This document shows, piece after piece, positions 1-64,000 of a stretch of DNA of 64,000 nt (within the stretch, counting starts at the first letter, position 1; each line of letters begins with the position of its first letter). The notes under the pieces are model-generated. The model did no database searches. It saw nothing but the letters and a program-made list of their open reading frames with translations, and was not told where the DNA came from. The DNA is from Streptomyces sp. NBC_00878. Lineage in GTDB: Bacteria; Actinomycetota; Actinomycetes; Streptomycetales; Streptomycetaceae. The stretch spans positions 3,720,001 to 3,784,000 of the forward strand of contig NZ_JAPEOK010000001.1 in assembly GCF_026341515.1 (NCBI RefSeq), read 5' to 3'. The position numbers and the translations under genes are program-made.

Positions 1-1359
1 CTCGGCGAGTACGACCAGCGTGGGCACGGCCCAGCCGGAGGGCGGGAACCGGCTGAAGGCCGCGGTGTCCGCGGCGAAGCCCACCAGCAGGTCCGCTCCC
101 TCGGCGTGCTGCCCCGTCTCGCAGAGGGCGAGCGCGAGACCGGCCCGCCAGATGGGGAAGTAGCCGTGCCGTTCGACGTCCTCGGCCAGGTCGGAGGCGA
201 ACAGCTCCGCCATCCGGCCCTGTTCGCGCAGCAGCCAGAAGGCCTGGCCGAGGCGGGTCTGGCGCAGGTTGTCGGCGGGCACCGCGAGATCGGCCCGCAG
301 GCGCTCGATGTACTTCGGCGACTCGCCGAGAATCCAGTCCGCCGCCCCTTCGAACCTGCCGTGCCACAGGTCGAGCAGGGCGTCCAGGGTGTGCCGCTGC
401 CAGATGGCGAGGGCGCTGCGGGTGTCGGCGGCGTACTTGCGGTACTGGCTCGCGGTGGCCATCGCGCTGTAGACCCTGCCGGTGCGCAGCTGGTCGATGA
501 CGAGGGCCATGAGGGCCTCGCCGCGGAAGTAGGCGGAGTCGTGGCGGACCGCGGCGTCGTGCAACTGCTGGGACAGCGACAGGGCGTCGGCGGCGGGCGT
601 GAAGTCGTATCTCGCCCAGCGGCATTCGGTGAGCACTTCGCAGCGCACCTCGTCGTCCCGGCCGTCCTTCGGTAATCGGCTCAGCGCGTCGTCGGCCAGC
701 CTCGCCCCTTCCTCGGGGCCCGTCCGGCCTGCCGCGGTGTCCTCGCTGACCGCCATGGACACCTTCTTCGCCAGGTGGGCGGTGAGGCGCAGCCGCAGGC
801 CGGCCGCCTCGGCTCCGCCGTCGCCCTGTAACGCGGCCAGGCTGTCCCTGATGAGATGGAGCAGTGCGTGGTCGACCTGTCCGGGGTCGGACCAGCGGCG
901 GGCCATCCTGATGACGGCCTCGGCCCGGGCCCGCGGATCCCCTTCGGCACTGCGGTGCGCGGCCCGGTAGTGGCGGTCGGCCTCCCGCATGTCGCCGGTG
1001 GTGTGGCTCAGATCGCCGCGTCTGAGCAGCCGGTCGAACTCGTGGCGCCGCTGGGCTTCCGCCGACCGTCTCTCGCTTCCTCCGGCCGGTCCGGCCGCCC
1101 GTCTGCCGGGCCCGCTCCGGACCGCCTTCGGCAAGGAGTCGAGGCTCGGCGGCGCCAGGCCGGTCAACGCCCCCTTGGCATCCAGCACTTGGTCGCACAG
1201 CTGTGCCAGCTCGACGGACGCCCGACGCAGACCGGTCTCGACCCGGCTCAGGAAGCTGCGGCTGCAGTGCACCTTGCGTGCCAGCTCACCCAGCGAAAGC
1301 CCTGCTGCGATACGGCGTCGGCGTAACTCGGTACCGAACGCGTTGTGCTCGATCGTCAT
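1..1359 (-). CDS. XRE-family regulator with helical TPR-like region, 3' end outside window
   Basis: Reads leftward from an ATG at 1357-1359 and stays open for 453 codons to the window edge, so the C-terminus is missing. The first 60 residues form a lambda-repressor-type helix-turn-helix (LARKVHCSRSFLSRVE is the recognition region). The rest is Ala/Leu/Arg-rich and helical, in the style of the TPR-like regions that follow HTH domains in many Streptomyces regulators. No ATPase motif is seen in the visible part. A role as a DNA-binding regulator with a helical sensing or protein-binding half is inferred from architecture; its target is unknown. The 493 bp upstream contains a 21-bp tandem repeat. 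Confidence 0.75.
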   Translation of the reverse strand, partial: MTIEHNAFGTELRRRRIAAGLSLGELARKVHCSRSFLSRVETGLRRASVELAQLCDQVLDAKGALTGLAPPSLDSLPKAVRSGPGRRAAGPAGGSERRSAEAQRRHEFDRLLRRGDLSHTTGDMREADRHYRAAHRSAEGDPRARAEAVIRMARRWSDPGQVDHALLHLIRDSLAALQGDGGAEAAGLRLRLTAHLAKKVSMAVSEDTAAGRTGPEEGARLADDALSRLPKDGRDDEVRCEVLTECRWARYDFTPAADALSLSQQLHDAAVRHDSAYFRGEALMALVIDQLRTGRVYSAMATASQYRKYAADTRSALAIWQRHTLDALLDLWHGRFEGAADWILGESPKYIERLRADLAVPADNLRQTRLGQAFWLLREQGRMAELFASDLAEDVERHGYFPIWRAGLALALCETGQHAEGADLLVGFAADTAAFSRFPPSGWAVPTLVVLAE

Positions 1360-1510
1360 CCCCCCAACAGCCCCCTGTCCGCCCCCGTGTTGCCAGATAT
1401 GCGCTGGCAACAGTCGCCCACTCCACAACGCCACGGAAAGGAACGAACCTGTCCATGTGGAGCTTACTGGGAGCAAGGGGTTGGTCACCCGCGGAACAGG
1501 AGCACTGGTC

Positions 1511-1573
1511 ATGGGTCCGGACGGTCCCGCGATGGGTCCGGACGGTCCCGCGATGGGTCCGGACGGTCCCGAG
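1511..1573. repeat. Three tandem copies of a 21-bp unit
   Basis: Three consecutive copies at 1511-1531, 1532-1552 and 1553-1573 of a unit beginning ATGGGTCCGGACGGTCCC; the third copy differs by one base. Each contains the palindrome GTCCGGAC. The array lies about 150 bp upstream of the leftward regulator gene in a 493-bp stretch (1360-1852) with no credible gene. It could be a minisatellite or a set of protein-binding sites. Confidence 0.85.
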
Positions 1574-1737
1574 GGGGTGGCGACAGCCGGCCGGGGCATG
1601 CGCGGCACCGATTCCGCCCGGACATACGGGGTCGGTTTCGCCCGGTGGCCTCACGAGTTCGTCACCGGCGAGCGCTTGGGGGAAGCGGCTCGCCGGTGAC
1701 GTCCTGGCCCGACCCGCCGTCGGAGTCGGGACAGGGC

Positions 1738-1780
1738 ACTTTCGGTCCGGGGCGTGCGGGGGGCGCTCCGGGCCGAAAGT
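1738..1780 (-). terminator. Inverted repeat downstream of the rhomboid gene
   Basis: ACTTTCGG (1738-1745) pairs with CCGAAAGT (1773-1780), with further CCGG/CCGG pairing inside. It lies 70-115 nt past the rhomboid stop codon. A transcription terminator is the simplest reading; there is no U-tract, as is usual in Streptomyces. Confidence 0.45.
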
Positions 1781-1817
1781 CCGTATGCGGGAGTGGAATC
1801 GACCGAACGCGGGCGCC

Positions 1818-1853
1818 CATATCGCCCATATCACCTGTATCGCCGGTATCGCC
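1818..1853. repeat. Four imperfect 9-bp repeats at the rhomboid stop codon
   Basis: Units CATATCGCC, CATATCACC, TGTATCGCC and GGTATCGCC run head to tail and end inside the TAG stop of the rhomboid gene (1853-1855). Function unknown; probably replication slippage. Confidence 0.7.
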
Positions 1854-2461
1854 TATACGTGGGCGGCGCGAGGGCGTCGGAACGCGAAGGCCGCGGCCAC
1901 CCCGCCGATGAGTCCGAAGAGGTGTCCCTGCCAGCTGACGCCGGCCGTCGTCGGCAGTACGCCCCACAGGATCGAGCCGTAGACCGCGCCGACGAGGAGT
2001 CCTATGACCACGTCACCGATCCGGCGGTCCACGAAGCCGCGGACGAGCAGATACCCGAAGAGACCGAAGACGACGCCGGACGCGCCCGCGGTGACGGAGT
2101 GTTCGGGTGCGGTGAGCCAGACGCCCAGACCACTGACGAGGACGGTCACGGTGACGACAGCCAGGAAGCGGCGGATGCCGGACAGCGCGGCGAGGAAGCC
2201 GAGGAGGAGCAGCGGCACGCTGTTCGCCGCGAGATGGTCGAAGCCGAAGTGCACGAAGGCGGCGGGCACGATGTCGCGCAGCTCGCCGAACTCGCGCGGG
2301 GTGATGCCGAACGTGTCCAGTGCGTGGCCGGTGGCCGCGTCGATGGCCTCAAGGACCCACAGCAGGGCGACCCAGCCACCCGTCACCAGGGCGGCGCTCT
2401 TGGCCCGCTCACCGCGCGAAGCCGGTGCGGGAAGGGTCACGTCGTACGGTCGGTACGCCAT
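1853..2461 (-). CDS. Rhomboid family intramembrane serine protease
   Basis: A 202-residue polytopic membrane protein of about six hydrophobic segments. Rhomboid hallmarks are present: HFGFDHLAANSVPLLLLG in an early helix, the nucleophile motif GASG followed by VVFGLFGY, and the catalytic histidine in SWQGHLFGLIGG. Rhomboids cleave substrate transmembrane helices inside the bilayer. The ATG at 2459-2461 is chosen because AGGAGG lies 5 nt upstream (AGGAGGTCTCCC before ATG). The reading frame stays open further upstream but has no such ribosome-binding site. The substrate is unknown and neighbours give no clue. Confidence 0.9.
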   Translation of the reverse strand: MAYRPYDVTLPAPASRGERAKSAALVTGGWVALLWVLEAIDAATGHALDTFGITPREFGELRDIVPAAFVHFGFDHLAANSVPLLLLGFLAALSGIRRFLAVVTVTVLVSGLGVWLTAPEHSVTAGASGVVFGLFGYLLVRGFVDRRIGDVVIGLLVGAVYGSILWGVLPTTAGVSWQGHLFGLIGGVAAAFAFRRPRAAHV

Positions 2462-2618
2462 GGGAGACCTCCTGGCTGCCCTCGTGTACCGCTCAACGTA
2501 CGGGCGGCCCGGCCCGGTTCCCGCCGCACCACCGGGAAGCGGAACGACGGTGACCACTCTCGGTCTCGTACTTCTTACGCATGGTGACCGTGCGCCTTCG
2601 GCCTCACTGTGATCTGCC

Positions 2619-2860
2619 ATGGACAACGGATCACAGGCAGCCCGGGAGACCCGCATAGTCGAACTGGTCGTGCCCGGCATCGGCCTGGTGGACCGCACGG
2701 AGGCGCTGGAGCCTCCGGCCGTCCGCCGGATCAGCGGGGACGAGAGCGCCGGCTGGTACGGAACGGTGGCGGAGGCGAGAGCGAGAGCGGGGGCGGGGGC
2801 GGGGACGGACGACGACGGCTCCGAGCCGCCGGTCGAACGGCAGGTGTACGACACTGGCCA
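2619..2860 (+). pseudogene. Fragment resembling the N-terminus of a large Streptomyces membrane protein
   Basis: From an ATG at 2619 the frame reads RETRIVELVVPGIG, then VRRISGDESAGWYG and PPVERQVY. This resembles, from memory, the opening of large Streptomyces membrane proteins that start with a RIVELRVPGI segment. Here the frame runs into low-complexity Arg/Ala/Gly sequence and stops after 127 codons with no membrane helices. It is best read as a truncated remnant. It could also be a short hypothetical protein or an accidental open frame. Confidence 0.4.
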
Positions 2861-3053
2861 CTCCGCTGCCGGGTCGTCGCGAAGCTCCTCAGGACCACCT
2901 CAGGCCAGCCCCAGGAACCCGTGCGGCCCGTGCGGCTCCGAACGAGTGAACTCGCCGGAACGCGTACCGGACGGGGGCCTCCGCCCGGGGTCCGGATGGT
3001 GACGTGGCCGTTCGAGCCGAGCCACGCCCTTGATCTGGAAGAGGCGCCCCGAC

Positions 3054-4271
3054 ATGCGACGTACCACCCGCTCCCGCCGTCTGTTCGCCGCAGCGCTGCT
3101 CGTGGCGTCGGTGCTGGCCCCGATGACGGCGATTCCCGCCACGGCCGTCCACGCCGTGAACGTCCATGCCGCCGGCGTCGACCGCTGTGACAAGGGCGAG
3201 TGCCCGTCCCCGGGGCTCGGTCCCGAGCTGACCGCCCGGCTGGACAAGGCCGTCGACGACGTCCGCCGGGAGGCGAACATCCCCGGCGTCATCGTCGGGC
3301 TGTGGATGCCGGGCGAGGGAAGCTACGTCCGCGCGACCGGAGTCGCCGACACCGCCACCCGCGAGCCGATGACCACCGACCCGTTCATGCGGATCGGCAG
3401 CGAGACGAAGACCTTCACGGTCACCGCGCTTCTCAAGCTCGTCGACGACCGCCGGATCCGGCTGGACGACCCGATCTCCAGGTACGTCGAGGGGGTGCCG
3501 GGCGGTCGCCGGATCACGCTGCGCCATCTCGCCGAGATGCGCAGCGGCCTGTTCCCGTACAGCGCCGACCCGGACTTCGCGAAGGACCTGTTGGGCGATC
3601 CGAGTCGGTCGTTCACCCCGCGGGAGGTGCTCGCGTACGGCTTCAAGCACCCGAACACCTTCAAGCCGGGGCAGGAGTTCCAGTACTCCAACAGCAACCT
3701 CGTCCTCCTCGGCCTGGTGATCGAGAAGGTCGGCGGTCAGCGCCTCGCCGACTTCATCGACAGGCAGGTGCTCCGCCCGGCCCGTCTGCGCCACACACTG
3801 TTCCCCAAGGGCGCCGAGTTCCCCGAACCGCACGCGCGCGGCTACACCAACCAGACCCTGAGCGGCGAGATCGAGGACTCCACGGACTGGAATCCCAGTT
3901 GGGCCTGGGCGGCCGGGGCGATGATCTCGGACCTGCACGACCTGCGCCGCTGGGCCAGGATCGTCGCGACGGGGACGCTGCTCAGCCCACAAACCCAGCG
4001 GGAACGGCTCAAGATGCTGCCGACCGGCTTCCCCGGCACGAACTACGGCCTGGGCATCTTCGAGTCCGACGGCTGGATCGGACACAACGGCTCCATCCCG
4101 GGCTACGAGAGCGTGACCGTCTACCTCCCGTCGAAGAAGGCCACGTTGGTGGTCCTCGTCAACACGGACGTCCCCCACGAGGGCCAGGAGCCGTCCTCAC
4201 TCCTCGCCCGCGCGATCACCGCGATCGCGACCCCGGGCAACGTGTACGACCGGCCGGTACCGCCGCGCTAG
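3054..4271 (+). CDS. Secreted serine hydrolase, beta-lactamase / D-Ala-D-Ala carboxypeptidase family
   Basis: 405 residues. An N-terminal signal peptide (MRRTTRSRRLFAAALL, then Ala-rich, cleavage near residue 30-35) implies export. The catalytic set of the class C beta-lactamase fold is complete: SxxK as SETK (Ser116-Lys119), YxN as YSN in FQYSNSN, and the third motif as HNG in IGHNGSIPGY. The family includes DD-carboxypeptidases, esterases and penicillin-binding hydrolases, so the substrate cannot be fixed from sequence. ATG 3054 has GGAAGAGG about 9 nt upstream; an in-frame TTG at 3030 lacks a site. It converges with the PAP2-like gene, separated by 12 bp. Confidence 0.9.
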   Translation: MRRTTRSRRLFAAALLVASVLAPMTAIPATAVHAVNVHAAGVDRCDKGECPSPGLGPELTARLDKAVDDVRREANIPGVIVGLWMPGEGSYVRATGVADTATREPMTTDPFMRIGSETKTFTVTALLKLVDDRRIRLDDPISRYVEGVPGGRRITLRHLAEMRSGLFPYSADPDFAKDLLGDPSRSFTPREVLAYGFKHPNTFKPGQEFQYSNSNLVLLGLVIEKVGGQRLADFIDRQVLRPARLRHTLFPKGAEFPEPHARGYTNQTLSGEIEDSTDWNPSWAWAAGAMISDLHDLRRWARIVATGTLLSPQTQRERLKMLPTGFPGTNYGLGIFESDGWIGHNGSIPGYESVTVYLPSKKATLVVLVNTDVPHEGQEPSSLLARAITAIATPGNVYDRPVPPR

Positions 4272-4283
4272 GGCCTGTCCCCG

Positions 4284-4889
4284 TCAGCGCAGCAGCCCGA
4301 ACGTCGCCCCCGCCACCGCCGCGCCCAGCGCCGCCCCCGCCACGACCTGGGCCGGGGTGTGGTCCCGCAGCGCGATGCGGGACCAGCCGACCAGGACGAC
4401 CAGGGGGAAGGCCGCCAGCGGCCAAGGGCCGTAGTCGAGGGCGAGGATGGCGATGCTGCCGGAGGAGACGGCGGCGTGGACGGAGATCTTCCACGCGAAG
4501 GTGATGGCCATGAGGACGACCAGAGTCGAGACCATCGCCGCGATGAGCGCGATCATGGCCGACGGGGCATCCATGAGGCCCATCAGCAGGGTGCCGGTGG
4601 TGACCGAGCAGATGATGAAGACCATGACCACGAGCCGCTGCTGCCGCTGACCGAGGTGACGGTCGGCCCAAGTACCGCGCCGGACACCGAGCTTGATGAA
4701 GAGCACCGGGATGACGGCCGCGAACAGCGCGCCGAACAGCCCCCAGCCGACCCCGGCCAGTCCGTCGGTGTGCCAGCCGACGACCAGGGTGACGACGAGG
4801 ATCCAGTTCTTCGGCTCGAAGTGGTCGGTGACGAGCCGGGCGGCGCGGGACTCCGGAGGAGCGGCGGAAACGGTTTCGGTACTGGTCAC
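4284..4889 (-). CDS. PAP2-like membrane phosphatase-family protein
   Basis: 201-residue membrane protein with about five to six hydrophobic helices. The C-terminal half carries PAP2-type elements: a histidine after a Ser/Ala-rich helix start (KISVHAAVSSGS) and RDHTPAQVVAGAALG, matching the R-x-H-x3-D/Q region of acid phosphatases. The GTG at 4889 overlaps the stop codon of the upstream gene by 4 bp (GTGA, 4886-4889), so the two are translationally coupled. It is the last gene of a leftward cassette with an XRE regulator, an ImmA-type peptidase and a seven-TM protein. Lipid-phosphate hydrolysis is likely from the family; the substrate is unknown. Confidence 0.75.
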   Translation of the reverse strand: MTSTETVSAAPPESRAARLVTDHFEPKNWILVVTLVVGWHTDGLAGVGWGLFGALFAAVIPVLFIKLGVRRGTWADRHLGQRQQRLVVMVFIICSVTTGTLLMGLMDAPSAMIALIAAMVSTLVVLMAITFAWKISVHAAVSSGSIAILALDYGPWPLAAFPLVVLVGWSRIALRDHTPAQVVAGAALGAAVAGATFGLLR

Positions 4890-6148
4890 TGGTGGGCTTT
4901 CTGCTGGGCGGAGCGGTGGCTGCTGTCGGAGCACTCGGGGGTGGGGGTTCCGTCGGTGCTGTGGGGGCTGTCAGTGCCGTGCGTGTTCTGCGTGCCGTGC
5001 GCGCTGTCGGTGCCGTGCGTGCGGACGAACTCTCGTACGGTGTTGCCGGCTCGGGCTGCCTCGATCCGCCGCAGCCATTGGGCCTCGACTTCGAGGTCGA
5101 GGGCGGCGTCATCGCCGGCGGAGCCGACGCCGCGGCGCTGGACGGCGTCGGCCGGGGCTCGGCCCGCGAGCTTGGCGCGGCGGGCGGTCTCGATCCAGCA
5201 GGCCTCCGCGATGTCCCGCCGGGCGGCGGGCGCGGCGGCCTCGGCGGCGTCCCGCTGGGCGGCCGAGACGTACGGCTGGAGGGCGAGGATCGCATCGCGG
5301 ATCTCCACGACTCGGCGGTGCAGCCGCATCCGTAGCTCCCGGCGCCGCAACTCCTCGCCCAGTACGACCTCGGGAACGGCCCCGGTCAGGTCCTGCCAGA
5401 GGGGGCGCAGCGCGCGCAGGTACCGCCAGTGCCGGGCCGCCCGCCAGGCCACTCCGACGGCAGGGACGGAACTGCCGACGAGGATCAGGCCGATGGCGGC
5501 GTGCTTCATCGCGTCGGTGACCGTGCTCGCGTCCGCGTCACTGCCGGGCCCTGCCACCTCGGTGAGGCGCAGCACGAGGTAGACGGCGCGGGACAGCGCG
5601 TACGCCACCCCGGCCGCCGTGCCCGCGCCGAGCAGCCGCAGGCCGGTGCGCAGCCAGCCCGCGCCCGCGTGGCGACTGGAACCCCAGAAGAGCCAGGTGG
5701 CCATGGCCATCGCCGTACCCAGGTAGGCGAGCCAGACGAGCAGGTAGGCGGTGGCGGGGACGGATCCGGCGCTGCTGTCGAAGAAGTCCTCGGCTTCGCT
5801 CCGGCGCGGCACGAAGGCGAACAGTACGGTCAGCACGGCCATGGTCGCCCCGGCGGCGAACATCCGACGCCGTACTCCGGTACGGCTCTGAGGCCGGGCG
5901 ATGACGTACACGAACTCCAGGACCGCGCCCGACGCCGTGATGCCGAGGTACTGCTTGAGCAGGGTCGACAGATTGTTGACGCCGGTGCCGCTGTCGATGG
6001 CGTGCATGACGGCCGGGGTACGCAGGGTCATGGCGAGCGTCAGCGCGGCGAAGGCGACCCACAGGGTGCGCTGCTTCGACGACCGTACGGCCGAGGGGGC
6101 CCGCCAGATGGCGACCGCCCACAGCAGGATCAGAACCACGGTGGTCAT
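4886..6148 (-). CDS. MAB_1171c-type seven-TM membrane protein
   Basis: 420 residues. Seven hydrophobic segments occupy about the first 240 residues, followed by a roughly 180-residue cytoplasmic helical tail that ends in a short tandem repeat of HGTDS-like pentapeptides. This is the layout of actinobacterial proteins labelled MAB_1171c family putative transporter; no transport activity is known to me. ATG 6148 follows GAGGG by 7 nt. A GTG two codons earlier is less well placed. The gene starts 10 bp after the ImmA-type peptidase gene and overlaps the PAP2-like gene by 4 bp, so all three are probably one transcript. The seven-TM plus cytosolic tail layout would also suit a receptor. Confidence 0.75.
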   Translation of the reverse strand: MTTVVLILLWAVAIWRAPSAVRSSKQRTLWVAFAALTLAMTLRTPAVMHAIDSGTGVNNLSTLLKQYLGITASGAVLEFVYVIARPQSRTGVRRRMFAAGATMAVLTVLFAFVPRRSEAEDFFDSSAGSVPATAYLLVWLAYLGTAMAMATWLFWGSSRHAGAGWLRTGLRLLGAGTAAGVAYALSRAVYLVLRLTEVAGPGSDADASTVTDAMKHAAIGLILVGSSVPAVGVAWRAARHWRYLRALRPLWQDLTGAVPEVVLGEELRRRELRMRLHRRVVEIRDAILALQPYVSAAQRDAAEAAAPAARRDIAEACWIETARRAKLAGRAPADAVQRRGVGSAGDDAALDLEVEAQWLRRIEAARAGNTVREFVRTHGTDSAHGTQNTHGTDSPHSTDGTPTPECSDSSHRSAQQKAHQ

Positions 6149-6158
6149 GCGCACGCCC

Positions 6159-6797
6159 TCACGGTCTGGGGTCTCGGGGAGTGGTTCTGTGGTCTCGGGG
6201 AGTGTCTGTGGAGGTGCGGATGGGGTGGCCGAGGGCGTCGCCCAGCCGTTCCAGCACGGGGTTCGTGGTGGCCTCGCGGTCGAGGATGCGGTGGCTGAGA
6301 ATCGTCGCCAGGAGTTCGGCGTCCTTCTCCTCGTTGTCGCTGTAGCTGGTGCGCCCGAGGATGTGCAGCACCTGGTCGAGGTCGATCCCGAGGTCGTCCT
6401 CGTCGTCTTCCTCGCCCGCGACGCGCGCGATGTCCTCGCCGTCCTCGCCGCCCTCGCCGCCCTCGCCGCCCGGCAGCAACCTGGTGGCGTACGCGGGCCG
6501 TTCGGTGCCCGGGCCGCCGTGGCCGAGAAGCAGGTGGGCGAGTTCGTGCAGCACGATCTGGAGCTTGTGCAGGGCGCTGGTCGCCGGCTCGTAGAAGATC
6601 AGGTCCGCGTTCTCGGTGGCCACCAGAACCCCGCAGGGCATGGTGCTGTCCGGGGCACCTTCCAGAGCGACCAGGCGCAACGGGCGGCCCCGCTGAGCGG
6701 CGATACCCTCGCACAAGGCGTCGAGGTCGAAGGGGCGCGGGATGGTGACCACGTCGGCGGTGGCCTCACAGCGGGCGCGGCGGCGCGTGATGTACAT
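6159..6797 (-). CDS. ImmA/IrrE-family metallo-endopeptidase
   Basis: 212 residues with the zinc-binding motif HELAHLLLGH at about residue 110. ImmA/IrrE peptidases cleave and inactivate partner XRE-type repressors; IrrE-type members trigger stress responses. ATG 6797 is chosen because GAGG lies 5 nt upstream; the frame is open up to 7013, but that extension is Arg/Pro-rich and lacks a ribosome-binding site. An acidic EEDDEDD patch follows the catalytic domain. An XRE regulator is encoded upstream and a seven-TM protein and PAP2-like protein downstream, which fits a regulated proteolysis module. The likely substrate is the neighbouring XRE protein (inference). Confidence 0.85.
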   Translation of the reverse strand: MYITRRRARCEATADVVTIPRPFDLDALCEGIAAQRGRPLRLVALEGAPDSTMPCGVLVATENADLIFYEPATSALHKLQIVLHELAHLLLGHGGPGTERPAYATRLLPGGEGGEGGEDGEDIARVAGEEDDEDDLGIDLDQVLHILGRTSYSDNEEKDAELLATILSHRILDREATTNPVLERLGDALGHPIRTSTDTPRDHRTTPRDPRP

Positions 6798-7043
6798 GCG
6801 ATCCTCGCTGGCCGGACGGACCGGGGCCGACCGGATGTCCCTGGTGTGCACGGCGTTCGGCCGAAGCGTTGTCCGCCAGGCGGAGCGAACGGATTTTCGC
6901 ACGAGCCTAAGCGGTGGCGTGCACATGCTCAAGCCGCCCGGGGTCGGACGTGCCGCGCACCGATACATTCCGGCCGCGGACGACACACACCAGACCCGCG
7001 CCCCACGCCCCACGCACGTCAGAATCGTGCCCGCGCACGACAG

Positions 7044-7129
7044 GCCCGTATCCCGTGCGCGTCAGCCCGCATCCCTGGGCGCGTCAGGCCCGCATCCCGC
7101 GCACGTGAGCCCGCCCCCCGTGCGCGTCA
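7044..7129. repeat. Four degenerate 21-22-bp tandem repeats
   Basis: Units starting GCCCG(T/C)ATCCC and ending GCGCGTCA occur at 7044-7064, 7065-7086, 7088-7108 and 7109-7129; a partial copy precedes them. The last copy contains the stop codon of the XRE gene. They fill part of the 329-bp gap between the XRE and ImmA genes, which holds no other gene. Confidence 0.7.
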
Positions 7130-7633
7130 GGACTTCGTGTCCCGCGCCCCGCCGGGCGGTGGCTCCGGCAGCCCCTCCAGCCTGCGCGCCTGGTCGATCA
7201 CGCCGCGGATCGCCTGGATACTGCCGGCCGACAGGCCGTTCATGCGCAGCGCGACGTCCCGCACCTCGCCGTCCTCCAGGATCTTCACCAACTCCCGCTG
7301 AGCCCGGGTCAGCTCCACCCGCTCCTTGATCCGGGCGAGCTTGGCGTCGACCCGCTCGGCCACCGCGTCGTCGAAGAAGTAGGTCACCGGGACACCGAAG
7401 AAGCCCGCGATCACGGTGAGGGTACTGACCTTCGGATCCACGATCTCGCCCTTGCGGATCTTCTGGATCGTGGCATGCGACACCGTCGGCCCGTCCGGCC
7501 CGGCCTTCGTACGGATCCCCTCGGCGATCTCCATATAGCTGAGCGGGCCCCGGTCCGCGGGATGGATGGTGCCGATCAGGTGGTCGAGCTTCTGGGCGAT
7601 GGTGCGCCCGCTCGCCGGATTCCGGCTCTCCAC
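7127..7633 (-). CDS. XRE-family transcriptional regulator paired with the ImmA-type peptidase
   Basis: 168 residues. The HTH spans about residues 10-90 (MEIAEGIRTKAGPDGPTVSH, ATIQKIRKGE) and is followed by LTVIAGFFGVPVTYFFDD, typical of regulators that sit beside ImmA peptidases. The C-terminal third is helical and ends in a Pro/Gly-rich tail. The GTG start at 7633 is preceded by AGAGAGGTGATCGG. It probably represses this four-gene cassette and is inactivated by the ImmA-type peptidase encoded 330 bp downstream (inference from family behaviour). A palindrome in the upstream region is a candidate operator. Confidence 0.85.
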   Translation of the reverse strand: MESRNPASGRTIAQKLDHLIGTIHPADRGPLSYMEIAEGIRTKAGPDGPTVSHATIQKIRKGEIVDPKVSTLTVIAGFFGVPVTYFFDDAVAERVDAKLARIKERVELTRAQRELVKILEDGEVRDVALRMNGLSAGSIQAIRGVIDQARRLEGLPEPPPGGARDTKS

Positions 7634-7953
7634 CCGATCACCTCTCTCTGCGCGCGTTCGCCCGTGCGCCGAAGTTTACGAACGAGGATAGCGGCACGGG
7701 ATCCATAAAGTTTGATTGACAATCATGTAGGGCCGTCGGCATGCTGAGGGAGGCCCGTAAAACAAAGTAGACGGCGTCGTGTGCGAGCCACGGGGGAGCG
7801 CGTACCCCGCCGTCAACAGCGGGAGCGGGTCGCGGGGGAGGGGATCGGGTCGGGAGCGCGGGGGCGCTCCCGACCCTGTGCGGGGTGCCCATCACGGGCG
7901 ATCGCTCGGGAATGGCCGGAATGTGAAGTCCCCCCGGAAGGGACGGACTTGAG
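7634..7953. other. 320-bp intergenic control region of the XRE-ImmA cassette
   Basis: No gene is visible. The stretch 7670-7740 is clearly richer in A/T than its surroundings and contains AAGTTT twice (7672 and 7708), TTGAC and an 11-bp palindrome. This is where the cassette promoter would be expected. The remainder is G/C-rich and featureless. Confidence 0.5.
7714..7724. promoter_or_regulatory. Candidate XRE operator palindrome
   Basis: GATTG-A-CAATC is a perfect inverted repeat with one central base, inside the A/T-rich patch about 80 bp upstream of the XRE start. Its size fits an XRE dimer site; binding is inferred only from position. Confidence 0.35.
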
Positions 7954-8421
7954 TCAGCCCGCCGCCTCGACATACGACGCCAGGTTGGCCAGCGACGAGG
8001 CGATCCCCGCCTCGTGGTCCGCCTGATCGATGCCGACTGGTACGTCCGTGGCGGTCACGGTCACCTCGGTTCCGTCCCCGGCGGCAGCGAGGGACCAGGT
8101 CATCGTCATGGTGCCCGCGTACGACGGGTCGTCGGCCTCGAACACCGCCCGCTGCACCACGCGTTCCGATGGCACCAGATCGGCGAACCCGACGTCGACG
8201 ACATCCGTCGCATCCGAGGTCTTGCCGGGGCTGTCGGTGGGGTCGAGGTAGGTGAGCACCATCCGGAACCCGCCACCGGGCCGGGGATCCCACCGCTCGA
8301 CCCGCCCGCGCATACCCTCCGGCGGCAGCCAGGCCTCCAGCGACGCCCGGTCGAGGAGCGCGCCGTAGACAGTCGCCGGTGGTGCCGCGATCACCCGGCT
8401 GGCGCGGTCGGTCCTACTCAT
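7954..8421 (-). CDS. SRPBCC / AHSA1-type domain protein
   Basis: 155 residues forming one START-like domain. Typical features are the opening ASRVIAAPPATVYGALLD, the WLPPEGMRGRVERWDPRPGG segment, and a C-terminal helix after DHEAGIASSLANLA. Members bind hydrophobic ligands or act as stress-related helper proteins; many Streptomyces copies have no known role. The ATG at 8419-8421 lies at the edge of a 24-bp duplication that supplies a second in-frame ATG at 8445, so the exact start is uncertain. No operon partner is evident. Confidence 0.8.
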   Translation of the reverse strand: MSRTDRASRVIAAPPATVYGALLDRASLEAWLPPEGMRGRVERWDPRPGGGFRMVLTYLDPTDSPGKTSDATDVVDVGFADLVPSERVVQRAVFEADDPSYAGTMTMTWSLAAAGDGTEVTVTATDVPVGIDQADHEAGIASSLANLASYVEAAG

Positions 8422-8464
8422 GAGGGCGCACCCATGCCGTCTCATGAGGGCGCACCCATGCCGT
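8417..8464. repeat. 24-bp tandem duplication over the AHSA1-gene start codon
   Basis: Two identical 24-bp copies (8417-8440, 8441-8464) begin CTCATGAGGGCGCACCCATG. Each contains an ATG in frame with the leftward gene, so the duplication provides alternative starts spaced exactly eight codons apart. Confidence 0.9.
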
Positions 8465-8801
8465 GCCGTCGGTCGGATGTACGGCGGCTGCCGCGTCTCC
8501 GTCAGCCACTTGCGCGTCACCGTTGACCACCTGTGCGCCTCTTCCCATGGCGAATCAACATACAGAGGACATACGCGAGTTGTCGCCCCGCCACATCCGG
8601 CAGCTTCCGCCGCTTCCACCGCTTCCGCACGAGACACTCGGGCCACACCAGCCATACGGGCCACACGGGTCGCCCCACCGCAGTCGACACGAGAGATCCA
8701 CACCCGTCACGCAAGCCCCGCATCCCACCCGGGAACCCCTCAACTCGCCCTGGGCGTCGGTACATTGAGATCGCCGATGCCGAGTACGAGTGGGGGCGCG
8801 G
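8465..8801. other. Divergent intergenic region before the kinase gene
   Basis: 337 bp between a leftward and a rightward gene. Open frames here show no codon bias or recognisable domain. It should contain the promoters for both flanking genes; TACATT at 8761-8766 could be a -10 box for the kinase gene, but no good -35 is seen. Confidence 0.4.
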
Positions 8802-11735
8802 ATGCGCGACACGGTCCTGGACGGCCGGTACACGCTCACGGAGCGGATCGGCGCGGGCGGTATGGGCGTGGTGTGGCGGGCCAGGGACGCGCGGCTCGAA
8901 CGCCCGGTGGCCGTCAAGCTGCTGAGCCTGCCGCCGGGCACGGTCGGCGCCGAGCGGGAGCGGCTGCTCGCCATGTTCGGGCGGGAGGCGCGGGCCGCAG
9001 CCGCACTGGACAGCTCGTACATCGTGCCGGTCTTCGACCACGGGACGGACGGTGAAGTCCCCTACCTGGTCATGCCGTTGCTGTCGGGCCGGACCGTGGG
9101 CGAGTTGCTGGCCGACGGGCCGCTGCCGCCGGAGCGGGTCGCGGTGCTCGCCGCGCAGGTCTGCCGGGCTCTGGCGACCGCGCACCGGGCCGGCATCGTG
9201 CACCGCGACATCAAACCGGCGAACGTGATGCTCACGGACGAGGGCATGGTGAAGGTGCTCGACTTCGGCATCGCCAAGTTCCTCGACGCGACGACCGGCG
9301 GCCGCCTCACCGCGACCGCCGACTCCCCCATCGGCACCCTCTCCTACATGGCGCCGGAGCGCTTCACGCGGGGCGCGGACGACGGCCGTACGGACGTGTA
9401 CGCGCTGGGCTGCACGGTGTACGAGATGCTCACCGGTGCGCCGCCCTTCGAATCGACGTCTGCGCCGGCGCTGATGCACTGCCATGTGTACGAGACACCG
9501 CAGAAGCCGTCGGTACGGCGTCCGGGGCTCGCCCCCGAGTGGGACGAACTGGTGGGGCGGATGCTGGCGAAGCCGGTCGGTGAGCGGCCGACGGCGGAGG
9601 AGGCACGAGCGGCGTTCGAGACACTGGCCCTGCCTGCGCCACCGCGCCCCGCATCCGCCATGCCTCCGGCCCCACCGGCCGCACCGGCCCCTCCACTTGA
9701 TCACGCCGCACCTCCGGGGCAAGGCTCCGCCTCAACCGCACCCGCGAGCCCGGCCGACGCAACTCCCGCACAACACCAGCCCGCACAGCACCACCCCGCG
9801 CCCGCCTCACCCCCACAGCAACTCGCCACGAGCGATGCAACCCCCCAACTCCACCCCGACCCCACCTCGTACCTGCTCGCACCACCTCTCCCCAAGCCGC
9901 CGCCCACTCCCCCGACCACACCTACAGCCGCTCGTCGGCGCGGGCGGCGGATCGCCTGGGTCGGTGCCTCCGCGGTCGTCACCGCGCTCGTGATCGTGTT
10001 CTCGGTCGTCCAGCCCTTCGGCGGCGACGACGGCGACAGCGACGAGGCGGGCGGGAAGAACGGCGCGGGCGGGCCCAAGGCCGGCACGGTGGCCCCGGTG
10101 GCCAAGACCCAGACCCTCACCCTCGGTTCCGCCGCCGACTCCAAGGGCCCCGCCCGGGCGGTGACGGGCGCCCGCAAGGGCGGCACGGTCACGGTCCTCG
10201 AACCGGGCAGTATCACCACCCTCGACCCGGGCAACATGTGGTCCGGGACCGACCGGTTGATCTCCCGCCTCGTCTACCGCAGCCTGACCGCCTTCAGAAC
10301 CCAGCCCGACGGCTCCGTCCGCCTCGTCGGGGACCTCGCCCAGGACACCGGCCGGTCATCGCTGGGCGGCCGCGACTGGACTTTCACCCTCAAACCGGGC
10401 CTCACGTACAACGACGGATCGCGCGTGCGCGCCCAGGACTTCGCGTACGCGATCAAGCGCGCCCTCGACCCCGACGCCTTCGCGATGGGCGACCGAACCC
10501 TGCGCAACTTCCTGTTCGGTCCCGAGGACGCGGACGGTATCGGCACCGAGCACGAGATGCCGCCGGGCGTCATCGAAACCCCGAACGACAGCACGATCGT
10601 CTTCCACCTCGACGGCGCCCACCCCGACTTCAACGTCGTCCTGGCCGGCCCGGGCGGCGCGCCCATGCCGGAGCGGGTCGCCGACATCTCCGGCACCTCG
10701 ACACTCCTGCCGTCGACAGGCCCGTACCAGGTCAGCTCCTTCACCGACGCCAAGAACCTCACACTCACCCGCAACCCGAAGTGGCGCGCGGACACGGACC
10801 CGGTGCGCACCGCGTACCCCGACCGGTACGAGATCACCGGCGCGCTCACCCTCGACGAGATCAAGACCCGTATCCGCGCGGCCAGTTCGGACTCGGGCTC
10901 GGACGCCGACTCGGCCGTGATGACGTTCTCCGGCTCGCTGGACAAGGACGGGCTGGGCACGGCGGACGGCGCCGCCGACAGCGGCACGGTGCGGGTGACG
11001 TCACCGGCCCCGTACGTCCATGTGTACTCGGTCGACACCAAACGCATACCGAAACTGAAGGTCCGCCAGGCCATCGCCACCGCGTACCCGGCGGCCGACG
11101 TCCTGGCCGCGAGCGGCGAGGACGGCCTCGCCTCCAGCCACCTCATGCCGCCGGGCATCCCCGGTTCGCGCGACTTCGACCTGTACGGGGCCGGGGCGCA
11201 CGGTGACCCCGACGCCGCCCGCGCGCTGCTCACCGAGGCCGGCGAGTCGGGTTTCCCCCTCACCCTCGCGTATGCGACGACCGCCGACGAAGCACGGGGT
11301 GAAGCGGTGAAGAAGGCCCTGGACAAGGCCGGTTTCCGGGTGACGCTGAAGAACGTCGACGTCTCCGACATCTACGAGAACATCGGCAAGGGCGAGTACG
11401 ACCTGGCACGCCTGCCGATGAACAGCAGCGGCCTCCCGTTGGCATCGGCGTTCCTGCCGGACTCCTTCGACGGCCGCTACACCTTCCCGACCACCTCCAA
11501 CTTCTCCCGGCTCAACAGCACGGCGGTCAACAACGCGATCGACGAGGCCAACGCGACGGCCGACGTGGCTGCCGCGGGCGAGAAGTGGTCCACCGTCGAC
11601 CGCCGGGTGATGGAACAGGCGGCGGCCATTCCGGTGTACGTGCCGGTCCGTACGTTCCTCTACACCTCCAGGCTGAAGGGGCTCCAGGTGGACCTGGACG
11701 GCCTGTCGCCGCTCAACGCGTACGTGACCAAGTAG
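8802..11735 (+). CDS. Membrane Ser/Thr protein kinase fused to an extracellular family-5 solute-binding domain
   Basis: 977 residues in four parts. Residues 8-275 form a Hanks-type kinase: glycine loop GAGGMG, Lys39 in VAVKLL, HRDIKPAN with Asp136, DFG at 154-156 and the APE motif, all intact. Residues about 280-385 are a Pro/Ala/His-rich linker. A transmembrane helix (WVGASAVVTALVIVFSVV) follows, then an extracytoplasmic peptide/nickel-type substrate-binding domain (SBP_bac_5) from about residue 460 to the end. The natural model is a receptor kinase that senses a small ligand outside and phosphorylates proteins inside. No ABC permease genes are adjacent, so the binding domain probably senses rather than transports. 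ATG 8802 has GGGGG 5 nt upstream. Confidence 0.92.
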   Translation: MRDTVLDGRYTLTERIGAGGMGVVWRARDARLERPVAVKLLSLPPGTVGAERERLLAMFGREARAAAALDSSYIVPVFDHGTDGEVPYLVMPLLSGRTVGELLADGPLPPERVAVLAAQVCRALATAHRAGIVHRDIKPANVMLTDEGMVKVLDFGIAKFLDATTGGRLTATADSPIGTLSYMAPERFTRGADDGRTDVYALGCTVYEMLTGAPPFESTSAPALMHCHVYETPQKPSVRRPGLAPEWDELVGRMLAKPVGERPTAEEARAAFETLALPAPPRPASAMPPAPPAAPAPPLDHAAPPGQGSASTAPASPADATPAQHQPAQHHPAPASPPQQLATSDATPQLHPDPTSYLLAPPLPKPPPTPPTTPTAARRRGRRIAWVGASAVVTALVIVFSVVQPFGGDDGDSDEAGGKNGAGGPKAGTVAPVAKTQTLTLGSAADSKGPARAVTGARKGGTVTVLEPGSITTLDPGNMWSGTDRLISRLVYRSLTAFRTQPDGSVRLVGDLAQDTGRSSLGGRDWTFTLKPGLTYNDGSRVRAQDFAYAIKRALDPDAFAMGDRTLRNFLFGPEDADGIGTEHEMPPGVIETPNDSTIVFHLDGAHPDFNVVLAGPGGAPMPERVADISGTSTLLPSTGPYQVSSFTDAKNLTLTRNPKWRADTDPVRTAYPDRYEITGALTLDEIKTRIRAASSDSGSDADSAVMTFSGSLDKDGLGTADGAADSGTVRVTSPAPYVHVYSVDTKRIPKLKVRQAIATAYPAADVLAASGEDGLASSHLMPPGIPGSRDFDLYGAGAHGDPDAARALLTEAGESGFPLTLAYATTADEARGEAVKKALDKAGFRVTLKNVDVSDIYENIGKGEYDLARLPMNSSGLPLASAFLPDSFDGRYTFPTTSNFSRLNSTAVNNAIDEANATADVAAAGEKWSTVDRRVMEQAAAIPVYVPVRTFLYTSRLKGLQVDLDGLSPLNAYVTK

Positions 11736-11771
11736 CGGCTGTCGGCCTGGCAACGGCTGGGGCCTGCCGGT

Positions 11772-11835
11772 GGTCACACGTTCCGGCAGTCACGGGTTCC
11801 GACGGTCACAGGTTCGGCCGGTCACAGGTTCCGGT
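11772..11835. repeat. Four tandem 16-bp repeats between convergent genes
   Basis: Copies of GGTCACAGGTTCCGGC with one to four changes lie at 11772-11787, 11788-11803, 11804-11819 and 11820-11835. A truncated fifth copy supplies the stop codon of the lipoprotein gene. The array sits between two genes that converge. Confidence 0.85.
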
Positions 11836-11837
11836 GG

Positions 11838-12470
11838 TCAGCGGGCGCGGGTTTCCAGCAGGACGTAGAGAACCTCCCAGGGCCCGGACTCGTCCTTGGT
11901 GGCTCGGCGGGGGTGGAGGACCGCCCGGGCGCCCGCGGTGTAGACGCAGGAGTAGCCGTTGAGGGGGGTCTCTGTGTCGAGCCAGGAGTCGATGTCCTGA
12001 CTGAGGTCGAGGGCGCGGCAGGCGGGGAGGGCGGGCGGAGCAGCCGCGGCGGGCAGGACGCGGGCGTCCTTGTAGTACTCCAGGCCCTCGCCGAAGCGGC
12101 AGAACCACTCGTTGCCGAACGACCCGCCGGCCGTGTCGTTCTTCTCCGCGATCCGGGGCGGGGACGTCGTGTCACCGAGCCAGAGGCACTGGTCACCTTC
12201 GAGCCGCGCGACCTGCGCCTTCTTGCCGGGGTAGGCCTTCTCCAGGGCTGTCTTCACCTGGGCCGCGGACTGGGGCCGCAGGATGGGCGAGGCCGTGGCG
12301 GAGGGGGTTGCGGTGGAGGGGGCCGTGGCGGAGGGAGGCGTGGCGGAGGCCGAGGCAGCAGAAGTGGCCGAAGGAGCCGAGGAGTTGGCGGACCGTGATG
12401 GGGCCGGATCGGAGTCACCGCAACCGGTCAGAACAACTGCCGCAAGACACACGAGTAAAAGTCGCCGCAT
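11838..12470 (-). CDS. Secreted lipoprotein of unknown function
   Basis: 210 residues. The lipobox LTGC puts the acylated cysteine at residue 17 after a short hydrophobic signal sequence. Residues about 18-70 are a Ser/Ala/Thr/Pro spacer, followed by a compact domain of about 140 residues with four cysteines (in DQCLWL, EWFCRF, PACRAL and YSCVY), which suggests disulfides outside the cell. ATG 12470 is chosen as the first residue of the signal sequence, with GGTGGAG just upstream. It converges on the kinase-sensor gene; a functional link to that extracellular sensor is possible but only positional. Confidence 0.75.
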   Translation of the reverse strand: MRRLLLVCLAAVVLTGCGDSDPAPSRSANSSAPSATSAASASATPPSATAPSTATPSATASPILRPQSAAQVKTALEKAYPGKKAQVARLEGDQCLWLGDTTSPPRIAEKNDTAGGSFGNEWFCRFGEGLEYYKDARVLPAAAAPPALPACRALDLSQDIDSWLDTETPLNGYSCVYTAGARAVLHPRRATKDESGPWEVLYVLLETRAR

Positions 12471-12554
12471 CACTCCACCCCCGCCACTGCACACCACCAC
12501 GGACCTGGCCACGATATCGGTCATGTCCATGCCCACTCGGGAGCCGAGGTCCAA

Positions 12555-12758
12555 ATGCGCCACGCCGCAAGGGAGATCACTGTGGAGGTCAGTACGTACG
12601 GTTCCGGCTCGCGGGCCGGGTCCCCGGGCGGAAGCGGGCGCGGCCTCGCCGGTCTCCGCGAACGGGTCGACGCACTGGACGGCGACTTCAGCGCGGGCCG
12701 GCGGAAGGCCGGAGGCTTCGTCGTACGGGCGCGGATACCTGCGGGGAGCCGATCATGA
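12555..12758 (+). pseudogene. Remnant of a NarL-family histidine kinase (end of ATPase domain)
   Basis: The frame reads RHAAREITVEV, then GRGLAGLRERVDALDGDFS and GGFVVRARIP, matching only the last part of a HisKA_3-type kinase ATPase domain. The sensor, the dimerisation/phosphoacceptor region and most of the ATP site are gone. Its stop overlaps an ATG by 4 bp (ATGA, 12755-12758), the usual junction with a response-regulator gene, which is also broken here. Confidence 0.75.
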
Positions 12759-13259
12759 CGGGCGGAGAGCCGGTTGTGTGCCGGTGCTCGACGGCATCGA
12801 GGCCACCCGCCTGCTGGCCGGCGCCGGGGTGCCGCATCCCGCCAAGGTGCTCGCGGTGACCACGTTCAACCTGGACGAGTACGTCTACAAGGCGCTGCGC
12901 GCGGGGGCGAGCGGGTTCCTGCTCAAGGACGCGCCGCCGGCCCAACTGCTCCAGGGGATCCGGACCGTGGGCACGGGCGCGGCACTGCTGGACCCCGAGG
13001 TGACACGCCAACTCGTGGGCAGGCACCCGCCCGCATCCGCCCCGCCGTGGGCACATCACCCGACATCCCACTGCCGCTCGCGAACTGGAGGTCCTTCGCC
13101 TCATCGCGAACGGCCTCTCCAACGGCGAGATCGCCGCGACCCTCCTGATCAGCCCGGAAAACCGTCAGACCTTCGTCTCCCGCATCCTCGCGAAACTCAA
13201 CCTCCGCGACCGCGTCCCAAGCAGTCGTCCACGCCTACCGCCAGGGCCTGGTGACCTGA
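12755..13259 (+). pseudogene. Remnant of a NarL/LuxR-type response regulator, deleted and frameshifted
   Basis: Receiver sequence begins abruptly at VPVLDGIEATRLL, so the N-terminal half with the phosphoacceptor aspartate is missing. It continues as LDEYVYKALRAGASGFLLKD. The DNA-binding half is in another frame (RELEVLRLIANGLSNGEIAA, then VSRILAKLNLRDRV). A second frameshift restores QAVVHAYRQGLVT before the TGA at 13257-13259. At least two frameshifts and one deletion make it non-functional. Confidence 0.85.
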
Positions 13260-13332
13260 CGCACCCAGACTCAGCAGCTACCGGGCCCTCGGGGCCATCG
13301 GGACTGCCATGCCTCACGCGCCTGGCGTCGGC

Positions 13333-13902
13333 TCACCTCTGTCCATGTGAGGCGGCCACCGCCAGGATCAGGGCGGCGCTGGGCGCGCACCGCACGCGGC
13401 CGTCGAGAGTCTCCCGCACGGCGTCGGCCAGGGACACATGGTGTACGCGCAGATCCGCTTCAGACGGTTCAAGGGCTGCCGCCCCGGAGTTCAGATGCTC
13501 GGCGCGCCACAAATGTACCCGCGCAGGAGTCGCGCCAGGCAGCGGGAAGAGGGTTCCCTGGCTGGTCCAAGCGCCGCCCCGATAGCCGGTCTCCTCGGCC
13601 AGCTCACGGCGAGCGGCGGCCTGCGGATCTTCGTCGTCCGGATCCACCGCTCCGCCGGGTAGTTGCCACAGGGGCCCCACGAGGTAGTGGTACTGCTCGA
13701 CGACGAGCAGCCGGCCGTCGACCAGGGCCGCGATGCGCACCTGATCCGGCGTTTCCACCCAGTCATAGAGTCCTTGCCCACCGTCGGGGCGCGTCACTAC
13801 GTCACGCTTCACTCCAAGGCGGCTGGTGGAGAGCAAGCATTCTTGGCTGTGACGTGTCCATGGGCCTCGCTGCTCCATGGCCGTACCGTACGGCATCGTC
13901 AT
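13333..13902 (-). CDS. Nudix hydrolase
   Basis: 189 residues. The Nudix box occupies about residues 84-106 with the core RRELAEETGY and the upstream LPGG; the preceding WVETPDQVRIAALVDGRLLV is typical of the ADP-ribose/NDP-sugar pyrophosphatase group. Nudix enzymes cleave nucleoside diphosphates linked to another group, using divalent metal. ATG 13902 has GAGG 5 nt upstream. It is the last gene in a leftward row with a two-TM protein, a lipoprotein and TIR-propeller genes. TIR domains can make ADP-ribose, so an ADP-ribose hydrolase nearby would be fitting, but that link is speculation. Confidence 0.85.
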   Translation of the reverse strand: MTMPYGTAMEQRGPWTRHSQECLLSTSRLGVKRDVVTRPDGGQGLYDWVETPDQVRIAALVDGRLLVVEQYHYLVGPLWQLPGGAVDPDDEDPQAAARRELAEETGYRGGAWTSQGTLFPLPGATPARVHLWRAEHLNSGAAALEPSEADLRVHHVSLADAVRETLDGRVRCAPSAALILAVAASHGQR

Positions 13903-13937
13903 CCTGGCCTCTGCTCGCGCTACTCCGGGTAGTTGCT

Positions 13938-14645
13938 CTACTCCCGGGCACTGGGCAGCAGAGGTGAGCCCTCTCCACCGGGCCGGGCAGCTGCCGTACC
14001 CAGCATGGCTTCTGCGTCCCGAACTCCGGCCAACCGCGCGAAGGCCAGCACGTACTCCAGAGCGTGCTCCTGTACTTCTCGCAGATCCGCACGGCATTCG
14101 GAGGCCTGCGGCCACTCCGACTCGGATCGACCGGGGTGAGCGTCCTCGAAGGCACGCAGACGTGGGTGCCATTTCGAGAGGAACGGACGAAGTTCCGTGT
14201 TGAGGAAGTTCACCGCCAGGGCCTCCACGGTGAGGCCGGCGCTCACGTGCGTCGAGGGGCGGCTGACCTTCAACGTCTCGCGAGTGGTCGCGAACAGCCC
14301 GTACAGCGACGACATGGTCTCCCTGAGCAGCCCTTCGTCATCCTGGAGCCGCTGCACGGACACTCGTGTCACCGACTCGATGAAGAGCTGCCAGGCGACC
14401 TGTCGCGCTTCGTTGTTCACGACGAAAGTCAGCTCGCTCAACTGCGGCACGCTGACGCGTACTTCGGTCAAGCGGGCCGCACGCCGGTAGACGTCGAGGC
14501 CGACGGCCACCAGTGCGCCGGCGAGTCCTCCCGTCACCGCGAACAGGTAGGTGCCTCCCGTACGAGTGATCGCATACACACACATGCCGACCGCAGCACC
14601 AGAAATCATGGAAAGGCCAATGCGCCACAAGCGCCCTGCCGTCAT
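13938..14645 (-). CDS. Two-TM membrane protein with cytoplasmic helical domain, function unknown
   Basis: 235 residues. Two hydrophobic helices (about 7-26 and 31-52) form a hairpin that places both ends inside. Residues 55-235 are charged and helical with no catalytic motif that I recognise. The start ATG 14645 follows GAGGCGGGGG. It lies 35 bp before the Nudix gene and 255 bp after the lipoprotein gene of the TIR locus. A role as a membrane partner or effector of the TIR proteins is possible but rests only on position. Confidence 0.65.
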   Translation of the reverse strand: MTAGRLWRIGLSMISGAAVGMCVYAITRTGGTYLFAVTGGLAGALVAVGLDVYRRAARLTEVRVSVPQLSELTFVVNNEARQVAWQLFIESVTRVSVQRLQDDEGLLRETMSSLYGLFATTRETLKVSRPSTHVSAGLTVEALAVNFLNTELRPFLSKWHPRLRAFEDAHPGRSESEWPQASECRADLREVQEHALEYVLAFARLAGVRDAEAMLGTAAARPGGEGSPLLPSARE

Positions 14646-14900
14646 CCCCCGCCTCGTCCCTCTCTCAGTTGTTTCACGCCCGCATCGCCCCACCCGGACG
14701 CATCCCAGGCCGCACGTGAGCACCGCAGCAACACCACCACTCACGCCCTAGGTCGTGTCCGCAAAGTCCCGCCTGCCCGGCGACGCCTGGCACGCCCTAG
14801 CGGCATCTTCCGTCATGCCACTCCGTATGGGCAGACCCCCGGCCCACCATCCCTCGAAGCCCTCCGAAGGCTTACCCGTGCCCTCCGAGTCGGTGGTGCC

Positions 14901-15566
14901 TCACGCACCTGTCTGTTGGATGAATCGGTTTCCGTCCCAGGTGAAGGAGCGACGCAGGCGTTGAGAGGGGCAACACCTAGGGTCGTCAGGGCCATAGGCT
15001 GCGAGATGAACGGTGACGGAGTTGCCGGAGAAGGAGAGATCACCAGCCGTCACCAACATCCGGCCGTTCACCGTCTCCTCGGCACTCAGGAGCACGGCGA
15101 TGCGCCTCGGTGCCTCCGGAGACGACGAGCCGTCGAAGACCTCCACCTGGTGGGGCCAGGTGGAAGCCCGGTGGGCGCAGTCGAACGTGACGAACGCATC
15201 GGGAACACCCGTGCCGCGGACGTCGGCGAACTGGGTGTCCAGAATCTCGATTCCTTCGTTGCCCGCGTCAAGACAGTCGATGTCGTCGATCACCCGGGTC
15301 CAGTCCGTGGCGGACAGCGGTGGTTCGGCGGGCGAGGCGGACGAAGCCGTGGGTGGTTCGGCGGTCGAAGTCGCCGTGTTCTCCAGGACGTCGTCAGGAA
15401 TCATCCCCGTCGGGGAAGCACTGTCCGTCGGGGAAGCGCTGTCCGTCGTGCCTGCGTCGCCCGGCTGATCGCTGCATCCGCCGAGGAGGAAGCCCGCCGA
15501 CAGCAGCACGGTGGCGAGCAGCCGGAATCGGCCGATACGCCGGTCGCTCGGTAAGAGGCGTGTCAA
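14901..15566 (-). CDS. LppP/LprE-like lipoprotein in operon with a TIR-propeller gene
   Basis: 221 residues. Lipobox FLLGGC with acylated Cys31, then a Ser/Thr/Pro/Ala spacer containing two TDSASP repeats, then a globular domain of about 130 residues. Its C-terminal VHLAAYGPDDPRCCPS resembles the actinobacterial LppP/LprE lipoprotein group. The start is a TTG at 15564-15566, supported by GGAGG 5 nt upstream; no ATG or GTG fits. Only 10 bp separate it from the stop of the upstream TIR-propeller gene, so co-transcription is very likely. It would sit on the outer face of the membrane, where the propeller may also lie. Confidence 0.8.
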   Translation of the reverse strand: MTRLLPSDRRIGRFRLLATVLLSAGFLLGGCSDQPGDAGTTDSASPTDSASPTGMIPDDVLENTATSTAEPPTASSASPAEPPLSATDWTRVIDDIDCLDAGNEGIEILDTQFADVRGTGVPDAFVTFDCAHRASTWPHQVEVFDGSSSPEAPRRIAVLLSAEETVNGRMLVTAGDLSFSGNSVTVHLAAYGPDDPRCCPSQRLRRSFTWDGNRFIQQTGA

Positions 15567-15576
15567 CGCGTCCTCC

Positions 15577-18500
15577 CTATCGGGGCTGGAGCGGAAGAAC
15601 GGGGTAAGTGCGGGCTTGGTCCGGTCTGGAGCAGATCCCGGCGACCGCGTCGGTCGTGCCGGTCAGTTCGGGTGTACTCCGGGTCCGGTGGAGAGCCTTG
15701 TCGACCAGACGGCAGATCTCCTGCTCTGTTCTGCCCTGCCAGAGCCGCACCACCCCGTCCTCACTGCCGCTGACGAGCCGAGTTCCGTCCGGGGACCAGC
15801 TCAGCGTGGTGACGCCGACGGAGTGCGCGTCCTCACGCCGCTGAAGCGACACGCCGCGCCGTGGGTCCCACACGCGGATGGTCCCCGCGCCATCGCCCGA
15901 GGCCAGGCGCGTGGAGTCCGGGGACCAAGCCAAGGACTCGACCCGGCTGTCCCCTGCATCGAGGAGGATCCGAGCAGCCTTGCCGGTGTCACCGTCCCAG
16001 AAGCGGATCGTGCCGTCCACGTCGGCTACCGCGATGAGTCTGCCGTCCGGAGACCATGCCATGTCCCGGGCCAGGTGCTCCGAAGCCTGGGGAGCCGGGC
16101 CCCACTGCTGCCCGCTGACCGCGTCCCACAGGTGCAGGGAACCGTCGGCCATGGCGGCGGCCAGACGCCGGCCGTCGCCAGACCAGGCCACAGACCGGAC
16201 CTCGGCCTTCAGCCCGTCCCCAGCTCCCGCCCCGCCGCCTTTGGAAGTGGACCGGGGCTGCTGACGCACCAACTTGCCGGTGGCGGCGTCCCAGACGCGG
16301 ACGCGACCTTGATCCGTCCCGGACGCGACTCGGGTGCCGTCCGGGGACCATGCCGCAGTGACGGACCATCCGCTGCCCCACCAGGGTTTGAGGGCATCCG
16401 TCCCGGTGGTCACGGACCAGGTCCGCAGACCGGTGCCACTCACTCTCAGCAGCCGACGGCCGCTCGGGTCCCACGCGATGTCATGGACTCTGTCGTCGGA
16501 AAAGCGCTGTCTCTGCGGGCTGCCGGGGACAGGTACCCCGGTTTCCGCGTCCCAGATCCAAACCGTGTCGTCGCTGCCGCCGCTTGCGATGCGGTGCCCA
16601 TCGGGCGACCAGGCCACGGCGAGTACGGAGTCGGTGGGGCCGCGCAGGCGCATACTGCGCTGCGTCGTTGTTCTGACCTCCCACAGGCGAAGAACGGTTG
16701 TCCGCGGCCCTTCGATGTCGTCCACGTCACCGCCTTTGATGAACACCCCGGCCAGGAACCGGCTGTCAGGAGACCAGACGAGCGAGCCGTCCAGGGAGTT
16801 CTTGCTGTCACGGGCGAGCGCGGACCCGACTGCCGTGCCGCTGGCCGGATCCCACAGGCGAATGGTTCCGTCGAAGTGGGCGACGGCCATCCACTCACCA
16901 TTGGGCGACCAACTGATCTCTCGGGCCCTGTTCTCCCATCCGTCAGCAGCGGTTGCCGACGCCTCCCCCGTGCGGGCATTCCACCAAGTGAGGCGGCCCT
17001 TCTCGTCTCCGGTGACGATACGGCGGCCGTCCGGGGACCAGGACAGGCTTTCGGCACCCTCCTTCCGCTGCCCCGACCAGATCAGCGAGCGCCGGTCCAC
17101 GTCCCAGATCCAGATGCGCGAAGTGCCGGCAGCGGCAAGCCGTCCGCCGTCAGGCGACCACGCCAGTTCGAAGATCTCGGCCGAAGTGCTGCCGGGCAAC
17201 GGCTTCCCGCGCCGTCGGCCGGTTCCGGCGTCCCAGAGCCTCACGCCGTCGTCGCTCGCCGCCGTGGCCAGCAGATCGCCGCCCGGGGCAAGCCTGCTGT
17301 TGCGCAGCGACACCCCGTCAGCCACCCCCGCGCCGAAGGTGAAAGGACCTGCGGTGACTCTGCCGGAGACGGCATCGCGTATGACATACGAATTGCCCGA
17401 CGTGCCACCGAGCATCTGCATCAAGAACCGGCCGTCCTGGCTCCACTGCAAGTCGTAAGGCGATCCGTCACCGCCGAACGAGTCCGTCGGCCGCCACAAT
17501 GGGACGGCGCCGATGCCGTCTCGCACGGACCAGCGTGCCATTCCGCTCTCGGCACTGGCCACCCACACGTTCGAGCCGTCGGAGGACCAGCGCAACTGGG
17601 TGCCCCAAGATGAGGTGACCGGCACCTCACCGACCAGGCGTGTGGTCCACGATTCCAGCCCCTGCACCGCCTCTCCGAAGGCGGTACGTGCCTCCGGAAG
17701 AGCCGGGCTGACCCGTAGTTCGGCGGCGATCGCGAAAGCCAGTGCCGCGTAGGGGTCGTCGGCGCTGCGGGACTGCGCGGCGTACTGACGCACTTCGGCC
17801 AGCGCGGCCTGTTCACGGGCGATGTCCCGTTCTTGGAAGGCCGTCACGGCGGCGAACCCGGCAATCGTGGCGAGCGCGGTCAGCATGGTGATCACCAGAC
17901 GCACATGGCGCCGGGTTCTCCGGTGCTGGCGAACGTCGTCGCCGATCAGCTTGTCCTTGTCGACACCGTGCAGGGGGGACGCCAAGCTGGCCAGTGCTGT
18001 GCGGAACTCCGGGTCACGCGGCGACAGTTCCGGCCGGGCGCGTGCCCAGCCGAGAACCAGCGCATGGGGTTCCTCTTCGAAGCGCCCCGACAGACACTTG
18101 GGTATCGCGGTGGTCCGCTCCCAGTCGAAGTCGCCCCGGAGCTCGTCCCAGACCATCCCGGGCGGCTTCCCCGTACCGTCCGCGAGAGGATCCGTAAGGA
18201 CGATGACCAGGTTGTCCACGCCCCGTTGGGTGCACCAGTACTCGACCTCTTGCACGACCCAGGGCGCCCGGGCCGAACGTTCGCAGGCCAGCAGGATGAA
18301 GTAGCGGGAAGTGCCCAGTGCCTGCTGGATGGAACCCCAGAGCCGTGAGCCGACAGCCAGGCTGCCTTCGTCCCGGAACACCCGCAGAGCCCGCAGGCGG
18401 TACCACGGCCTGGCGAAGGCGTGCAGTCCGTCCTGGAGAGCCCGCGCCAGGGCACGGTCGGCTTCCCTGCTGTAGGAGATGAACGCGTCGTACGCGAACT

Positions 18501-18582
18501 GCTCGTCCGCTTGCGCGGGACGGTCCGTTTTCGCGGGACGGTCCGTGCCGGACTTTCTCCGCCGCGTCAGAGCATGAGGCAT
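15577..18582 (-). CDS. TIR - transmembrane - WD40 protein (14 propeller repeats)
   Basis: About 1001 residues. Residues 30-170 form a TIR_2 domain: YDAFISYS, then FRDEG, and WVVQEVEYW with Glu112 at the position of the NADase glutamate. A basic stretch (HRRTRRHVR) precedes one membrane helix (229-249), then a helical segment rich in Ala. From about residue 330 to the end there are 14 WD40-type repeats, most with a xWSPDGxRxA signature, enough for two seven-bladed propellers. By the positive-inside rule the TIR faces the cytoplasm and the propellers the outside. NAD cleavage on sensing a signal is inferred from the TIR family. ATG 18582 is the best start near the TIR domain, but its ribosome-binding site is poor. 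Confidence 0.85.
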   Translation of the reverse strand: MPHALTRRRKSGTDRPAKTDRPAQADEQFAYDAFISYSREADRALARALQDGLHAFARPWYRLRALRVFRDEGSLAVGSRLWGSIQQALGTSRYFILLACERSARAPWVVQEVEYWCTQRGVDNLVIVLTDPLADGTGKPPGMVWDELRGDFDWERTTAIPKCLSGRFEEEPHALVLGWARARPELSPRDPEFRTALASLASPLHGVDKDKLIGDDVRQHRRTRRHVRLVITMLTALATIAGFAAVTAFQERDIAREQAALAEVRQYAAQSRSADDPYAALAFAIAAELRVSPALPEARTAFGEAVQGLESWTTRLVGEVPVTSSWGTQLRWSSDGSNVWVASAESGMARWSVRDGIGAVPLWRPTDSFGGDGSPYDLQWSQDGRFLMQMLGGTSGNSYVIRDAVSGRVTAGPFTFGAGVADGVSLRNSRLAPGGDLLATAASDDGVRLWDAGTGRRRGKPLPGSTSAEIFELAWSPDGGRLAAAGTSRIWIWDVDRRSLIWSGQRKEGAESLSWSPDGRRIVTGDEKGRLTWWNARTGEASATAADGWENRAREISWSPNGEWMAVAHFDGTIRLWDPASGTAVGSALARDSKNSLDGSLVWSPDSRFLAGVFIKGGDVDDIEGPRTTVLRLWEVRTTTQRSMRLRGPTDSVLAVAWSPDGHRIASGGSDDTVWIWDAETGVPVPGSPQRQRFSDDRVHDIAWDPSGRRLLRVSGTGLRTWSVTTGTDALKPWWGSGWSVTAAWSPDGTRVASGTDQGRVRVWDAATGKLVRQQPRSTSKGGGAGAGDGLKAEVRSVAWSGDGRRLAAAMADGSLHLWDAVSGQQWGPAPQASEHLARDMAWSPDGRLIAVADVDGTIRFWDGDTGKAARILLDAGDSRVESLAWSPDSTRLASGDGAGTIRVWDPRRGVSLQRREDAHSVGVTTLSWSPDGTRLVSGSEDGVVRLWQGRTEQEICRLVDKALHRTRSTPELTGTTDAVAGICSRPDQARTYPVLPLQPR

Positions 18583-18869
18583 CCTCAGCACAGCACCGCA
18601 CCCCCGTGAACTCCCGCAACGGCCGATCAGTAGGCCACGGCGGGATTCGGTCTGACAAGAATGCGCCCTGAGCAAGGGCGAGAAACAAGCCATGCGGCTC
18701 GCCGACCAGCCGGTGACGTTCGTACGTTCGTCGACACCGCCCGACACCGGGGCGACGCCACCCGACACAGGGCCGGCTGGCGCTCACCAACCGGCCCCGC
18801 CACTGAAATCGATCCAGAGGATCCAGCCGCCCGTCCGTCCCAACCACCGGCAGCCGCCGGATGCCGGAA

Positions 18870-21566
18870 TCACCCGGGACAGGGTGTGGGTACATCGACT
18901 CCGTCCAGGTAGAAGGCCAGCTGCGAGGGAGTCGGTTCCCCGTCGGCGAGCCGGCACAGATCCGCACGCCAGTCGGCGGGCGACACGTTCCACAAGCCGA
19001 TGTTTCCGTTCGGGCGGATGGTCGCGACCCGGGTTCCGTCCTCCACCAAGGCAAGGTGGGTGAGTTGTCCTCTGGGGACAGTGGCCATCGGCTCCTTCCA
19101 TGAGCCCACCAGCCGTCCCGTCGCGAGGTCCCAGAGCAGCAGTTGGTTGTGGCTGTCGGCTTCGTCCGCGCCTTGCCTGATGCCGTCGGTGTGCTGCACG
19201 ACGACCCCCTGCTCGTGGGCGATGACGTACTCGCTCGATCCGCTCACCGTATTGCCGCCGTCCATGGGCCGGGGACGATCAGGCTGGGACCGGCGGACGA
19301 TCTCGCCCTTGTCCTCGATGTCTCCCAGGACCAGGTATTCACCGTCGTCGCTCACTGCGACCTTGCTCAGCGAACGGTCTGTCCGCGTTCGCCACAGAGC
19401 CTTCGGGGCGAGCAGGCCGTCGCACTGCCACACGGTGACGGTCCAGTCGCTGACCTGCCCGTCGGTGTCGGTCTTGCTCGGGATGGCGACGGCGAAGTAA
19501 CGGCCGTTCACTGCTGTAGCCGGGTAACCGGAAGGGGTGGACAGCACGCGCCGCCCGCCGTCCCACACCGCCGAGACTGTCAACGGGCCGCTGTTGACCG
19601 AGCCCGCATTGCTGCGCTCGGTGACGATCCGGAATCCGCCGACGGCAGAGGTCAGCGCCCGGCCTTTTGCCGCGCTGTCGCCGCGGGCCGTGCGCTCGGC
19701 AAGAGTTTTCAGAGACTGTGTGTCCCGGACCCGTATGGTGTCGCCTTCGAGCAAGGCGAACCTTCGCCCGTCCGGGCTGAAAGACACCGCCTGTGCCGCC
19801 TGCCGATAGATCGCGTGCCGGACCCGACGCCGGACATCCCACAGCTCGACGGATCCGGATTGCCAGGTGAGCAGCCATCTGCCGTCGGGGCTCGCGGTCA
19901 GCGATGTGTACGGAAAGTCATTCACCGTATCCCGCGACCGGATACCCGCCGTGACATTGGCCAGCTGTGCTTCGTCCGGCAGTGACGACTGGACTACGTC
20001 GCCCACGTCGCTGGTGGACAGGACCACCGAGCCATCGGCGTTCATCGCGATGTCCGCGACCGAGTTGGAGTGCCGGGCGAGGGACTGTTCGGCGGAGAGG
20101 TCGGCGGCGAAGCTGACCACATCACCATCACTGTTGCCGGCGGTGATCCACTTCCCGTCCGCCGAAATCGCCGTCGCGATCCACGCCACACCAGGGTCCA
20201 ACCGCTTGGACGCAACCACCGCTCCGCTCCGCGTGTTCAGAACGCGCAGCTCGCCACCGTCACAGACAATCACGAGGCGTTCGGCCGCACGGCTCGCGTC
20301 CCACGGCCGCCAGGGCGCTTCGGGGGTGGCCGGTCCCCGGAACACGCACTCATCCGGAAGATCGGGAAGGAACGGGGGCTCCTCAGAAGCGGACGGCACG
20401 CTGGAGGACATGGGTCCGGTCTTGCGTAATTTTCCGGAGGGCACCTCCCATTCAGCGGCCCGGCCCGACGACGGATTACTGACCGTGAGAGTGCGGCCGG
20501 AGTCGTCGAAGTCGACGTACGGGGTCAGATTGCCCCCCGTCGTTCCGGTCCGCGAGGGCAGCAGGGCGATCTCCCGGTGCCTGACCGTGTCCCAGACGAT
20601 CACGTCGTTCACTTGCTGATGGACGAGCGCGGCCATCCGGCCGTCAGGGCTGAGAACGATGCTCTTGACCGTGATTCCGTTGGCCTTTTCCCGGCCCGGA
20701 AAGGATTGATATGCCCGCCGGACGAAGGAGGTGATCCGCCCGTTCGCGGCAATCAGCCGCATCAACTGGGCCTTGGCCTCCGGCGTCGAGTCCGCTTCGT
20801 ATGCGTAGAGCCCGAGCCGTATCGCCAACTGTGGGTCGTCGTCCGAGCGGTCCTGCGCCGCGGCGGCCAGCGCCCGCGACAGCGCCCGCCGGGCCTGGGC
20901 ACGGGCCTCGTCACGCTGCTGCCATGCCACGACGGCGGCGCTCGCCGCGAGGACGCTGAGCACGGTAAGGCCGACCAGCAGGGACCTGCGCACCCGCACC
21001 GCGCGCCGGTGCAGCCGGAGGTCCTCGCTGACCAGCTGTGCCTTGGAGCAACCGCGCAGTGGTGCCGACACCGTGGCCACGGCGTCCTGGAACACCGGGT
21101 TACGCATCCGCAGTTCGAGCATCGGTATCGCCCGCATGTCCACCCAGAGCGGTTCCTCCGCGAACCATCGCTCCGCCTCGGGCCGCGGTAACGCGGTCGT
21201 CACCGTCCAGTCGAAGTCACCAACGGTGGGATCCCAGCGCAGTTCGCCTCCCGCGAGCACCAGTAGGACCTTCGTCGCCGGCCTGTTCTCCCTCCAGAGA
21301 GCGATCTCCTCCCGCACCCAGCGCGACTGGGCGGACGCCGGGGACGCGACGAGTACGAAGTACTCACTGGAAAGGAGCGCTTCCTTGATGGAACCCTTGA
21401 GACTCGCGCTCGCGGAAAGATCATGGGCGTCACGGAAGACGTCCACAGCACGCAACCGGTGCCAGGGCTTGGCGAGCCGGTGGAGGCCGTTGTGAAGCGC
21501 ATGCGCCAGTGGTTCGTTCTCCCGTTTGCTGTACGAGAGGAACGCGTCGAACCGAATCTCTTCCAC
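18870..21566 (-). CDS. TIR - transmembrane - beta-propeller protein (second copy)
   Basis: 898 residues with the same plan as its neighbour. The TIR domain starts almost at the N-terminus (RFDAFLSYS) and has WVREEIALW with Glu86/87 in the catalytic region. A basic segment (LHRRAVRVRRS) precedes a membrane helix at about 195-215. The C-terminal 650 residues contain degenerate propeller repeats (LSPDGRMAALVHQQ, FSPDGRRFALLEG, VSDDGEYLVLGD). The GTG start at 21566 is used; GGA lies 6 nt upstream. It is divergent from the third TIR gene across about 200 bp and 287 bp upstream of the 14-repeat gene. Sequence has diverged strongly from the other two, so this is not a recent duplication. Confidence 0.85.
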   Translation of the reverse strand: MEEIRFDAFLSYSKRENEPLAHALHNGLHRLAKPWHRLRAVDVFRDAHDLSASASLKGSIKEALLSSEYFVLVASPASAQSRWVREEIALWRENRPATKVLLVLAGGELRWDPTVGDFDWTVTTALPRPEAERWFAEEPLWVDMRAIPMLELRMRNPVFQDAVATVSAPLRGCSKAQLVSEDLRLHRRAVRVRRSLLVGLTVLSVLAASAAVVAWQQRDEARAQARRALSRALAAAAQDRSDDDPQLAIRLGLYAYEADSTPEAKAQLMRLIAANGRITSFVRRAYQSFPGREKANGITVKSIVLSPDGRMAALVHQQVNDVIVWDTVRHREIALLPSRTGTTGGNLTPYVDFDDSGRTLTVSNPSSGRAAEWEVPSGKLRKTGPMSSSVPSASEEPPFLPDLPDECVFRGPATPEAPWRPWDASRAAERLVIVCDGGELRVLNTRSGAVVASKRLDPGVAWIATAISADGKWITAGNSDGDVVSFAADLSAEQSLARHSNSVADIAMNADGSVVLSTSDVGDVVQSSLPDEAQLANVTAGIRSRDTVNDFPYTSLTASPDGRWLLTWQSGSVELWDVRRRVRHAIYRQAAQAVSFSPDGRRFALLEGDTIRVRDTQSLKTLAERTARGDSAAKGRALTSAVGGFRIVTERSNAGSVNSGPLTVSAVWDGGRRVLSTPSGYPATAVNGRYFAVAIPSKTDTDGQVSDWTVTVWQCDGLLAPKALWRTRTDRSLSKVAVSDDGEYLVLGDIEDKGEIVRRSQPDRPRPMDGGNTVSGSSEYVIAHEQGVVVQHTDGIRQGADEADSHNQLLLWDLATGRLVGSWKEPMATVPRGQLTHLALVEDGTRVATIRPNGNIGLWNVSPADWRADLCRLADGEPTPSQLAFYLDGVDVPTPCPG

Positions 21567-21773
21567 CGAACATCCATTCCAGTCGGCTCCGCTGAAGTCA
21601 ACCTCGCAAGTTTATAAGGGAGTTCACGACCAAGAGGGCGGGGAACGGCAATTCGGAGCCGATGACACGAAACCGGTGACAGATGGAAGGGAGCAGCGCT
21701 ACCTTCTTCGGCATCAGTGCGCATCCGGTACATGGCACGGATACCGGAGGTCACGGCGGGGGTGATGAGACTG

Positions 21774-24650
21774 ATGACGGATTCAGCGCCTCTCCACTCA
21801 ACCGAATTCAGTCACGAATTCACCTACGACGCGTTCATTTCCTACAGCACCACCGCCGACAAGGATCTGGCCGCGAAACTCCAGCACCACATCGAACGCA
21901 TCGGCCTGCCTGCATACAGGCGGCGTCGGCTACGGGTCTTCCGCGACTTCACGAATCTGTCGGCGGACGCTGATGCCGGCAGGGTGATCCAGCACGCACT
22001 CGCCCGGTCACGGCGGTTCATCCTGCTCGTCTCTCCTGAGGCCAGGCGGTCGAAATGGGTGGGGAGAGAGGTGGAGTGGTGGCGCGACAACCGCTCGGCG
22101 GACGACATGTTCCTCGTACTGACCGCCGGCACGATCCGCTGGGACGACACCCTCCGGGACTGGAACTGGACGGAAGGCACACCGCTTCCTGAGGCACTGC
22201 GCGGAATGCATCCGGTGGAACCGCTGTGGGTCGACCTGTCGGCACGGACGACGGGCGGACCACGGCGCACCCGCAAGGAACGCGAGCAAGCCAGGATGGA
22301 CTTGCTGAACGCGTGCGCCACGATCGCCGCTCCGCTGCGGTCGATGGACAAGGATGCCCTGTACGGCGCCCACATTGTGCAGTTGCGGCGGGCCAGGCAA
22401 CGGCTCATCGGCGGGACGGCCCTGCTGTCGGTGCTCCTCGTCCTCGCGGTGATCGCCACGTTCGTCGCCCGTGACCGGACCAGAGCCGCGGAGGAGCAGG
22501 CCCGAATCGCATCCGCCCGCTCCCTGGCCGCGGCTTCCGTCGCAGGCCACGACGATCACCTGGATCTCGCCCAGTTGCTCGCGGTGGAGGCATACCGGCT
22601 GGACCGCAGCCCCGAGTCGCGGTCGGCACTCCTCGAGACGGTCACTGCCCAGCCGCACCTTGTCCGCTACCTCCAGGCCGGAGCCACAGTGACCCAGGTG
22701 CTCGGCTCGGAGAACGGAGAGAAGGTCGTGGCCGGCACGGCCAAGGGCGAGGTACTCAGCTGGACGGGACCGCAACGGCGCAAACGTACTCTGGGCCGAC
22801 TCGACAGAGGCATCACCGACCTCGCACTGAGTGCGGACGGCACCATCGCGGCAGCCTGTGACGACACCCGGGCGATGGTCTGGGCAGGCGGGCGAGCCGG
22901 CCGTCGGATCGCGGTGCCCACCGGGGAGAAGGCGGATCTCGTCGCGGTGTCACCGTCCGGTCGGTGGGTGGCGGTGCACAGTACGTCGGCCGACTTGGAC
23001 ATGGGAAGCCTGACTCTGCTGGATTTACAGAGCGGGCGGGTGACCCACACGGCGTCAGCGGGATCGTGGTCCGTTCTGGCCTTGCCTTCTGAGGAAGAGG
23101 CGATTCTCTTCGACTCTGCCTACGGGACGTGGGAGCGGCGAACGTTCCCGGCACTGAGTCGGCTGGGGGGAGACTCAATTGAGTTCGGAGTTCACAATTC
23201 CGCGTCGGCCCTGTCCTCCGACGGCTCAGTATTCACCTACAGCAACGGCGACACATGGCTTCCCGTATGGGAGTCCCAGGAGACTGCGCAGGAACTCAAC
23301 AAGGCACCGCTGGAAGCCGACAGCGCCGGGCCGAGGCCGACAGCTGTGGCCTTGTCCTCCAACGGGAGCTACGCCGCAACGGCGGCCAACGGCGTCATCC
23401 ACGTGTCACAGGTCGGGCCGACAGGCGCCGACCGTCCGCCCATGACCGAACTGCGGGGAAACGCGGAGGTCAATCAGGACGCCCTGGCGTTCATCGATGA
23501 CGGAGACCGCCTGGTCTCCGCCACAGGATCACTGGTCACCGAATGGGATCTGAAGAGACTGAGCCGTATCGGGGTACGAGCGAACGCCCAGGTGCCCGTG
23601 ACCTGTGGTGCCTGCGCCGAGAGTTGGCTCACGATCAGCCCGGACGGCAGAAATGCCGCCATCACCGGCGGATTGGCAAATGAGGTGTGGCTGCACCCCT
23701 TGACCTCACCCACTACGACGGGGAGGGCAGGTGAGGCCGGTTTGTCCAAGGCATACACCGAAGGGCCTGCCCTCTGGGACCACGACGCCGAGAAGCTCTA
23801 TTTCATGAGTTTCGAGAAGGGCAGCCTGCAGATCTACGATCGGACCACTGGCACCCTCAGCCACTCGCTCTGGGATACGGGAGCGGCCGATACCGCCCTG
23901 CCGCTGTCCGTCTCGGCGGATTCGCGGAAACTTCTCGCAGTGATCGGCAACGCCATTGTCGTCCGCGACATACCGGGCAGGCGCACGATCAGCAGAGTCG
24001 AACTGGGCACTGAGGCCGCTTCGGGGGAGCTCTCCGCGGCTCGACAAGTAGCAGTGAATTCCTCCTGGACAAAGGCCGCGGTCGTCGCCAAGAACCGTGT
24101 ACTGCTGATCGATCTCGTCACCGGAAAGGCCTCCCGCCTCCGCGGGACATCCTCCGCCGTGGGCGTCATGTACGGCGGAGAACTGCTCGCCATCGCCAAG
24201 AAGGACGGCAGTACTGTTCTGTACGGCCCACGGGGCAGCCGGCCGGAGAGGACGATTCCAAGAGATCCCACGACGGCGTGGCGACCGTTTGCGCTCAACA
24301 GCCAGGGCACTCTGCTCGCCCAGCAACGTTTGGACGGTTCCGTTCTGCTGACGGACCCTCAGGACGGTCGGCGGCTGGGCGCTCTGGCGCTGTCTCCTCC
24401 TTACTCCGGGTCCAAGACTTCCCTGCGTTTCACCGACGACGGGAAGAAGCTGGTCGTCGCCCTGGAGGACCAAGGGACGGACGAGGCACCGGGAATCATC
24501 CAGCAGTGGGACACCACGCCGGATGCCTGGATCGCGGAGGCCTGCCGAACGGCTGGCAGGGATCTGTCGGCAGCCGAATGGGAACGTTACGTTGGCACAC
24601 CGGCCCCCGACGATCTGCGCTGCGAACGCAGCTGGACCGAGGCCGACTGA
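21774..24650 (+). CDS. TIR - transmembrane - beta-propeller protein (third copy, divergent)
   Basis: About 958 residues from the ATG at 21774; ATGs at 21732 and 21765 are alternatives and no ribosome-binding site is decisive. TIR domain at residues 16-150 (YDAFISYS, FRDFTNLS, WVGREVEWW with Glu99), then LRRARQR and a membrane helix at 211-232, an Ala/Arg-rich helical connector (ARIASARSLAAASVAG), and degenerate propeller repeats to the end (ALSADGTIAAACDD, TISPDGRNAAITGG, FTDDGKKLVVAL). The end contains WIAEACRTAGRDLSAAEWERY, a signature common at the end of bacterial WD40 signalling proteins and also seen, weaker, at the end of the second TIR protein. Confidence 0.85.
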   Translation: MTDSAPLHSTEFSHEFTYDAFISYSTTADKDLAAKLQHHIERIGLPAYRRRRLRVFRDFTNLSADADAGRVIQHALARSRRFILLVSPEARRSKWVGREVEWWRDNRSADDMFLVLTAGTIRWDDTLRDWNWTEGTPLPEALRGMHPVEPLWVDLSARTTGGPRRTRKEREQARMDLLNACATIAAPLRSMDKDALYGAHIVQLRRARQRLIGGTALLSVLLVLAVIATFVARDRTRAAEEQARIASARSLAAASVAGHDDHLDLAQLLAVEAYRLDRSPESRSALLETVTAQPHLVRYLQAGATVTQVLGSENGEKVVAGTAKGEVLSWTGPQRRKRTLGRLDRGITDLALSADGTIAAACDDTRAMVWAGGRAGRRIAVPTGEKADLVAVSPSGRWVAVHSTSADLDMGSLTLLDLQSGRVTHTASAGSWSVLALPSEEEAILFDSAYGTWERRTFPALSRLGGDSIEFGVHNSASALSSDGSVFTYSNGDTWLPVWESQETAQELNKAPLEADSAGPRPTAVALSSNGSYAATAANGVIHVSQVGPTGADRPPMTELRGNAEVNQDALAFIDDGDRLVSATGSLVTEWDLKRLSRIGVRANAQVPVTCGACAESWLTISPDGRNAAITGGLANEVWLHPLTSPTTTGRAGEAGLSKAYTEGPALWDHDAEKLYFMSFEKGSLQIYDRTTGTLSHSLWDTGAADTALPLSVSADSRKLLAVIGNAIVVRDIPGRRTISRVELGTEAASGELSAARQVAVNSSWTKAAVVAKNRVLLIDLVTGKASRLRGTSSAVGVMYGGELLAIAKKDGSTVLYGPRGSRPERTIPRDPTTAWRPFALNSQGTLLAQQRLDGSVLLTDPQDGRRLGALALSPPYSGSKTSLRFTDDGKKLVVALEDQGTDEAPGIIQQWDTTPDAWIAEACRTAGRDLSAAEWERYVGTPAPDDLRCERSWTEAD

Positions 24651-24758
24651 GACCAGCCGGGCCTTGGCCCAGCTGGTGCAAGGCATCCCGTCAATCCGTT
24701 CCCACCGCGGTCCCCGGCGGGGCAGACCAGCAAGGCGTCAAGCCGACAAGGGCTACGG

Positions 24759-25202
24759 CTACACCCACCTGGGGTGATGATTATCGCCACGAGGCATCCG
24801 ATCTGTCAGCGCCGCCTCGCCCGCTGATGTGCCGCTGATGTGCCGCTGATGTGCCGCTGATGTGCCGCTGATGTGCCGCTGCAACAGCTTGACTGCCAAG
24901 TCATGGCTGTAGTGAAGGGCAAGGCCCATAGGCGTTTGCCCATCTGGCCCCGGGAGTTGCGGGTCAGCGCCGAAGGACAGGAGCACGGCGGTGGTACGTA
25001 CAGTCAGCGGGCTGCCGCTCTGCAAGGCGCCATCGCCTTCCGTGTCAATGGCGTGGACCAGGAGCGTCATGTTGTCGCATACCTCATCAGGGTCGACTCC
25101 GTTGGCCAGCAACTGGGCCAAGGTCTCCGCGTCCTCGTTCTCCACCGCTTGATGGGCCGGTGTCCAGGTGTTCTCCACGGCGGTATTCAACCGTTTCGGC
25201 AC
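24759..25202 (-). CDS. Ankyrin-repeat protein with an 11-bp repeat in its 3' end
   Basis: About 147 residues. Ankyrin-type repeats are seen in TPAHQAVENEDAETLAQLL and in AVLLSFGADPQLPGPDGQTP. Ankyrins mediate protein contacts. The start is uncertain: GTG 25202, TTG 25190 or GTG 25181 all come before the first repeat, and none has a strong ribosome-binding site. The last 40 codons run through five copies of an 11-bp repeat. Because 11 is not a multiple of three, loss or gain of a copy would change the C-terminal tail. The gene converges with the third TIR gene. Confidence 0.65.
   Translation of the reverse strand: MPKRLNTAVENTWTPAHQAVENEDAETLAQLLANGVDPDEVCDNMTLLVHAIDTEGDGALQSGSPLTVRTTAVLLSFGADPQLPGPDGQTPMGLALHYSHDLAVKLLQRHISGTSAAHQRHISGTSAGEAALTDRMPRGDNHHPRWV
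24821..24880. repeat. 11-bp tandem repeat, five copies, inside the ankyrin gene
   Basis: Unit GCCGCTGATGT repeated at 24831-24841, 24842-24852, 24853-24863 and 24864-24874, with a 10-bp copy before (24821-24830) and a partial copy after. Read on the coding strand it cycles through all three frames every 33 bp (QRHISGTSAAH). The two other frames after the array stop within about 5 and 13 codons, against about 20 in the present one. Confidence 0.9.
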
Positions 25203-25395
25203 CGCGGGCGGCCTGCAAGAAGTGGCCAATGTCGGAGCGGTAGAGGCAGCTGCCCATGGGGGTGAGTGATATCGCTGAGTGTGTCGGCCGATCTCTGGTA
25301 GCCACCGAGCCGGCCGTACGTGGCGCGTGCGGTGCCATCGAACGTGTTGCCGTACTCGTGTAGCGCTGGACCTCGGCAGCCTTCGTGTCGTCCAG

Positions 25396-25740
25396 CGGGA
25401 GCGGGACAGCGATGCCACCGTGAAGAGTGGGTCCACCGCCCTGTCCTCCGCTACCGGCCGGGTCGGGCACGTACTCGCCGAGAATCCGCAGGGCGCGGAC
25501 CTGAACAACAAGTCCGCGGCCGCGATCGCCGATACCCGATACCCGGTACTGTCGGCCCTGACGCAGGCGAGGGGCCTGCTCAAGAAGACGGATACGGCGG
25601 AGGCCGACACCTTCCGCAGCACCGTCCTGGTCGCCTTCGAAACGGCCACCCGGGCCCGCAAGGGCGAGACCACCCCCGCCCTGACCGACATGACCCGCAA
25701 GATCACCGCGGCCTCGACGCCGCCGCCAGTGCCTGATCAG
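25396..25740 (+). pseudogene. Coding-like fragment of an unrecognised protein
   Basis: About 115 codons with strong third-position G/C and a protein-like, helical composition (LNNKSAAAIADTRYPVLSAL, ARGLLKKTDTAEADTF, ALTDMTRKITAAS). No start codon with a ribosome-binding site precedes it, the frame upstream lacks coding character, and beyond 25740 the bias is lost although the frame stays open to 25950. I do not recognise the family. It is probably the internal or C-terminal part of a broken gene. Confidence 0.45.
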
Positions 25741-26242
25741 CGCCTGGACGAAACCATCCCAGCGCCCACGGTCATGGCACTTCGGCGTCTCATTGCCCCA
25801 GGTCAGCGACGTGGTGGCGTTCAGACGTTGAACCTGAACGTGCGCGGCAACACAATGACCTGCAGAAACCGCCGTTCTCGGAACACGATCCAGCAGGGAT
25901 CCAGCGATGAGGCCGGGCCGACCGGCTACATGGTCGCGCGCGGGCTGTAACGACCTGCGCCACGGCTCGGCAGCGGCAAATCCGCGCCCGGCGCGCATCT
26001 CAAGTGCAGTAGGCAGCACCTACTTCAGGGCGGTTTCGAAATCCGCATTTTAGCAAATTGTCGCAGGCCCCGGAGGGACGACGTCTGCTGGCCGTGCCGT
26101 CTCGTACGCAACGAAGCTCCGGCTGGAGAAGGCGACCTCTCAAGTCGCCCTGCTGAGCCGAAGCTTCGATGTGCCGTCAGTCTGCCAGTGCTGCCTGATC
26201 AAGTCACTTACACCGGCCACCCTCACCAAGATTAATCAGGAA
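25741..26242. other. 500-bp stretch without a recognisable gene
   Basis: Open frames here have no coding bias. The G/C content falls around 26030-26060 (an ATTTTAGCAAATTG patch). On the minus strand near 25830-25890 a short frame reads VFRERRFLQVIVLPRTF before a stop, which may be the tail of another broken gene. Nothing else can be supported. Confidence 0.4.
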
Positions 26243-26680
26243 CTATTCATGAAAGTCACCCATAGTCACGTCCCATCGAAATTCATACCAAAAAGAACCC
26301 TCGACATATGCGGACGGGTCGACTCGACGAATCAATTCTTCCACACGAAGCGCGGCATTCTCCCATTCATCGAGATCCGAATCCTCGGAATAGAACGGCG
26401 CCATCGCGGTTAGATCGCGAACGCACTCAATGAACTGAGAGAGTGAAGTATTGACAATCGCGACATCGTTCGGACCCATCCCCGAGAGGACGCGCCCGGA
26501 ATCTTCACCGATGAACACGGAAGTCGCGCGACCGATGATTCCGAATCGAATGAGATGTCCACCTTCGGCCGACGCAACTCTTTCCGCCACATCAAGTGAA
26601 CGGAAGGCGAAGAACCGGTCAGGCACGACAAGCTCGAAGTCGCCCGAGGGGACAGGCACGCTGACCAGGTTGAATTCCAC
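26243..26680 (-). CDS. SUKH-4-like immunity protein for the RHS deaminase toxin
   Basis: 145 residues. Features fit the SUKH-4 immunity group: early LVSVPVPSGDFELVVPDRF, a mid-protein pattern GEDSGRVLSGMG, then IVNTSLSQFIECVRDL, and an acidic C-terminal half. SUKH proteins neutralise toxins delivered between bacteria. The gene directly follows the toxin gene, the normal place for its immunity partner. GTG 26680 is chosen because GGGAG lies 5 nt upstream; ATGs at 26719 and 26746 are in frame but lie in or beside a hairpin without a ribosome-binding site. Codons are less G/C-rich than in the core genes, in line with horizontal transfer. Confidence 0.65.
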   Translation of the reverse strand: MEFNLVSVPVPSGDFELVVPDRFFAFRSLDVAERVASAEGGHLIRFGIIGRATSVFIGEDSGRVLSGMGPNDVAIVNTSLSQFIECVRDLTAMAPFYSEDSDLDEWENAALRVEELIRRVDPSAYVEGSFWYEFRWDVTMGDFHE

Positions 26681-26717
26681 GATCGCTCCCACTGCATCCG
26701 CTTCAGCCTGAAATGGC

Positions 26718-26751
26718 ATGGTATGGCTCGACCGAAGTCGAGCCATACCAT
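26718..26751 (-). terminator. Perfect 15-bp hairpin with UUCG loop between toxin and immunity genes
   Basis: Left arm 26718-26732 and right arm 26737-26751 are perfectly complementary; the transcript loop is UUCG closed by C-G, an exceptionally stable tetraloop. It begins 26 nt after the RHS stop. It probably terminates or attenuates the toxin transcript before the immunity gene, whose chosen start lies 38 nt further on. Confidence 0.65.
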
Positions 26752-26776
26752 TAGATCACACGTCAAGCAGCGCAAA

Positions 26777-29700
26777 TCACTTGCCGTTGAACAGATTCTT
26801 TACCGCGGCGGTAAGGTCCCGATTCGTTTTAGCCCTGCCTGCATCCCCAATTCCATTCCAGGGGAATGACCAGCTGACATTCTTGACCCCGGCGGTCCTG
26901 AGTTGCGATGCACAGTTATGTCCACTATCGCATGGGGCTCTCTCCGAATATGCAGCAACGATCTTCCTTTTTCCGGCCCGTTCAAGCAGATATTCCTCGG
27001 AATGCATTGTGCTGTCGGAGTGGGCGACGAGTGTAGTTCCGTCATCTAGTAGAGCTGACGCATAATTCCCATTCTTCTTATTGTCCAGGATTCGCTGCAG
27101 TTGCACCGCGCTGCTGAGATGGCCTTCCCCGTAGGGAATCTGACCCACCAGCTCTATCGCCTCGTCGATCTTCTTGGCGGCCTTTTTGGCGTCCTCGCCT
27201 CCGTCCAGAAGCTTCGACAATTTCTTGAGCTTCCCAGCTGGCAAGAAGCCGGCTATCAGCCATCCGCAGCCGTCCAGCTCACCTCTACCGCAACCCTCGA
27301 GATCCTCGGTGTCGGGCGCTAGAACGGTTTTCCATGCCTCATAGTTCTCATGGAGTGAGCACTTGACATCCCAGAAGCCGCAATCGGACTTCCAGAGATC
27401 GTTCCAGCCGCACTTGACGTCCCAGAAACCGCAGCCGCCGCTAGGCGCGGGAGCCGGGTACTCGACGCTGCCGCCCCCTCCGCCATTGCTTCCCGATGAG
27501 GATGTTCCGGATCCGGGCCGGTTGGTGTTCGGAGAGCCAGGGTTGGTGACACCGTCGCCGTTCGAGTCATCCTTGGGGCACGGGGTGTCCGTTCCTGGCC
27601 CGCACGCGATCTTCTGGCCGGTGGGGTCCGAATAGGTGGCTGGGTTGTTATTGGCGTAGGCGTAACCGTTGAGGGATTGCTGCTGGTCGAGGGTGAGCAG
27701 CGGGTCGACGCTGATGAACTGACCGACGGCTGGGTCGTATTCGCGGGCACCGATGTGGGTGAGGCCGGTGGTGGTGTCGTTGGTCTTGCCGAGGAAGCCC
27801 TTGTCATCGGGCCATGCTGCGCCGGCCGGTTTGCCTCGCTCGGCGCCGAAGGCGGTCATGTAGCGCTTGCTGACGGTCTGGGAGCTGTCGGCGCTGATGG
27901 TCAGGCTGGAGGTGCCGTGGTGGTCGCCGGTCAGGTAACTGAGTTTGGATGTGCCGGATTCGTTGGTGCGGACTGCGACCGTCATGCCGCCTGCGGCGTA
28001 GTAGCGCTGGGCCCACAGGGTGCCGTCTGCCTTGAGGTGCAGTTCGGTAGTGCCCGCGTACAGGATCCGTTCGCCGTCCTGGGTGTTGCGGATCAGCAGT
28101 TCACCGGTGGTGTCGTAAAGGTAGTCGGTGGCTTTGCCGTTCTCGGTGAGCTTGGTGAGCTTGCCCTCTTCGGACCAGGCCAGGTCCTGGGTGTTGCCGG
28201 CTGTCCCGGGACGCTTGAGAGTGTCGCCTGTGGCGTTGTACTGGTAACTGCGGTCCGGACTGGTGCAGTCGGCCTTGGTGCTGGTGCCGGTCAGCGCGTG
28301 GGGCTGGGCGCTCTTGTAGCAATAGGTGGTTTTGGTGTCTCCGCCGCTCTGGTGCTTGGTTTCGCTGGTGCGCTGGCCCGCCGAGTTGTAGGTGTACGAG
28401 GTCCAGTACGGGGCCGGGCCTGACAGGCTGGAGGCGTTACGGCCATCAGTGCACTTCTGTGAGGCGGGGGTCCAGGCCTCGGTGAGGCGGCGGTGGCCGT
28501 CGTAGGCGAAGCACTGGGTTTCGGCGCTGGTTCCCGCGACCGTGGTGGGGTCCGCGATGGAAGTGACATTGCCGGCTTCGTCGTAGGTGTAGTTGAGATC
28601 CTGCAGGACGTATGGAGCGGTCTGACTGTCCGTGTGACTGCGGGTAAGCCGCCCGGTGCCCTGTTCGTAAGTATTGGTGACGTAGGTCTTCTTATGGTCC
28701 TCGGTGTTGGCGGTGCCAAGGGTGAGTTGCAGAGGCTGACCGAGGGCGGTGTAGGAGGTGTCCAGGAGGTAGCCGGTGGCGCCGCCGATCGAGGTGACCT
28801 GGCCCAGTCCGTTGTAACCAAAGTCGATGATCTCGGAGGGTAGGCCGCCGAGGGCTGGTTCCTTGCTGTTCTGCAGGGTGCCGTCGAGGTTGTAGTAGTT
28901 GGTGTACCCCAGCACGGCTGGGGCTCCGGCCTTGACGAACGGGTCGTCGGCGGGCAGTTCCAGTTTGGAGGCCACGGGTCGGGAAAGGTTGTCGTAGTCG
29001 GTGACTGTGTCGGTGTAGGCCTGCCCGGTCTTGCCGCCGACATAGCGGGTGGAGGAGGTCGGCTTGCCCTTCAGGGCTGTGTCGTAGGTCTGGGCGGTGA
29101 GTTGGTTGGCGTCCGTCTTGGAACCGGCCCAGGTGCCGGTGAGGCGGCCGACCTCGTCGTATTCGCTCACGATGGACTTGCCGCGTGCATCAGTGGCCTT
29201 GATGACCTGGTCCAGCACGTTGTAGTCAGCTCGCGTGGTGCCCTTGTCCGGGTCTGAGGCGGACCTCTGCAGGCCGAACAGATCGTAGGTGTAGGACCAC
29301 TCGGCGCCGTCTGGGCCGGTTATGGACTGCGGCTTGTCGTCCAGGGTGAAGCCGAACTTGGTGGAGGTGTAGGAAGTACCAACGCCGTCGCCGAACTCAG
29401 GGTCGGCGGGGGTCGTGCCCGCGTATTCGCGGGTCTCGATCGTGCGGCCACGGGCGTCGGTAACAGTGCGGGTGGCCGCGCCGCCCTCCAGGGCGGTGGT
29501 GGCCGTGGAGTTGCCGGTATAGCTGGTGGAGGTAGTCCACTTTTTGACGCCGAACACGAGCAGGGTGCTGCTCACTGTGCGGCCAGCGCCGTCGTAGGCG
29601 GTTGCTGTCTGGGTGGGCGCCTGGCCGTATTCGGCGCGGGTATAGGTGCCATTGGGCGCGGCTTCGGGGTCGAAGATGTCGGCGTATGTCTCGTAGGCGA

Positions 29701-32700
29701 GGCCGCGGGTGTCGTAGCGGGTGTCGGTCAGCAGCCGTCCGCCTTGCGGTGTCGGCGACTGGTTCTGCAGCGGGCGCAGCAGTGAGTCATAGATTGTGTA
29801 GTTGGTGTTGTAGCTCGTGCCGTCCTTCTTCAGCGTCGAGCTCGACACCCAGGACTCGTCCTTGTTGTCCAGGTGGTAGACGAACTTGCTGTTTGGAGCA
29901 TCCCCGGAACTCGTCCGGTTGGGCAACCACACCGCGGTCAGACGTCCCAGCGCGTCGTAGGCGAGTTCGGTCTTCTTGTTGTTCGCGTCGTAGCTGCGCA
30001 GCACTGCGCTGCGGCGCGGGTCCAGGAAACTGACCGTCCGGTGACTTTTGGCGTTGGTGGTGATGGTCTGGGTCAGGGGGCCGGACGCCGTTGGGCTATA
30101 GGCGGTGGTGGTGACCTTGCCGTCCGCGTTGGTGGCAGAGGTCGGCCGTCCGAGGCTGTCGTAGGCGGTGGCGGTGACCTTCTGGAAAATCACCGTGTCC
30201 TTGGTGGGGTAGGCATTGGCGCGGCCACTCCAGGTGGCCAGTCCCTTGGTCGGCTTCATGTCCGCCGACCACGTCGCCGCACCGTCGTAGGCCGTGGCGG
30301 TGTCGGACAGCACATCGCCACGGCGCGATGAATCAGTGGGCAGGTCCAGGGTGGTGTTGGTGACTGAGCATGCTTTGCCCACGACGCGGGTGCGTGAGGT
30401 AAGACGGGTCAAACCGGCGTCGGTGTTTCGGGCGTACCAGTTGACGGTGCAGGTCTCGTCGCCACTGTTGGCGTCGTCGCCCAGATCCTCTACCTGCTGC
30501 GCCATGCCGAAGTTGTCGTAACCGGTCACCACCGAGTGTGCACGCCACTTCTTGGCCACGGTCAGGTAAGTGTGCGTGGTGGATTTCTTGGTGCGTACGA
30601 AGCGGGCTGCGTGGTCGGCCGCATCGGGCACGCTCTGGGTGGCGGTCTCCTTGGACCACGGCTCGTTGACCTGCGCGCTGATCGCCATGGCGCCGTCATA
30701 GGTAACCTGCTGGCGCAGTTGGCCCGCGTACGGGTCGCTGTCGGCGATACCGGCGATACCGAGGTCGGGAGCCGCTAGTGGTGCCAAGGTCACCGAGCGG
30801 GTGGTGCCGTCCTCTTTCTTGTCGCCGTCCATGCCCTGCAGGTAGAGGGAGACGGTCTTGGAGCGGTTCGTCTGGTCCGCACCGGTGTGCACGGTCACTT
30901 GCCGGTAGCCGCGCCAGTCCGACCAGGTTCGTTCGTCCTTGGGGGTGAAGGGGTCGTCGGCGTGGTGCCAGGCGGCACCGGTGTAGTCGTAGTCGTTGAG
31001 TACCGGCTCGTTGTTGGTCGCCGGGTCGGACACCATCACGGCCTGGACGCGGTACTTGTGAAACCAGTCGACTGACGCGTTCTCCCCGCCGTTGATGTGC
31101 CAGTACTGCGGATAGCACGAGCGGGTGTTGGCGTCTTGCGGGGCATCCAGCATTTCGCTGCGCTTGCACTCCGGTGCGGACAGCGTGACCTCAGTGATCG
31201 CTCCGGTCTCCGAGGTGATGGTGGAGATGCGGTGCCGCTTCATGGGCAGGATGTCGTCGGTACCGTCCACACGGTTCGGGCGCAGTTGATAGGTGAACGA
31301 CACGGGGTTGACTGGTATATCGGTGCCGGCTTTGGCGGTGCGCTTGATCGACTCCAGGACCAGGACATGGTCGGTGGTGTCACCGATGTCGCCGGCGTCC
31401 TTGTAGTCCTGGGTGAGCGTCCAGGAGTCGACCGGGGCGTAGGTCTTCGTGGTGGTGGCCCACGAGTAGGCGTTGATGCCGGTGAGCCTCTTGCGAGAAA
31501 AGAAGGAGGGGCCGGCCGAGTTGCACTCCGTGTCGCCGTCCGAGCAGATCGCTTCGAAGGGAACGTCCGGCCAGTTCTTTGCCGTGTCCTTGGTCAGCTC
31601 GGCGCAGTCGGCGACGGTGCAGCGTTCGGCGTGCTCGAAGGTGACCTTCGCGTCGGCGTCGTCGGTGAACAGTGCGTCTTTGCGGAGCCCGTACTTGATC
31701 TCCTTGAGGTAACCGCCGCGGGTGTAGGAGGTGTTGGCGGTCTCTGCCTTGTTCTTCTTGTAGTGGTTGGTTTCCTTGGTGTACCAGTTGGTGGAGGCGT
31801 TGCCGCGGGTGTCCTCGACGTAGTCGAGGTTCCAGCGCCAGGCCTGGGTCTTGGACCGGTCACCGAAGGCACTGCCGCTGCTGTAGCCCGGTTCGCCGCT
31901 GTCGTCACCGAAGACCGGCACGGTCCAGGTGGAGTTGGTGCGCTGATCTGCCGCGCCGTCCAACGTGTTCAGGCCGAAGACGTACTTGGTGCCGTCGCCG
32001 GTGATGACGGTCCAGTACTCGCCGTTGTCGTCTCCGTTGTCAGCGCTGGTGGAGCGGGTGACCGTGGAAGCGTCATCATCGGCCAGCCGCCAAGTGCTGT
32101 CCCAGTCGCCGGAGATCTTAACTAGGCGGGTGGACTTTCCATTGAGGACCAACTGGGCGTTGTCATACTTCCAGCAGCTGTCGAAGACGTCCTCTTGCCC
32201 GTCGTCGTCGCAGCTTCCGTAAGTTCGCTCGATATAGGACTCGGTCAGGCTGAAGCCCTCGCCGATCGCGCTGCCCTGGTTGTTGGTGGTGGCGGTGCGA
32301 CCATCGATACTGCCCGAGTCATACGACAGAGACAGCTCTGGAGCAGGTCCTGCGGCCGCGGACGGCATCGCGAAATCGTAGGACCAGGTGAACGAGCCTG
32401 AGCTGCTACCCGCCTGCCAGGCGGAGGACGGAGCCAGTTCCGTCGCAGAGTAGGTACCCAGGCCCGTTGGCGACTCGCCGCCCACAGCGGCAGCCGTCAG
32501 CGCGAACACCGTCCCAGGTGACGCAGCCGATGACAGCCGCGCCCTACCACCGCCGCTGGTCCCGGCCAGGGCGATCTGCGCCGACACCGACTGCTTCACG
32601 ATGTCGTTGTCCGACTTCAGCGGGGTCTGCTCGCGGCAGGTTGCCTTGGTTGGCGTGGTCAACGCACAGGCAGGCAACTGCACTAGGCGCAGCCGCTGGG

Positions 32701-33274
32701 ACCAGCCACCCCCCAGCGCGGTTGCGAAGTCGCTGTAGTCGACCTTGATTCGTGCCCTGCCCGGGTCGGCGACGGCCGCGGTGAACAGCACGCCCGTGAC
32801 ACCGGCCTTGTCAGCGGCCTTCTGACCCAAGACCGCGATGTCGGCTTTGCCTGCTGCCGGATCGCTGCGTTTCGCGCTCGTGGGTTCGAGCGAGACGGGT
32901 ATCCCGGCGAGGGCGGCCTTGTCTGTCCTGCCCTCTCTCAGCGTCAGGGTTGCCGAACCCTGCTTCGGCCACGTGGCCTGCTGCTCTCGGCGCGCCTGCT
33001 TGCCTTGCGCGACGTTGGCCTTGCGGTCCTTGGCGGCGTGGGCGCGGGCCTCCTTCGCACCAAGCCCCTCGAATTCGCTGACCTTGCTGACCCGCTGCTT
33101 GGGAACGTCGGGCAGGCCCCTGCCGCTGCCATCCGCAGCAACAGCCGGCGTACCGAGCGATGCCTGCGCTACGGGGGCAATCAGGGCGAGGGACAGGGCA
33201 GGCACCACGATCCTGCGGCTCCAGCGCCGCCCGCCATCCCGCCGCCGTCTTGAGGTGCCTATGCCAAACGCCAT
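26777..33274 (-). CDS. Secreted RHS-repeat polymorphic toxin with C-terminal deaminase-like domain
   Basis: 2165 residues. A signal peptide follows an Arg-rich N-terminus (VVPALSLALIAPVAQA). The central part is a long YD/RHS shell with repeats such as YDALGRLTAVW and YDSLGRPTSATN. The core-associated motif YDPAVGQFISVDPLL and then NGYAYANNNPATYSDPTG end near residue 1887. The variable tip has a Gly/Ser/Pro linker, two copies of CGFWDVKC, a hydrophobic segment, and a final domain of about 135 residues. That domain has H2091-x-E2093 (MHSEEYLL) and PC2115-x5-C2121, the zinc-ligand pattern of cytidine-deaminase-fold toxins. Substrate (DNA, RNA or nucleotide) is not predictable. It follows a LamG gene by 102 bp. 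ATG 33274 is the first Met before the signal peptide. Confidence 0.85.
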   Translation of the reverse strand: MAFGIGTSRRRRDGGRRWSRRIVVPALSLALIAPVAQASLGTPAVAADGSGRGLPDVPKQRVSKVSEFEGLGAKEARAHAAKDRKANVAQGKQARREQQATWPKQGSATLTLREGRTDKAALAGIPVSLEPTSAKRSDPAAGKADIAVLGQKAADKAGVTGVLFTAAVADPGRARIKVDYSDFATALGGGWSQRLRLVQLPACALTTPTKATCREQTPLKSDNDIVKQSVSAQIALAGTSGGGRARLSSAASPGTVFALTAAAVGGESPTGLGTYSATELAPSSAWQAGSSSGSFTWSYDFAMPSAAAGPAPELSLSYDSGSIDGRTATTNNQGSAIGEGFSLTESYIERTYGSCDDDGQEDVFDSCWKYDNAQLVLNGKSTRLVKISGDWDSTWRLADDDASTVTRSTSADNGDDNGEYWTVITGDGTKYVFGLNTLDGAADQRTNSTWTVPVFGDDSGEPGYSSGSAFGDRSKTQAWRWNLDYVEDTRGNASTNWYTKETNHYKKNKAETANTSYTRGGYLKEIKYGLRKDALFTDDADAKVTFEHAERCTVADCAELTKDTAKNWPDVPFEAICSDGDTECNSAGPSFFSRKRLTGINAYSWATTTKTYAPVDSWTLTQDYKDAGDIGDTTDHVLVLESIKRTAKAGTDIPVNPVSFTYQLRPNRVDGTDDILPMKRHRISTITSETGAITEVTLSAPECKRSEMLDAPQDANTRSCYPQYWHINGGENASVDWFHKYRVQAVMVSDPATNNEPVLNDYDYTGAAWHHADDPFTPKDERTWSDWRGYRQVTVHTGADQTNRSKTVSLYLQGMDGDKKEDGTTRSVTLAPLAAPDLGIAGIADSDPYAGQLRQQVTYDGAMAISAQVNEPWSKETATQSVPDAADHAARFVRTKKSTTHTYLTVAKKWRAHSVVTGYDNFGMAQQVEDLGDDANSGDETCTVNWYARNTDAGLTRLTSRTRVVGKACSVTNTTLDLPTDSSRRGDVLSDTATAYDGAATWSADMKPTKGLATWSGRANAYPTKDTVIFQKVTATAYDSLGRPTSATNADGKVTTTAYSPTASGPLTQTITTNAKSHRTVSFLDPRRSAVLRSYDANNKKTELAYDALGRLTAVWLPNRTSSGDAPNSKFVYHLDNKDESWVSSSTLKKDGTSYNTNYTIYDSLLRPLQNQSPTPQGGRLLTDTRYDTRGLAYETYADIFDPEAAPNGTYTRAEYGQAPTQTATAYDGAGRTVSSTLLVFGVKKWTTSTSYTGNSTATTALEGGAATRTVTDARGRTIETREYAGTTPADPEFGDGVGTSYTSTKFGFTLDDKPQSITGPDGAEWSYTYDLFGLQRSASDPDKGTTRADYNVLDQVIKATDARGKSIVSEYDEVGRLTGTWAGSKTDANQLTAQTYDTALKGKPTSSTRYVGGKTGQAYTDTVTDYDNLSRPVASKLELPADDPFVKAGAPAVLGYTNYYNLDGTLQNSKEPALGGLPSEIIDFGYNGLGQVTSIGGATGYLLDTSYTALGQPLQLTLGTANTEDHKKTYVTNTYEQGTGRLTRSHTDSQTAPYVLQDLNYTYDEAGNVTSIADPTTVAGTSAETQCFAYDGHRRLTEAWTPASQKCTDGRNASSLSGPAPYWTSYTYNSAGQRTSETKHQSGGDTKTTYCYKSAQPHALTGTSTKADCTSPDRSYQYNATGDTLKRPGTAGNTQDLAWSEEGKLTKLTENGKATDYLYDTTGELLIRNTQDGERILYAGTTELHLKADGTLWAQRYYAAGGMTVAVRTNESGTSKLSYLTGDHHGTSSLTISADSSQTVSKRYMTAFGAERGKPAGAAWPDDKGFLGKTNDTTTGLTHIGAREYDPAVGQFISVDPLLTLDQQQSLNGYAYANNNPATYSDPTGQKIACGPGTDTPCPKDDSNGDGVTNPGSPNTNRPGSGTSSSGSNGGGGGSVEYPAPAPSGGCGFWDVKCGWNDLWKSDCGFWDVKCSLHENYEAWKTVLAPDTEDLEGCGRGELDGCGWLIAGFLPAGKLKKLSKLLDGGEDAKKAAKKIDEAIELVGQIPYGEGHLSSAVQLQRILDNKKNGNYASALLDDGTTLVAHSDSTMHSEEYLLERAGKRKIVAAYSERAPCDSGHNCASQLRTAGVKNVSWSFPWNGIGDAGRAKTNRDLTAAVKNLFNGK

Positions 33275-33376
33275 TAGTTCTGCCCCACCCGGTTCCAAGA
33301 GAGAAGGTCGAAGTCATGTACACGGTCTGCCGCAGGCCGTGGCGGGGCAGCGCTACCCGCTGCCCCGCTTGGTTGC

Positions 33377-36300
33377 TCAGCCGCCGATGGTGGCGTCAAT
33401 CTGTTCGGAGCCGGCCATCGCGCCCGCCCACAGCCGGACTTCCGCGACCCGGACCGGCAGATAGTGCTTCCATGCGTCGCCGTTGAAGGCTTTGCCCAGG
33501 GCGAAGTCGCCCGTGCCGAGCTTGACCGTGAACTCCTCGGCATCACCGTTTTGGTTGTGGCCGAGATACAGACTGATCGTCCCGTTCAAGGAGTTATAGA
33601 TGCCGGTGAGACGGACCGAGGTATCGGGTGCGGCAGCCTCGTCGGAGACGACGGAACTGAATGTGCCGTCCGCGTTCAAGCGGCCGAAGTGCCACTTGCC
33701 GACCGAGACCGTCTTCTCCTCGAAGGTTTCGTCGTCCAGCACGGTCTCTTTGCCGGTGAGCTCGTACCAGATCCCCCACGCCGATCCGTCCGCGGTGCGC
33801 TGACCCAGAACCTGCCCGATGTAGCCGACGTCCTTATCCGCCAGTGCGGCTCCGTTGAGCCTCGCCACGGTGGAGACGGTGAAGGCCGCATGGTCGTACA
33901 CCAGCGGGCCGTTCGCGGTGGCTGCATCGTCCACCCCGTCCAGCACGATCGCCGATCCGTCCAGCGATGCCCCGCTGCTCAGGGTCAGGGGCCTGCCGTA
34001 ACCGGAGGTCGTGTCCGCAACCGTGGTGCCGCTGCCCCTGGACGCATCCCAGTCCGCCACCAATTCCGCCGCAGCAAAGGTCTGCGACGTCAGCAACTGG
34101 GCCTCCTCTGCGACCTCCTCGGGCTCCAGCGCCCTCTGCCACACCGCGACCTCATCGATCGAACCGGGCAGGTGATAGGTGTAGCTGCTCGTGAGCTGAA
34201 GCCTGCCGAACTGCAGCGGCTGATCGGTCGTAACGGACTGCGACACAGCGAGGGGGGTGCCTTGCCGTCGTCCGTCGACATAGAACACCTGCTCCCCCTT
34301 CACCGGGTCATAGGTGGCGGCAAGGTGCGTCCAGACATTGGCCTGCGCCTCATAGACCGAGTAGCGGCCCTGGTAGCCGGACGCGCCGACTGCGCGCACA
34401 CCGAAATACCACTTCTTCGTGTCCGCCAAGTACCACAGGGCGAATGCATTGCCGTCCGGCCCGGTCTGCCCCAGGACAGTCGCAGGCTTGGTCAGGGAGT
34501 CCAAACGGACCCACGCCGAGAGGGTGTACGCAGAGCGGGTCTCCAACACAGGGCTCTGGGTCGCCGCGTAGCCGGTGCTACCGTTGAGGGCCAGGCCTTT
34601 GTCGGTGACTGCGTTCTCCAGTGGCAGCCCCTGCGCATCGTGGGTGATCAGCCCGCGGCGCCCTCGGTCATCACGGACGGCACCGCCGCCGAGCACTGCG
34701 TCGTGCCGGGTCGTGCCGCCGGCCGTGGCGGAGTCCTTCGCCGCGCCGCTGGCTTCGTCAAAACGCCAGCGCCCGATCGGCCCCTCGCCGGCAGCAACCA
34801 GGAACTCCACTGTGTTGTCGGCGCCAGGTCTGCCGCTTCCCACGTTGTCCACAGCGTGCACCTGCAGGGTATGCGTCCCCGATCGCTGAGGTGTGAACTC
34901 AACGCTCACCGTCGATCCAGTCTTACTGGTCCAGGTATCCTGGTCGGGCAATTTGTACTGGTAGCGGACGACGTTGGTATCCGTTGTGTCGGGGCTGAAG
35001 GTGAAGGTGGCCTTCTGCCCGGGGCCGCCATTGGGCATGCAGGCCTCGGCAGTGCACGCCCTATACGGATCGCTGATCGCGATCTGCGGGGCCTTGGGCG
35101 CTGAGGAGTCGACCTTGAAGTAGCACCAGCCGGTCGTCGTCGCGTTCGACGGCCCGGAAAGGAAGCTGTTGCCCCCGTTGTAGTAGGAGCGCACCCACGC
35201 CCGGTACCGGTACAGGGATCCGTCGTTGAGCGTCGACCAGGACAGGGCAAGTGCTCTGCCATCCCCCGCATAGCCGCTCGGCGGCATCAGGTCACCCGTG
35301 CCAGGGGGCGTCGTGTCCGACCAGGTCCCGTCGCTGGCGTTCTTCTGGTCGATGTCGTAGTTAATACGCAGTTGGGCGCCCGACTCTCCGCCCGCCTTGG
35401 TCTGTGTCGTCGCCCGCAGTAGCGGCCGCGGGTTTGACACGATTGCCTGATCAGTCTCGCTCTTCTCACACACTGTCCCGGTGCCGGCTGCCAGTCCGAC
35501 ACCGGTCGGCTTGTCCGGCAGGCCAACAAAGTCCACCTCGAGCACCGCGTCATTGCGGAACCGCTTCCAGGCTGAAGTGTCCGTCTCGTCGTGCGCCTTG
35601 ACCATCAATGTGAGCCGGTCGAACTTTCCGGCCGCGAAGTCACGCACCGTCGGCGTCAGGTTCTCGTTCGACTCATCCGGGTTGTCGTTGAATTCGATCG
35701 GTGCGTCCGGCGAGTCCGGATCGCACAGCGACCCACGCCCAGCCGACACGAGGCGGTCTCCCATGGTGTCCCAGCCCCCTGGACGGGAAGCCCATGTGGT
35801 GGAGGAAGAGATGTTGTCCTTGGTGCGGATCAGATCCACCCAGCGCGGATCACACTGGAACGCCCATGGCTCAGTCACCCTGAAGGTCGTGTCCAGAACC
35901 CTCTTGCCCTTCAAACTGGCCGGCGAGAACTCGAAGTACAGGCGCTGCACATAGCCCGGCCCGCAGTAGTAGCCGTTCCATGTCCCGCACTTGCCCGCGC
36001 CTTTGCCCAGGTCGTCCTCGCCGTTGCCCCAGGCGTAGTCCTCATAACCGTCGGAGCGCAGCAATGTGCGCTCCGACTCCCCCCACGTCACGCTCGGGTC
36101 GATGAACAGCGGGAACTTCGATGCATCCGACTGGGCCAGCATCCCGGCGTCCGGGGTGACCGACAGCAATCCCTCGGTGACCTTCACGTCCATCCGCGCT
36201 ACTGCATCGCCCTGGCCCGGCTCGACCCCTGAGCCCGACGGGGCGGACTCGGACGGGTCGGCGGGATCCCCTGCATCAGCCAATGCCCGCTGAGTCGAGG

Positions 36301-37090
36301 GCGCTTGATCCTTGGCAGCCTTGCCGGCCGAGTCCCACATCCGAGCCGGAGGTGCTTTGAAAACGGCGTTCCCGTCGGAATCTACCGCTGTCACGTTTCC
36401 GGCATTGCCTTCCCGGACCTTCAACCCTTCGGTCCTCAACCCGAAGGTGAGTTTCTCCAACTCCGCGCTTGCCGCGGCCTTGCGCGACTTGACCACCAGC
36501 ACATGCTTGAAACTCTCAACGGTCGCCGTCACCTTCAGGTCGACGTCCGGAAACACCTCGGCATACAACGCACTGGCACCATCGAGTTTCGGTTCAGGCA
36601 GTGTGCCCGGCCACTCCAGTTCCAAGGACCGCCCCGTATGAGCGATTCGCGCCAACGGCTCCCGGTCGCCGCCACCGGAGAACACGATCTGCGGCGCGGC
36701 CGCCTTGGGCGCCACCGATCCATCCTCGCGTTTGACCAGCGTGGCATCGGGCAGTTGCCATCCCCCGCCGGGTTTGACCACCCGCACCGGAACCGACGAC
36801 TCCTGCAAGGTGAAGGTGTAACCGTCCGGGTTGGCGAACACGGTTGTCCGCTCGGAACGCTCGCCCGTGACCTCCACCCGCTTGCCGGATTCGGCCGCCT
36901 CGGACAGGGCAGTCTGCCCTTCCGACAACTCAGCAGATTCGGCTTCCGGAACGGCCGCCTGCGCGTCCGCCAACGGCACTACAAGCGGGGACAGCAGTGC
37001 CATGAAGGCCACAGCCGCCACACCGGCGCTGCCCCGGGATGAACGTCTTTTTCGTACCTGGACACACCGGTACCCCCACCCGTACTCCAC
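33377..37090 (-). CDS. Large secreted LamG-domain protein of the RHS locus
   Basis: About 1237 residues. Signal peptide from an Arg/Lys-rich start through FMALLSPLVVPLADAQA. Two concanavalin-like LamG domains lie in the C-terminal half: IGRWRFDEASG with SAYTLSAWVRLDS, and a second with LVADWDASRGSG and AFTVSTVARLNG. The N-terminal half is beta-rich (DNRLxxx-type repeats absent; LFIDPSVTWG and TTFRVTEPWAF are typical of this actinobacterial family). Such proteins usually precede RHS toxins and probably help display or attachment at the surface. GTG 37090 has GGGG about 8 nt upstream; GTG 37099 is an alternative. It is the first gene of the leftward toxin operon. Confidence 0.8.
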   Translation of the reverse strand: MEYGWGYRCVQVRKRRSSRGSAGVAAVAFMALLSPLVVPLADAQAAVPEAESAELSEGQTALSEAAESGKRVEVTGERSERTTVFANPDGYTFTLQESSVPVRVVKPGGGWQLPDATLVKREDGSVAPKAAAPQIVFSGGGDREPLARIAHTGRSLELEWPGTLPEPKLDGASALYAEVFPDVDLKVTATVESFKHVLVVKSRKAAASAELEKLTFGLRTEGLKVREGNAGNVTAVDSDGNAVFKAPPARMWDSAGKAAKDQAPSTQRALADAGDPADPSESAPSGSGVEPGQGDAVARMDVKVTEGLLSVTPDAGMLAQSDASKFPLFIDPSVTWGESERTLLRSDGYEDYAWGNGEDDLGKGAGKCGTWNGYYCGPGYVQRLYFEFSPASLKGKRVLDTTFRVTEPWAFQCDPRWVDLIRTKDNISSSTTWASRPGGWDTMGDRLVSAGRGSLCDPDSPDAPIEFNDNPDESNENLTPTVRDFAAGKFDRLTLMVKAHDETDTSAWKRFRNDAVLEVDFVGLPDKPTGVGLAAGTGTVCEKSETDQAIVSNPRPLLRATTQTKAGGESGAQLRINYDIDQKNASDGTWSDTTPPGTGDLMPPSGYAGDGRALALSWSTLNDGSLYRYRAWVRSYYNGGNSFLSGPSNATTTGWCYFKVDSSAPKAPQIAISDPYRACTAEACMPNGGPGQKATFTFSPDTTDTNVVRYQYKLPDQDTWTSKTGSTVSVEFTPQRSGTHTLQVHAVDNVGSGRPGADNTVEFLVAAGEGPIGRWRFDEASGAAKDSATAGGTTRHDAVLGGGAVRDDRGRRGLITHDAQGLPLENAVTDKGLALNGSTGYAATQSPVLETRSAYTLSAWVRLDSLTKPATVLGQTGPDGNAFALWYLADTKKWYFGVRAVGASGYQGRYSVYEAQANVWTHLAATYDPVKGEQVFYVDGRRQGTPLAVSQSVTTDQPLQFGRLQLTSSYTYHLPGSIDEVAVWQRALEPEEVAEEAQLLTSQTFAAAELVADWDASRGSGTTVADTTSGYGRPLTLSSGASLDGSAIVLDGVDDAATANGPLVYDHAAFTVSTVARLNGAALADKDVGYIGQVLGQRTADGSAWGIWYELTGKETVLDDETFEEKTVSVGKWHFGRLNADGTFSSVVSDEAAAPDTSVRLTGIYNSLNGTISLYLGHNQNGDAEEFTVKLGTGDFALGKAFNGDAWKHYLPVRVAEVRLWAGAMAGSEQIDATIGG

Positions 37091-37131
37091 AGTCCCCACC
37101 CCAGAGTCACAAACAATTCACGAGCGCAGCG

Positions 37132-37161
37132 AGTTAACGCCTCATCAGTTCCACAAGTCAA
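37132..37161 (-). promoter_or_regulatory. Candidate housekeeping promoter of the LamG-RHS operon
   Basis: Leftward TTGACT (-35, 37156-37161) and TTAACT (-10, 37132-37137) are separated by 18 bp in a comparatively A/T-rich stretch. A start near 37125 would leave a leader of about 35 nt before GTG 37090. Confidence 0.45.
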
Positions 37162-37669
37162 GGATCCTGCAGCACAATCAGAAGTCACAGGTGCCGCCTG
37201 ACCTGCATATTTACACAGATTCGTCCGGGTTAGCGATCACCCTCTAACCAGACCACCTCAACTACTCCGGGTAGCGCTCTTCGGGCAAAACCAGCCGAAT
37301 CCCGCCTCGATCTTCAGAGATCACTCCTTCGCTGCAAACTTGCCCCAGGGACCTAGTCCACAGGCAAGTTCATGACCGAGTTCCACCCGGCAGCGCCGTT
37401 CAGATCTGGCCACGCCAACGGGAGTCTTGGCTCCTTCCTTACTGGCTGCGACGACTACATGGCCGTGACGGGAACCTCGGTAGAACCTGCGCAGACATCA
37501 TGTAGTTGCCGAGCGAGCGTCGCCGTGAATCGCTCGTCGTCGCAGCCTGCGAGGGTCCCCGAGTGCGAGCTGACCAACTCCAATAACAGGACAAGGACGG
37601 TCGAGGTACCAGCCTGCAACCGCCCCGTGCACGCTCCGCTCCATCGGAGGATGTCCCGAGAAGTCCCGT
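37162..37669. other. Intergenic stretch between toxin operon and IS remnant
   Basis: About 500 bp of lower G/C content. The open frames have no coding bias or recognisable motif. Apart from possible upstream control sequence for the toxin operon nothing can be assigned. Confidence 0.4.
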
Positions 37670-38100
37670 TCAAGGTAGGGCTTTTGCTGTCCGCTGCAGC
37701 AGGATCACGACCGTGGCCAGGTAGATCGCGTTCTCCTGGCTGGTGGTCAAGTACTCGTAGTCCCTGGAAAGTCTCAGGTACCGGGCCAGCCTGGCAGAAC
37801 TCCGCTCGATCACCCAACGGCGCGGAACCACCGTGAACATCGGCACCTCACGTGGTGGAGCGTCGGCCTTGCCCCAGGTACTGCGGAAGTCGGCGTTCTT
37901 GCGCAGCACGGCCTGGATGGTGATCCCGCCTCTTCCAGGACCCAGGCCAGGAAGTCCCGGCCGCGGTAGTCCTGGTCGGCCCACAGATGCCGCAGCCGCG
38001 GAAACTTCCCGGCACAGCGGGCAAATGGCACCATGGCGCCGTCCCGGTCACTGACGTTCGCCGGGCTGAACACAGACGGCCAGGGCCAAGTCTAAAACCG
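37670..38100 (-). mobile_element. Degenerate IS5-type transposase remnant
   Basis: The C-terminal half of a DDE transposase can be read across frames. It gives LALAVCVQP, then ANVSDRDGAMVPFARCAG and LRHLWADQDYRGRDFLAWVL (second Asp in WADQDYRG), then ITIQAVLRKNADF. It ends with FTVVPRRWVIERSSARLARY, which has the catalytic Glu in WVIER, and SRDYEYLTTSQENAIYLA. At least two frameshifts separate these pieces (near 38065 and 37930) and the N-terminal half is missing, so it is inactive. No terminal inverted repeats could be matched. Confidence 0.8.
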
Positions 38101-38349
38101 ACGATCACCCGCCATGCTCCGTGGCCCCTACCCGTCCCTCCGCGAACTGGCGCGTCCTCGTTGCCGACGGCACCCGCCGAAGGCTGGTCTTCCAGTCACG
38201 CCGACCGAACCAGCAAAAATCCAGCAACCGGAAACCCCCGCCCGGATTCAACTACCGGACCGCAACGCCCTGACCTGCGCAAACACTTTTTCGCAACTCG
38301 TGAACCGAGGCCCTGAACGTTTCGCCACAACATACGAATCCAAGCAACA

Positions 38350-38391
38350 AATCGCCCCCTGACCTGCACGAACGCAGACCAGTGGGCGATT
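38350..38391 (-). terminator. Terminator hairpin after ychF
   Basis: AATCGCCC (38350-38357) pairs with GGGCGATT (38384-38391); inner CTGC/GCAG pairing extends the stem. It starts 11 nt beyond the ychF stop codon. The rest of 38101-38401 holds no gene. Confidence 0.6.
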
Positions 38392-38401
38392 CGAGGTGAA
38401 A

Positions 38402-39490
<1,089 letters not shown>

Positions 39491-39652
39491 GTTGCGACTT
39501 CCCGTACGTAAGGGTGGAGGACGAGCCAGACGATCCACCAGTCTACGGCGTTCCGCGCCCCGCACCGGCGACGTATCGAACGCTTGCCCAAGGTCGGCGA
39601 AAGCGCGTGTCCCAGGGCCTGTTCCACACATAACCCGACCTAAGTTGGACCT

Positions 39653-40210
39653 GTGGAGCAACACAGAACTCGTACCCCTCAGTCACCGCCGCTGCGACGC
39701 GGCGCGCCCCTTCCCCCGCAGGCCGGACGGGGTGGAGCCCGTACGACCCGGCAGGCCGGGGCCGGTGTCCCGCGGACCGCGCCGGCCGTGTCACCGCTCG
39801 TGCAGGCCGTACGCCGGTTTCCGAACCCCCGGCTCACCGGGCTGGGCAGCGGGCTGTTCTGTGCCGCGTCGATGTTCGCGCTGGCCTGTCTCGACGCACT
39901 GCTGTTCGGGGCCTCGCCCGTCGTCTACGGGGTGCTGTTCCTGCCGGTGTGCGCCTTGACGGCGGTGTGGGTGCGGCGGGCCGACCTCGTCACGGCGGTC
40001 GTCGCCGTGCCGATCTCCTTCGCCGTCGGACTGCTGCCGATCGCCGACAGCGACGGGGGGTTCTTCGGGCGGGTGATGGGGCTGGTCACCGCACTCGCGC
40101 TGCACGCCGGGTGGCTGTACGGAGGCACGCTGGTCGCCGGGCTCATCGTCACCGTACGGAAGCTGCGGATGATGAGCCGTCGTGCCGCGCAGCGGCGCCG
40201 AACCGCCTGA
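39653..40210 (+). CDS. DUF6542 membrane protein
   Basis: 185 residues. An N-terminal basic, Pro-rich tail of about 50 residues precedes four hydrophobic helices (LGSGLFCAASMFALACLDAL, VVYGVLFLPVCAL, VTAVVAVPISFAVGLLPIA, GLVTALALHAGWLYGG) and an Arg-rich end (MMSRRAAQRRRTA). The match to DUF6542 is from memory of the family pattern. Function unknown. The GTG at 39653 has no ribosome-binding site, but TAAGTT lies 6 nt before it, so the mRNA may be leaderless. Confidence 0.75.
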   Translation: MEQHRTRTPQSPPLRRGAPLPPQAGRGGARTTRQAGAGVPRTAPAVSPLVQAVRRFPNPRLTGLGSGLFCAASMFALACLDALLFGASPVVYGVLFLPVCALTAVWVRRADLVTAVVAVPISFAVGLLPIADSDGGFFGRVMGLVTALALHAGWLYGGTLVAGLIVTVRKLRMMSRRAAQRRRTA

Positions 40211-40273
40211 CGGTCAATCCCCCTGGGGCGGTCGGCGCCCGGCTCGCCGGACAGGCCTCGCCGGCGGTTGTGG

Positions 40274-41020
40274 CTAGGCCGACTTCGCCGCCCGCATCGC
40301 CGCCCCCACGATGCCCGCGTTGTTCTGCAGTTGGGCCGGGACGATCTCGGCCTTGATGTCCTCGATCAGGGGCAGGAACTTGTGGGACTTGCGGCTGACG
40401 CCGCCGCCGATGATGAACAGCTCGGGCGAGAAGAGCATCTCCACATGGGCCAGGTACTTCTGGACGCGCCGGGCCCAGTGCTCCCAGGTGAGGTCGTGGT
40501 CCTCCTTGGCCTTGGTGGACGCGTGCTTCTCCGCGTCGTGGCCGTTCAGCTCCAGGTGGCCCAGCTCCGTGTTCGGCACGAGGACGCCGTCCACGAAGAG
40601 GGCGCTGCCGATACCCGTACCGAACGTGAGGAGGATGACCGTGCCCTGGCGGTCGCGGCCCGCGCCGAACTGCATTTCGGCGACGCCCGCCGCGTCCGCG
40701 TCGTTCAGCACGGTCACCGGCAGTCCCGACAGCCGGTCGCTGAGCATGGCGCGGGCGTCGGTGTCGATCCACGCCTTGTCCACGTTCGCGGCCGTACGGA
40801 TCGTGGCGCCGCCGGTGACCACGCCCGGGAAGGTGATCCCGACCGGGCCCGTCCAGCCGAAGTGGCCGACGACCTCCTTCACGCCGTCCGCCACCGCTTC
40901 GGGCGTCGCGGGGTGCGGCGTGAGCACCTTGTGACGCTCCTCCGCCAGGTCGCCCACGTCCAGGTCCACGGGAGCGCCCTTGATCCCTGAGCCGCCGATG
41001 TCCACACCGAAGATCTGCAT
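40274..41020 (-). CDS. ppgK: Polyphosphate glucokinase (ROK family)
   Basis: 248 residues. The phosphate-binding start [26 protein letters not shown], catalytic Asp in LNDADAAG, and [11 protein letters not shown] are the PpgK/ROK signatures; the length fits actinobacterial PpgK. It phosphorylates glucose to glucose-6-phosphate with polyphosphate or ATP, in the cytoplasm. The ATG at 41020 has no ribosome-binding site; TAGCGT stands about 6 nt upstream, so a leaderless transcript is possible. The palindrome GTCGTACGAC lies just upstream near 41035. Next upstream on the same strand is ispH, 29 bp away. Confidence 0.95.
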
Positions 41021-41049
41021 GGCTCTACGCTACGTCGTACGACGGACAG

Positions 41050-42057
41050 TCACTCCGCCGAGGGGGTGCTACCGGTGCGCTCCGCCACCAGGGCCGCCGC
41101 CTCCGCGCGCAGGTCGCGGCGCAGCTCCTTGGGGAGGGAGAACGTGATGGACTCCTCGGCCGTCTTCACCGTCTCCACGTCTCCGTAGCCGCGCTCGGCC
41201 AGCCACTCCAGCACGCCGTCCACCAGCACGTCCGGGACCGAGGCGCCGGAGGTCAGGCCGACCGTGGTGACGCCCTCCAGCCAGGCCTCGTCGATCTCGG
41301 CGGCGAAGTCCACCAGGTGCGCGGCGGCGGCGCCCGCGTCCAGGGCGACCTCGACCATCCGGATCGAGTTCGAGGAGTTCTTCGAACCCACCACGATCAC
41401 CAGCTGGGCGTCCTCGGCGAGCTTCTTCACCGCGATCTGGCGGTTCTGCGTGGCGTAGCAGATGTCGTCGCTGGGCGGGGAGATGAGCTGCGGGAACTTG
41501 TTCTTGAGGGCGTCGACCGTCTCCATGGTCTCGTCGACCGACAGCGTGGTCTGGGAGAGCCAGACCACCTTGGAGGGGTCGCGCACCTCGACCTTGGAGA
41601 CGTCCTCGGGGCCGTCGACGAGCGTGATGTGCTCGGGGGCCTCGCCGGACGTGCCGATGACTTCCTCGTGGCCCTCGTGCCCGATCAGGAGGATGTCGTA
41701 GTCCTCCTTGGCGAAGCGGACGGCTTCCTTGTGGACCTTGGTGACCAGCGGGCAGGTCGCGTCGATGGTGGCGAGCCTGCCGGCCGCGGCCTCGTCGTGG
41801 ACGACCGGGGCGACGCCGTGCGCCGAGAACATGACGATGGACCCCTCGGGGACCTCCGCCGTCTGCTCGACGAAGATCGCACCCTTCTTTTCCAGGGTCT
41901 GCACGACGAACTTGTTGTGGACGATTTCGTGGCGGACATAGATAGGGGCCCCGTACTGCTCCAGGGCCTTCTCGACGGCGATCACGGCACGGTCGACTCC
42001 CGCGCAATAGCCACGGGGGGCGGCGAGGAGGACACGGCGGCCAGTCGAAGCAGTCAT
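41050..42057 (-). CDS. ispH: 4-hydroxy-3-methylbut-2-enyl diphosphate reductase
   Basis: 335 residues. The three cysteines that hold the iron-sulfur cluster are in [20 protein letters not shown] and [11 protein letters not shown]; the active-site HGV (FSAHGVAP), GHEGHEE and GSKNSSNS motifs are present. IspH makes IPP and DMAPP in the last step of the methylerythritol phosphate route. ATG 42057 ([16 protein letters not shown]) is the usual Streptomyces start; an ATG three codons earlier is possible. It is followed by ppgK on the same strand. Confidence 0.97.
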
Positions 42058-42157
42058 GCATCCCATCGTAAGGCCGCGCCCGGCGGGTCAAAGATCACCG
42101 CCTTGGGGAGACTGGTCGGGAACTCGGGAACGGGGGAACTGGGGAGCTGAGCCGGGG

Positions 42158-42448
42158 CTGCGGCGCAGTCTCGGCTTCCGCGATCTGGTCGTCCACGGGC
42201 TGCTGTTCATCGCCCCCATGGCCCCGGTCGGCATCTACGGGACCCTCGACGCCGGGTCCCACGGGGCGGCCGCGCCGGTCTACGTCGTCGCCACGGTCGC
42301 GATGGCGTTCACCGCTTTCAGCTACGCCCAGATGGTGTGCGTGGTCCCCCGGGCGGGTTCGGTGTACGCCTACGCGCGCGTGGCGCTCCTAAAGGAGGCG
42401 AGGTTCGTCGCCGGGTGGATGGCGATGCTGGACTACCTCCTCAACCCA
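42158..42448 (+). pseudogene. N-terminal fragment of an APC-type amino acid permease
   Basis: About 97 codons read LRRSLGFRDLVVHGLLFIAP, GIYGTLDAGSHG, FSYAQMVCVVPRAGSVYAYA and [15 protein letters not shown], which cover the first three to four helices of an APC permease. The sequence then turns into a Pro-rich run that ends at the xseA promoter region. No start codon with a ribosome-binding site is seen. The gene is truncated and not functional. Confidence 0.75.
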
Positions 42449-42530
42449 CCACTGCCCGCACCCGCCCAACTCGCCCCAACCCGCTACGACCCTCGACCGC
42501 TCTGTCACAGCCTGCGGCTACGCTCGCCGT

Positions 42531-43739
42531 ATGGCTCTCAACACGTCCGCGGACGCGCCCATCCCCGTCAGTGAGGTGTCGCGGCTCATCGGGGGGTGGA
42601 TCGACCGGCTCGGGGCGGTGTGGGTGGAGGGGCAGATCACCCAGTTGTCGCGGCGGCCGGGCGCGGGGGTCGTGTTTCTGACGCTGCGCGACCCGTCGTA
42701 CGACATCTCGCTGAGCGTGACCTGCTACCGCCAGGTGTTCGACGCGGTCGCCGATGTCGTGAGCGAGGGCGCCCGTGTCGTCGTACACGCGAAGCCCGAG
42801 TGGTACGCGCCGCGTGGGCAGCTGTCGTTGCGGGCCGCCGAGATAAAGCCCGTGGGCGTGGGTGAACTGCTTGCCCGGCTGGAGCAGTTGAAGAAGTCCC
42901 TGGCGAGCGAGGGGCTGTTCGCGGCCGAGCGTAAGAAGGCGTTGCCCTTTCTGCCCCAGCTCATCGGGCTCGTCTGCGGTCGCGCCTCCGCCGCCGAGCG
43001 CGACGTGCTCGAGAACGCGCGCCACCGCTGGCCCGCCGTCCGCTTCGAGGTGCGCAACGTCGCCGTGCAGGGCGTCCACGCCGTCCCCCAGGTCGTCCAG
43101 GCGGTGAAGGACCTGGACGCGCTCGACGACGTGGACGTGATCATCGTGGCGCGCGGCGGCGGCAGCGTGGAGGACCTGCTCCCGTTCTCGGACGAGCAGC
43201 TCGTACGGGCGGTCGCGTCCTGCCGTACACCGGTCGTCTCGGCCATCGGGCACGAACCCGACACCCCGCTGCTCGACTACGTGGCCGACCTGCGCGCCTC
43301 CACCCCCACCGACGCCGCGAAGAAGGTCGTCCCCGACGTCGGCGAGGAGTACGAGCGCGTCCAGTTCCTGCGGGACCGCGCCCGCCGAAGCGTCCAGTCC
43401 TTCATCGACCGGGAGGAGAGAGGACTCGCGCACGCGCTGGCCCGCCCCTCGATAGAGGATCCGCACCGGATGGTCGACGAGCGGGCGGACCAGGTCTCCT
43501 CGCTGCTCGACCGCGGCCGCCGCACGCTCGGGCACCTCCTCGACCGTGCCGACTCGGAGCTGACGCACACGCACGCGCGCGTGGTGGCCCTCTCCCCCGC
43601 CGCGACTCTCAAGCGGGGGTACGCGGTACTGCAGAAGTCCGACGGCCACGCGGTCCGGTCCCCGGACGAGGTGACGGCGGACGAGCCCCTGCGGGCGCGG
43701 GTCGCCGAGGGTGAGTTCACGGTACGAGTCGATGTCTGA
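42531..43739 (+). CDS. xseA: Exodeoxyribonuclease VII large subunit
   Basis: 402 residues. N-terminal OB-fold ([20 protein letters not shown]), catalytic region with [20 protein letters not shown] and [39 protein letters not shown], then a long coiled-coil region and a C-terminal [15 protein letters not shown]. With XseB it degrades single-stranded DNA from both ends in repair. The next gene, 21 bp on, is xseB, so the two form an operon. ATG 42531 is the family-typical start. Confidence 0.97.
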
Positions 43740-43760
43740 GGGAGACCCTAGGGTGGGCGC

Positions 43761-44018
43761 ATGACCAGCACGACGGACGAGGCGCTCGGGTACGAGCAGG
43801 CGCGGGACGAGCTCATCGAGGTCGTACGACGCCTGGAGGCGGGCGGTACGACGCTTGAGGAATCGCTCGCTCTGTGGGAGCGGGGCGAGGAGTTGGCGAA
43901 GGTGTGCCGACGATGGCTGGACGGCGCCCGCGCCCGCCTTGACGCGGCTCTGGCGGAGGAGGATGCCGAGGAGGAGGAGTCGGGGACCTCTGGAAACTCG
44001 GGGGACACCGGCTCCTAG
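43761..44018 (+). CDS. xseB: Exodeoxyribonuclease VII small subunit
   Basis: 85 residues; helical hairpin with the signature [20 protein letters not shown] and [18 protein letters not shown], followed by an acidic tail (EEDAEEEES). It binds the coiled-coil of XseA and is needed for activity. It lies 21 bp after xseA with GAGGGAG upstream of ATG 43761. The acidic end is longer than in many relatives. Confidence 0.95.
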
Positions 44019-44122
44019 TGGCGAGGGGCCCTGGAATCCGCCTGACGGGCGGGGCCGTGGACGCCCTTCGCACTCACGGCACCACCCCCTGCCCACCCTC
44101 AGGCTGTACGGCGGTGTCCGCG

Positions 44123-44641
44123 CTACTCCGTCTTCAGTGCCTCGGCCATCTTCGCCAGCTGTGCGAAGGACGCCGTGCCGGTCACCACCGTCGTGGAGCC
44201 CTTCTCCTTCAGGACCAGAGCGTCGTACTTCGCGCCCTCGTAGCGCGTCCAGGAGCGCGTGCCGATGCGCTGCGTCTCGTCCGTCTCCTCGGCGCCCTGG
44301 CTCGCGTCCTCTATGAACGGGACGGGCTTCTGAGTGGACTGCTCGATCGCCACGTATTCACCGTCGGGGTCATGGAAACCGAGGTGCCACGCGTCGAAGT
44401 CGTCGCCCTGGAACCGCACCGACGTCGCCTTCCACTCCGCGGGCAGGCCTTCCGGCGCCGCCACCGGATAGGCGGCCGCACGGCGTGCCGTGAGGAGCTC
44501 CACGCGGTAGTCGACCCGCTTGAGAGGGGGCTCCGAGTCGTCATGGGGAATGAAGACGTAGATGAAGCCCGCGACTACGCCGATCAGGCCCAGGGACAAC
44601 ACCATGTCCCGGACCGTCTGCTTGCCTTTCATACCTGCCAC
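44123..44641 (-). CDS. DUF4245 membrane-anchored protein
   Basis: 172 residues from GTG 44641; ATG 44632 three codons in is an equally plausible start. One N-terminal transmembrane helix ([20 protein letters not shown]) anchors an extracytoplasmic beta-rich domain ([57 protein letters not shown]). The domain layout matches DUF4245, a family frequently found by glpX in actinobacteria. Function unknown. It diverges from glpX, sharing a 125-bp control region, and converges on xseB. Confidence 0.85.
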
Positions 44642-44766
44642 GCCCCCATCGTCGCAGGTGTACTGGTCTGCTCATCCGTGGGCCCCCCTGCTCATTTTGT
44701 CGGACTGAGGATAGAGTCGGCCCGAACCCTCATCCGGCCGTCGTCGTATCAGAAAGGTGCGCTCCG

Positions 44767-45798
44767 ATGACCGAGCATCACTTGCCGTCCGAACTAGAGG
44801 TCCCGTCCGAGGCCCCCGACCGCAACCTCGCCCTGGAGCTCGTCCGGGTCACCGAGGCCGCCGCGATGGCCGCGGGCCGCTGGGTCGGCCGCGGCGACAA
44901 GAACGGCGCCGACGGCGCGGCGGTACGGGCCATGCGGACCCTCGTCTCCACCGTCTCGATGAACGGCGTGGTCGTCATCGGGGAGGGCGAGAAGGACGAG
45001 GCCCCGATGCTCTTCAACGGGGAGCGTGTCGGAGACGGGACGGGCCCCGAGTGCGACATCGCCGTCGACCCGATCGACGGCACCACGCTGACCGCGAAGG
45101 GCATGACGAACGCGATCGCGGTGCTGGCCGCCGCCGACCGCGGCACCATGTTCGACCCGTCCGCGGTCTTCTACATGGACAAGCTGGTCACCGGCCCCGA
45201 GGCCGCCGACTTCGTCGACATCAACGCGCCCGTGTCCGTGAACATCCGCCGGGTCGCCAAGGCCAAGCGGGTCACACCCGAGGACGTCACGGTCGTCATC
45301 CTCGACCGGCCGCGCCACGACGGCATCATCAAGGAGATCCGGGAGACCGGCGCGCGCATCAAGCTCATCTCCGACGGCGATGTCGCGGGCTCCATCCTGG
45401 CGCTGCGCGAGGGCACCGGCATCGACCTGCTGCTCGGCATCGGCGGTACGCCCGAGGGCATCATCTCCGCCTGTGCGGTGAAGTGTCTGGGCGGCACGAT
45501 CCAGGGCAAGTTGTGGCCCAAGGACGACGAGGAGCGCGCCCGCGCCGTCGACGCGGGGCACGACCTCGACCGGGTCCTGTTCACCGACGACCTGGTCTCC
45601 GGCGAGAACGTCTTCTTCGTGGCGACCGGGATCACCGACGGCGAGCTGCTGCGCGGGGTCCGCTATCGGCCCGAGACGGCGACGACCGACTCGATCGTGA
45701 TGCGGTCGAAGTCGGGGACGGTTCGGCAGATCAACTCGGAGCACCGGCTGGCGAAGCTGCGGGCGTACAGCGCGATCGACTTCGACCGGGCGAAGTGA
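44767..45798 (+). CDS. glpX: Class II fructose-1,6-bisphosphatase
   Basis: 343 residues. GlpX signatures: [11 protein letters not shown] and [13 protein letters not shown] for metal and substrate binding, [32 protein letters not shown] and KSGTVRQI near the end. It dephosphorylates fructose-1,6-bisphosphate in gluconeogenesis and is the usual FBPase of actinobacteria. AAAGG lies 9 nt before ATG 44767. A strong hairpin terminator follows. Confidence 0.97.
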
Positions 45799-45984
45799 CT
45801 CCGTCGGTTGTGCCGTTCATGCGGGCCCGTGGGTATCTGCGGGTTCGTTGTGGCTGGTCGCGCAGTTCCCCGCGCCCCTTAAAGCGCGTCCTGGCAACGC
45901 GGTAGCAGCCGCAGGGCCGCAGTAGGCGTGACGCAACGACAGTCGCCGTGGAGGAAACCGCGGCGGAGCGGTTGATCTCGTACG

Positions 45985-46023
45985 CCGATGGGGCGCCCCT
46001 TGTGCGGAGGGGCGCCCCATCGG
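45985..46023. terminator. Bidirectional terminator between glpX and the WhiB gene
   Basis: A perfect 15-bp stem (45985-45999 with 46009-46023) closes a 9-nt loop. It lies between converging genes, 10 nt from the stop of the WhiB gene, and can serve both. Upstream, about 45845-45880 carries a common Streptomyces motif (GTCGCGCAGTTCCCCGCG). Confidence 0.8.
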
Positions 46024-46032
46024 TGTGACGGT

Positions 46033-46410
46033 CTAGCCGGCCGCGGCTATCGTCCCCGCTGGGCGGGCGGCCTTCTTGAGTTCGAGGTCGCGGCGGCGGC
46101 GCCGGGCGAGCACGACGCGGCGCTCGGCGGCGGTGAGGCCGCCCCAGACTCCGTACGGCTCGGGTTGCAGCAGCGCGTGTTCTCGGCACTCGACCATCAC
46201 CGGGCAGCGGCCGCAGACCCGCTTTGCCGCCTCCTCCCGGGACAGCCGGGCGGCGGTGGGTTCCTTGGAGGGCGCGAAGAACAGGCCGGCCTCGTCGCGG
46301 CGGCACACGGCCTCCGTGTGCCACGGGGCTTCCTGGTCCCTCTCCCGCACCGGCACCGGCTGGGGCGGAACGGCAGCGACCTGCAGGGACTGATGCGGCG
46401 GATGCAGCAC
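46033..46410 (-). CDS. wblI: WhiB-family iron-sulfur transcription factor, probable WblI
   Basis: 125 residues. The four cluster cysteines are Cys36, Cys66, Cys69 and Cys75 (AVCRRDE, VCGRCPVMVEC), followed by the turn GVWGGLTAAERR and an Arg-rich DNA-binding end (ARRRRRDLELKK). WhiB proteins bind a 4Fe-4S cluster and act with the principal sigma factor. GTG 46410 is supported by AGGAG 6 nt upstream. The symbol rests on its place next to glpX, which I recall for S. coelicolor wblI; the family call is certain, the subtype less so. Confidence 0.85.
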   Translation of the reverse strand: MLHPPHQSLQVAAVPPQPVPVRERDQEAPWHTEAVCRRDEAGLFFAPSKEPTAARLSREEAAKRVCGRCPVMVECREHALLQPEPYGVWGGLTAAERRVVLARRRRRDLELKKAARPAGTIAAAG

Positions 46411-46573
46411 GGTCTACTCCTGACGACGGCTTCGCGAGCGAGAGACGATGCAGCAAGGCCTACCCGCTGTGCGCGCGCCTATGCACTGAGTTCCCAAGCG
46501 CGGGAGATCCCGTCCGGCACTGGACCGTCACTACTGGACCTGTACCCTCCGCTCGCCGCGAAATTCGCGACCG

Positions 46574-47275
46574 TCAATGCCCGAGGTGTTTGCGCAACTT
46601 GGCATTCACCTGGTCCCCGACCCGGTCGAGGATGTCCTCGATCAGCTTGCCCCGCTTGGGTTTTGCCTCGATGCTGCCCAGGACGGCCAGCCCGTCCACG
46701 TACACCACGGGTGCGTCGTGGTCGGCCGAATCGAGCGTGTCCACCTCGAAGCTGCCGAGGACGCCGCCGCCGTTGCCCCGCAGCGACACGTTCTCCGGGA
46801 CGCGGATCTCGATGCTGCCGAAGACCGAGATCGCCTTGATCACGACCTGCTGGTGCTCGAAGATCGCCTCGCTGAGGTCTATCTCCACGCTGCCGAAGAT
46901 CGCGTACGCGTGCGTGCGGCGGCCGATGCGCCAGCGGCCCTTGCGGACGGCGGAGCTGAACACCGCCACCACGTTCTCCTCGGCGACCGGCGGGACCGTG
47001 CCCGGAGTGGGGCGGTTCGGCGCCGCGGCGAACGTCGCCGTCGGCCGGGACGGGTGGGCGGCCGGCAGGTCCGCCACGAGCGGCTCCAGCTCGCCGACGG
47101 TCTTCGCGCGGAAGACGTCCTCGACCCGCTCGGCATGCTCCTCCGCGGTGAGGCGGCCCTCGGCGAGGGCCTCGCGCAGGATGTCCGCCGTCCGGTCGCG
47201 GTCGGCGTCGGAGGCCCGGAGGTCGGTCTGCTTCCGGAGGTCGGGTGCGGGCGCGGTGCTCTTCTCTAGGTCCAC
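46574..47275 (-). CDS. DUF1707 protein with LiaF-like C-terminal domain
   Basis: 233 residues. Residues about 18-70 form DUF1707 (RASDADRDRTADILREALAE, then GRLTAEEHAERVEDVFRAKT). After a Pro-rich linker the C-terminal half is a beta-solenoid-like repeat of the LiaF type (AIFGSVEIDLSEAIFEHQQV, SVFGSIEIRVP). No membrane helix is present. Related proteins occur in cell-envelope stress regulation. GTG 47275 has no ribosome-binding site, but TACGCT stands 6 nt upstream, again suggesting a leaderless transcript. It is upstream of, and in the same direction as, the WhiB gene. Confidence 0.85.
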   Translation of the reverse strand: MDLEKSTAPAPDLRKQTDLRASDADRDRTADILREALAEGRLTAEEHAERVEDVFRAKTVGELEPLVADLPAAHPSRPTATFAAAPNRPTPGTVPPVAEENVVAVFSSAVRKGRWRIGRRTHAYAIFGSVEIDLSEAIFEHQQVVIKAISVFGSIEIRVPENVSLRGNGGGVLGSFEVDTLDSADHDAPVVYVDGLAVLGSIEAKPKRGKLIEDILDRVGDQVNAKLRKHLGH

Positions 47276-47308
47276 GACAGCAGCGTACCCAAACGCGATA
47301 GATCGCGA

Positions 47309-47487
47309 CTAGGGCCTGTCTGGCTATTCCCGTCGTCGCCCGGAGGGCGGCCTCGCGGCGTCAGGTGCGTGCTCTCGGCGCGCCGGGCGTAGATCCTCGT
47401 ACTGGATGTACGTGGGTCTGCGCCCGGTGCGGCGAGAGTGCGTGCATGGCGTCGCGAGGCAGGCGGGAATTGCCAGACAGGCCCTAG
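47309..47487. repeat. 179-bp near-palindromic miniature element
   Basis: The ends are perfect 16-bp inverted repeats (CTAGGGCCTGTCTGGC at 47309-47324, its complement at 47472-47487). Most of the interior is also self-complementary (ATTCCCG, CCTCGCG, GCGTGC, CGCCGGGCG blocks recur inverted), so the strand could fold into one long hairpin. No gene inside. It has the look of a MITE or a non-autonomous IS derivative and lies just upstream of the class I fumarase gene. Confidence 0.8.
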
Positions 47488-47606
47488 GGGGTACGGACGG
47501 CGAACTGAGCCTTACCTCACAAGCGTGGTGTCAGTAGCAGGTTCTACGCTGGTGGGCGCCCGCCAATGGAGGCCGGCCACTATCTGTCGATGAAGGATTT
47601 GGCGAG

Positions 47607-49274
47607 ATGCCTGAGTTCGTGTACACCGATCTGCTCCCCCAGGGAGAGGACACCACCCCGTACCGGCTGGTGACCTCGGAGGGTGTTTCCACCTTCGAGG
47701 CCGACGGGCGCACGTTCCTCAAGGTGGCGCCCGACGCGCTGCGGACGCTCGCCGCCGAGGCCATCCACGACATCCAGCACTACCTGCGGCCGGCCCACCT
47801 CGCGCAGCTGCGGCGCATCATCGACGACCCCGAGGCGTCGAACAACGACAAGTTCGTCGCGCTCGACCTCCTGAAGAACGCGAACATCGCGGCCGCGGGC
47901 GTCCTGCCCATGTGTCAGGACACCGGCACGGCGATCGTGATGGGCAAGCGCGGGCAGAACGTGCTCACGGAGGGCGGCGACGAGGCCGCGCTGAGCCGCG
48001 GCATCTACGACGCCTACCTCAACCTGAATCTGCGGTACTCGCAGATGGCCCCGCTGACCATGTGGGACGAGAAGAACACCGGGTCGAACCTGCCGGCCCA
48101 GATCGAGCTGTACGCGACCGACGGCGGCGCCTACAAGTTCCTGTTCATGGCGAAGGGCGGCGGTTCGGCCAACAAGTCGTTCCTGTACCAGGAGACGAAG
48201 GCCGTTCTGAACGAGGCCTCCATGATGAAGTTCCTGGAGGAGAAGATCCGCTCCCTGGGGACCGCGGCCTGCCCGCCGTACCACCTGGCGATCGTCGTCG
48301 GCGGGACGAGCGCCGAGTACGCCCTCAAAACCGCGAAATACGCGTCCGCGCACTACCTGGACGAGATTCCGGCCGAGGGCTCCGAGCTCGGGCACGGCTT
48401 CCGGGACAAGGAGCTGGAGGAGAAGGTCTTCGAGCTGACGCAGCGGATCGGGATCGGGGCGCAGTTCGGCGGCAAGTACTTCTGTCACGACGTGCGTGTG
48501 GTGCGGCTGCCGCGGCACGGGGCGTCCTGCCCGGTCGCCATCGCCGTCTCCTGCTCCGCCGACCGGCAGGCCGTCGCGAAGATCACCGCGGAGGGTGTGT
48601 TCCTGGAGCAGTTGGAGACGGACCCGGCGCGGTTCCTGCCGGAGACCACGGACGAGCACCTCGACGAGTCGGCGGACGTGGTCCGTATCGACCTCAACCA
48701 GCCCATGGACGACATCCTCGCCGAGCTGACCAAGTACCCGGTCAAGACGCGGCTTTCGCTCTCCGGGCCGCTGGTCGTGGCGCGGGACATCGCGCACGCC
48801 AAGATCAAGGAGCGGCTTGACGCGGGCGAGGAGATGCCGCAGTACCTGAAGGACCACCCCGTGTACTACGCGGGGCCGGCCAAGACCCCCGAGGGGTACG
48901 CGTCCGGGTCGTTCGGGCCGACCACGGCCGGGCGGATGGACTCGTACGTGGCGCAGTTCCAGGCGGCGGGCGGTTCCAAGGTGATGCTGGCGAAGGGGAA
49001 TCGGTCGCAGCAGGTGACGGACGCGTGTGATGCCCACGGGGGCTTCTATCTCGGGTCCATCGGTGGGCCGGCTGCCCGTCTCGCGCAGGACTGCATCAAG
49101 AAGGTCGAGGTCGTCGAGTACGAGGAGCTCGGGATGGAGGCCGTGTGGAAGATCGAGGTCGAGGACTTCCCTGCGTTCATCGTCGTTGACGACAAGGGAA
49201 ACGACTTCTTCAAGGACCCGGCGCCTGCGCCGACGTTCACGTCGATTCCTGTGCGGGGGCCTGGGCTGGGTTAG
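47607..49274 (+). CDS. Fumarate hydratase, class I (iron-sulfur)
   Basis: 555 residues, the length of single-chain class I fumarases. N-terminal domain with [20 protein letters not shown] (first cluster cysteine), [23 protein letters not shown] region near residue 150, [20 protein letters not shown], and the C-terminal beta domain starting [20 protein letters not shown], with GPTTAGRMD. It interconverts fumarate and malate in the citric acid cycle using an oxygen-sensitive 4Fe-4S cluster. ATG 47607 follows GAAGGA by 9 nt. An unrelated class II fumarase gene is 234 bp downstream, so the organism has an oxygen-sensitive and an oxygen-stable enzyme side by side. Confidence 0.95.
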
Positions 49275-49298
49275 CTGGTGATCGCTGCGGGTGTTTTT

Positions 49299-49497
49299 CG
49301 CCCCCGCCGCCCCTACCCGTTCCCATCCCGTTCCCATCCCGTTCCTGGGGGCTCCGTCCCCAGACCCCCGTATCGCGCTGAACGCGCTCGTCCTCAAACG
49401 CCGGACGGGCTGGAAGTCAGCCCCTCCGGCGTTTGAGGAGCGGGGGTGCGGGGGCAGCGCCCCCGAGGGACGGGAATGGGTAGGGGCGGCGGGGGCG
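49299..49497. repeat. 199-bp imperfect palindrome between the two fumarase genes
   Basis: Outer arms 49299-49318 and 49478-49497 are complementary; the centre is a hairpin, CCTCAAACGCCGGA (49392-49405) with TCCGGCGTTTGAGG (49425-49438) plus inner GGGCTG/CAGCCC. GTTCCCATCCC is repeated in the left arm. It fills the gap between the fumarase genes and probably acts as a terminator; the central hairpin is a common Streptomyces dispersed motif. Confidence 0.75.
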
Positions 49498-49508
49498 CTG
49501 TACCTCTC

Positions 49509-50894
49509 ATGAGCGACTACCGGATCGAACACGACTCCATGGGTGAGGTCCGCGTCCCCGCGGACGCGAAGTGGCGGGCCCAGACCCAGCGCGCCGTGGA
49601 GAACTTCCCGATCTCCGGGCAACGGATCGAGCGGGCGCACATCGAGGCCCTCGCCCGGATCAAGGCGGCCGCGGCCAAGGTGAACGCCGGGCTCGGGGTG
49701 CTGGACAAGGACATCGCCGAGGCCATCCAGGACGCGGCCGCGGAGGTCGTGGACGGGAAGTGGGACGAGCACTTCCCCGTAGACGTTTTTCAGACAGGGT
49801 CCGGGACCTCGTCCAACATGAACACGAACGAGGTCATCGCCACGCTGGCGACGGAACGGCTCGGCAGGGACGTACATCCGAACGACCACGTGAACGCCTC
49901 GCAGTCCAGCAACGACGTCTTCCCCTCGTCCATCCACATCGCCGCGACGGCCGCCGTCACCCGCGATCTCGTCCCCGCCCTGGAGCACCTCGCGGCCGCG
50001 CTCACCCGCAAGTCCGAGGAGTTCGCCGACGTCGTGAAGTCCGGGCGTACGCATCTCATGGACGCGACACCCGTGACGCTCGGACAGGAGTTCGGCGGGT
50101 ATGCCGCCCAGGTGCGGTACGGGATCGAGCGGCTCCAGGCCTCCCTTCCCCGGCTTGCCGAGCTGCCCCTCGGGGGGACCGCCGTCGGGACCGGGATCAA
50201 TACCCCGCCCGGGTTCTCCGCCGCCGTGATCGCCGAGGTCGCGCGGAGCACCGGGCTGCCGCTCACCGAGGCGCGCGACCACTTCGAGGCGCAGGGGGCG
50301 CGGGACGGGATCGTCGAGACCAGCGGGCAACTGCGGACCATCGCCGTGGGACTCACGAAGATCGCCAACGATCTGCGGTGGATGGCCTCCGGGCCTCGTA
50401 CCGGTCTGGCCGAGATCAGTCTGCCCGACCTCCAGCCGGGCTCGTCGATCATGCCCGGCAAGGTGAATCCGGTCATTCCCGAGGCCGTACTGATGGTCGC
50501 CGCGCAGGTGACCGGGAACGACGCCACGATCGCCGCCGCCGGAGCCTCCGGCAACTTCGAGCTCAACGTGATGCTGCCGGTCATCGCGAGGAACGTACTG
50601 GAGTCGGTCCGGCTCCTCGCGAACGTGTCGCGGCTGCTCGCCGACCGGACCGTCGACGGGATCACGGCCAACCGCGAGCGCGCCCGCGAGTACGCCGAGT
50701 CGTCGCCCTCCGTCGTGACGCCGCTGAACAAGTACATCGGGTACGAGGAGGCCGCGAAGGTCGCCAAGAAGGCCCTCGCCGAGCGGAAGACCATCCGCGA
50801 GGTCGTCCTGGAGTCCGGTTACGTCGAGCGCGGCGACCTCACCCGGGAGCAGTTGGACGAGGCCCTGGATGTCCTGCGGATGACGCGGCCGTAA
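49509..50894 (+). CDS. fumC: Fumarate hydratase, class II
   Basis: 461 residues. Signature [12 protein letters not shown] (GSSxMPxKxNP) is present near residue 320, with [25 protein letters not shown] and [15 protein letters not shown] as active-site segments of the fumarase/aspartase superfamily. It needs no iron. ATG 49509 begins [17 protein letters not shown], the usual FumC opening. The frame is open 21 codons further upstream inside the palindrome, but that is not coding. Confidence 0.97.
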
Positions 50895-50955
50895 CGTCAT
50901 TCGGCCCGGCGCGCGAACCGTGACGCGCGCCGCAGCGTCTCATGCCATGGGCACC

Positions 50956-50961
50956 TAATAT
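50956..50961 (+). promoter_or_regulatory. -10 box of a leaderless promoter for the DUF402 gene
   Basis: TAATAT ends 6 nt before the ATG at 50968 and there is no ribosome-binding site, so transcription should start at or next to the A of the start codon. A clear -35 is not visible. Confidence 0.55.
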
Positions 50962-50967
50962 CTGTTC

Positions 50968-51663
50968 ATGGCAGAGGGTGAAGCGGTGACACAGGTGGAA
51001 GCGGGCGGGTCGACGGCGACGTACTGGAACCCCGGGAGTCAGATCCTGTGGCGTTACCGGGAGAACGCCGGCGAGCGCTTCCACATCGTGCGCCCCGTGA
51101 CCGTCGTGCGGGACGACGAGGAGCTGCTCGCCGTGTGGCTGGCCCCGGGGACGGAGTGCGTCAAGCCCGTTCTCACCGACGGGACACCCGTGCACGTGGA
51201 GCCGCTGGAGACCCGCTACACCAAGCCGCGGACCACCGGGCGCGGCCACTGGTTCGGTACGGGGGTGCTGAAGCTGGCGCGGCCCGGTGAGCCGTGGTCG
51301 GTGTGGCTGTTCTGGGAGCCCGGCTGGCAGTTCAAGAACTGGTACGTCAACTTGGAGGAACCGCTGGCCAGATGGGACGGCGGAGTGGACTCCGAGGACC
51401 ATTTCCTCGACATCTCGGTCCACCCGGACCGGACTTGGGGCTGGCGCGACGAGGACGAGTTCGCGCAGGCCCAGCGGGACGGCCTGATGGACGCCCGACT
51501 GGCCGCGCGGGTGAAGGAGGCCGGGCGGGCCGCGGTGGAGGTGATCCGCACCTGGGGCCCGCCGTTCCCGGACGGCTGGCAGAACTGGCGCCCGGATCCG
51601 TCCTGGTCGGTACCGTCATTGCCGGACGACTGGGATCGTACGCCCGCGCACGTGTCCACGTGA
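50968..51663 (+). CDS. DUF402 family protein
   Basis: 231 residues. DUF402 core in the middle: FHIVRPVTVVRDDEELLAVW, WLFWEPGWQFKNWYVNLEEP, DHFLDISVHPD and DEDEFAQAQRDGLMD. The Trp/Tyr/Asp pattern is that of the nucleoside-phosphatase/RNase-like DUF402 fold; actual substrates in Streptomyces are unknown to me. ATG 50968 is chosen because of the -10 box directly upstream. An internal GTG at 50986 has GAGGGTGAAGC upstream and could be a secondary start. It lies 73 bp after fumC, with its own promoter. Confidence 0.8.
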   Translation: MAEGEAVTQVEAGGSTATYWNPGSQILWRYRENAGERFHIVRPVTVVRDDEELLAVWLAPGTECVKPVLTDGTPVHVEPLETRYTKPRTTGRGHWFGTGVLKLARPGEPWSVWLFWEPGWQFKNWYVNLEEPLARWDGGVDSEDHFLDISVHPDRTWGWRDEDEFAQAQRDGLMDARLAARVKEAGRAAVEVIRTWGPPFPDGWQNWRPDPSWSVPSLPDDWDRTPAHVST

Positions 51664-51838
51664 GACCCTTGCTGTGCCCCCGTGGTAGAACCGTAGGATC
51701 GTCCTCCGCAACGAACAGTCAGGGTCGGTGCGCGGCACCGTCGTTGAGGAGTGGTGGTCGGGTGGCGGGTGGGCGCGAAGCGACAACTCCCGGAGCACGC
51801 GCTGGGCTTGACCGAACGTCACCGAGGGGCGGCAGGAC

Positions 51839-52048
51839 GTGAGCGAGGGGTACGAGGGCCACAGCGGTACGGTCTGGAGACGGCCGGACGGGCTGCTCCC
51901 GCCGGTGCCCGACGGTTTCTCTTCTGAGAGGCTGTCTGACCACGCGGGGATTCCGTTCCTGGGGCACGCATTCCGGGTATCGGGATTTCTGCGGGACGAA
52001 CTGCACGCACGGCGCGCAGCACCGGACGGATGGATTCGACACGCGTGA
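51839..52048 (+). CDS. Possible small protein upstream of the SpoIIE-type gene
   Basis: 69 residues from GTG 51839, with GGGG about 9 nt upstream. The sequence (VWRRPDGLLPPVPDGF, HAGIPFLGHAFRVSGFL) matches nothing I know. Its TGA overlaps an in-frame GTG of the next gene by 4 bp (52045-52048), which suggests translational coupling. Codon bias is weaker than in neighbouring genes, so it may be only an accidental frame in the long leader. Confidence 0.35.
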   Translation: MSEGYEGHSGTVWRRPDGLLPPVPDGFSSERLSDHAGIPFLGHAFRVSGFLRDELHARRAAPDGWIRHA

Positions 52049-54249
52049 CGGAGCACCCCACCTCCCACGAGCGCCGCCAGCCAAGCGCTGCCCGGCCCAC
52101 CGCCCCCGCGGACCCCCGCGGGGCGCTTCTGCGTACCCCGGAGCCGCCGGCGCAGGGCTCCCCCGCTCTGCCCGCGCAGGGCCGGCCGGCCGAGGCCCCC
52201 GCCCTGTCCGGGAGCACGAGTGCGCCCGGTGGTGCGCCCGCTTCCGACGACCAGGCCCCGCCCGGCTCTCCCACGCCCTCAGGCGCCCTCTCCGCGGCCA
52301 CGGGAACGCCCGCCGCGTCCGGGACCCCGGCGGGCAGCCAGGGCCCGCCCGCGCCCTCCGGCGGCCACGGCCCGACCGGCGCGCCCGCCGGCTCGGGGCC
52401 CGAGCACTCCCAGCCGTCGGCCACGGAGCCCGATCCGCACCGCCCGCGGCCCGCGGAGGCCATCCCGGCCCAGTCGGGTGCCGAGTCGACCGCCGCCCAG
52501 AGCGGCAAGGAGCGGCGTACGGGCCAGGGCACGGCGCCGGGCACTCCGATGCCCATGCGCCGGGACGGCGACCGGCTGCGCTTCGTGGGGGCCGCCACCC
52601 GGCGGATCGCCCGCGGTATCGACCTCGACGAGATCGTGATGGGCCTGTGCCGGGCCACCGTGCCGACCTTCTCGGACGCGATCCTCGTCTATCTGCGCGA
52701 CCCGCTGCCGGTCGGCGACGAACGGCCCACCGGGCCCGTCGTGCTGCGGCTGCGGCGTACGGACCGGATTCCGGAGGACCGGGACACCGAGGGCTTCCTG
52801 CTGCCCGCGCTGCAGCCCGAGCCCGACCTCGGGATCACCGCCGAGCTGTGCACCGTACGGCCCGGTGGCGCGCTGAACGAGGTGCTGCGCGGCGTACGGC
52901 CGGTCTTCGCGGACGCGCCCGCCGCGCGGGCCGCGCTGCCCGAGCTGATCGGTGACGACCTGACCGTGCCGGGCGGCCAGCGGGCGATCCTCGCCCCGCT
53001 GCGCGGGCGTCGGCGCGTGATCGGCGCCGCGCTGTTCCTGCGCCGCCCGGACCGGCCGGCCTTCGAGACGGACGACCTGCTCGTCGCGGCCCAGCTCGCC
53101 ACGCACAGCGCGCTCGGCATCGACAAGGCGGTGCTGTACGGGCGCGAGGCGTACATCGCGGACGAGTTGCAGCGCACGATGCTGCCCGAGACGCTGCCCC
53201 GGCCGACAGGTGTGCGGCTGGCGTCCCGGTATCTTCCGGCCGCCGAGACGGCACGGGTGGGCGGCGACTGGTACGACGCGATCCCGTTGCCCGGCAGCCG
53301 GGTCGCCCTCGTCGTCGGTGACGTCATGGGCCACTCCATGACCTCGGCCGCGATCATGGGCCAGCTGCGGACGACCGCGCAGACCCTCGCCGGTCTCGAC
53401 CTGCCCCCGCAGGAGGTCCTGCACCACCTGGACGAGCAGGCCCAGCGGCTCGGCACCGACCGCATGGCGACCTGCCTGTACGCGGTGTACGACCCGGTCG
53501 CGCACCGCATCACCATCGCCAACGCGGGCCATCCCCCGCCCGTCCTGCTGCACCTGGGCGGCCGGGCCGAGGTGCTGCGCGTACCGCCGGGCGCCCCCAT
53601 CGGCGTGGGCGGCGTGGACTTCGAGGCGGTCGAGCTGGACGCGCCCGCCGGTGCCACACTGCTGCTGTACACCGACGGTCTGGTCGAGTCGCGGCTGCGT
53701 GACGTGTGGACCGGGATAGAGCAGCTGCGCGAGAAGCTCGCCGCCACCGCGCAGCTGACCGGCGCCGACCATCCGCCGCCCCTTGAGGCGCTGTGCGACG
53801 AGGTGCTCGACATGCTCGGCCCGGGCGACCGGGACGACGACATCGCACTGCTCGCCGCCCGCTTCGACGGGATCGCGCCGAGCGATGTCGCGCTCTGGCA
53901 TCTGGACCCCGAGGACTCGGCGCCCGGCCGGGCCCGTCGGCTGGCCCGCAAGGCGCTCTCCCGCTGGGACCTGGAAGAGCTCACCGACTCCCTGGAGCTG
54001 CTCGTCAGCGAGGTCGTGACGAACGCCGTGCGCTACACGTCACGGCCCGTCACGCTGCGCCTGCTCCGTACGGACGTGCTGCGCTGCGAGGTCGGTGACG
54101 ACGTGCCGCAGCTGCCGCGGCTGCGGCAGGCGCGGGCCACGGACGAGGGCGGCCGCGGTCTCTACCTGGTGAACAAACTGGCCAGACGGTGGGGAGCGAC
54201 CCGGCTCAGCACGGGAAAGGTGGTCTGGTTCGAGTTGAACCACGGCTGA
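52030..54249 (+). CDS. SpoIIE-type PP2C phosphatase with GAF and anti-sigma-like kinase domains
   Basis: About 739 residues. Residues 1-175 are a disordered Pro/Ala/Gly-rich region. A GAF-like domain follows (about 185-370). The PP2C-type SpoIIE phosphatase (about 375-600) has its metal-binding motifs GGDWYDAI, GDVMGHSM, DGLVESR and GDRDDDIALL. A C-terminal HATPase domain with LVSEVVTNAVRYTS and DEGGRGLYLVNKLA resembles anti-sigma factors such as RsbW. Phosphatase and kinase in one chain imply control of an anti-anti-sigma factor. ATG 52030 or GTG 52045 can be the start; neither has a strong ribosome-binding site. Confidence 0.9.
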   Translation: MDSTRVTEHPTSHERRQPSAARPTAPADPRGALLRTPEPPAQGSPALPAQGRPAEAPALSGSTSAPGGAPASDDQAPPGSPTPSGALSAATGTPAASGTPAGSQGPPAPSGGHGPTGAPAGSGPEHSQPSATEPDPHRPRPAEAIPAQSGAESTAAQSGKERRTGQGTAPGTPMPMRRDGDRLRFVGAATRRIARGIDLDEIVMGLCRATVPTFSDAILVYLRDPLPVGDERPTGPVVLRLRRTDRIPEDRDTEGFLLPALQPEPDLGITAELCTVRPGGALNEVLRGVRPVFADAPAARAALPELIGDDLTVPGGQRAILAPLRGRRRVIGAALFLRRPDRPAFETDDLLVAAQLATHSALGIDKAVLYGREAYIADELQRTMLPETLPRPTGVRLASRYLPAAETARVGGDWYDAIPLPGSRVALVVGDVMGHSMTSAAIMGQLRTTAQTLAGLDLPPQEVLHHLDEQAQRLGTDRMATCLYAVYDPVAHRITIANAGHPPPVLLHLGGRAEVLRVPPGAPIGVGGVDFEAVELDAPAGATLLLYTDGLVESRLRDVWTGIEQLREKLAATAQLTGADHPPPLEALCDEVLDMLGPGDRDDDIALLAARFDGIAPSDVALWHLDPEDSAPGRARRLARKALSRWDLEELTDSLELLVSEVVTNAVRYTSRPVTLRLLRTDVLRCEVGDDVPQLPRLRQARATDEGGRGLYLVNKLARRWGATRLSTGKVVWFELNHG

Positions 54250-54390
54250 GGGGTACCCGCTCGGGACGCCCCTCGGCAGTCGGTCCGCATCGAACCGGAA
54301 CAGGCCCCTTCCCGTTCAACCGGGAGCGGGTCCCCGAGCGGGTGGCGCGCGCCAAAGGCAGTGGCGCGTACGGATGTGACTGGTCGAGCT

Positions 54391-54447
54391 CACGCGGCGG
54401 AGCCGCATATCGACTCAGCCCCGCGCCCCTGTCGGGGTGCGGGGCTG
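54391..54447. terminator. Bidirectional terminator made of a dispersed repeat
   Basis: Hairpin CAGCCCCGC (54416-54424) with GCGGGGCTG (54439-54447), inner CCCC/GGGG. It lies between the converging SpoIIE and PBP genes. Positions 54391-54429 share about 85 percent of bases with 58439-58476 (CACGCGGCGG, CCGCATATCGAC, CCCCGCGCCC), so it is one copy of a dispersed Streptomyces repeat. Confidence 0.7.
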
Positions 54448-54464
54448 CTCGGGGCGCCCCTATT

Positions 54465-56882
54465 TTATTGGTCGGACTGCGGGTCGTCCGGGTCCGTCGG
54501 TAGTTCTATGCCGCCCGGTGACGACGGCGCACTGGTCGTCGGGGTCGGTGATTCCTCGGGCGGCGGGGTGGACTCGGGACTGGTCTCCACCGGCGGACTG
54601 GTCGTCGGCGGCGTGGTCTTCGGGTCCTCGGGGGTCGGCGTGTCGGACGGGGTCTCCGGCTGCTGCGAGACCGTGGGCGTCTCCGGCGGCTGGACGGCCG
54701 CCCCCTGGTCGGTGTCCAGGTCGAACTTGGAGACGTCGCCCATCACGCCGAAGGTGTACTCCGCCCATATCTGGGCCGGGAAGGCACCGCCGTTGACCCG
54801 GCCGCCGCCCGCCGCGCCCTGCAGCGAGACCTGGCTGTACGCCTTGACCTTCACCGGCTTGTCCTTGCCGCACCGGGTGGTGCCCGCCTTGGCCGCCTCC
54901 CCGAAGACGCCGACCGAGGTGACGAGCTTCGGCGTGTAGCCGGTGAACCAGGCCGACTTGTTGCAGTCGGACGTTCCGGTCTTGCCCGCGACCTGCTGGC
55001 CGTCGCGCGCCGGGTTGTCCCGTACGGACTTCCTGGCCGTACCGTCGTCGACCACGCCGGTCAGTACCGAGGTGACCGTGTCGGCGGCCTCGGGGCTGAT
55101 GACCTGGTCGCCGATCGGGTCCGGGAACTCGACCGCGCGGTCCTTGTGCTCGACCGACTTCACGAGGGCCGGGGTGACCTTCCTGCCGTGGTTGTCGAGC
55201 GTCGCGTAGGCACCGGCCATCTCCAACGGGCTCGCGCCCATCGTGCCGAGCGTCTGGGCGGGCACCGCCCTGGCCCCCTTGACGTCCATGCCGAGTTCGC
55301 CCGCGGTCTCCATGACCTGGTCCATGCCGACGTCGACGCCCAGCTGTGCGAAGACGGAGTTGACGGACTTGTTCATCGCGGTCTGGACGGTGATGTCGCC
55401 GTAGTCGGCGTCGTCCTCGTTCGGCGGGGAGAAGCCGACCTTCTTGCCCTTGTCGACGACGGGCCGCTTGCTGGTGCCGTCGTAGATCGTCTTCGCCGTG
55501 ATCGGCGTGCCGTCCTGCGTCTCCGCGTCGTGGTCGACGGCCGCGGCCAGGATCAACGGCTTGAAGGTGGAGGCAGGCTGGTAGTCGCGGCGCGTCGCGT
55601 TGTTCGTGTAGTGCTTCACGTAGTCCACACCGCCGTACATCGCGAGGACCTTGCCGGTCTCCGAGTCGACGGATACGGCACCGGCCTGGACGTCGGCGTC
55701 GATGGCCCGCTCCTTGGAGTCGAGCTTGCTCGTCAACTGGCTCTTGACGGCCTTCTCCAGCTGGGCCTGCTTCTTCTTGTCGATGTTCAGCGTGATGGTC
55801 CAGCCGCCCGCCTTGACCATGGTCTCGGCCTCCTTCAGGTCGGAGGCCATGTCCTGCGCGACGAGCTGCTTCATCAACGAGTTGTCGGCCGCCTCCACCA
55901 GGTAGCCGGCCTGGCCCTGCAGACCGGGCGCGCCCTTGGGGTCCTTCGGCACCGGGAACTTCATGCCGTCGCGCTCGGTGGCGCTCAGCCAGTCCTCCCC
56001 GACCATGTTGTCCAGGACGTAGTTCCAGCGGTCGGTGACCAGCTTCTTGCTGGTGGGGGTCGCGACCGCCCAGTCGTACTGGCTCGGTGCCTGGAGCAGC
56101 GCGGCGAGGTAGGCGCCCTGCGCGACCGTGAGGTCGGCCGCGTCGACGCGGTAGTACGCCTGAGCGGCGGCCTGGATGCCCCACGCATTGCGGCCGTAGT
56201 AGCTGGTGTTGATGTAGCCCGCGAGGATCTCGTCCTTGGACTCCTGGCGGTCCACCTTCAGGGAGATGACCAGTTCCTTCAGCTTGCGCGTGACGGTCTG
56301 GTCCTGCGTCAGGTAGAAGTTCTTGACGTACTGCTGAGTGATCGTCGAACCACCCTGCTTGCCCTTGCCGGAGAGGGTGTTGATCAGACCGCGGGCCGTG
56401 CCCTTGAAGTCGACGCCCGCGTCGTCGTAGAAAGACTTGTTCTCGGCGGCGACGAAGGTCATCCGGACGCCCTTGGAGACCTGGTCCAGGTCGACGAGCT
56501 CGCGGTTGACGTCGCCGTCGCGGGCGAGCGTATCGCCGTTGCTGTACTTGTAGATGTTGCTCTGCTGGACCGCGGCGGCGTTGCCCTTGGGAACGTCGAT
56601 CATCAGGTACAGAGCGATGAAGGCGACCATCCCGAGCAGACAGAAACCGAAGAACGTCCCGAGGAGCTTCTTCCAGGTGAAGAGGCGGCGTATGCCGCTC
56701 TTGGCGCCGTCCTTGGCACCCTTGGCTCTCTTGGCGCCTCTGGAACCGCTCGCGACACCGCCCGTGCCATCGGCTCTGGAACCGCTCGCGACACCGCCCG
56801 TGGCGCCGGCTCTGGACGAGCGCTTCGGCGCGGCACGGTGGCCACCGCGCTGCCGCGCACGTCTCTCTTCCGCTCGTCCCAT
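54465..56882 (-). CDS. Class A penicillin-binding protein (transglycosylase/transpeptidase)
   Basis: 805 residues. A basic cytoplasmic tail of about 65 residues, one transmembrane helix (FFGFCLLGMVAFIALYLMI), then a GT51 transglycosylase (VAAENKSFYDDAGVDFKG, GGSTITQQYVKNFYL) and a transpeptidase with SxxK as STFKPL, SxN as KSVNSVF and KTGTSD. The last 110 residues are a Thr/Pro/Ser-rich extracellular tail. It polymerises and crosslinks peptidoglycan. The cytoplasmic tail contains two near-identical 12-residue repeats. ATG 56882 is the start that fits the tail; no strong ribosome-binding site. It is divergent from the SPFH gene. Confidence 0.95.
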   Translation of the reverse strand: MGRAEERRARQRGGHRAAPKRSSRAGATGGVASGSRADGTGGVASGSRGAKRAKGAKDGAKSGIRRLFTWKKLLGTFFGFCLLGMVAFIALYLMIDVPKGNAAAVQQSNIYKYSNGDTLARDGDVNRELVDLDQVSKGVRMTFVAAENKSFYDDAGVDFKGTARGLINTLSGKGKQGGSTITQQYVKNFYLTQDQTVTRKLKELVISLKVDRQESKDEILAGYINTSYYGRNAWGIQAAAQAYYRVDAADLTVAQGAYLAALLQAPSQYDWAVATPTSKKLVTDRWNYVLDNMVGEDWLSATERDGMKFPVPKDPKGAPGLQGQAGYLVEAADNSLMKQLVAQDMASDLKEAETMVKAGGWTITLNIDKKKQAQLEKAVKSQLTSKLDSKERAIDADVQAGAVSVDSETGKVLAMYGGVDYVKHYTNNATRRDYQPASTFKPLILAAAVDHDAETQDGTPITAKTIYDGTSKRPVVDKGKKVGFSPPNEDDADYGDITVQTAMNKSVNSVFAQLGVDVGMDQVMETAGELGMDVKGARAVPAQTLGTMGASPLEMAGAYATLDNHGRKVTPALVKSVEHKDRAVEFPDPIGDQVISPEAADTVTSVLTGVVDDGTARKSVRDNPARDGQQVAGKTGTSDCNKSAWFTGYTPKLVTSVGVFGEAAKAGTTRCGKDKPVKVKAYSQVSLQGAAGGGRVNGGAFPAQIWAEYTFGVMGDVSKFDLDTDQGAAVQPPETPTVSQQPETPSDTPTPEDPKTTPPTTSPPVETSPESTPPPEESPTPTTSAPSSPGGIELPTDPDDPQSDQ
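56739..56815. repeat. Two 36-bp in-frame repeats in the PBP cytoplasmic tail
   Basis: Copies at 56739-56774 and 56775-56810 with a partial third; they differ at a few bases near their ends. They encode SRADGTGGVASG and SRAGATGGVASG, so copy number changes would lengthen or shorten the tail without shifting the frame. Confidence 0.85.
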
Positions 56883-57064
56883 GGGTCCGTCCGCTCCGCT
56901 TCCGTCTCGCGAGTCTCACAGGTTCGTAGCTCAGGTCAGCTCAGCAAACTAACACCGCGCGTACTGACAAAGGACGGCCGATCCCGTCTTTTACGGACGT
57001 GACAATCAGCACCTGTCCCGACTGAACCGACTTCCGGGAGGAGTGGAAGGTTGCCGTGCGGGGT

Positions 57065-57080
57065 AAAGTGTTATCACTTT
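57065..57080. promoter_or_regulatory. A/T-rich palindrome in the PBP-SPFH divergent region
   Basis: AAAGTG-TTAT-CACTTT is a perfect inverted repeat in an unusually A/T-rich stretch of the 258-bp region between the divergent genes. It is a candidate operator for the SPFH gene, whose start is 61 nt away. Confidence 0.45.
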
Positions 57081-57140
57081 GATAGAACAAAGATAGGCTC
57101 TCACACGAGGGCGACAGCACGACGAAACGGGGGATCACCC

Positions 57141-58085
57141 ATGTCCACGCACGACTCGCACGGCTCTCCACACACCGCTGACGTGCCCGAGATGCCCGCA
57201 CCACGCGTCCGGGAGTCCGTCGCACACAGCATCGGCGGCGGTCTCGCGCTGCTGCTCGGGCTCGTCGGCCTGCTGCTGGGCGCCGGCATGATCGTGAGCG
57301 CCACCGCGGTGGACTCCACCGGCGGCAAGGCCGCGCTCATCGTGTTCGGCATCCTGATAGGCCTCGCGGCCTTCGTCGCCATGTGCGGTCTGAACATGGT
57401 GGCGCCGGGCGAGGCCCGCGTCGTCCAGCTCTTCGGCCGCTACCGGGGGACGATCCGCGAGGACGGCCTGCGCTGGGTGAACCCTCTGACGTCCCGTACG
57501 AAGATCTCGACGCGGGTACGCAACCACGAGACGGCCGTCCTCAAGGTCAACGACGCCTACGGCAACCCGATCGAACTCGCCGCGGTCGTGGTCTGGAAGG
57601 TCGAGGACACCGCGCAGGCGAGCTTCGAGGTGGACGACTTCCTGGAGTTCGTCGCCACCCAGACCGAGGCGGCGGTGCGGCACATCGCCATCGAGTACCC
57701 GTACGACGCGCACGACGAGGACGGTCTGTCACTGCGGGGCAACGCGGAGGAGATCACCGAGAAGCTCGCCGTCGAACTCCACGCGCGCGTGGAGGCCGCG
57801 GGTGTGCAGATCATCGAGTCCCGCTTCACGCATCTCGCGTACGCTCCCGAGATCGCCTCGGCGATGCTCCAGCGGCAGCAGGCGGGCGCGGTCGTCGCCG
57901 CGCGGCGGCAGATCGTGGACGGTGCGGTCGGCATGGTCGAGGACGCGCTCGCCCGGATCACCGAGAGGGACATCGTCGAGCTGGACTCCGAGCGGAAGGC
58001 GGCGATGGTGTCGAACTTGTTGGTGGTCCTGTGCGGGGACCGCGCTCCGCAGCCCGTCCTCAACACGGGATCCCTCTACCAGTGA
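57141..58085 (+). CDS. SPFH/band-7 (stomatin-like) membrane protein
   Basis: 314 residues. Two hydrophobic helices (about 31-52 and 60-83) precede an SPFH domain (NMVAPGEARVVQLFGRYRGT, GLRWVNPLTSRTKISTRVRN, then NAEEITEKLAVELHARVEAAG and a QRQQAGAVVAARRQIVDGA helix). Proteins of this group scaffold membrane microdomains. ATG 57141 has GGGGGATCACCC upstream. Its stop overlaps the start of the next gene by 4 bp (GTGA), so a small DNA-binding-type protein is made with it. Confidence 0.9.
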   Translation: MSTHDSHGSPHTADVPEMPAPRVRESVAHSIGGGLALLLGLVGLLLGAGMIVSATAVDSTGGKAALIVFGILIGLAAFVAMCGLNMVAPGEARVVQLFGRYRGTIREDGLRWVNPLTSRTKISTRVRNHETAVLKVNDAYGNPIELAAVVVWKVEDTAQASFEVDDFLEFVATQTEAAVRHIAIEYPYDAHDEDGLSLRGNAEEITEKLAVELHARVEAAGVQIIESRFTHLAYAPEIASAMLQRQQAGAVVAARRQIVDGAVGMVEDALARITERDIVELDSERKAAMVSNLLVVLCGDRAPQPVLNTGSLYQ

Positions 58086-58333
58086 CCTCACCTCCGGAGG
58101 GGACTTCCCCTCAGCAGCGGCCGCGGCAGCAGCGCAAACAGGTGCTGCTGCGGCTGGATCCGCTCGTGTACGAGGCGCTTGCGCGGTGGGCGGGCGATGA
58201 GCTGCGCTCCGCGAACGCGCAGATCGAGTTCCTGCTGCGCCGCGCTCTCGCGGAGACGGGACGGCTACCGGGCGGGGCTGGGCCGATACCTCGCCGGGGT
58301 CGGCCTCCCGTCTCTGGGGAGGCCGAGGAGTAG
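58082..58333 (+). CDS. Small ribbon-helix-helix-like protein coupled to the SPFH gene
   Basis: 83 residues from GTG 58082. Residues about 19-55 (KQVLLRLDPLVYEALARWAG, then NAQIEFLLRRALAE) fit an Arc/CopG-type ribbon-helix-helix, with a Pro/Arg-rich tail. Such proteins bind DNA as dimers. The GTGA overlap with the SPFH gene implies coupled translation. A regulatory role for the SPFH operon is the simplest idea, but a non-DNA role cannot be excluded. Confidence 0.75.
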   Translation: MTSPPEGTSPQQRPRQQRKQVLLRLDPLVYEALARWAGDELRSANAQIEFLLRRALAETGRLPGGAGPIPRRGRPPVSGEAEE

Positions 58334-58349
58334 GTGCGCTTTTTTTGGG

Positions 58350-58411
58350 GGCGGCGGGTTCGTGGTGAGGGGCGGCGGGTTCGTGGTGAGGGGTGCGGGT
58401 TCGTGGTGAGG
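58350..58411. repeat. Three tandem 20-21-bp repeats
   Basis: Copies of GGCGGCGGGTTCGTGGTGAG at 58350-58370, 58371-58391 and, shortened, 58392-58411. A T7 run (near 58340) precedes them. They lie just behind the ribbon-helix-helix gene. Confidence 0.8.
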
Positions 58412-58438
58412 TGCGGGCTCGCTGTGGCGGGTCGCGCC

Positions 58439-58476
58439 CACGCGGCGGGGCCGCATATCGACACGGCCCCGCGCCC
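58439..58476. repeat. Dispersed hairpin repeat (second copy)
   Basis: Contains CGGGGCCG-CATATCGACA-CGGCCCCG, a stem-loop, and matches 54391-54429. Probably the terminator for the SPFH operon. Confidence 0.65.
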
Positions 58477-58580
58477 TTGAAGACTGAGCCCTTCCCCCGT
58501 CCCTCTTTCCAGTAGCAAAACCGTGACAATCGCATCTGACCTGCGGACCCGTACGCCTCGGATCCGAGTATCCACGGTGC

Positions 58581-58599
58581 GTATACACGCGGTGTATAC
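58581..58599. promoter_or_regulatory. 19-bp palindromic operator for the PadR regulator
   Basis: GTATACAC-GCG-GTGTATAC is a perfect palindrome 22 bp before the padR-type start. It covers the -35 position relative to TACAGT (58608-58613), the probable -10, which lies 7 nt before the ATG. Autorepression and a leaderless transcript follow naturally. Confidence 0.65.
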
Positions 58600-58620
58600 G
58601 CCCTGTGTACAGTGCTCCGC

Positions 58621-59145
58621 ATGTCCATCGGTCACACCCTTCTGGGGCTCCTGGAGTCCGGGCCGCGTCACGGTTACGACCTGAAGCGGGCCTTCGACGA
58701 GAAATTCGGTCACGACCGGCCGCTGCACTACGGCCAGGTCTATTCGACGATGTCCCGGCTGTTGAAGAACGGCCTCGTGGAGGTCGACGGGATAGAGGCG
58801 GGCGACGGGCCCGAACGGAAGCGGTACGCGATCACCGAGGCGGGCGTCACCGACGTCCAGCGGTGGCTCGCCACGCCGGAGAAGCCGGAGCCCTATCTGC
58901 AGTCGACCCTCTACACGAAGGTCGTCCTCGCCCTCCTGACGCACCGCGACGCCGCCGAGATCCTCGACACCCAGCGCGCGGAGCACCTGCGCATGATGCG
59001 GATCCTCACCGACCGCAAACGCAAGGGCGATCTCGCCGATCAGCTCGTCTGCGACCACGCGCTCTTCCATCTCGAAGCCGACCTGCGCTGGCTGGAACTC
59101 ACCGCCGCGCGCCTCGGCAAGCTCACAGAGGCGGTGACCCGATGA
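58621..59145 (+). CDS. PadR-family transcriptional regulator
   Basis: 174 residues. Winged helix (HTLLGLLESGPRHGYDLKRA, LHYGQVYSTMSRLLKNGLVE, KRYAITEAGVTDVQRWLATP) and a C-terminal helical dimerisation domain of the PadR type (about residues 95-174). PadR repressors control detoxification and multidrug-efflux genes and release DNA when a ligand binds. The stop overlaps the ABC ATPase gene by 4 bp (ATGA), so it is the first gene of a three-gene operon. ATG 58621 is used; GTG 58612 is in frame but sits within the -10 box. Confidence 0.92.
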   Translation: MSIGHTLLGLLESGPRHGYDLKRAFDEKFGHDRPLHYGQVYSTMSRLLKNGLVEVDGIEAGDGPERKRYAITEAGVTDVQRWLATPEKPEPYLQSTLYTKVVLALLTHRDAAEILDTQRAEHLRMMRILTDRKRKGDLADQLVCDHALFHLEADLRWLELTAARLGKLTEAVTR

Positions 59146-59828
59146 CCCCCGCAGGCTCCCTGCTCGTGGCCCACGACCTGCGCAAGGCGTACGGCCCCAC
59201 CAACGCCCTCGACGGCGCCGGGTTCTCCATCCACCCGGGCGAGGTCGTCGCCGTGATGGGCCCCTCGGGCTCCGGCAAGTCGACCCTCCTGCACTGCCTC
59301 GCCGGGATCCTGACGCCCGACTCGGGCTCGATCATGTACAGCGGCCAGGAAATGGCGACGATGAGCGACACCCAGCGCAGCGCGCTGCGCCGCTCCCAGT
59401 TCGGCTTCGTCTTCCAGTTCGGCCAGCTGGTACCGGAGCTGACCTGCGTCGAGAACGTGGCACTGCCGCTGCGGCTGAACGGCACCTCCCGCAAGGAGGC
59501 CGAGCGCATCGCCCTGGCCCGGATGGAACAGGTAGAGGTCGACGATCTCAAGGCCAAGCGGCCCGGCGAGGTCTCCGGCGGCCAGGGACAGCGCGTCGCC
59601 GTCGCCCGCGCGCTGGTCACCGACCCGCGCGTGCTCTTCGCCGACGAACCCACCGGCGCGCTCGACTCGCTCAACGGCGAGCGCGTGATGGAGCTGCTCA
59701 CGGAAGCCGCCCGGTCCGCCAACGCCGCCGTCGTCCTCGTCACGCACGAGCCCCGCGTCGCGGCCTACTCGGACCGCGAGGTCGTCGTACGCGACGGGAA
59801 GTCCCGGGACATGGAGCGCGCCGTATGA
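59142..59828 (+). CDS. ABC transporter ATP-binding protein (MacB/LolD type)
   Basis: 228 residues. Walker A GPSGSGKST, Q-loop FQFGQLVPELT, signature VSGGQGQRVAVARAL, Walker B VLFADEPTGALD and a switch histidine in LVTHEPRVAAYS. The closest types are the ATPases paired with FtsX-fold permeases. It starts and ends with 4-bp ATGA overlaps, which couples it to the PadR regulator and the permease. Confidence 0.95.
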   Translation: MTPAGSLLVAHDLRKAYGPTNALDGAGFSIHPGEVVAVMGPSGSGKSTLLHCLAGILTPDSGSIMYSGQEMATMSDTQRSALRRSQFGFVFQFGQLVPELTCVENVALPLRLNGTSRKEAERIALARMEQVEVDDLKAKRPGEVSGGQGQRVAVARALVTDPRVLFADEPTGALDSLNGERVMELLTEAARSANAAVVLVTHEPRVAAYSDREVVVRDGKSRDMERAV

Positions 59829-62242
59829 GCGTCGGCCCGTCACCCACCACCGCCCGGTCCGAGACTCCCCCCGAGCCGAACGCCTGGGAGCCCGCACGCG
59901 CCACCCCTGGTTTCCAGCAGTGGTCGAAGGACCTGGCCATGGGCGCCAAGTTCGCGTTCACCGGCGGCCGTGAAGGCTGGGTGCGCGTCCTGCTCACGGG
60001 CGTGGGCGTCGGTCTCGGCGTGGCGCTGCTGCTGCTCACCACCGCGATACCCAGCGCGCTGCAGACCCGGTCCGATCGCAGCCACGCGCGCATGGGCCTC
60101 TCGTTCGGCGCTACCGAGCCGGCCAAGGGCGACAACACCGCGCTCGTCGGGACCGTCGACACGGAGTTCCGCGACATGGACATCCGCGGCCGTGAGCTGG
60201 AGCCCGAGGGCCTGCGGGCGCCGCTGCCACCGGGGTTGAAGGAGTTCCCCGCGCCGGGCGAGATGGTGGTGTCGCCCGCCCTCAGGACATTGCTGGAGTC
60301 CAAGGACGGCAAGGTCTTGCGCGAGCGGCTGCCGGACCGCATCACCGGCACGATCGAGGAAGCGGGCCTCATCGGTTCGGCCGAACTCTCCTTCTACGCG
60401 GGCGGTGAGAACCTGGCCAAGTACAAGGCCGCCGGCGGCCCCGTCTCACGCGTCGACACCTTCCGGGGGAAGGCCGCGCCCGCGGAGCCGCTGGGCCCCA
60501 TCCTGCTGCTGCTCGTTCTCATGGTCTTCGTGGTGCTGCTGATGCCGGTCGGCGTCTTCATCGCCACGGCCGTACGCTTCGGCGGCGAGCGGCGCGACCG
60601 AAGGCTCGCGGCGCTGCGGCTGGTCGGCGCCGACGGCCGGATGACCCGCCGGATCGCCGCGGGCGAGGCGCTCTCCGGGGCGCTGGTCGGGCTGCTCTTC
60701 GGCATCGGCTTCTTCCTGATCGGTCGTCAGATCGCGGGCTCCATCGAGATCCTCGACGTCAGCGTCTTCCCGAGCTACCTCAACCCGACGCCCGCGCTCG
60801 CCCTCCTGATCGCCGTGGCGGTCCCGGCGGCCGCGGTGGCGGTGACGCTGCTCGCCCTGCGCGGTGTGGTCATCGAGCCGCTCGGCGTGGTGCGCACGGC
60901 CAGGCCGCCGCGACGTCGGCTGTGGTGGCGGCTGTTGATGCCGCTGGCCGGTCTCGGGCTGCTCGCCCCGATGATCGGGAAGGGCAACCAGAACGGGAAC
61001 TTCAACGAGTACATGGTGACCGGTGGCGTCGTCCTGCTCCTCGTCGGCATCACCGCGCTGCTGCCGTGGCTCGTGGAGGCCTTGGTGGCACGGCTGAACC
61101 CCGGCTCGATCTCCGGGCAACTGGCCGTCCGCAGGCTCCAGTTGAGCAGCGGTACCGCGGCCCGCATGGTCAACGGCATCGCGGTGGCGGTGGCCGGCGC
61201 GATCGCCCTGCAGATGCTCTTCACCGGAGTCGAGGACGACTTCACGAAGGCCACCGGCCAGGACCCCTCGCGCGCTCAGATGCTGGTGGAACTGCCGTCG
61301 TACGTCCCACTCGCCGACGCCCGGCGGGACTTCACCAAGACCCGCGGCGTGCGCGAGGCCATCGCGATCTCCAAGGGTGAGCTGGGCGAGACCAACAAGG
61401 ACCCCGAGATGTACGGGGGGATCACCGTCGGCGACTGCGCCGCACTGCGCGAGGTGGCGAAGCTGCCCTCCTGCCGCGAAGGCGACGTCTTCGCCGTGCA
61501 CGGCGCCGAGGAGGACTCGTCCACCGCGGAGCTCGCCACGCCCGGCCGGAAGCTCTCCATCGACCCTTCCTACACCGACTCCGAGAAGGGCAAGGAGGTC
61601 GCCTGGACGGTGCCGCGCGGCATCAAGAAGGCCCAGCCGCGCGAGGACCCGACGGGTTGGCAACAGGGTGGTTTCCTGTTCACCGCGAGCGCGCTGCCCG
61701 CCGCGGCGGCCCCGGCCCTCCACGGGCAGGTCTTCCTGGGGCTCGACATGACAGTCCCCGACATCCGCGAAATCGTACGCAACACCGCCACCAAGATCGA
61801 CCCGTTCACGAGCCCCATGACCCTCGTGGCGAGTGAGAAGTCCCGGCGCTTCGAATCCATCCGCACCGGCCTGTTCGTCGGCGCGGCCGGTGTCCTCGCG
61901 CTGATCGGCGCGAGCCTGCTGGTCTCGCAGCTGGAGCAGTTGCGTGAGCGCAAGAAGCTCCTGGCGGCCCTGGTCGCCTTCGGCACCCGGCGCCGCACGC
62001 TGAGCCTGTCGGTGCTGTGGCAGGCCGCGATCCCGGTCGGGCTCGGCCTGGCCCTCGCCTGCGTGGTGGGCCTCACCCTGGGCACGGTCCTGCTGAAGAT
62101 GACGGCCACTCCGGTGACCGTGGACTGGCCGAGCGTCCTGGCCATGGCGGGCATCGGCGCGGCGGTCATCCTCGCGGTGACGGCCCTCAGCGTGCCGCCG
62201 CTGCTGCGGTTGATGCGCCCGGAAGGGCTGCGGACGGAGTAG
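59825..62242 (+). CDS. FtsX-family ABC permease
   Basis: 805 residues with about ten transmembrane helices: one at about 50-70, three in LGPILLLLVLMVFVVLLMPV, ALVGLLFGIGFFLIG and PALALLIAVAVPAAAVAVTL, three further in the centre, and three at the C-terminus (GLFVGAAGVLALIGASLLV, AAIPVGLGLALACVVGL, SVLAMAGIGAAVILAVTAL). Two FtsX domains are present, as in actinobacterial export permeases, with extracellular domains between. With the preceding ATPase it should form an exporter; the PadR gene at the head of the operon suggests a toxic or signal compound as substrate. Confidence 0.92.
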   Translation: MSVGPSPTTARSETPPEPNAWEPARATPGFQQWSKDLAMGAKFAFTGGREGWVRVLLTGVGVGLGVALLLLTTAIPSALQTRSDRSHARMGLSFGATEPAKGDNTALVGTVDTEFRDMDIRGRELEPEGLRAPLPPGLKEFPAPGEMVVSPALRTLLESKDGKVLRERLPDRITGTIEEAGLIGSAELSFYAGGENLAKYKAAGGPVSRVDTFRGKAAPAEPLGPILLLLVLMVFVVLLMPVGVFIATAVRFGGERRDRRLAALRLVGADGRMTRRIAAGEALSGALVGLLFGIGFFLIGRQIAGSIEILDVSVFPSYLNPTPALALLIAVAVPAAAVAVTLLALRGVVIEPLGVVRTARPPRRRLWWRLLMPLAGLGLLAPMIGKGNQNGNFNEYMVTGGVVLLLVGITALLPWLVEALVARLNPGSISGQLAVRRLQLSSGTAARMVNGIAVAVAGAIALQMLFTGVEDDFTKATGQDPSRAQMLVELPSYVPLADARRDFTKTRGVREAIAISKGELGETNKDPEMYGGITVGDCAALREVAKLPSCREGDVFAVHGAEEDSSTAELATPGRKLSIDPSYTDSEKGKEVAWTVPRGIKKAQPREDPTGWQQGGFLFTASALPAAAAPALHGQVFLGLDMTVPDIREIVRNTATKIDPFTSPMTLVASEKSRRFESIRTGLFVGAAGVLALIGASLLVSQLEQLRERKKLLAALVAFGTRRRTLSLSVLWQAAIPVGLGLALACVVGLTLGTVLLKMTATPVTVDWPSVLAMAGIGAAVILAVTALSVPPLLRLMRPEGLRTE

Positions 62243-62283
62243 CGCCCGCTGTCGGGCGCGCCTCCTGCGGGGCGCCCCTCGGG

Positions 62284-62334
62284 GGTACGGGGAACCGCGG
62301 GACCGGTCACGGACGGCCCGCGGTTCCTCGTACC
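62284..62334 (+). terminator. Terminator hairpin after the ABC operon
   Basis: GGAACCGCGGG (62291-62301) pairs with CCCGCGGTTCC (62317-62327); outer GGTACG/CGTACC pairing extends it to 62284-62334 with one mismatch. It starts about 40 nt after the permease stop. Confidence 0.75.
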
Positions 62335-62420
62335 ACCTCTTGCTCCATGGCAGTCTTGGCGGCGTCCAACCCGCACGGAAGGTCGCAAAGCGGCCTTTTC
62401 CGTCGCCCAGGAGGAGCCCC

Positions 62421-62471
62421 ATGCTCACCGTAGGTGACCGTCCGCCCGCCTTCGAACTGGCCGGTGAGTGA
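62421..62471 (+). pseudogene. Collapsed ahpC: 16-codon remnant before ahpD
   Basis: ATG 62421 follows a near-perfect AGGAGGAGCCCC. The peptide MLTVGDRPPAFELAGE then stops. From memory, Streptomyces AhpC begins MLTVGD(K/R)FPEF and ends in LLAGE, so this looks like the two ends of the peroxiredoxin gene joined by an in-frame internal deletion of about 165 codons. ahpD starts 3 nt later. It is also possible that the minigene is still translated and serves as a coupling leader for ahpD. Confidence 0.6.
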
Positions 62472-62474
62472 ACC

Positions 62475-63029
62475 ATGTCGCTCGACGCGCTGAAGTCCGC
62501 GATTCCGGACTACGCCAAGGACCTTCGGCTGAACCTCGGTTCGGTGATCGGGAACTCGGAGCTGCCCCAGCAGCAGCTGTGGGGAACGGTGCTCGTCTGC
62601 GCCATCGCCTCGCGGTCACCTCGTGTGCTCCGTGAACTGGAGGAAGAGGCCAATGCGAAGCTCTCCCCCGAGGCGTACACGGCGGCCAAGTCCGCCGCGG
62701 CGGTCATGGCGATGAGCAACGTCTTCCACCGCACGCGGCACCTGCTCTCCGACCCGGCGTACGGGACCCTGCGGGCCGGGCTCCGGATGAACGTGCTCGG
62801 CAACCCGGGGGTGGAGAAGGTCGACTTCGAACTGTGGTCGCTCGCCGTGTCCGCGATCAACGGGTGCGGGAGTTGCCTCGACTCCCACGAGCGGGCGCTC
62901 CGCAAGGCGGGGGTCGACCGGGAGACGATCCAGGAGGCCTTCAAGATCGCGGCGGTCGTCCAGGCGGTGGGCGTCACCCTGGACGCGGAGGCGGCATTGG
63001 TGGAGCCGCTCGGCCCACCGCTGAGGTGA
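62475..63029 (+). CDS. ahpD: Alkyl hydroperoxidase AhpD
   Basis: 184 residues. AhpD CxxC active site as [12 protein letters not shown]: Cys131, Cys134 and His138, with a catalytic-network glutamate at Glu119 ([11 protein letters not shown]). The residue between the cysteines corresponding to a histidine in the Mycobacterium enzyme is serine here. AhpD reduces oxidised AhpC and has weak peroxidase activity. It normally follows ahpC, which here is reduced to a 16-codon remnant, so the enzyme lacks its local partner. No dedicated ribosome-binding site stands before ATG 62475; it may depend on the leader minigene. Confidence 0.9.
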
Positions 63030-63075
63030 ACGGGGCACGACGGCGAAGGCGGCGTCGCAACGGCGGGGCGCCCGC

Positions 63076-63091
63076 CGGGAGTTGACTCCCG
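63076..63091. terminator. Small hairpins after ahpD
   Basis: CGGGAG-TTGA-CTCCCG (63076-63091), followed by GAGCCGGG/CCCGGCTC at 63141-63148 and 63167-63174. They lie between converging genes, ahpD and the Tat-exported protein. Confidence 0.45.
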
Positions 63092-63214
63092 ACGAGCGCT
63101 TCGCATCGGACTCGCCTGCCACCGTCCCGCTCACGCCTCCGAGCCGGGGACGAGAGAACTCACCCGCCCGGCTCGGGGACCCGCCCGGGGCGAAGAGGGC
63201 CTCCCCCGCCCCTC

Positions 63215-63958
63215 CTAGCTCTGCTGGCCGGCCAGGCGTTCTGCGGCCTTGCGGCGTTGGGGCTGGAGGGGGTCGATGAGGACGCCGGCGCCCTTGCCGG
63301 GGGTGTAGGCCCAGGCGCGGAGCTTCATCGCGACCCGGGTGAGTCGTTCGTCGCCCGGCGGTACGTCGATGTAGAACAGCGACTCGTCCGGTCTGGCGTC
63401 GTCGCCGCCCCAGCGGACCACGCCCTCGCAGTCGGCGAGGATGTCCCGGATCACCAGCTCCTCCATGGGATAGAAGCCGCCGTGGGCCCCGGAGGGATAG
63501 GAGCCGGGCCGGATCCGCACCGCCGTGCCGGAGGCCAGGTTGGACTCCGCCAGCCCCTTGCGTACCGAGCCGGGCTCGCGCCAGCCGAGGACCTCGCCCT
63601 TGCGGAGGGTGTCGATCTCGTAGTGGAAGCGGCGGACCACGTGGACGAGGACCGTCTCGACCTCCGCCATACGCATCTGGACGCCGTCGAGCGGCGTGGC
63701 GGGGACCGGTCTGGTGTAGATGTGGCCGTGCTCGTCCACGGTCTTCTCCATCTCCCACCCGTTCTTGGACGGGATGCCCGTCAGGACTCGCTTGTTGCGC
63801 TCCTGCGCCCTGCGTATCGCCTCACGGACCTTTTCCGGCTCGGGGTCCTTGTCCGCCGCCTGGGCGGGAATGGACAGAGCCTGTGAGCCGACGGCAACAC
63901 CGATCGCTACGAACGCGACACGTCGTAAGGCAGTGCGGCGAGAAATGTTCTGGGTCAC
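63215..63958 (-). CDS. Tat-exported protein of unknown function
   Basis: 247 residues. Twin-arginine signal NISRRTALRRVAFVAIGVAV with cleavage near AQA (residue 34), so it is exported folded. The mature part has conserved-looking segments HYEIDTLRKGEVLGWREPG, AVRIRPGSYPSGAHGGFYP, VIRDILADCEGVVRWGGDD and SLFYIDVPPGDERL. The SGAHGG...D/H pattern faintly recalls zinc peptidases of the M15 group, but the motif set is incomplete and I do not assign a function. GTG 63958 follows GGAG by 8 nt. Confidence 0.7.
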   Translation of the reverse strand: MTQNISRRTALRRVAFVAIGVAVGSQALSIPAQAADKDPEPEKVREAIRRAQERNKRVLTGIPSKNGWEMEKTVDEHGHIYTRPVPATPLDGVQMRMAEVETVLVHVVRRFHYEIDTLRKGEVLGWREPGSVRKGLAESNLASGTAVRIRPGSYPSGAHGGFYPMEELVIRDILADCEGVVRWGGDDARPDESLFYIDVPPGDERLTRVAMKLRAWAYTPGKGAGVLIDPLQPQRRKAAERLAGQQS

Positions 63959-64000
63959 TTCTTCGTCTCCTCGTACCAGTTTTTGGGGCGCGCGGCGTAG

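Follow-up and report, generated by a model that had tools for sequence, protein, structure and literature searches.

Animal Toll receptors act mainly by scaffolding, and the TIR proteins of the bacterial Thoeris systems are, to our knowledge, not membrane receptors with propellers. Toll-like and IL-1 receptors place a sensor outside the cell, one helix in the membrane and a TIR domain inside, as passages of PMC7075850 describe. In bacteria, the general plan of Thoeris combines a TIR enzyme and a separate effector (as stated in a portion of PMC11204291), and phage TIR–SLATT pairs have a SLATT two-helix effector that is predicted to answer ADP-ribose derivatives (in a section of PMC9503650). The WD40 propellers of Apaf-1, according to an excerpt of PMC7159879, sense in the cytosol. 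We have analysed three genes for candidate TIR receptors, A, B, and C, in a 64,000-nt stretch of Streptomyces sp. NBC_00878 (contig NZ_JAPEOK010000001.1, 3,720,001–3,784,000), hereafter the window, to which all positions refer:

13333..13902, minus strand: NUDIX hydrolase (Pfam NUDIX, 52.2 bits), possibly associated
13938..14645, minus strand: helical partner protein with two helices in the membrane and, on the cytosolic side, a helical domain (frame open to 14744)
14901..15566, minus strand: lipoprotein, LppP/LprE-like (Pfam PF14041), with lipobox Cys
15577..18582, minus strand: receptor A, 1001 aa from the likely start (frame open to 18768)
about 18247–18249, minus strand: putative catalytic Glu codon of A
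18870..21566, minus strand: receptor B, 898 aa
about 21306–21308, minus strand: putative catalytic Glu codon of B
21567..21773, no strand: intergenic region from which B and C diverge
21717..24650, plus strand: receptor C, open frame of 977 aa, listed with 958 aa as database entry P0121
about 22068–22070, plus strand: putative catalytic Glu codon of C

The first-pass annotation had described three proteins of 900–1000 residues, each with a TIR domain, one membrane helix, and a propeller, two encoded in tandem and one divergently; long open reading frames do lie there, with B and A in tandem on the minus strand and C divergent on the plus strand, about 150–210 bp from the start of B. Its account of the interval stands for the three receptors and overlooked the genes for the helical protein (13938–14645) and the lipoprotein (14901–15566), with which the interval opens. 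A promoter scan gave no sigma-70-like match between B and C, a negative of little weight in a genome of this type, and there is no tRNA within the window.

In each receptor a TIR domain is followed by a membrane helix, then a stalk that is helical and propellers that are WD40-like, with a Cys pair at the C terminus. The Pfam TIR_2 model (cut-off 28 bits) scores 38.7 bits in A (whole-genome search), 36.7 in B, and 34.9 in C, and there is a single hydrophobic helix in each (A 17842–17898, B 20925–20981, and C 22413–22469). In the Pfam scan the propellers of A are canonical (WD40, 212 bits, nine repeats), the best 25 of its 57 matches being all propeller models; the repeats of B and C are degenerate, those of C forming a degenerate double propeller. 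The AlphaFold model of C (mean pLDDT 87.3) has 55 strands in the propeller part, about 14 blades, and that of B (pLDDT 83.8, with some stretches under 50) has 46 strands. In both models the strands and helices of the TIR part succeed each other as in TIR domains; a long helix comes next, then two short ones and a part made mostly of strands. The structure prediction that the first-pass annotation had called for does return a TIR fold in B and C. Foldseek searches with whole models were swamped by the propellers and hence give no information on the TIR part; Apaf-1 was among the fold matches. The likeness to STAND proteins of the Apaf-1 type, and to the conflict systems covered in that excerpt of PMC7159879, is a tandem propeller sensor. 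STAND proteins have a P-loop NTPase that separates effector and propeller, whereas Pfam matches no P-loop NTPase family in B and C, nor within the best 25 of the 57 matches of A, and the propeller here is predicted to lie outside. Actinobacterial proteins in which another cytosolic domain (nSTAND1, kinase, SARP, or protease) precedes the membrane helix also carry a propeller and a Cys pair in the tail; of 19 such proteins taken from the homolog list and checked, 18 have this set of parts. Judged by sequence, the TIR form draws on this shared receptor chassis as well.

The receptors belong to a large actinobacterial family that recurs in small clusters and is present in at least 15 of 246, at least 26 of 392 (host genus), and at least 12 of 393 genomes. 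The family is accessory, not core; the wide core conservation that the first-pass annotation had named as evidence against its idea is not what the host genus shows, at its figure of at least 26 of 392. Between orthologs, the propellers share 41–66% identity and the TIR domains 69–81%, a faster divergence of the propellers that agrees with the earlier suggestion of paralogous sensors with differing recognition propellers. In 10 relatives, a search of 20 kb next to ychF (for L114, 10.8 kb) turned up none of the window genes that lie left of ychF. This side of ychF is variable in most of the 10, which points to a variable junction; a dated insertion site at ychF was considered and rejected for that reason. 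A search of plasmids gave no near copy of the cluster, a 50-bp patch excepted, and there was no relative of B in a phage collection. For neighbourhoods, we analysed 51 loci; counts are given on 46 loci with 56 called receptor genes (one of them a 69-aa fragment), since three loci (L053–L055) were short repeat fetches of regions that longer loci also cover and the gene caller missed the receptor open reading frames of two (L064 and L082).

For membrane topology, we used 249 non-redundant homologs, with flanks of 15 residues that begin at the edge of the helix. The TIR flank is the richer in Lys plus Arg in 192 of them and the poorer in 16, and in 41 the flanks are equal. The asymmetry in net charge is weaker (158 versus 50, 41 equal), and in a separate count with 20-residue flanks it is nearly gone (121 versus 104, 74 equal). 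The number of cysteines is odd in the part after the membrane helix in 39 of these homologs and on the TIR side in 106; among controls, odd counts occur in 148 of 328 cytosolic proteins of the same loci, 15 of 58 signal-bearing or lipobox proteins, and 9 of 51 receptor ectodomains. All 51 receptors checked have exactly two cysteines in the final 75 residues. B and C each have five cysteines beyond the membrane helix, an odd number that goes against the pattern of an exported propeller. From the charge and cysteine statistics, which are strong, we infer that the TIR domain lies inside the cell and the stalk and propellers outside. The layout would then be the same as that of Toll-like and IL-1 receptors and convergent, the receptors here not being members of that family. 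The ectodomains of Toll-like and IL-1 receptors are built of LRR or Ig domains, whereas here they are propellers; in Toll-like receptors the ectodomain is N-terminal to the TIR domain, whereas here the TIR domain is N-terminal and the WD40-type propellers C-terminal; and the receptors here, unlike the Toll-like and IL-1 receptors, have a conserved glutamate at the NADase position.

That glutamate, of the WVxxE motif, aligns in A, B, and C and stays E in all 299 homologs checked, while the two preceding positions vary; the 299 are those with box 1 and the membrane helix, 32 of 331 rows having been dropped. The acidic residue noticed at this position in the first-pass annotation is a glutamate in all three. 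In the model of C it sits in helix 94–106, after strand 79–86. A profile of the TIR domain matches solved TIR domains weakly in sequence (best E 0.0014; SARM1 0.007–0.009). In PADLOC, the best matches of the TIR parts score 29–32 bits, to the candidate models PDC-S66 and SAVED_TIR, the ThsB models match weakly, and the propeller of A has one 54-bit match to a HEAT/ARM model; none of A, B, and C has a strong match to a known PADLOC defence-system model. The best reading is that these are surface receptors and that their TIR domains would make NAD-derived signals.

The lipoprotein gene at 14901–15566 lies directly downstream of A and has the same place in an A-like locus (L035). Its product scores 26.2 bits with PF14041 (cut-off 25), has the lipobox Cys in the family alignment, and is the sole strong match of its profile in the genome. 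Across three receptor clades, 20 of 20 receptors adjoin a clade-specific lipoprotein gene (8/8, 10/10, and 2/2), and none of these lipoprotein families occurs in 190 kb of control loci; 28 of the 46 receptor loci are without them, and of A, B, and C only A adjoins one. The lipoprotein at 14901–15566 is likely the cognate partner of A, and by these counts an exported lipoprotein appears as the most tightly coupled partner of the receptors. That many relatives adjoin a matching lipoprotein gene suggests an undescribed bacterial route of surface sensing. The idea as first put forward, a membrane NAD-depleting defence sensor with a partner-recognising propeller of unstated sidedness and, in the simplest version, one that faces the cytosol and binds phage proteins, fits the presence of a TIR domain with its glutamate, a membrane helix, and a propeller, and the cytosolic WD40 sensing of Apaf-1, one of the fold matches; set against the single membrane helix, charges and cysteines distributed as for a C-terminal part that is exported, and the coupling to an exported lipoprotein, we regard it as very improbable.

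The helical protein belongs to a mostly membrane-anchored, unannotated family that recurs near TIR receptors. Among the members scanned there was no Pfam family over cut-off and no PADLOC match, and no solved structure matched the protein up to E 1. Its similarity to the envelope-stress protein PspM is weak (19.2 bits, cut-off 80), and kinship with SLATT was rejected (hhalign probability 0.8%). The family occurs in 11 of 15 genomes with receptors and in 18 of 231 without (P = 9e-9); G104, counted among the 11, has it elsewhere in its genome. Genomes without these receptors also hold the helical domain, which is fused to TIR/P-loop open reading frames in 7 of 14 other loci fetched. It seems in this to be a recurrent TIR companion across several TIR architectures, adaptor-like and alone or fused, as are the effector-associated domains in the excerpt of PMC7159879.

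SLATT-family proteins are encoded within 1.5 kb of 8 of the 56 receptor genes; two are Pfam-confirmed, and a second scan gave three places, one of them shared with those two. This neighbour is the likeness to the TIR–SLATT pairs; the differences are that the TIR domain here is part of a membrane receptor and that the genome of the window has no SLATT_3. Four of the 46 receptor loci have a NUDIX hydrolase. Partners of the lipoprotein, helical, and SLATT kinds are all missing from 13 of 46 loci, which include all eight from other genera, and such partners were seen only in host-genus loci. These partners, and the likely outside location of the propellers, had been missed in the first reading of the locus. 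Were the TIR domain a scaffold devoid of enzyme activity, signalling by assembly with other TIR or helical-domain proteins, the occurrence of the helical domain both alone and TIR-fused, adaptor-like, would fit, as would the precedent of animal Toll receptors; we find this quite unlikely, given that all 299 homologs keep the glutamate beside two variable positions and that SLATT and NUDIX neighbours fit a nucleotide-like product.

A link to defence islands, for which the earlier annotation had proposed a search, did not emerge. The neighbour set comprised 118 genes at most two positions away from a receptor gene, less one lipoprotein, with receptors, partner families, genes of at least 1500 aa, and seven near-duplicate loci left out; at most 4 of the 117 scanned match PADLOC at E ≤ 1e-15 (C3a156, a generic oxidoreductase model, twice; mad3 once; and IetA once), and we do not claim a defence island. 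Thoeris joins the ThsB TIR protein to ThsA or a Macro-domain effector, whereas here there was no ThsA match among these neighbours at the same threshold, nor among the seven proteins scanned (the helical protein, lipoprotein, and NUDIX hydrolase of the window, one SLATT protein, and three others). A defence role for the receptors is plausible. The same receptors could instead serve, in a bacterium that is multicellular, development, envelope homeostasis, or kin recognition, with the TIR product a local signal rather than a suicide trigger. Neighbourhoods that are not defence islands agree with such a role, as do lipoprotein partners that suggest an envelope cue and the weak PspM likeness of the helical protein; we nonetheless hold it to be unlikely, as the patchy presence, fast-evolving ectodomains, variable chromosomal junction, and SLATT partners in relatives look like those of conflict genes rather than of a core for development.

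The best explanation of the whole, which we consider somewhat probable, is that these are surface single-pass TIR receptors with Toll-receptor-like topology and an NAD-derived output. It builds on the architecture, the glutamate, and the co-diversifying partner genes documented in the sequences; we infer the clustering, the catalysis, the cue, and the role in conflict. A, B, and C would be single-pass receptors with the TIR domain in the cytosol and the stalk and propellers outside, where the propeller and, for A, the lipoprotein from the next gene would be co-sensors. The cue at the ectodomain might be damage to the envelope, a phage that adsorbs, or a protein from a competitor; it would cluster the receptors and so assemble the TIR domains, which would then cleave NAD+ or make an ADP-ribose signal via the conserved glutamate. 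On the cytosolic side, the membrane-anchored helical protein may recruit or relay for the TIR domain, and in relatives the SLATT two-helix protein may open the membrane.

We propose tentatively, as a distinct possibility, that these are true bacterial surface TIR receptors in which an exported propeller and a cognate lipoprotein sense the envelope and switch on an NAD+-cleaving TIR domain, on a shared chassis and in diversified clusters. If so, bacteria would have their own counterpart of Toll receptors, one whose output is enzymatic, the Toll-receptor layout would be shown to arise independently, and an unnamed helical TIR-partner domain would also serve TIR/P-loop (NLR-like) proteins. Testable pairs are on offer in a receptor with its own lipoprotein and a TIR domain with its helical partner. 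The bacterial TIR defence proteins known to us work in the cell interior once entry has taken place; coupling of a TIR enzyme to a surface sensor would allow a response before or during attack.

The 11.1-Mb genome, probably Streptomyces judging from the best named homologs, carries, within the 64-kb window, three paralogous receptors (A, B, and C):

15577–18582, minus strand: receptor A, with TIR domain, one membrane helix, helical stalk, and propellers
18870–21566, minus strand: receptor B, with TIR domain, one membrane helix, helical stalk, and propellers
21717–24650, plus strand: receptor C, with TIR domain, one membrane helix, helical stalk, and propellers

The first-pass annotation had described three TIR-membrane-propeller proteins, and their open reading frames, Pfam, and AlphaFold models of B and C (mean pLDDT 83.8 and 87.3) bear this out. 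Both models contain TIR secondary structure and place the membrane segment within a long helix, followed by two short helices, a mostly-strand part corresponding to the propellers, and a helical tail. The strand part comprises 55 strands (∼14 blades) in C and 46 strands, including low-confidence stretches, in B; Foldseek matches to these models include double 7-bladed propellers and Apaf-1, and Pfam finds nine WD40 repeats in A. A, B, and C are the only matches to the TIR-membrane profile in their own genome at E ≤ 1e-10. Three further TIR_2 genes occur there (G000:C1:4401005, 3897981, and 4789066; loci L001–L003), with no receptor-profile match. An acidic residue had also been noted at the position of the TIR NADase glutamate, and this likewise holds. 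Homolog lists (best 120 of 302, all 95 of 95, and best 120 of 433) gave 331 different proteins, of which 31 without the box-1 pattern and one without the membrane helix were left out; all 299 remaining rows keep E at the WVxxE glutamate, with variation at its two preceding positions. Because the homologs were recruited by similarity to glutamate-bearing proteins, this invariance is a constraint on the TIR site rather than proof of activity, which is only predicted.

For topology, we compared the 15-residue flanks of the membrane helix in 249 non-redundant full-length homologs. Lys plus Arg residues are more numerous before the helix than after it in 192, equal in 41, and fewer in 16 (sign test p = 2e-39). 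Net charge agrees more weakly (158 for, 41 equal, 50 opposite), and with 20-residue flanks shows hardly any bias (121 for, 74 equal, 104 opposite; n = 299). Cysteine number is odd after the membrane helix in 39/249 homologs, and on the TIR side in 106/249; with the last 75 residues excluded the former count is 40/249, against a random expectation of 47%. In the locus set, odd numbers occur in 9/51 receptor ectodomains, as compared to 148/328 cytosolic proteins and 15/58 signal-bearing or lipobox proteins from the same loci. All 51 receptors checked have exactly two cysteines within the last 75 residues, and among 295 full-length homologs there are two in 253 and none in 23. Taken singly, A fits with two cysteines, and B and C, with five each, fit imperfectly. 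The homolog list also includes 19 proteins bearing nSTAND, SARP, kinase, or protease domains (from precomputed annotations), 18 of which have a membrane helix and then a propeller with the tail cysteine pair. We conclude that the predicted topology has the TIR domain inside the cell and the propeller outside.

We analysed 51 loci including the window; receptors were called in 46, totaling 56 receptor genes, and the receptor tree has 55 rows after one 69-aa fragment was dropped. Three LppP/LprE-like lipoprotein families (lipA, lipB, and lipC) adjoin receptors, in 18/46 loci, and the matching receptor clades each have full support. Their members adjoin their own lipoprotein in 8/8 (lipC), 10/10 (lipB), and 2/2 cases (lipA, comprising A and its relative in locus L035). 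B and C adjoin no lipoprotein from these families. In the window's genome the sole strong profile match is the lipoprotein gene directly downstream of A (E 2e-56; next 1.5e-6), and no family member matched within 190 kb of control loci. Such coupling of a receptor to an exported lipoprotein is what an external propeller would predict.

The family of a second neighbour, the helical protein (13938–14645, minus strand), lies within 1.5 kb of 18/56 receptor genes. Most copies have membrane helices, which are absent from 4 of 15 aligned, and the members scanned gave no Pfam family above cut-off and no PADLOC match. Among genus genomes, the family is present in 11/15 receptor-bearing and 18/231 others (Fisher p = 9e-9); in one of those 11, G104, it lies away from the receptor. 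We examined 14 loci with the helical domain away from these receptors. In seven it forms the C-terminal part of a 644–758-aa ORF that combines a TIR domain with a P-loop motif; in the three such ORFs scanned, Pfam reports TIR_2 at 48–61 bits and names no NTPase family at E ≤ 0.01. In one more locus it adjoins an FxsC-like TIR gene (63 bits; cut-off 130). Given its recurrence near receptors and in TIR fusions, the helical domain is a recurrent TIR companion, perhaps acting as an adaptor. Six of the seven fused ORFs (L091–L094, L096–L098) adjoin a stand-alone helical gene, and these ORFs possibly represent a separate, undescribed NLR-like TIR system. In L095 and L104, a second helical-domain copy lies in ORFs of just 278–279 aa, where the TIR/P-loop gene may be broken. 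In the window, ∼50 bp at 14746–14799 match two Streptomyces plasmids at 91–96%, intergenic in the one inspected, and by appearance are presumably an insertion-element end; since this patch separates the lipoprotein and helical genes, a single operon is uncertain.

Eight of the 56 receptor genes have a SLATT-family protein encoded within 1.5 kb, divergently transcribed in six cases. Pfam resolves two of them as SLATT_3 (151–154 bits) joined to SLATT_1 (129 bits), and a SLATT_3 profile search matched at three of these places, one already Pfam-scanned. SLATT_3 occurs somewhere in 38/121 genus genomes, nearly all single-copy, and the profile found none in the window's own genome. TIR-SLATT neighbourhoods in phages are reported in PMC9503650, which casts SLATT as a predicted membrane effector under the control of ADP-ribose derivatives. 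Four loci, including the window, carry a NUDIX gene close to a receptor, and an ADP-ribosylglycohydrolase is found in 2 of 117 other neighbours. At least one lipoprotein, helical, or SLATT partner is present at 33/46 receptor loci; the 13 partnerless loci include all eight from other genera.

At E ≤ 1e-20, the TIR-to-stalk profile matches at least 15/246 and at least 26/392 genus genomes (overlapping draws) and at least 12/393 class genomes, these being lower bounds because just the 6–10 best candidates per genome were scored. Copies are ≤ 6 kb apart in 8 of 12 multi-copy genus genomes, and 6/8 clusters in the tree mix different clades, as do A, B, and C. Orthologs are 69–81% identical in TIR domains and 41–66% in propellers, a divergence as for a putative recognition part under change. 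The window's right flank is core from ychF onward (names read from sequence), and the left side of ychF varies in relatives.

The 117 other neighbours are mixed enzymes and regulators (best 25 of 176 Pfam families), and PADLOC at E ≤ 1e-15 yields at most four matches among them, two being to a generic oxidoreductase model; a link to defence islands is so far unsupported. Three of the 117 have their own TIR_2 and two their own WD40 (alignment A8). Next to the window's receptor cluster is an RHS-repeat protein (26777–33208, minus strand) whose C terminus holds a deaminase-like domain (PF14440, 39.3 bits), adjoined by a SUKH-4 immunity-like gene (26243–26746, minus strand, 44.7 bits). An ankyrin-repeat ORF (24759–25706, minus strand) contains an 11-bp tandem repeat array at ∼24821–24881, and 8802–11735 (plus strand) is one 977-aa ORF that, judged from sequence, has a start like that of a protein kinase, then a membrane helix, and finally a part resembling solute-binding proteins.

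We found no paper pairing TIR and WD40 by name, though an earlier Burroughs-group mention is possible, and the portions available of PMC7159879, PMC13174449, PMC7075850, PMC5587647, PMC10907252, PMC8195603, PMC3501461, and PMC9503650 hold no description of a membrane TIR-propeller receptor. The first-pass reading of the receptors as sensors stands in its glutamate-bearing TIR-propeller paralogs, but not in a defence neighbourhood; a conflict function is likely. That reading is extended by a predicted Toll-like topology, candidate cognate lipoproteins, and a putative TIR-companion domain.
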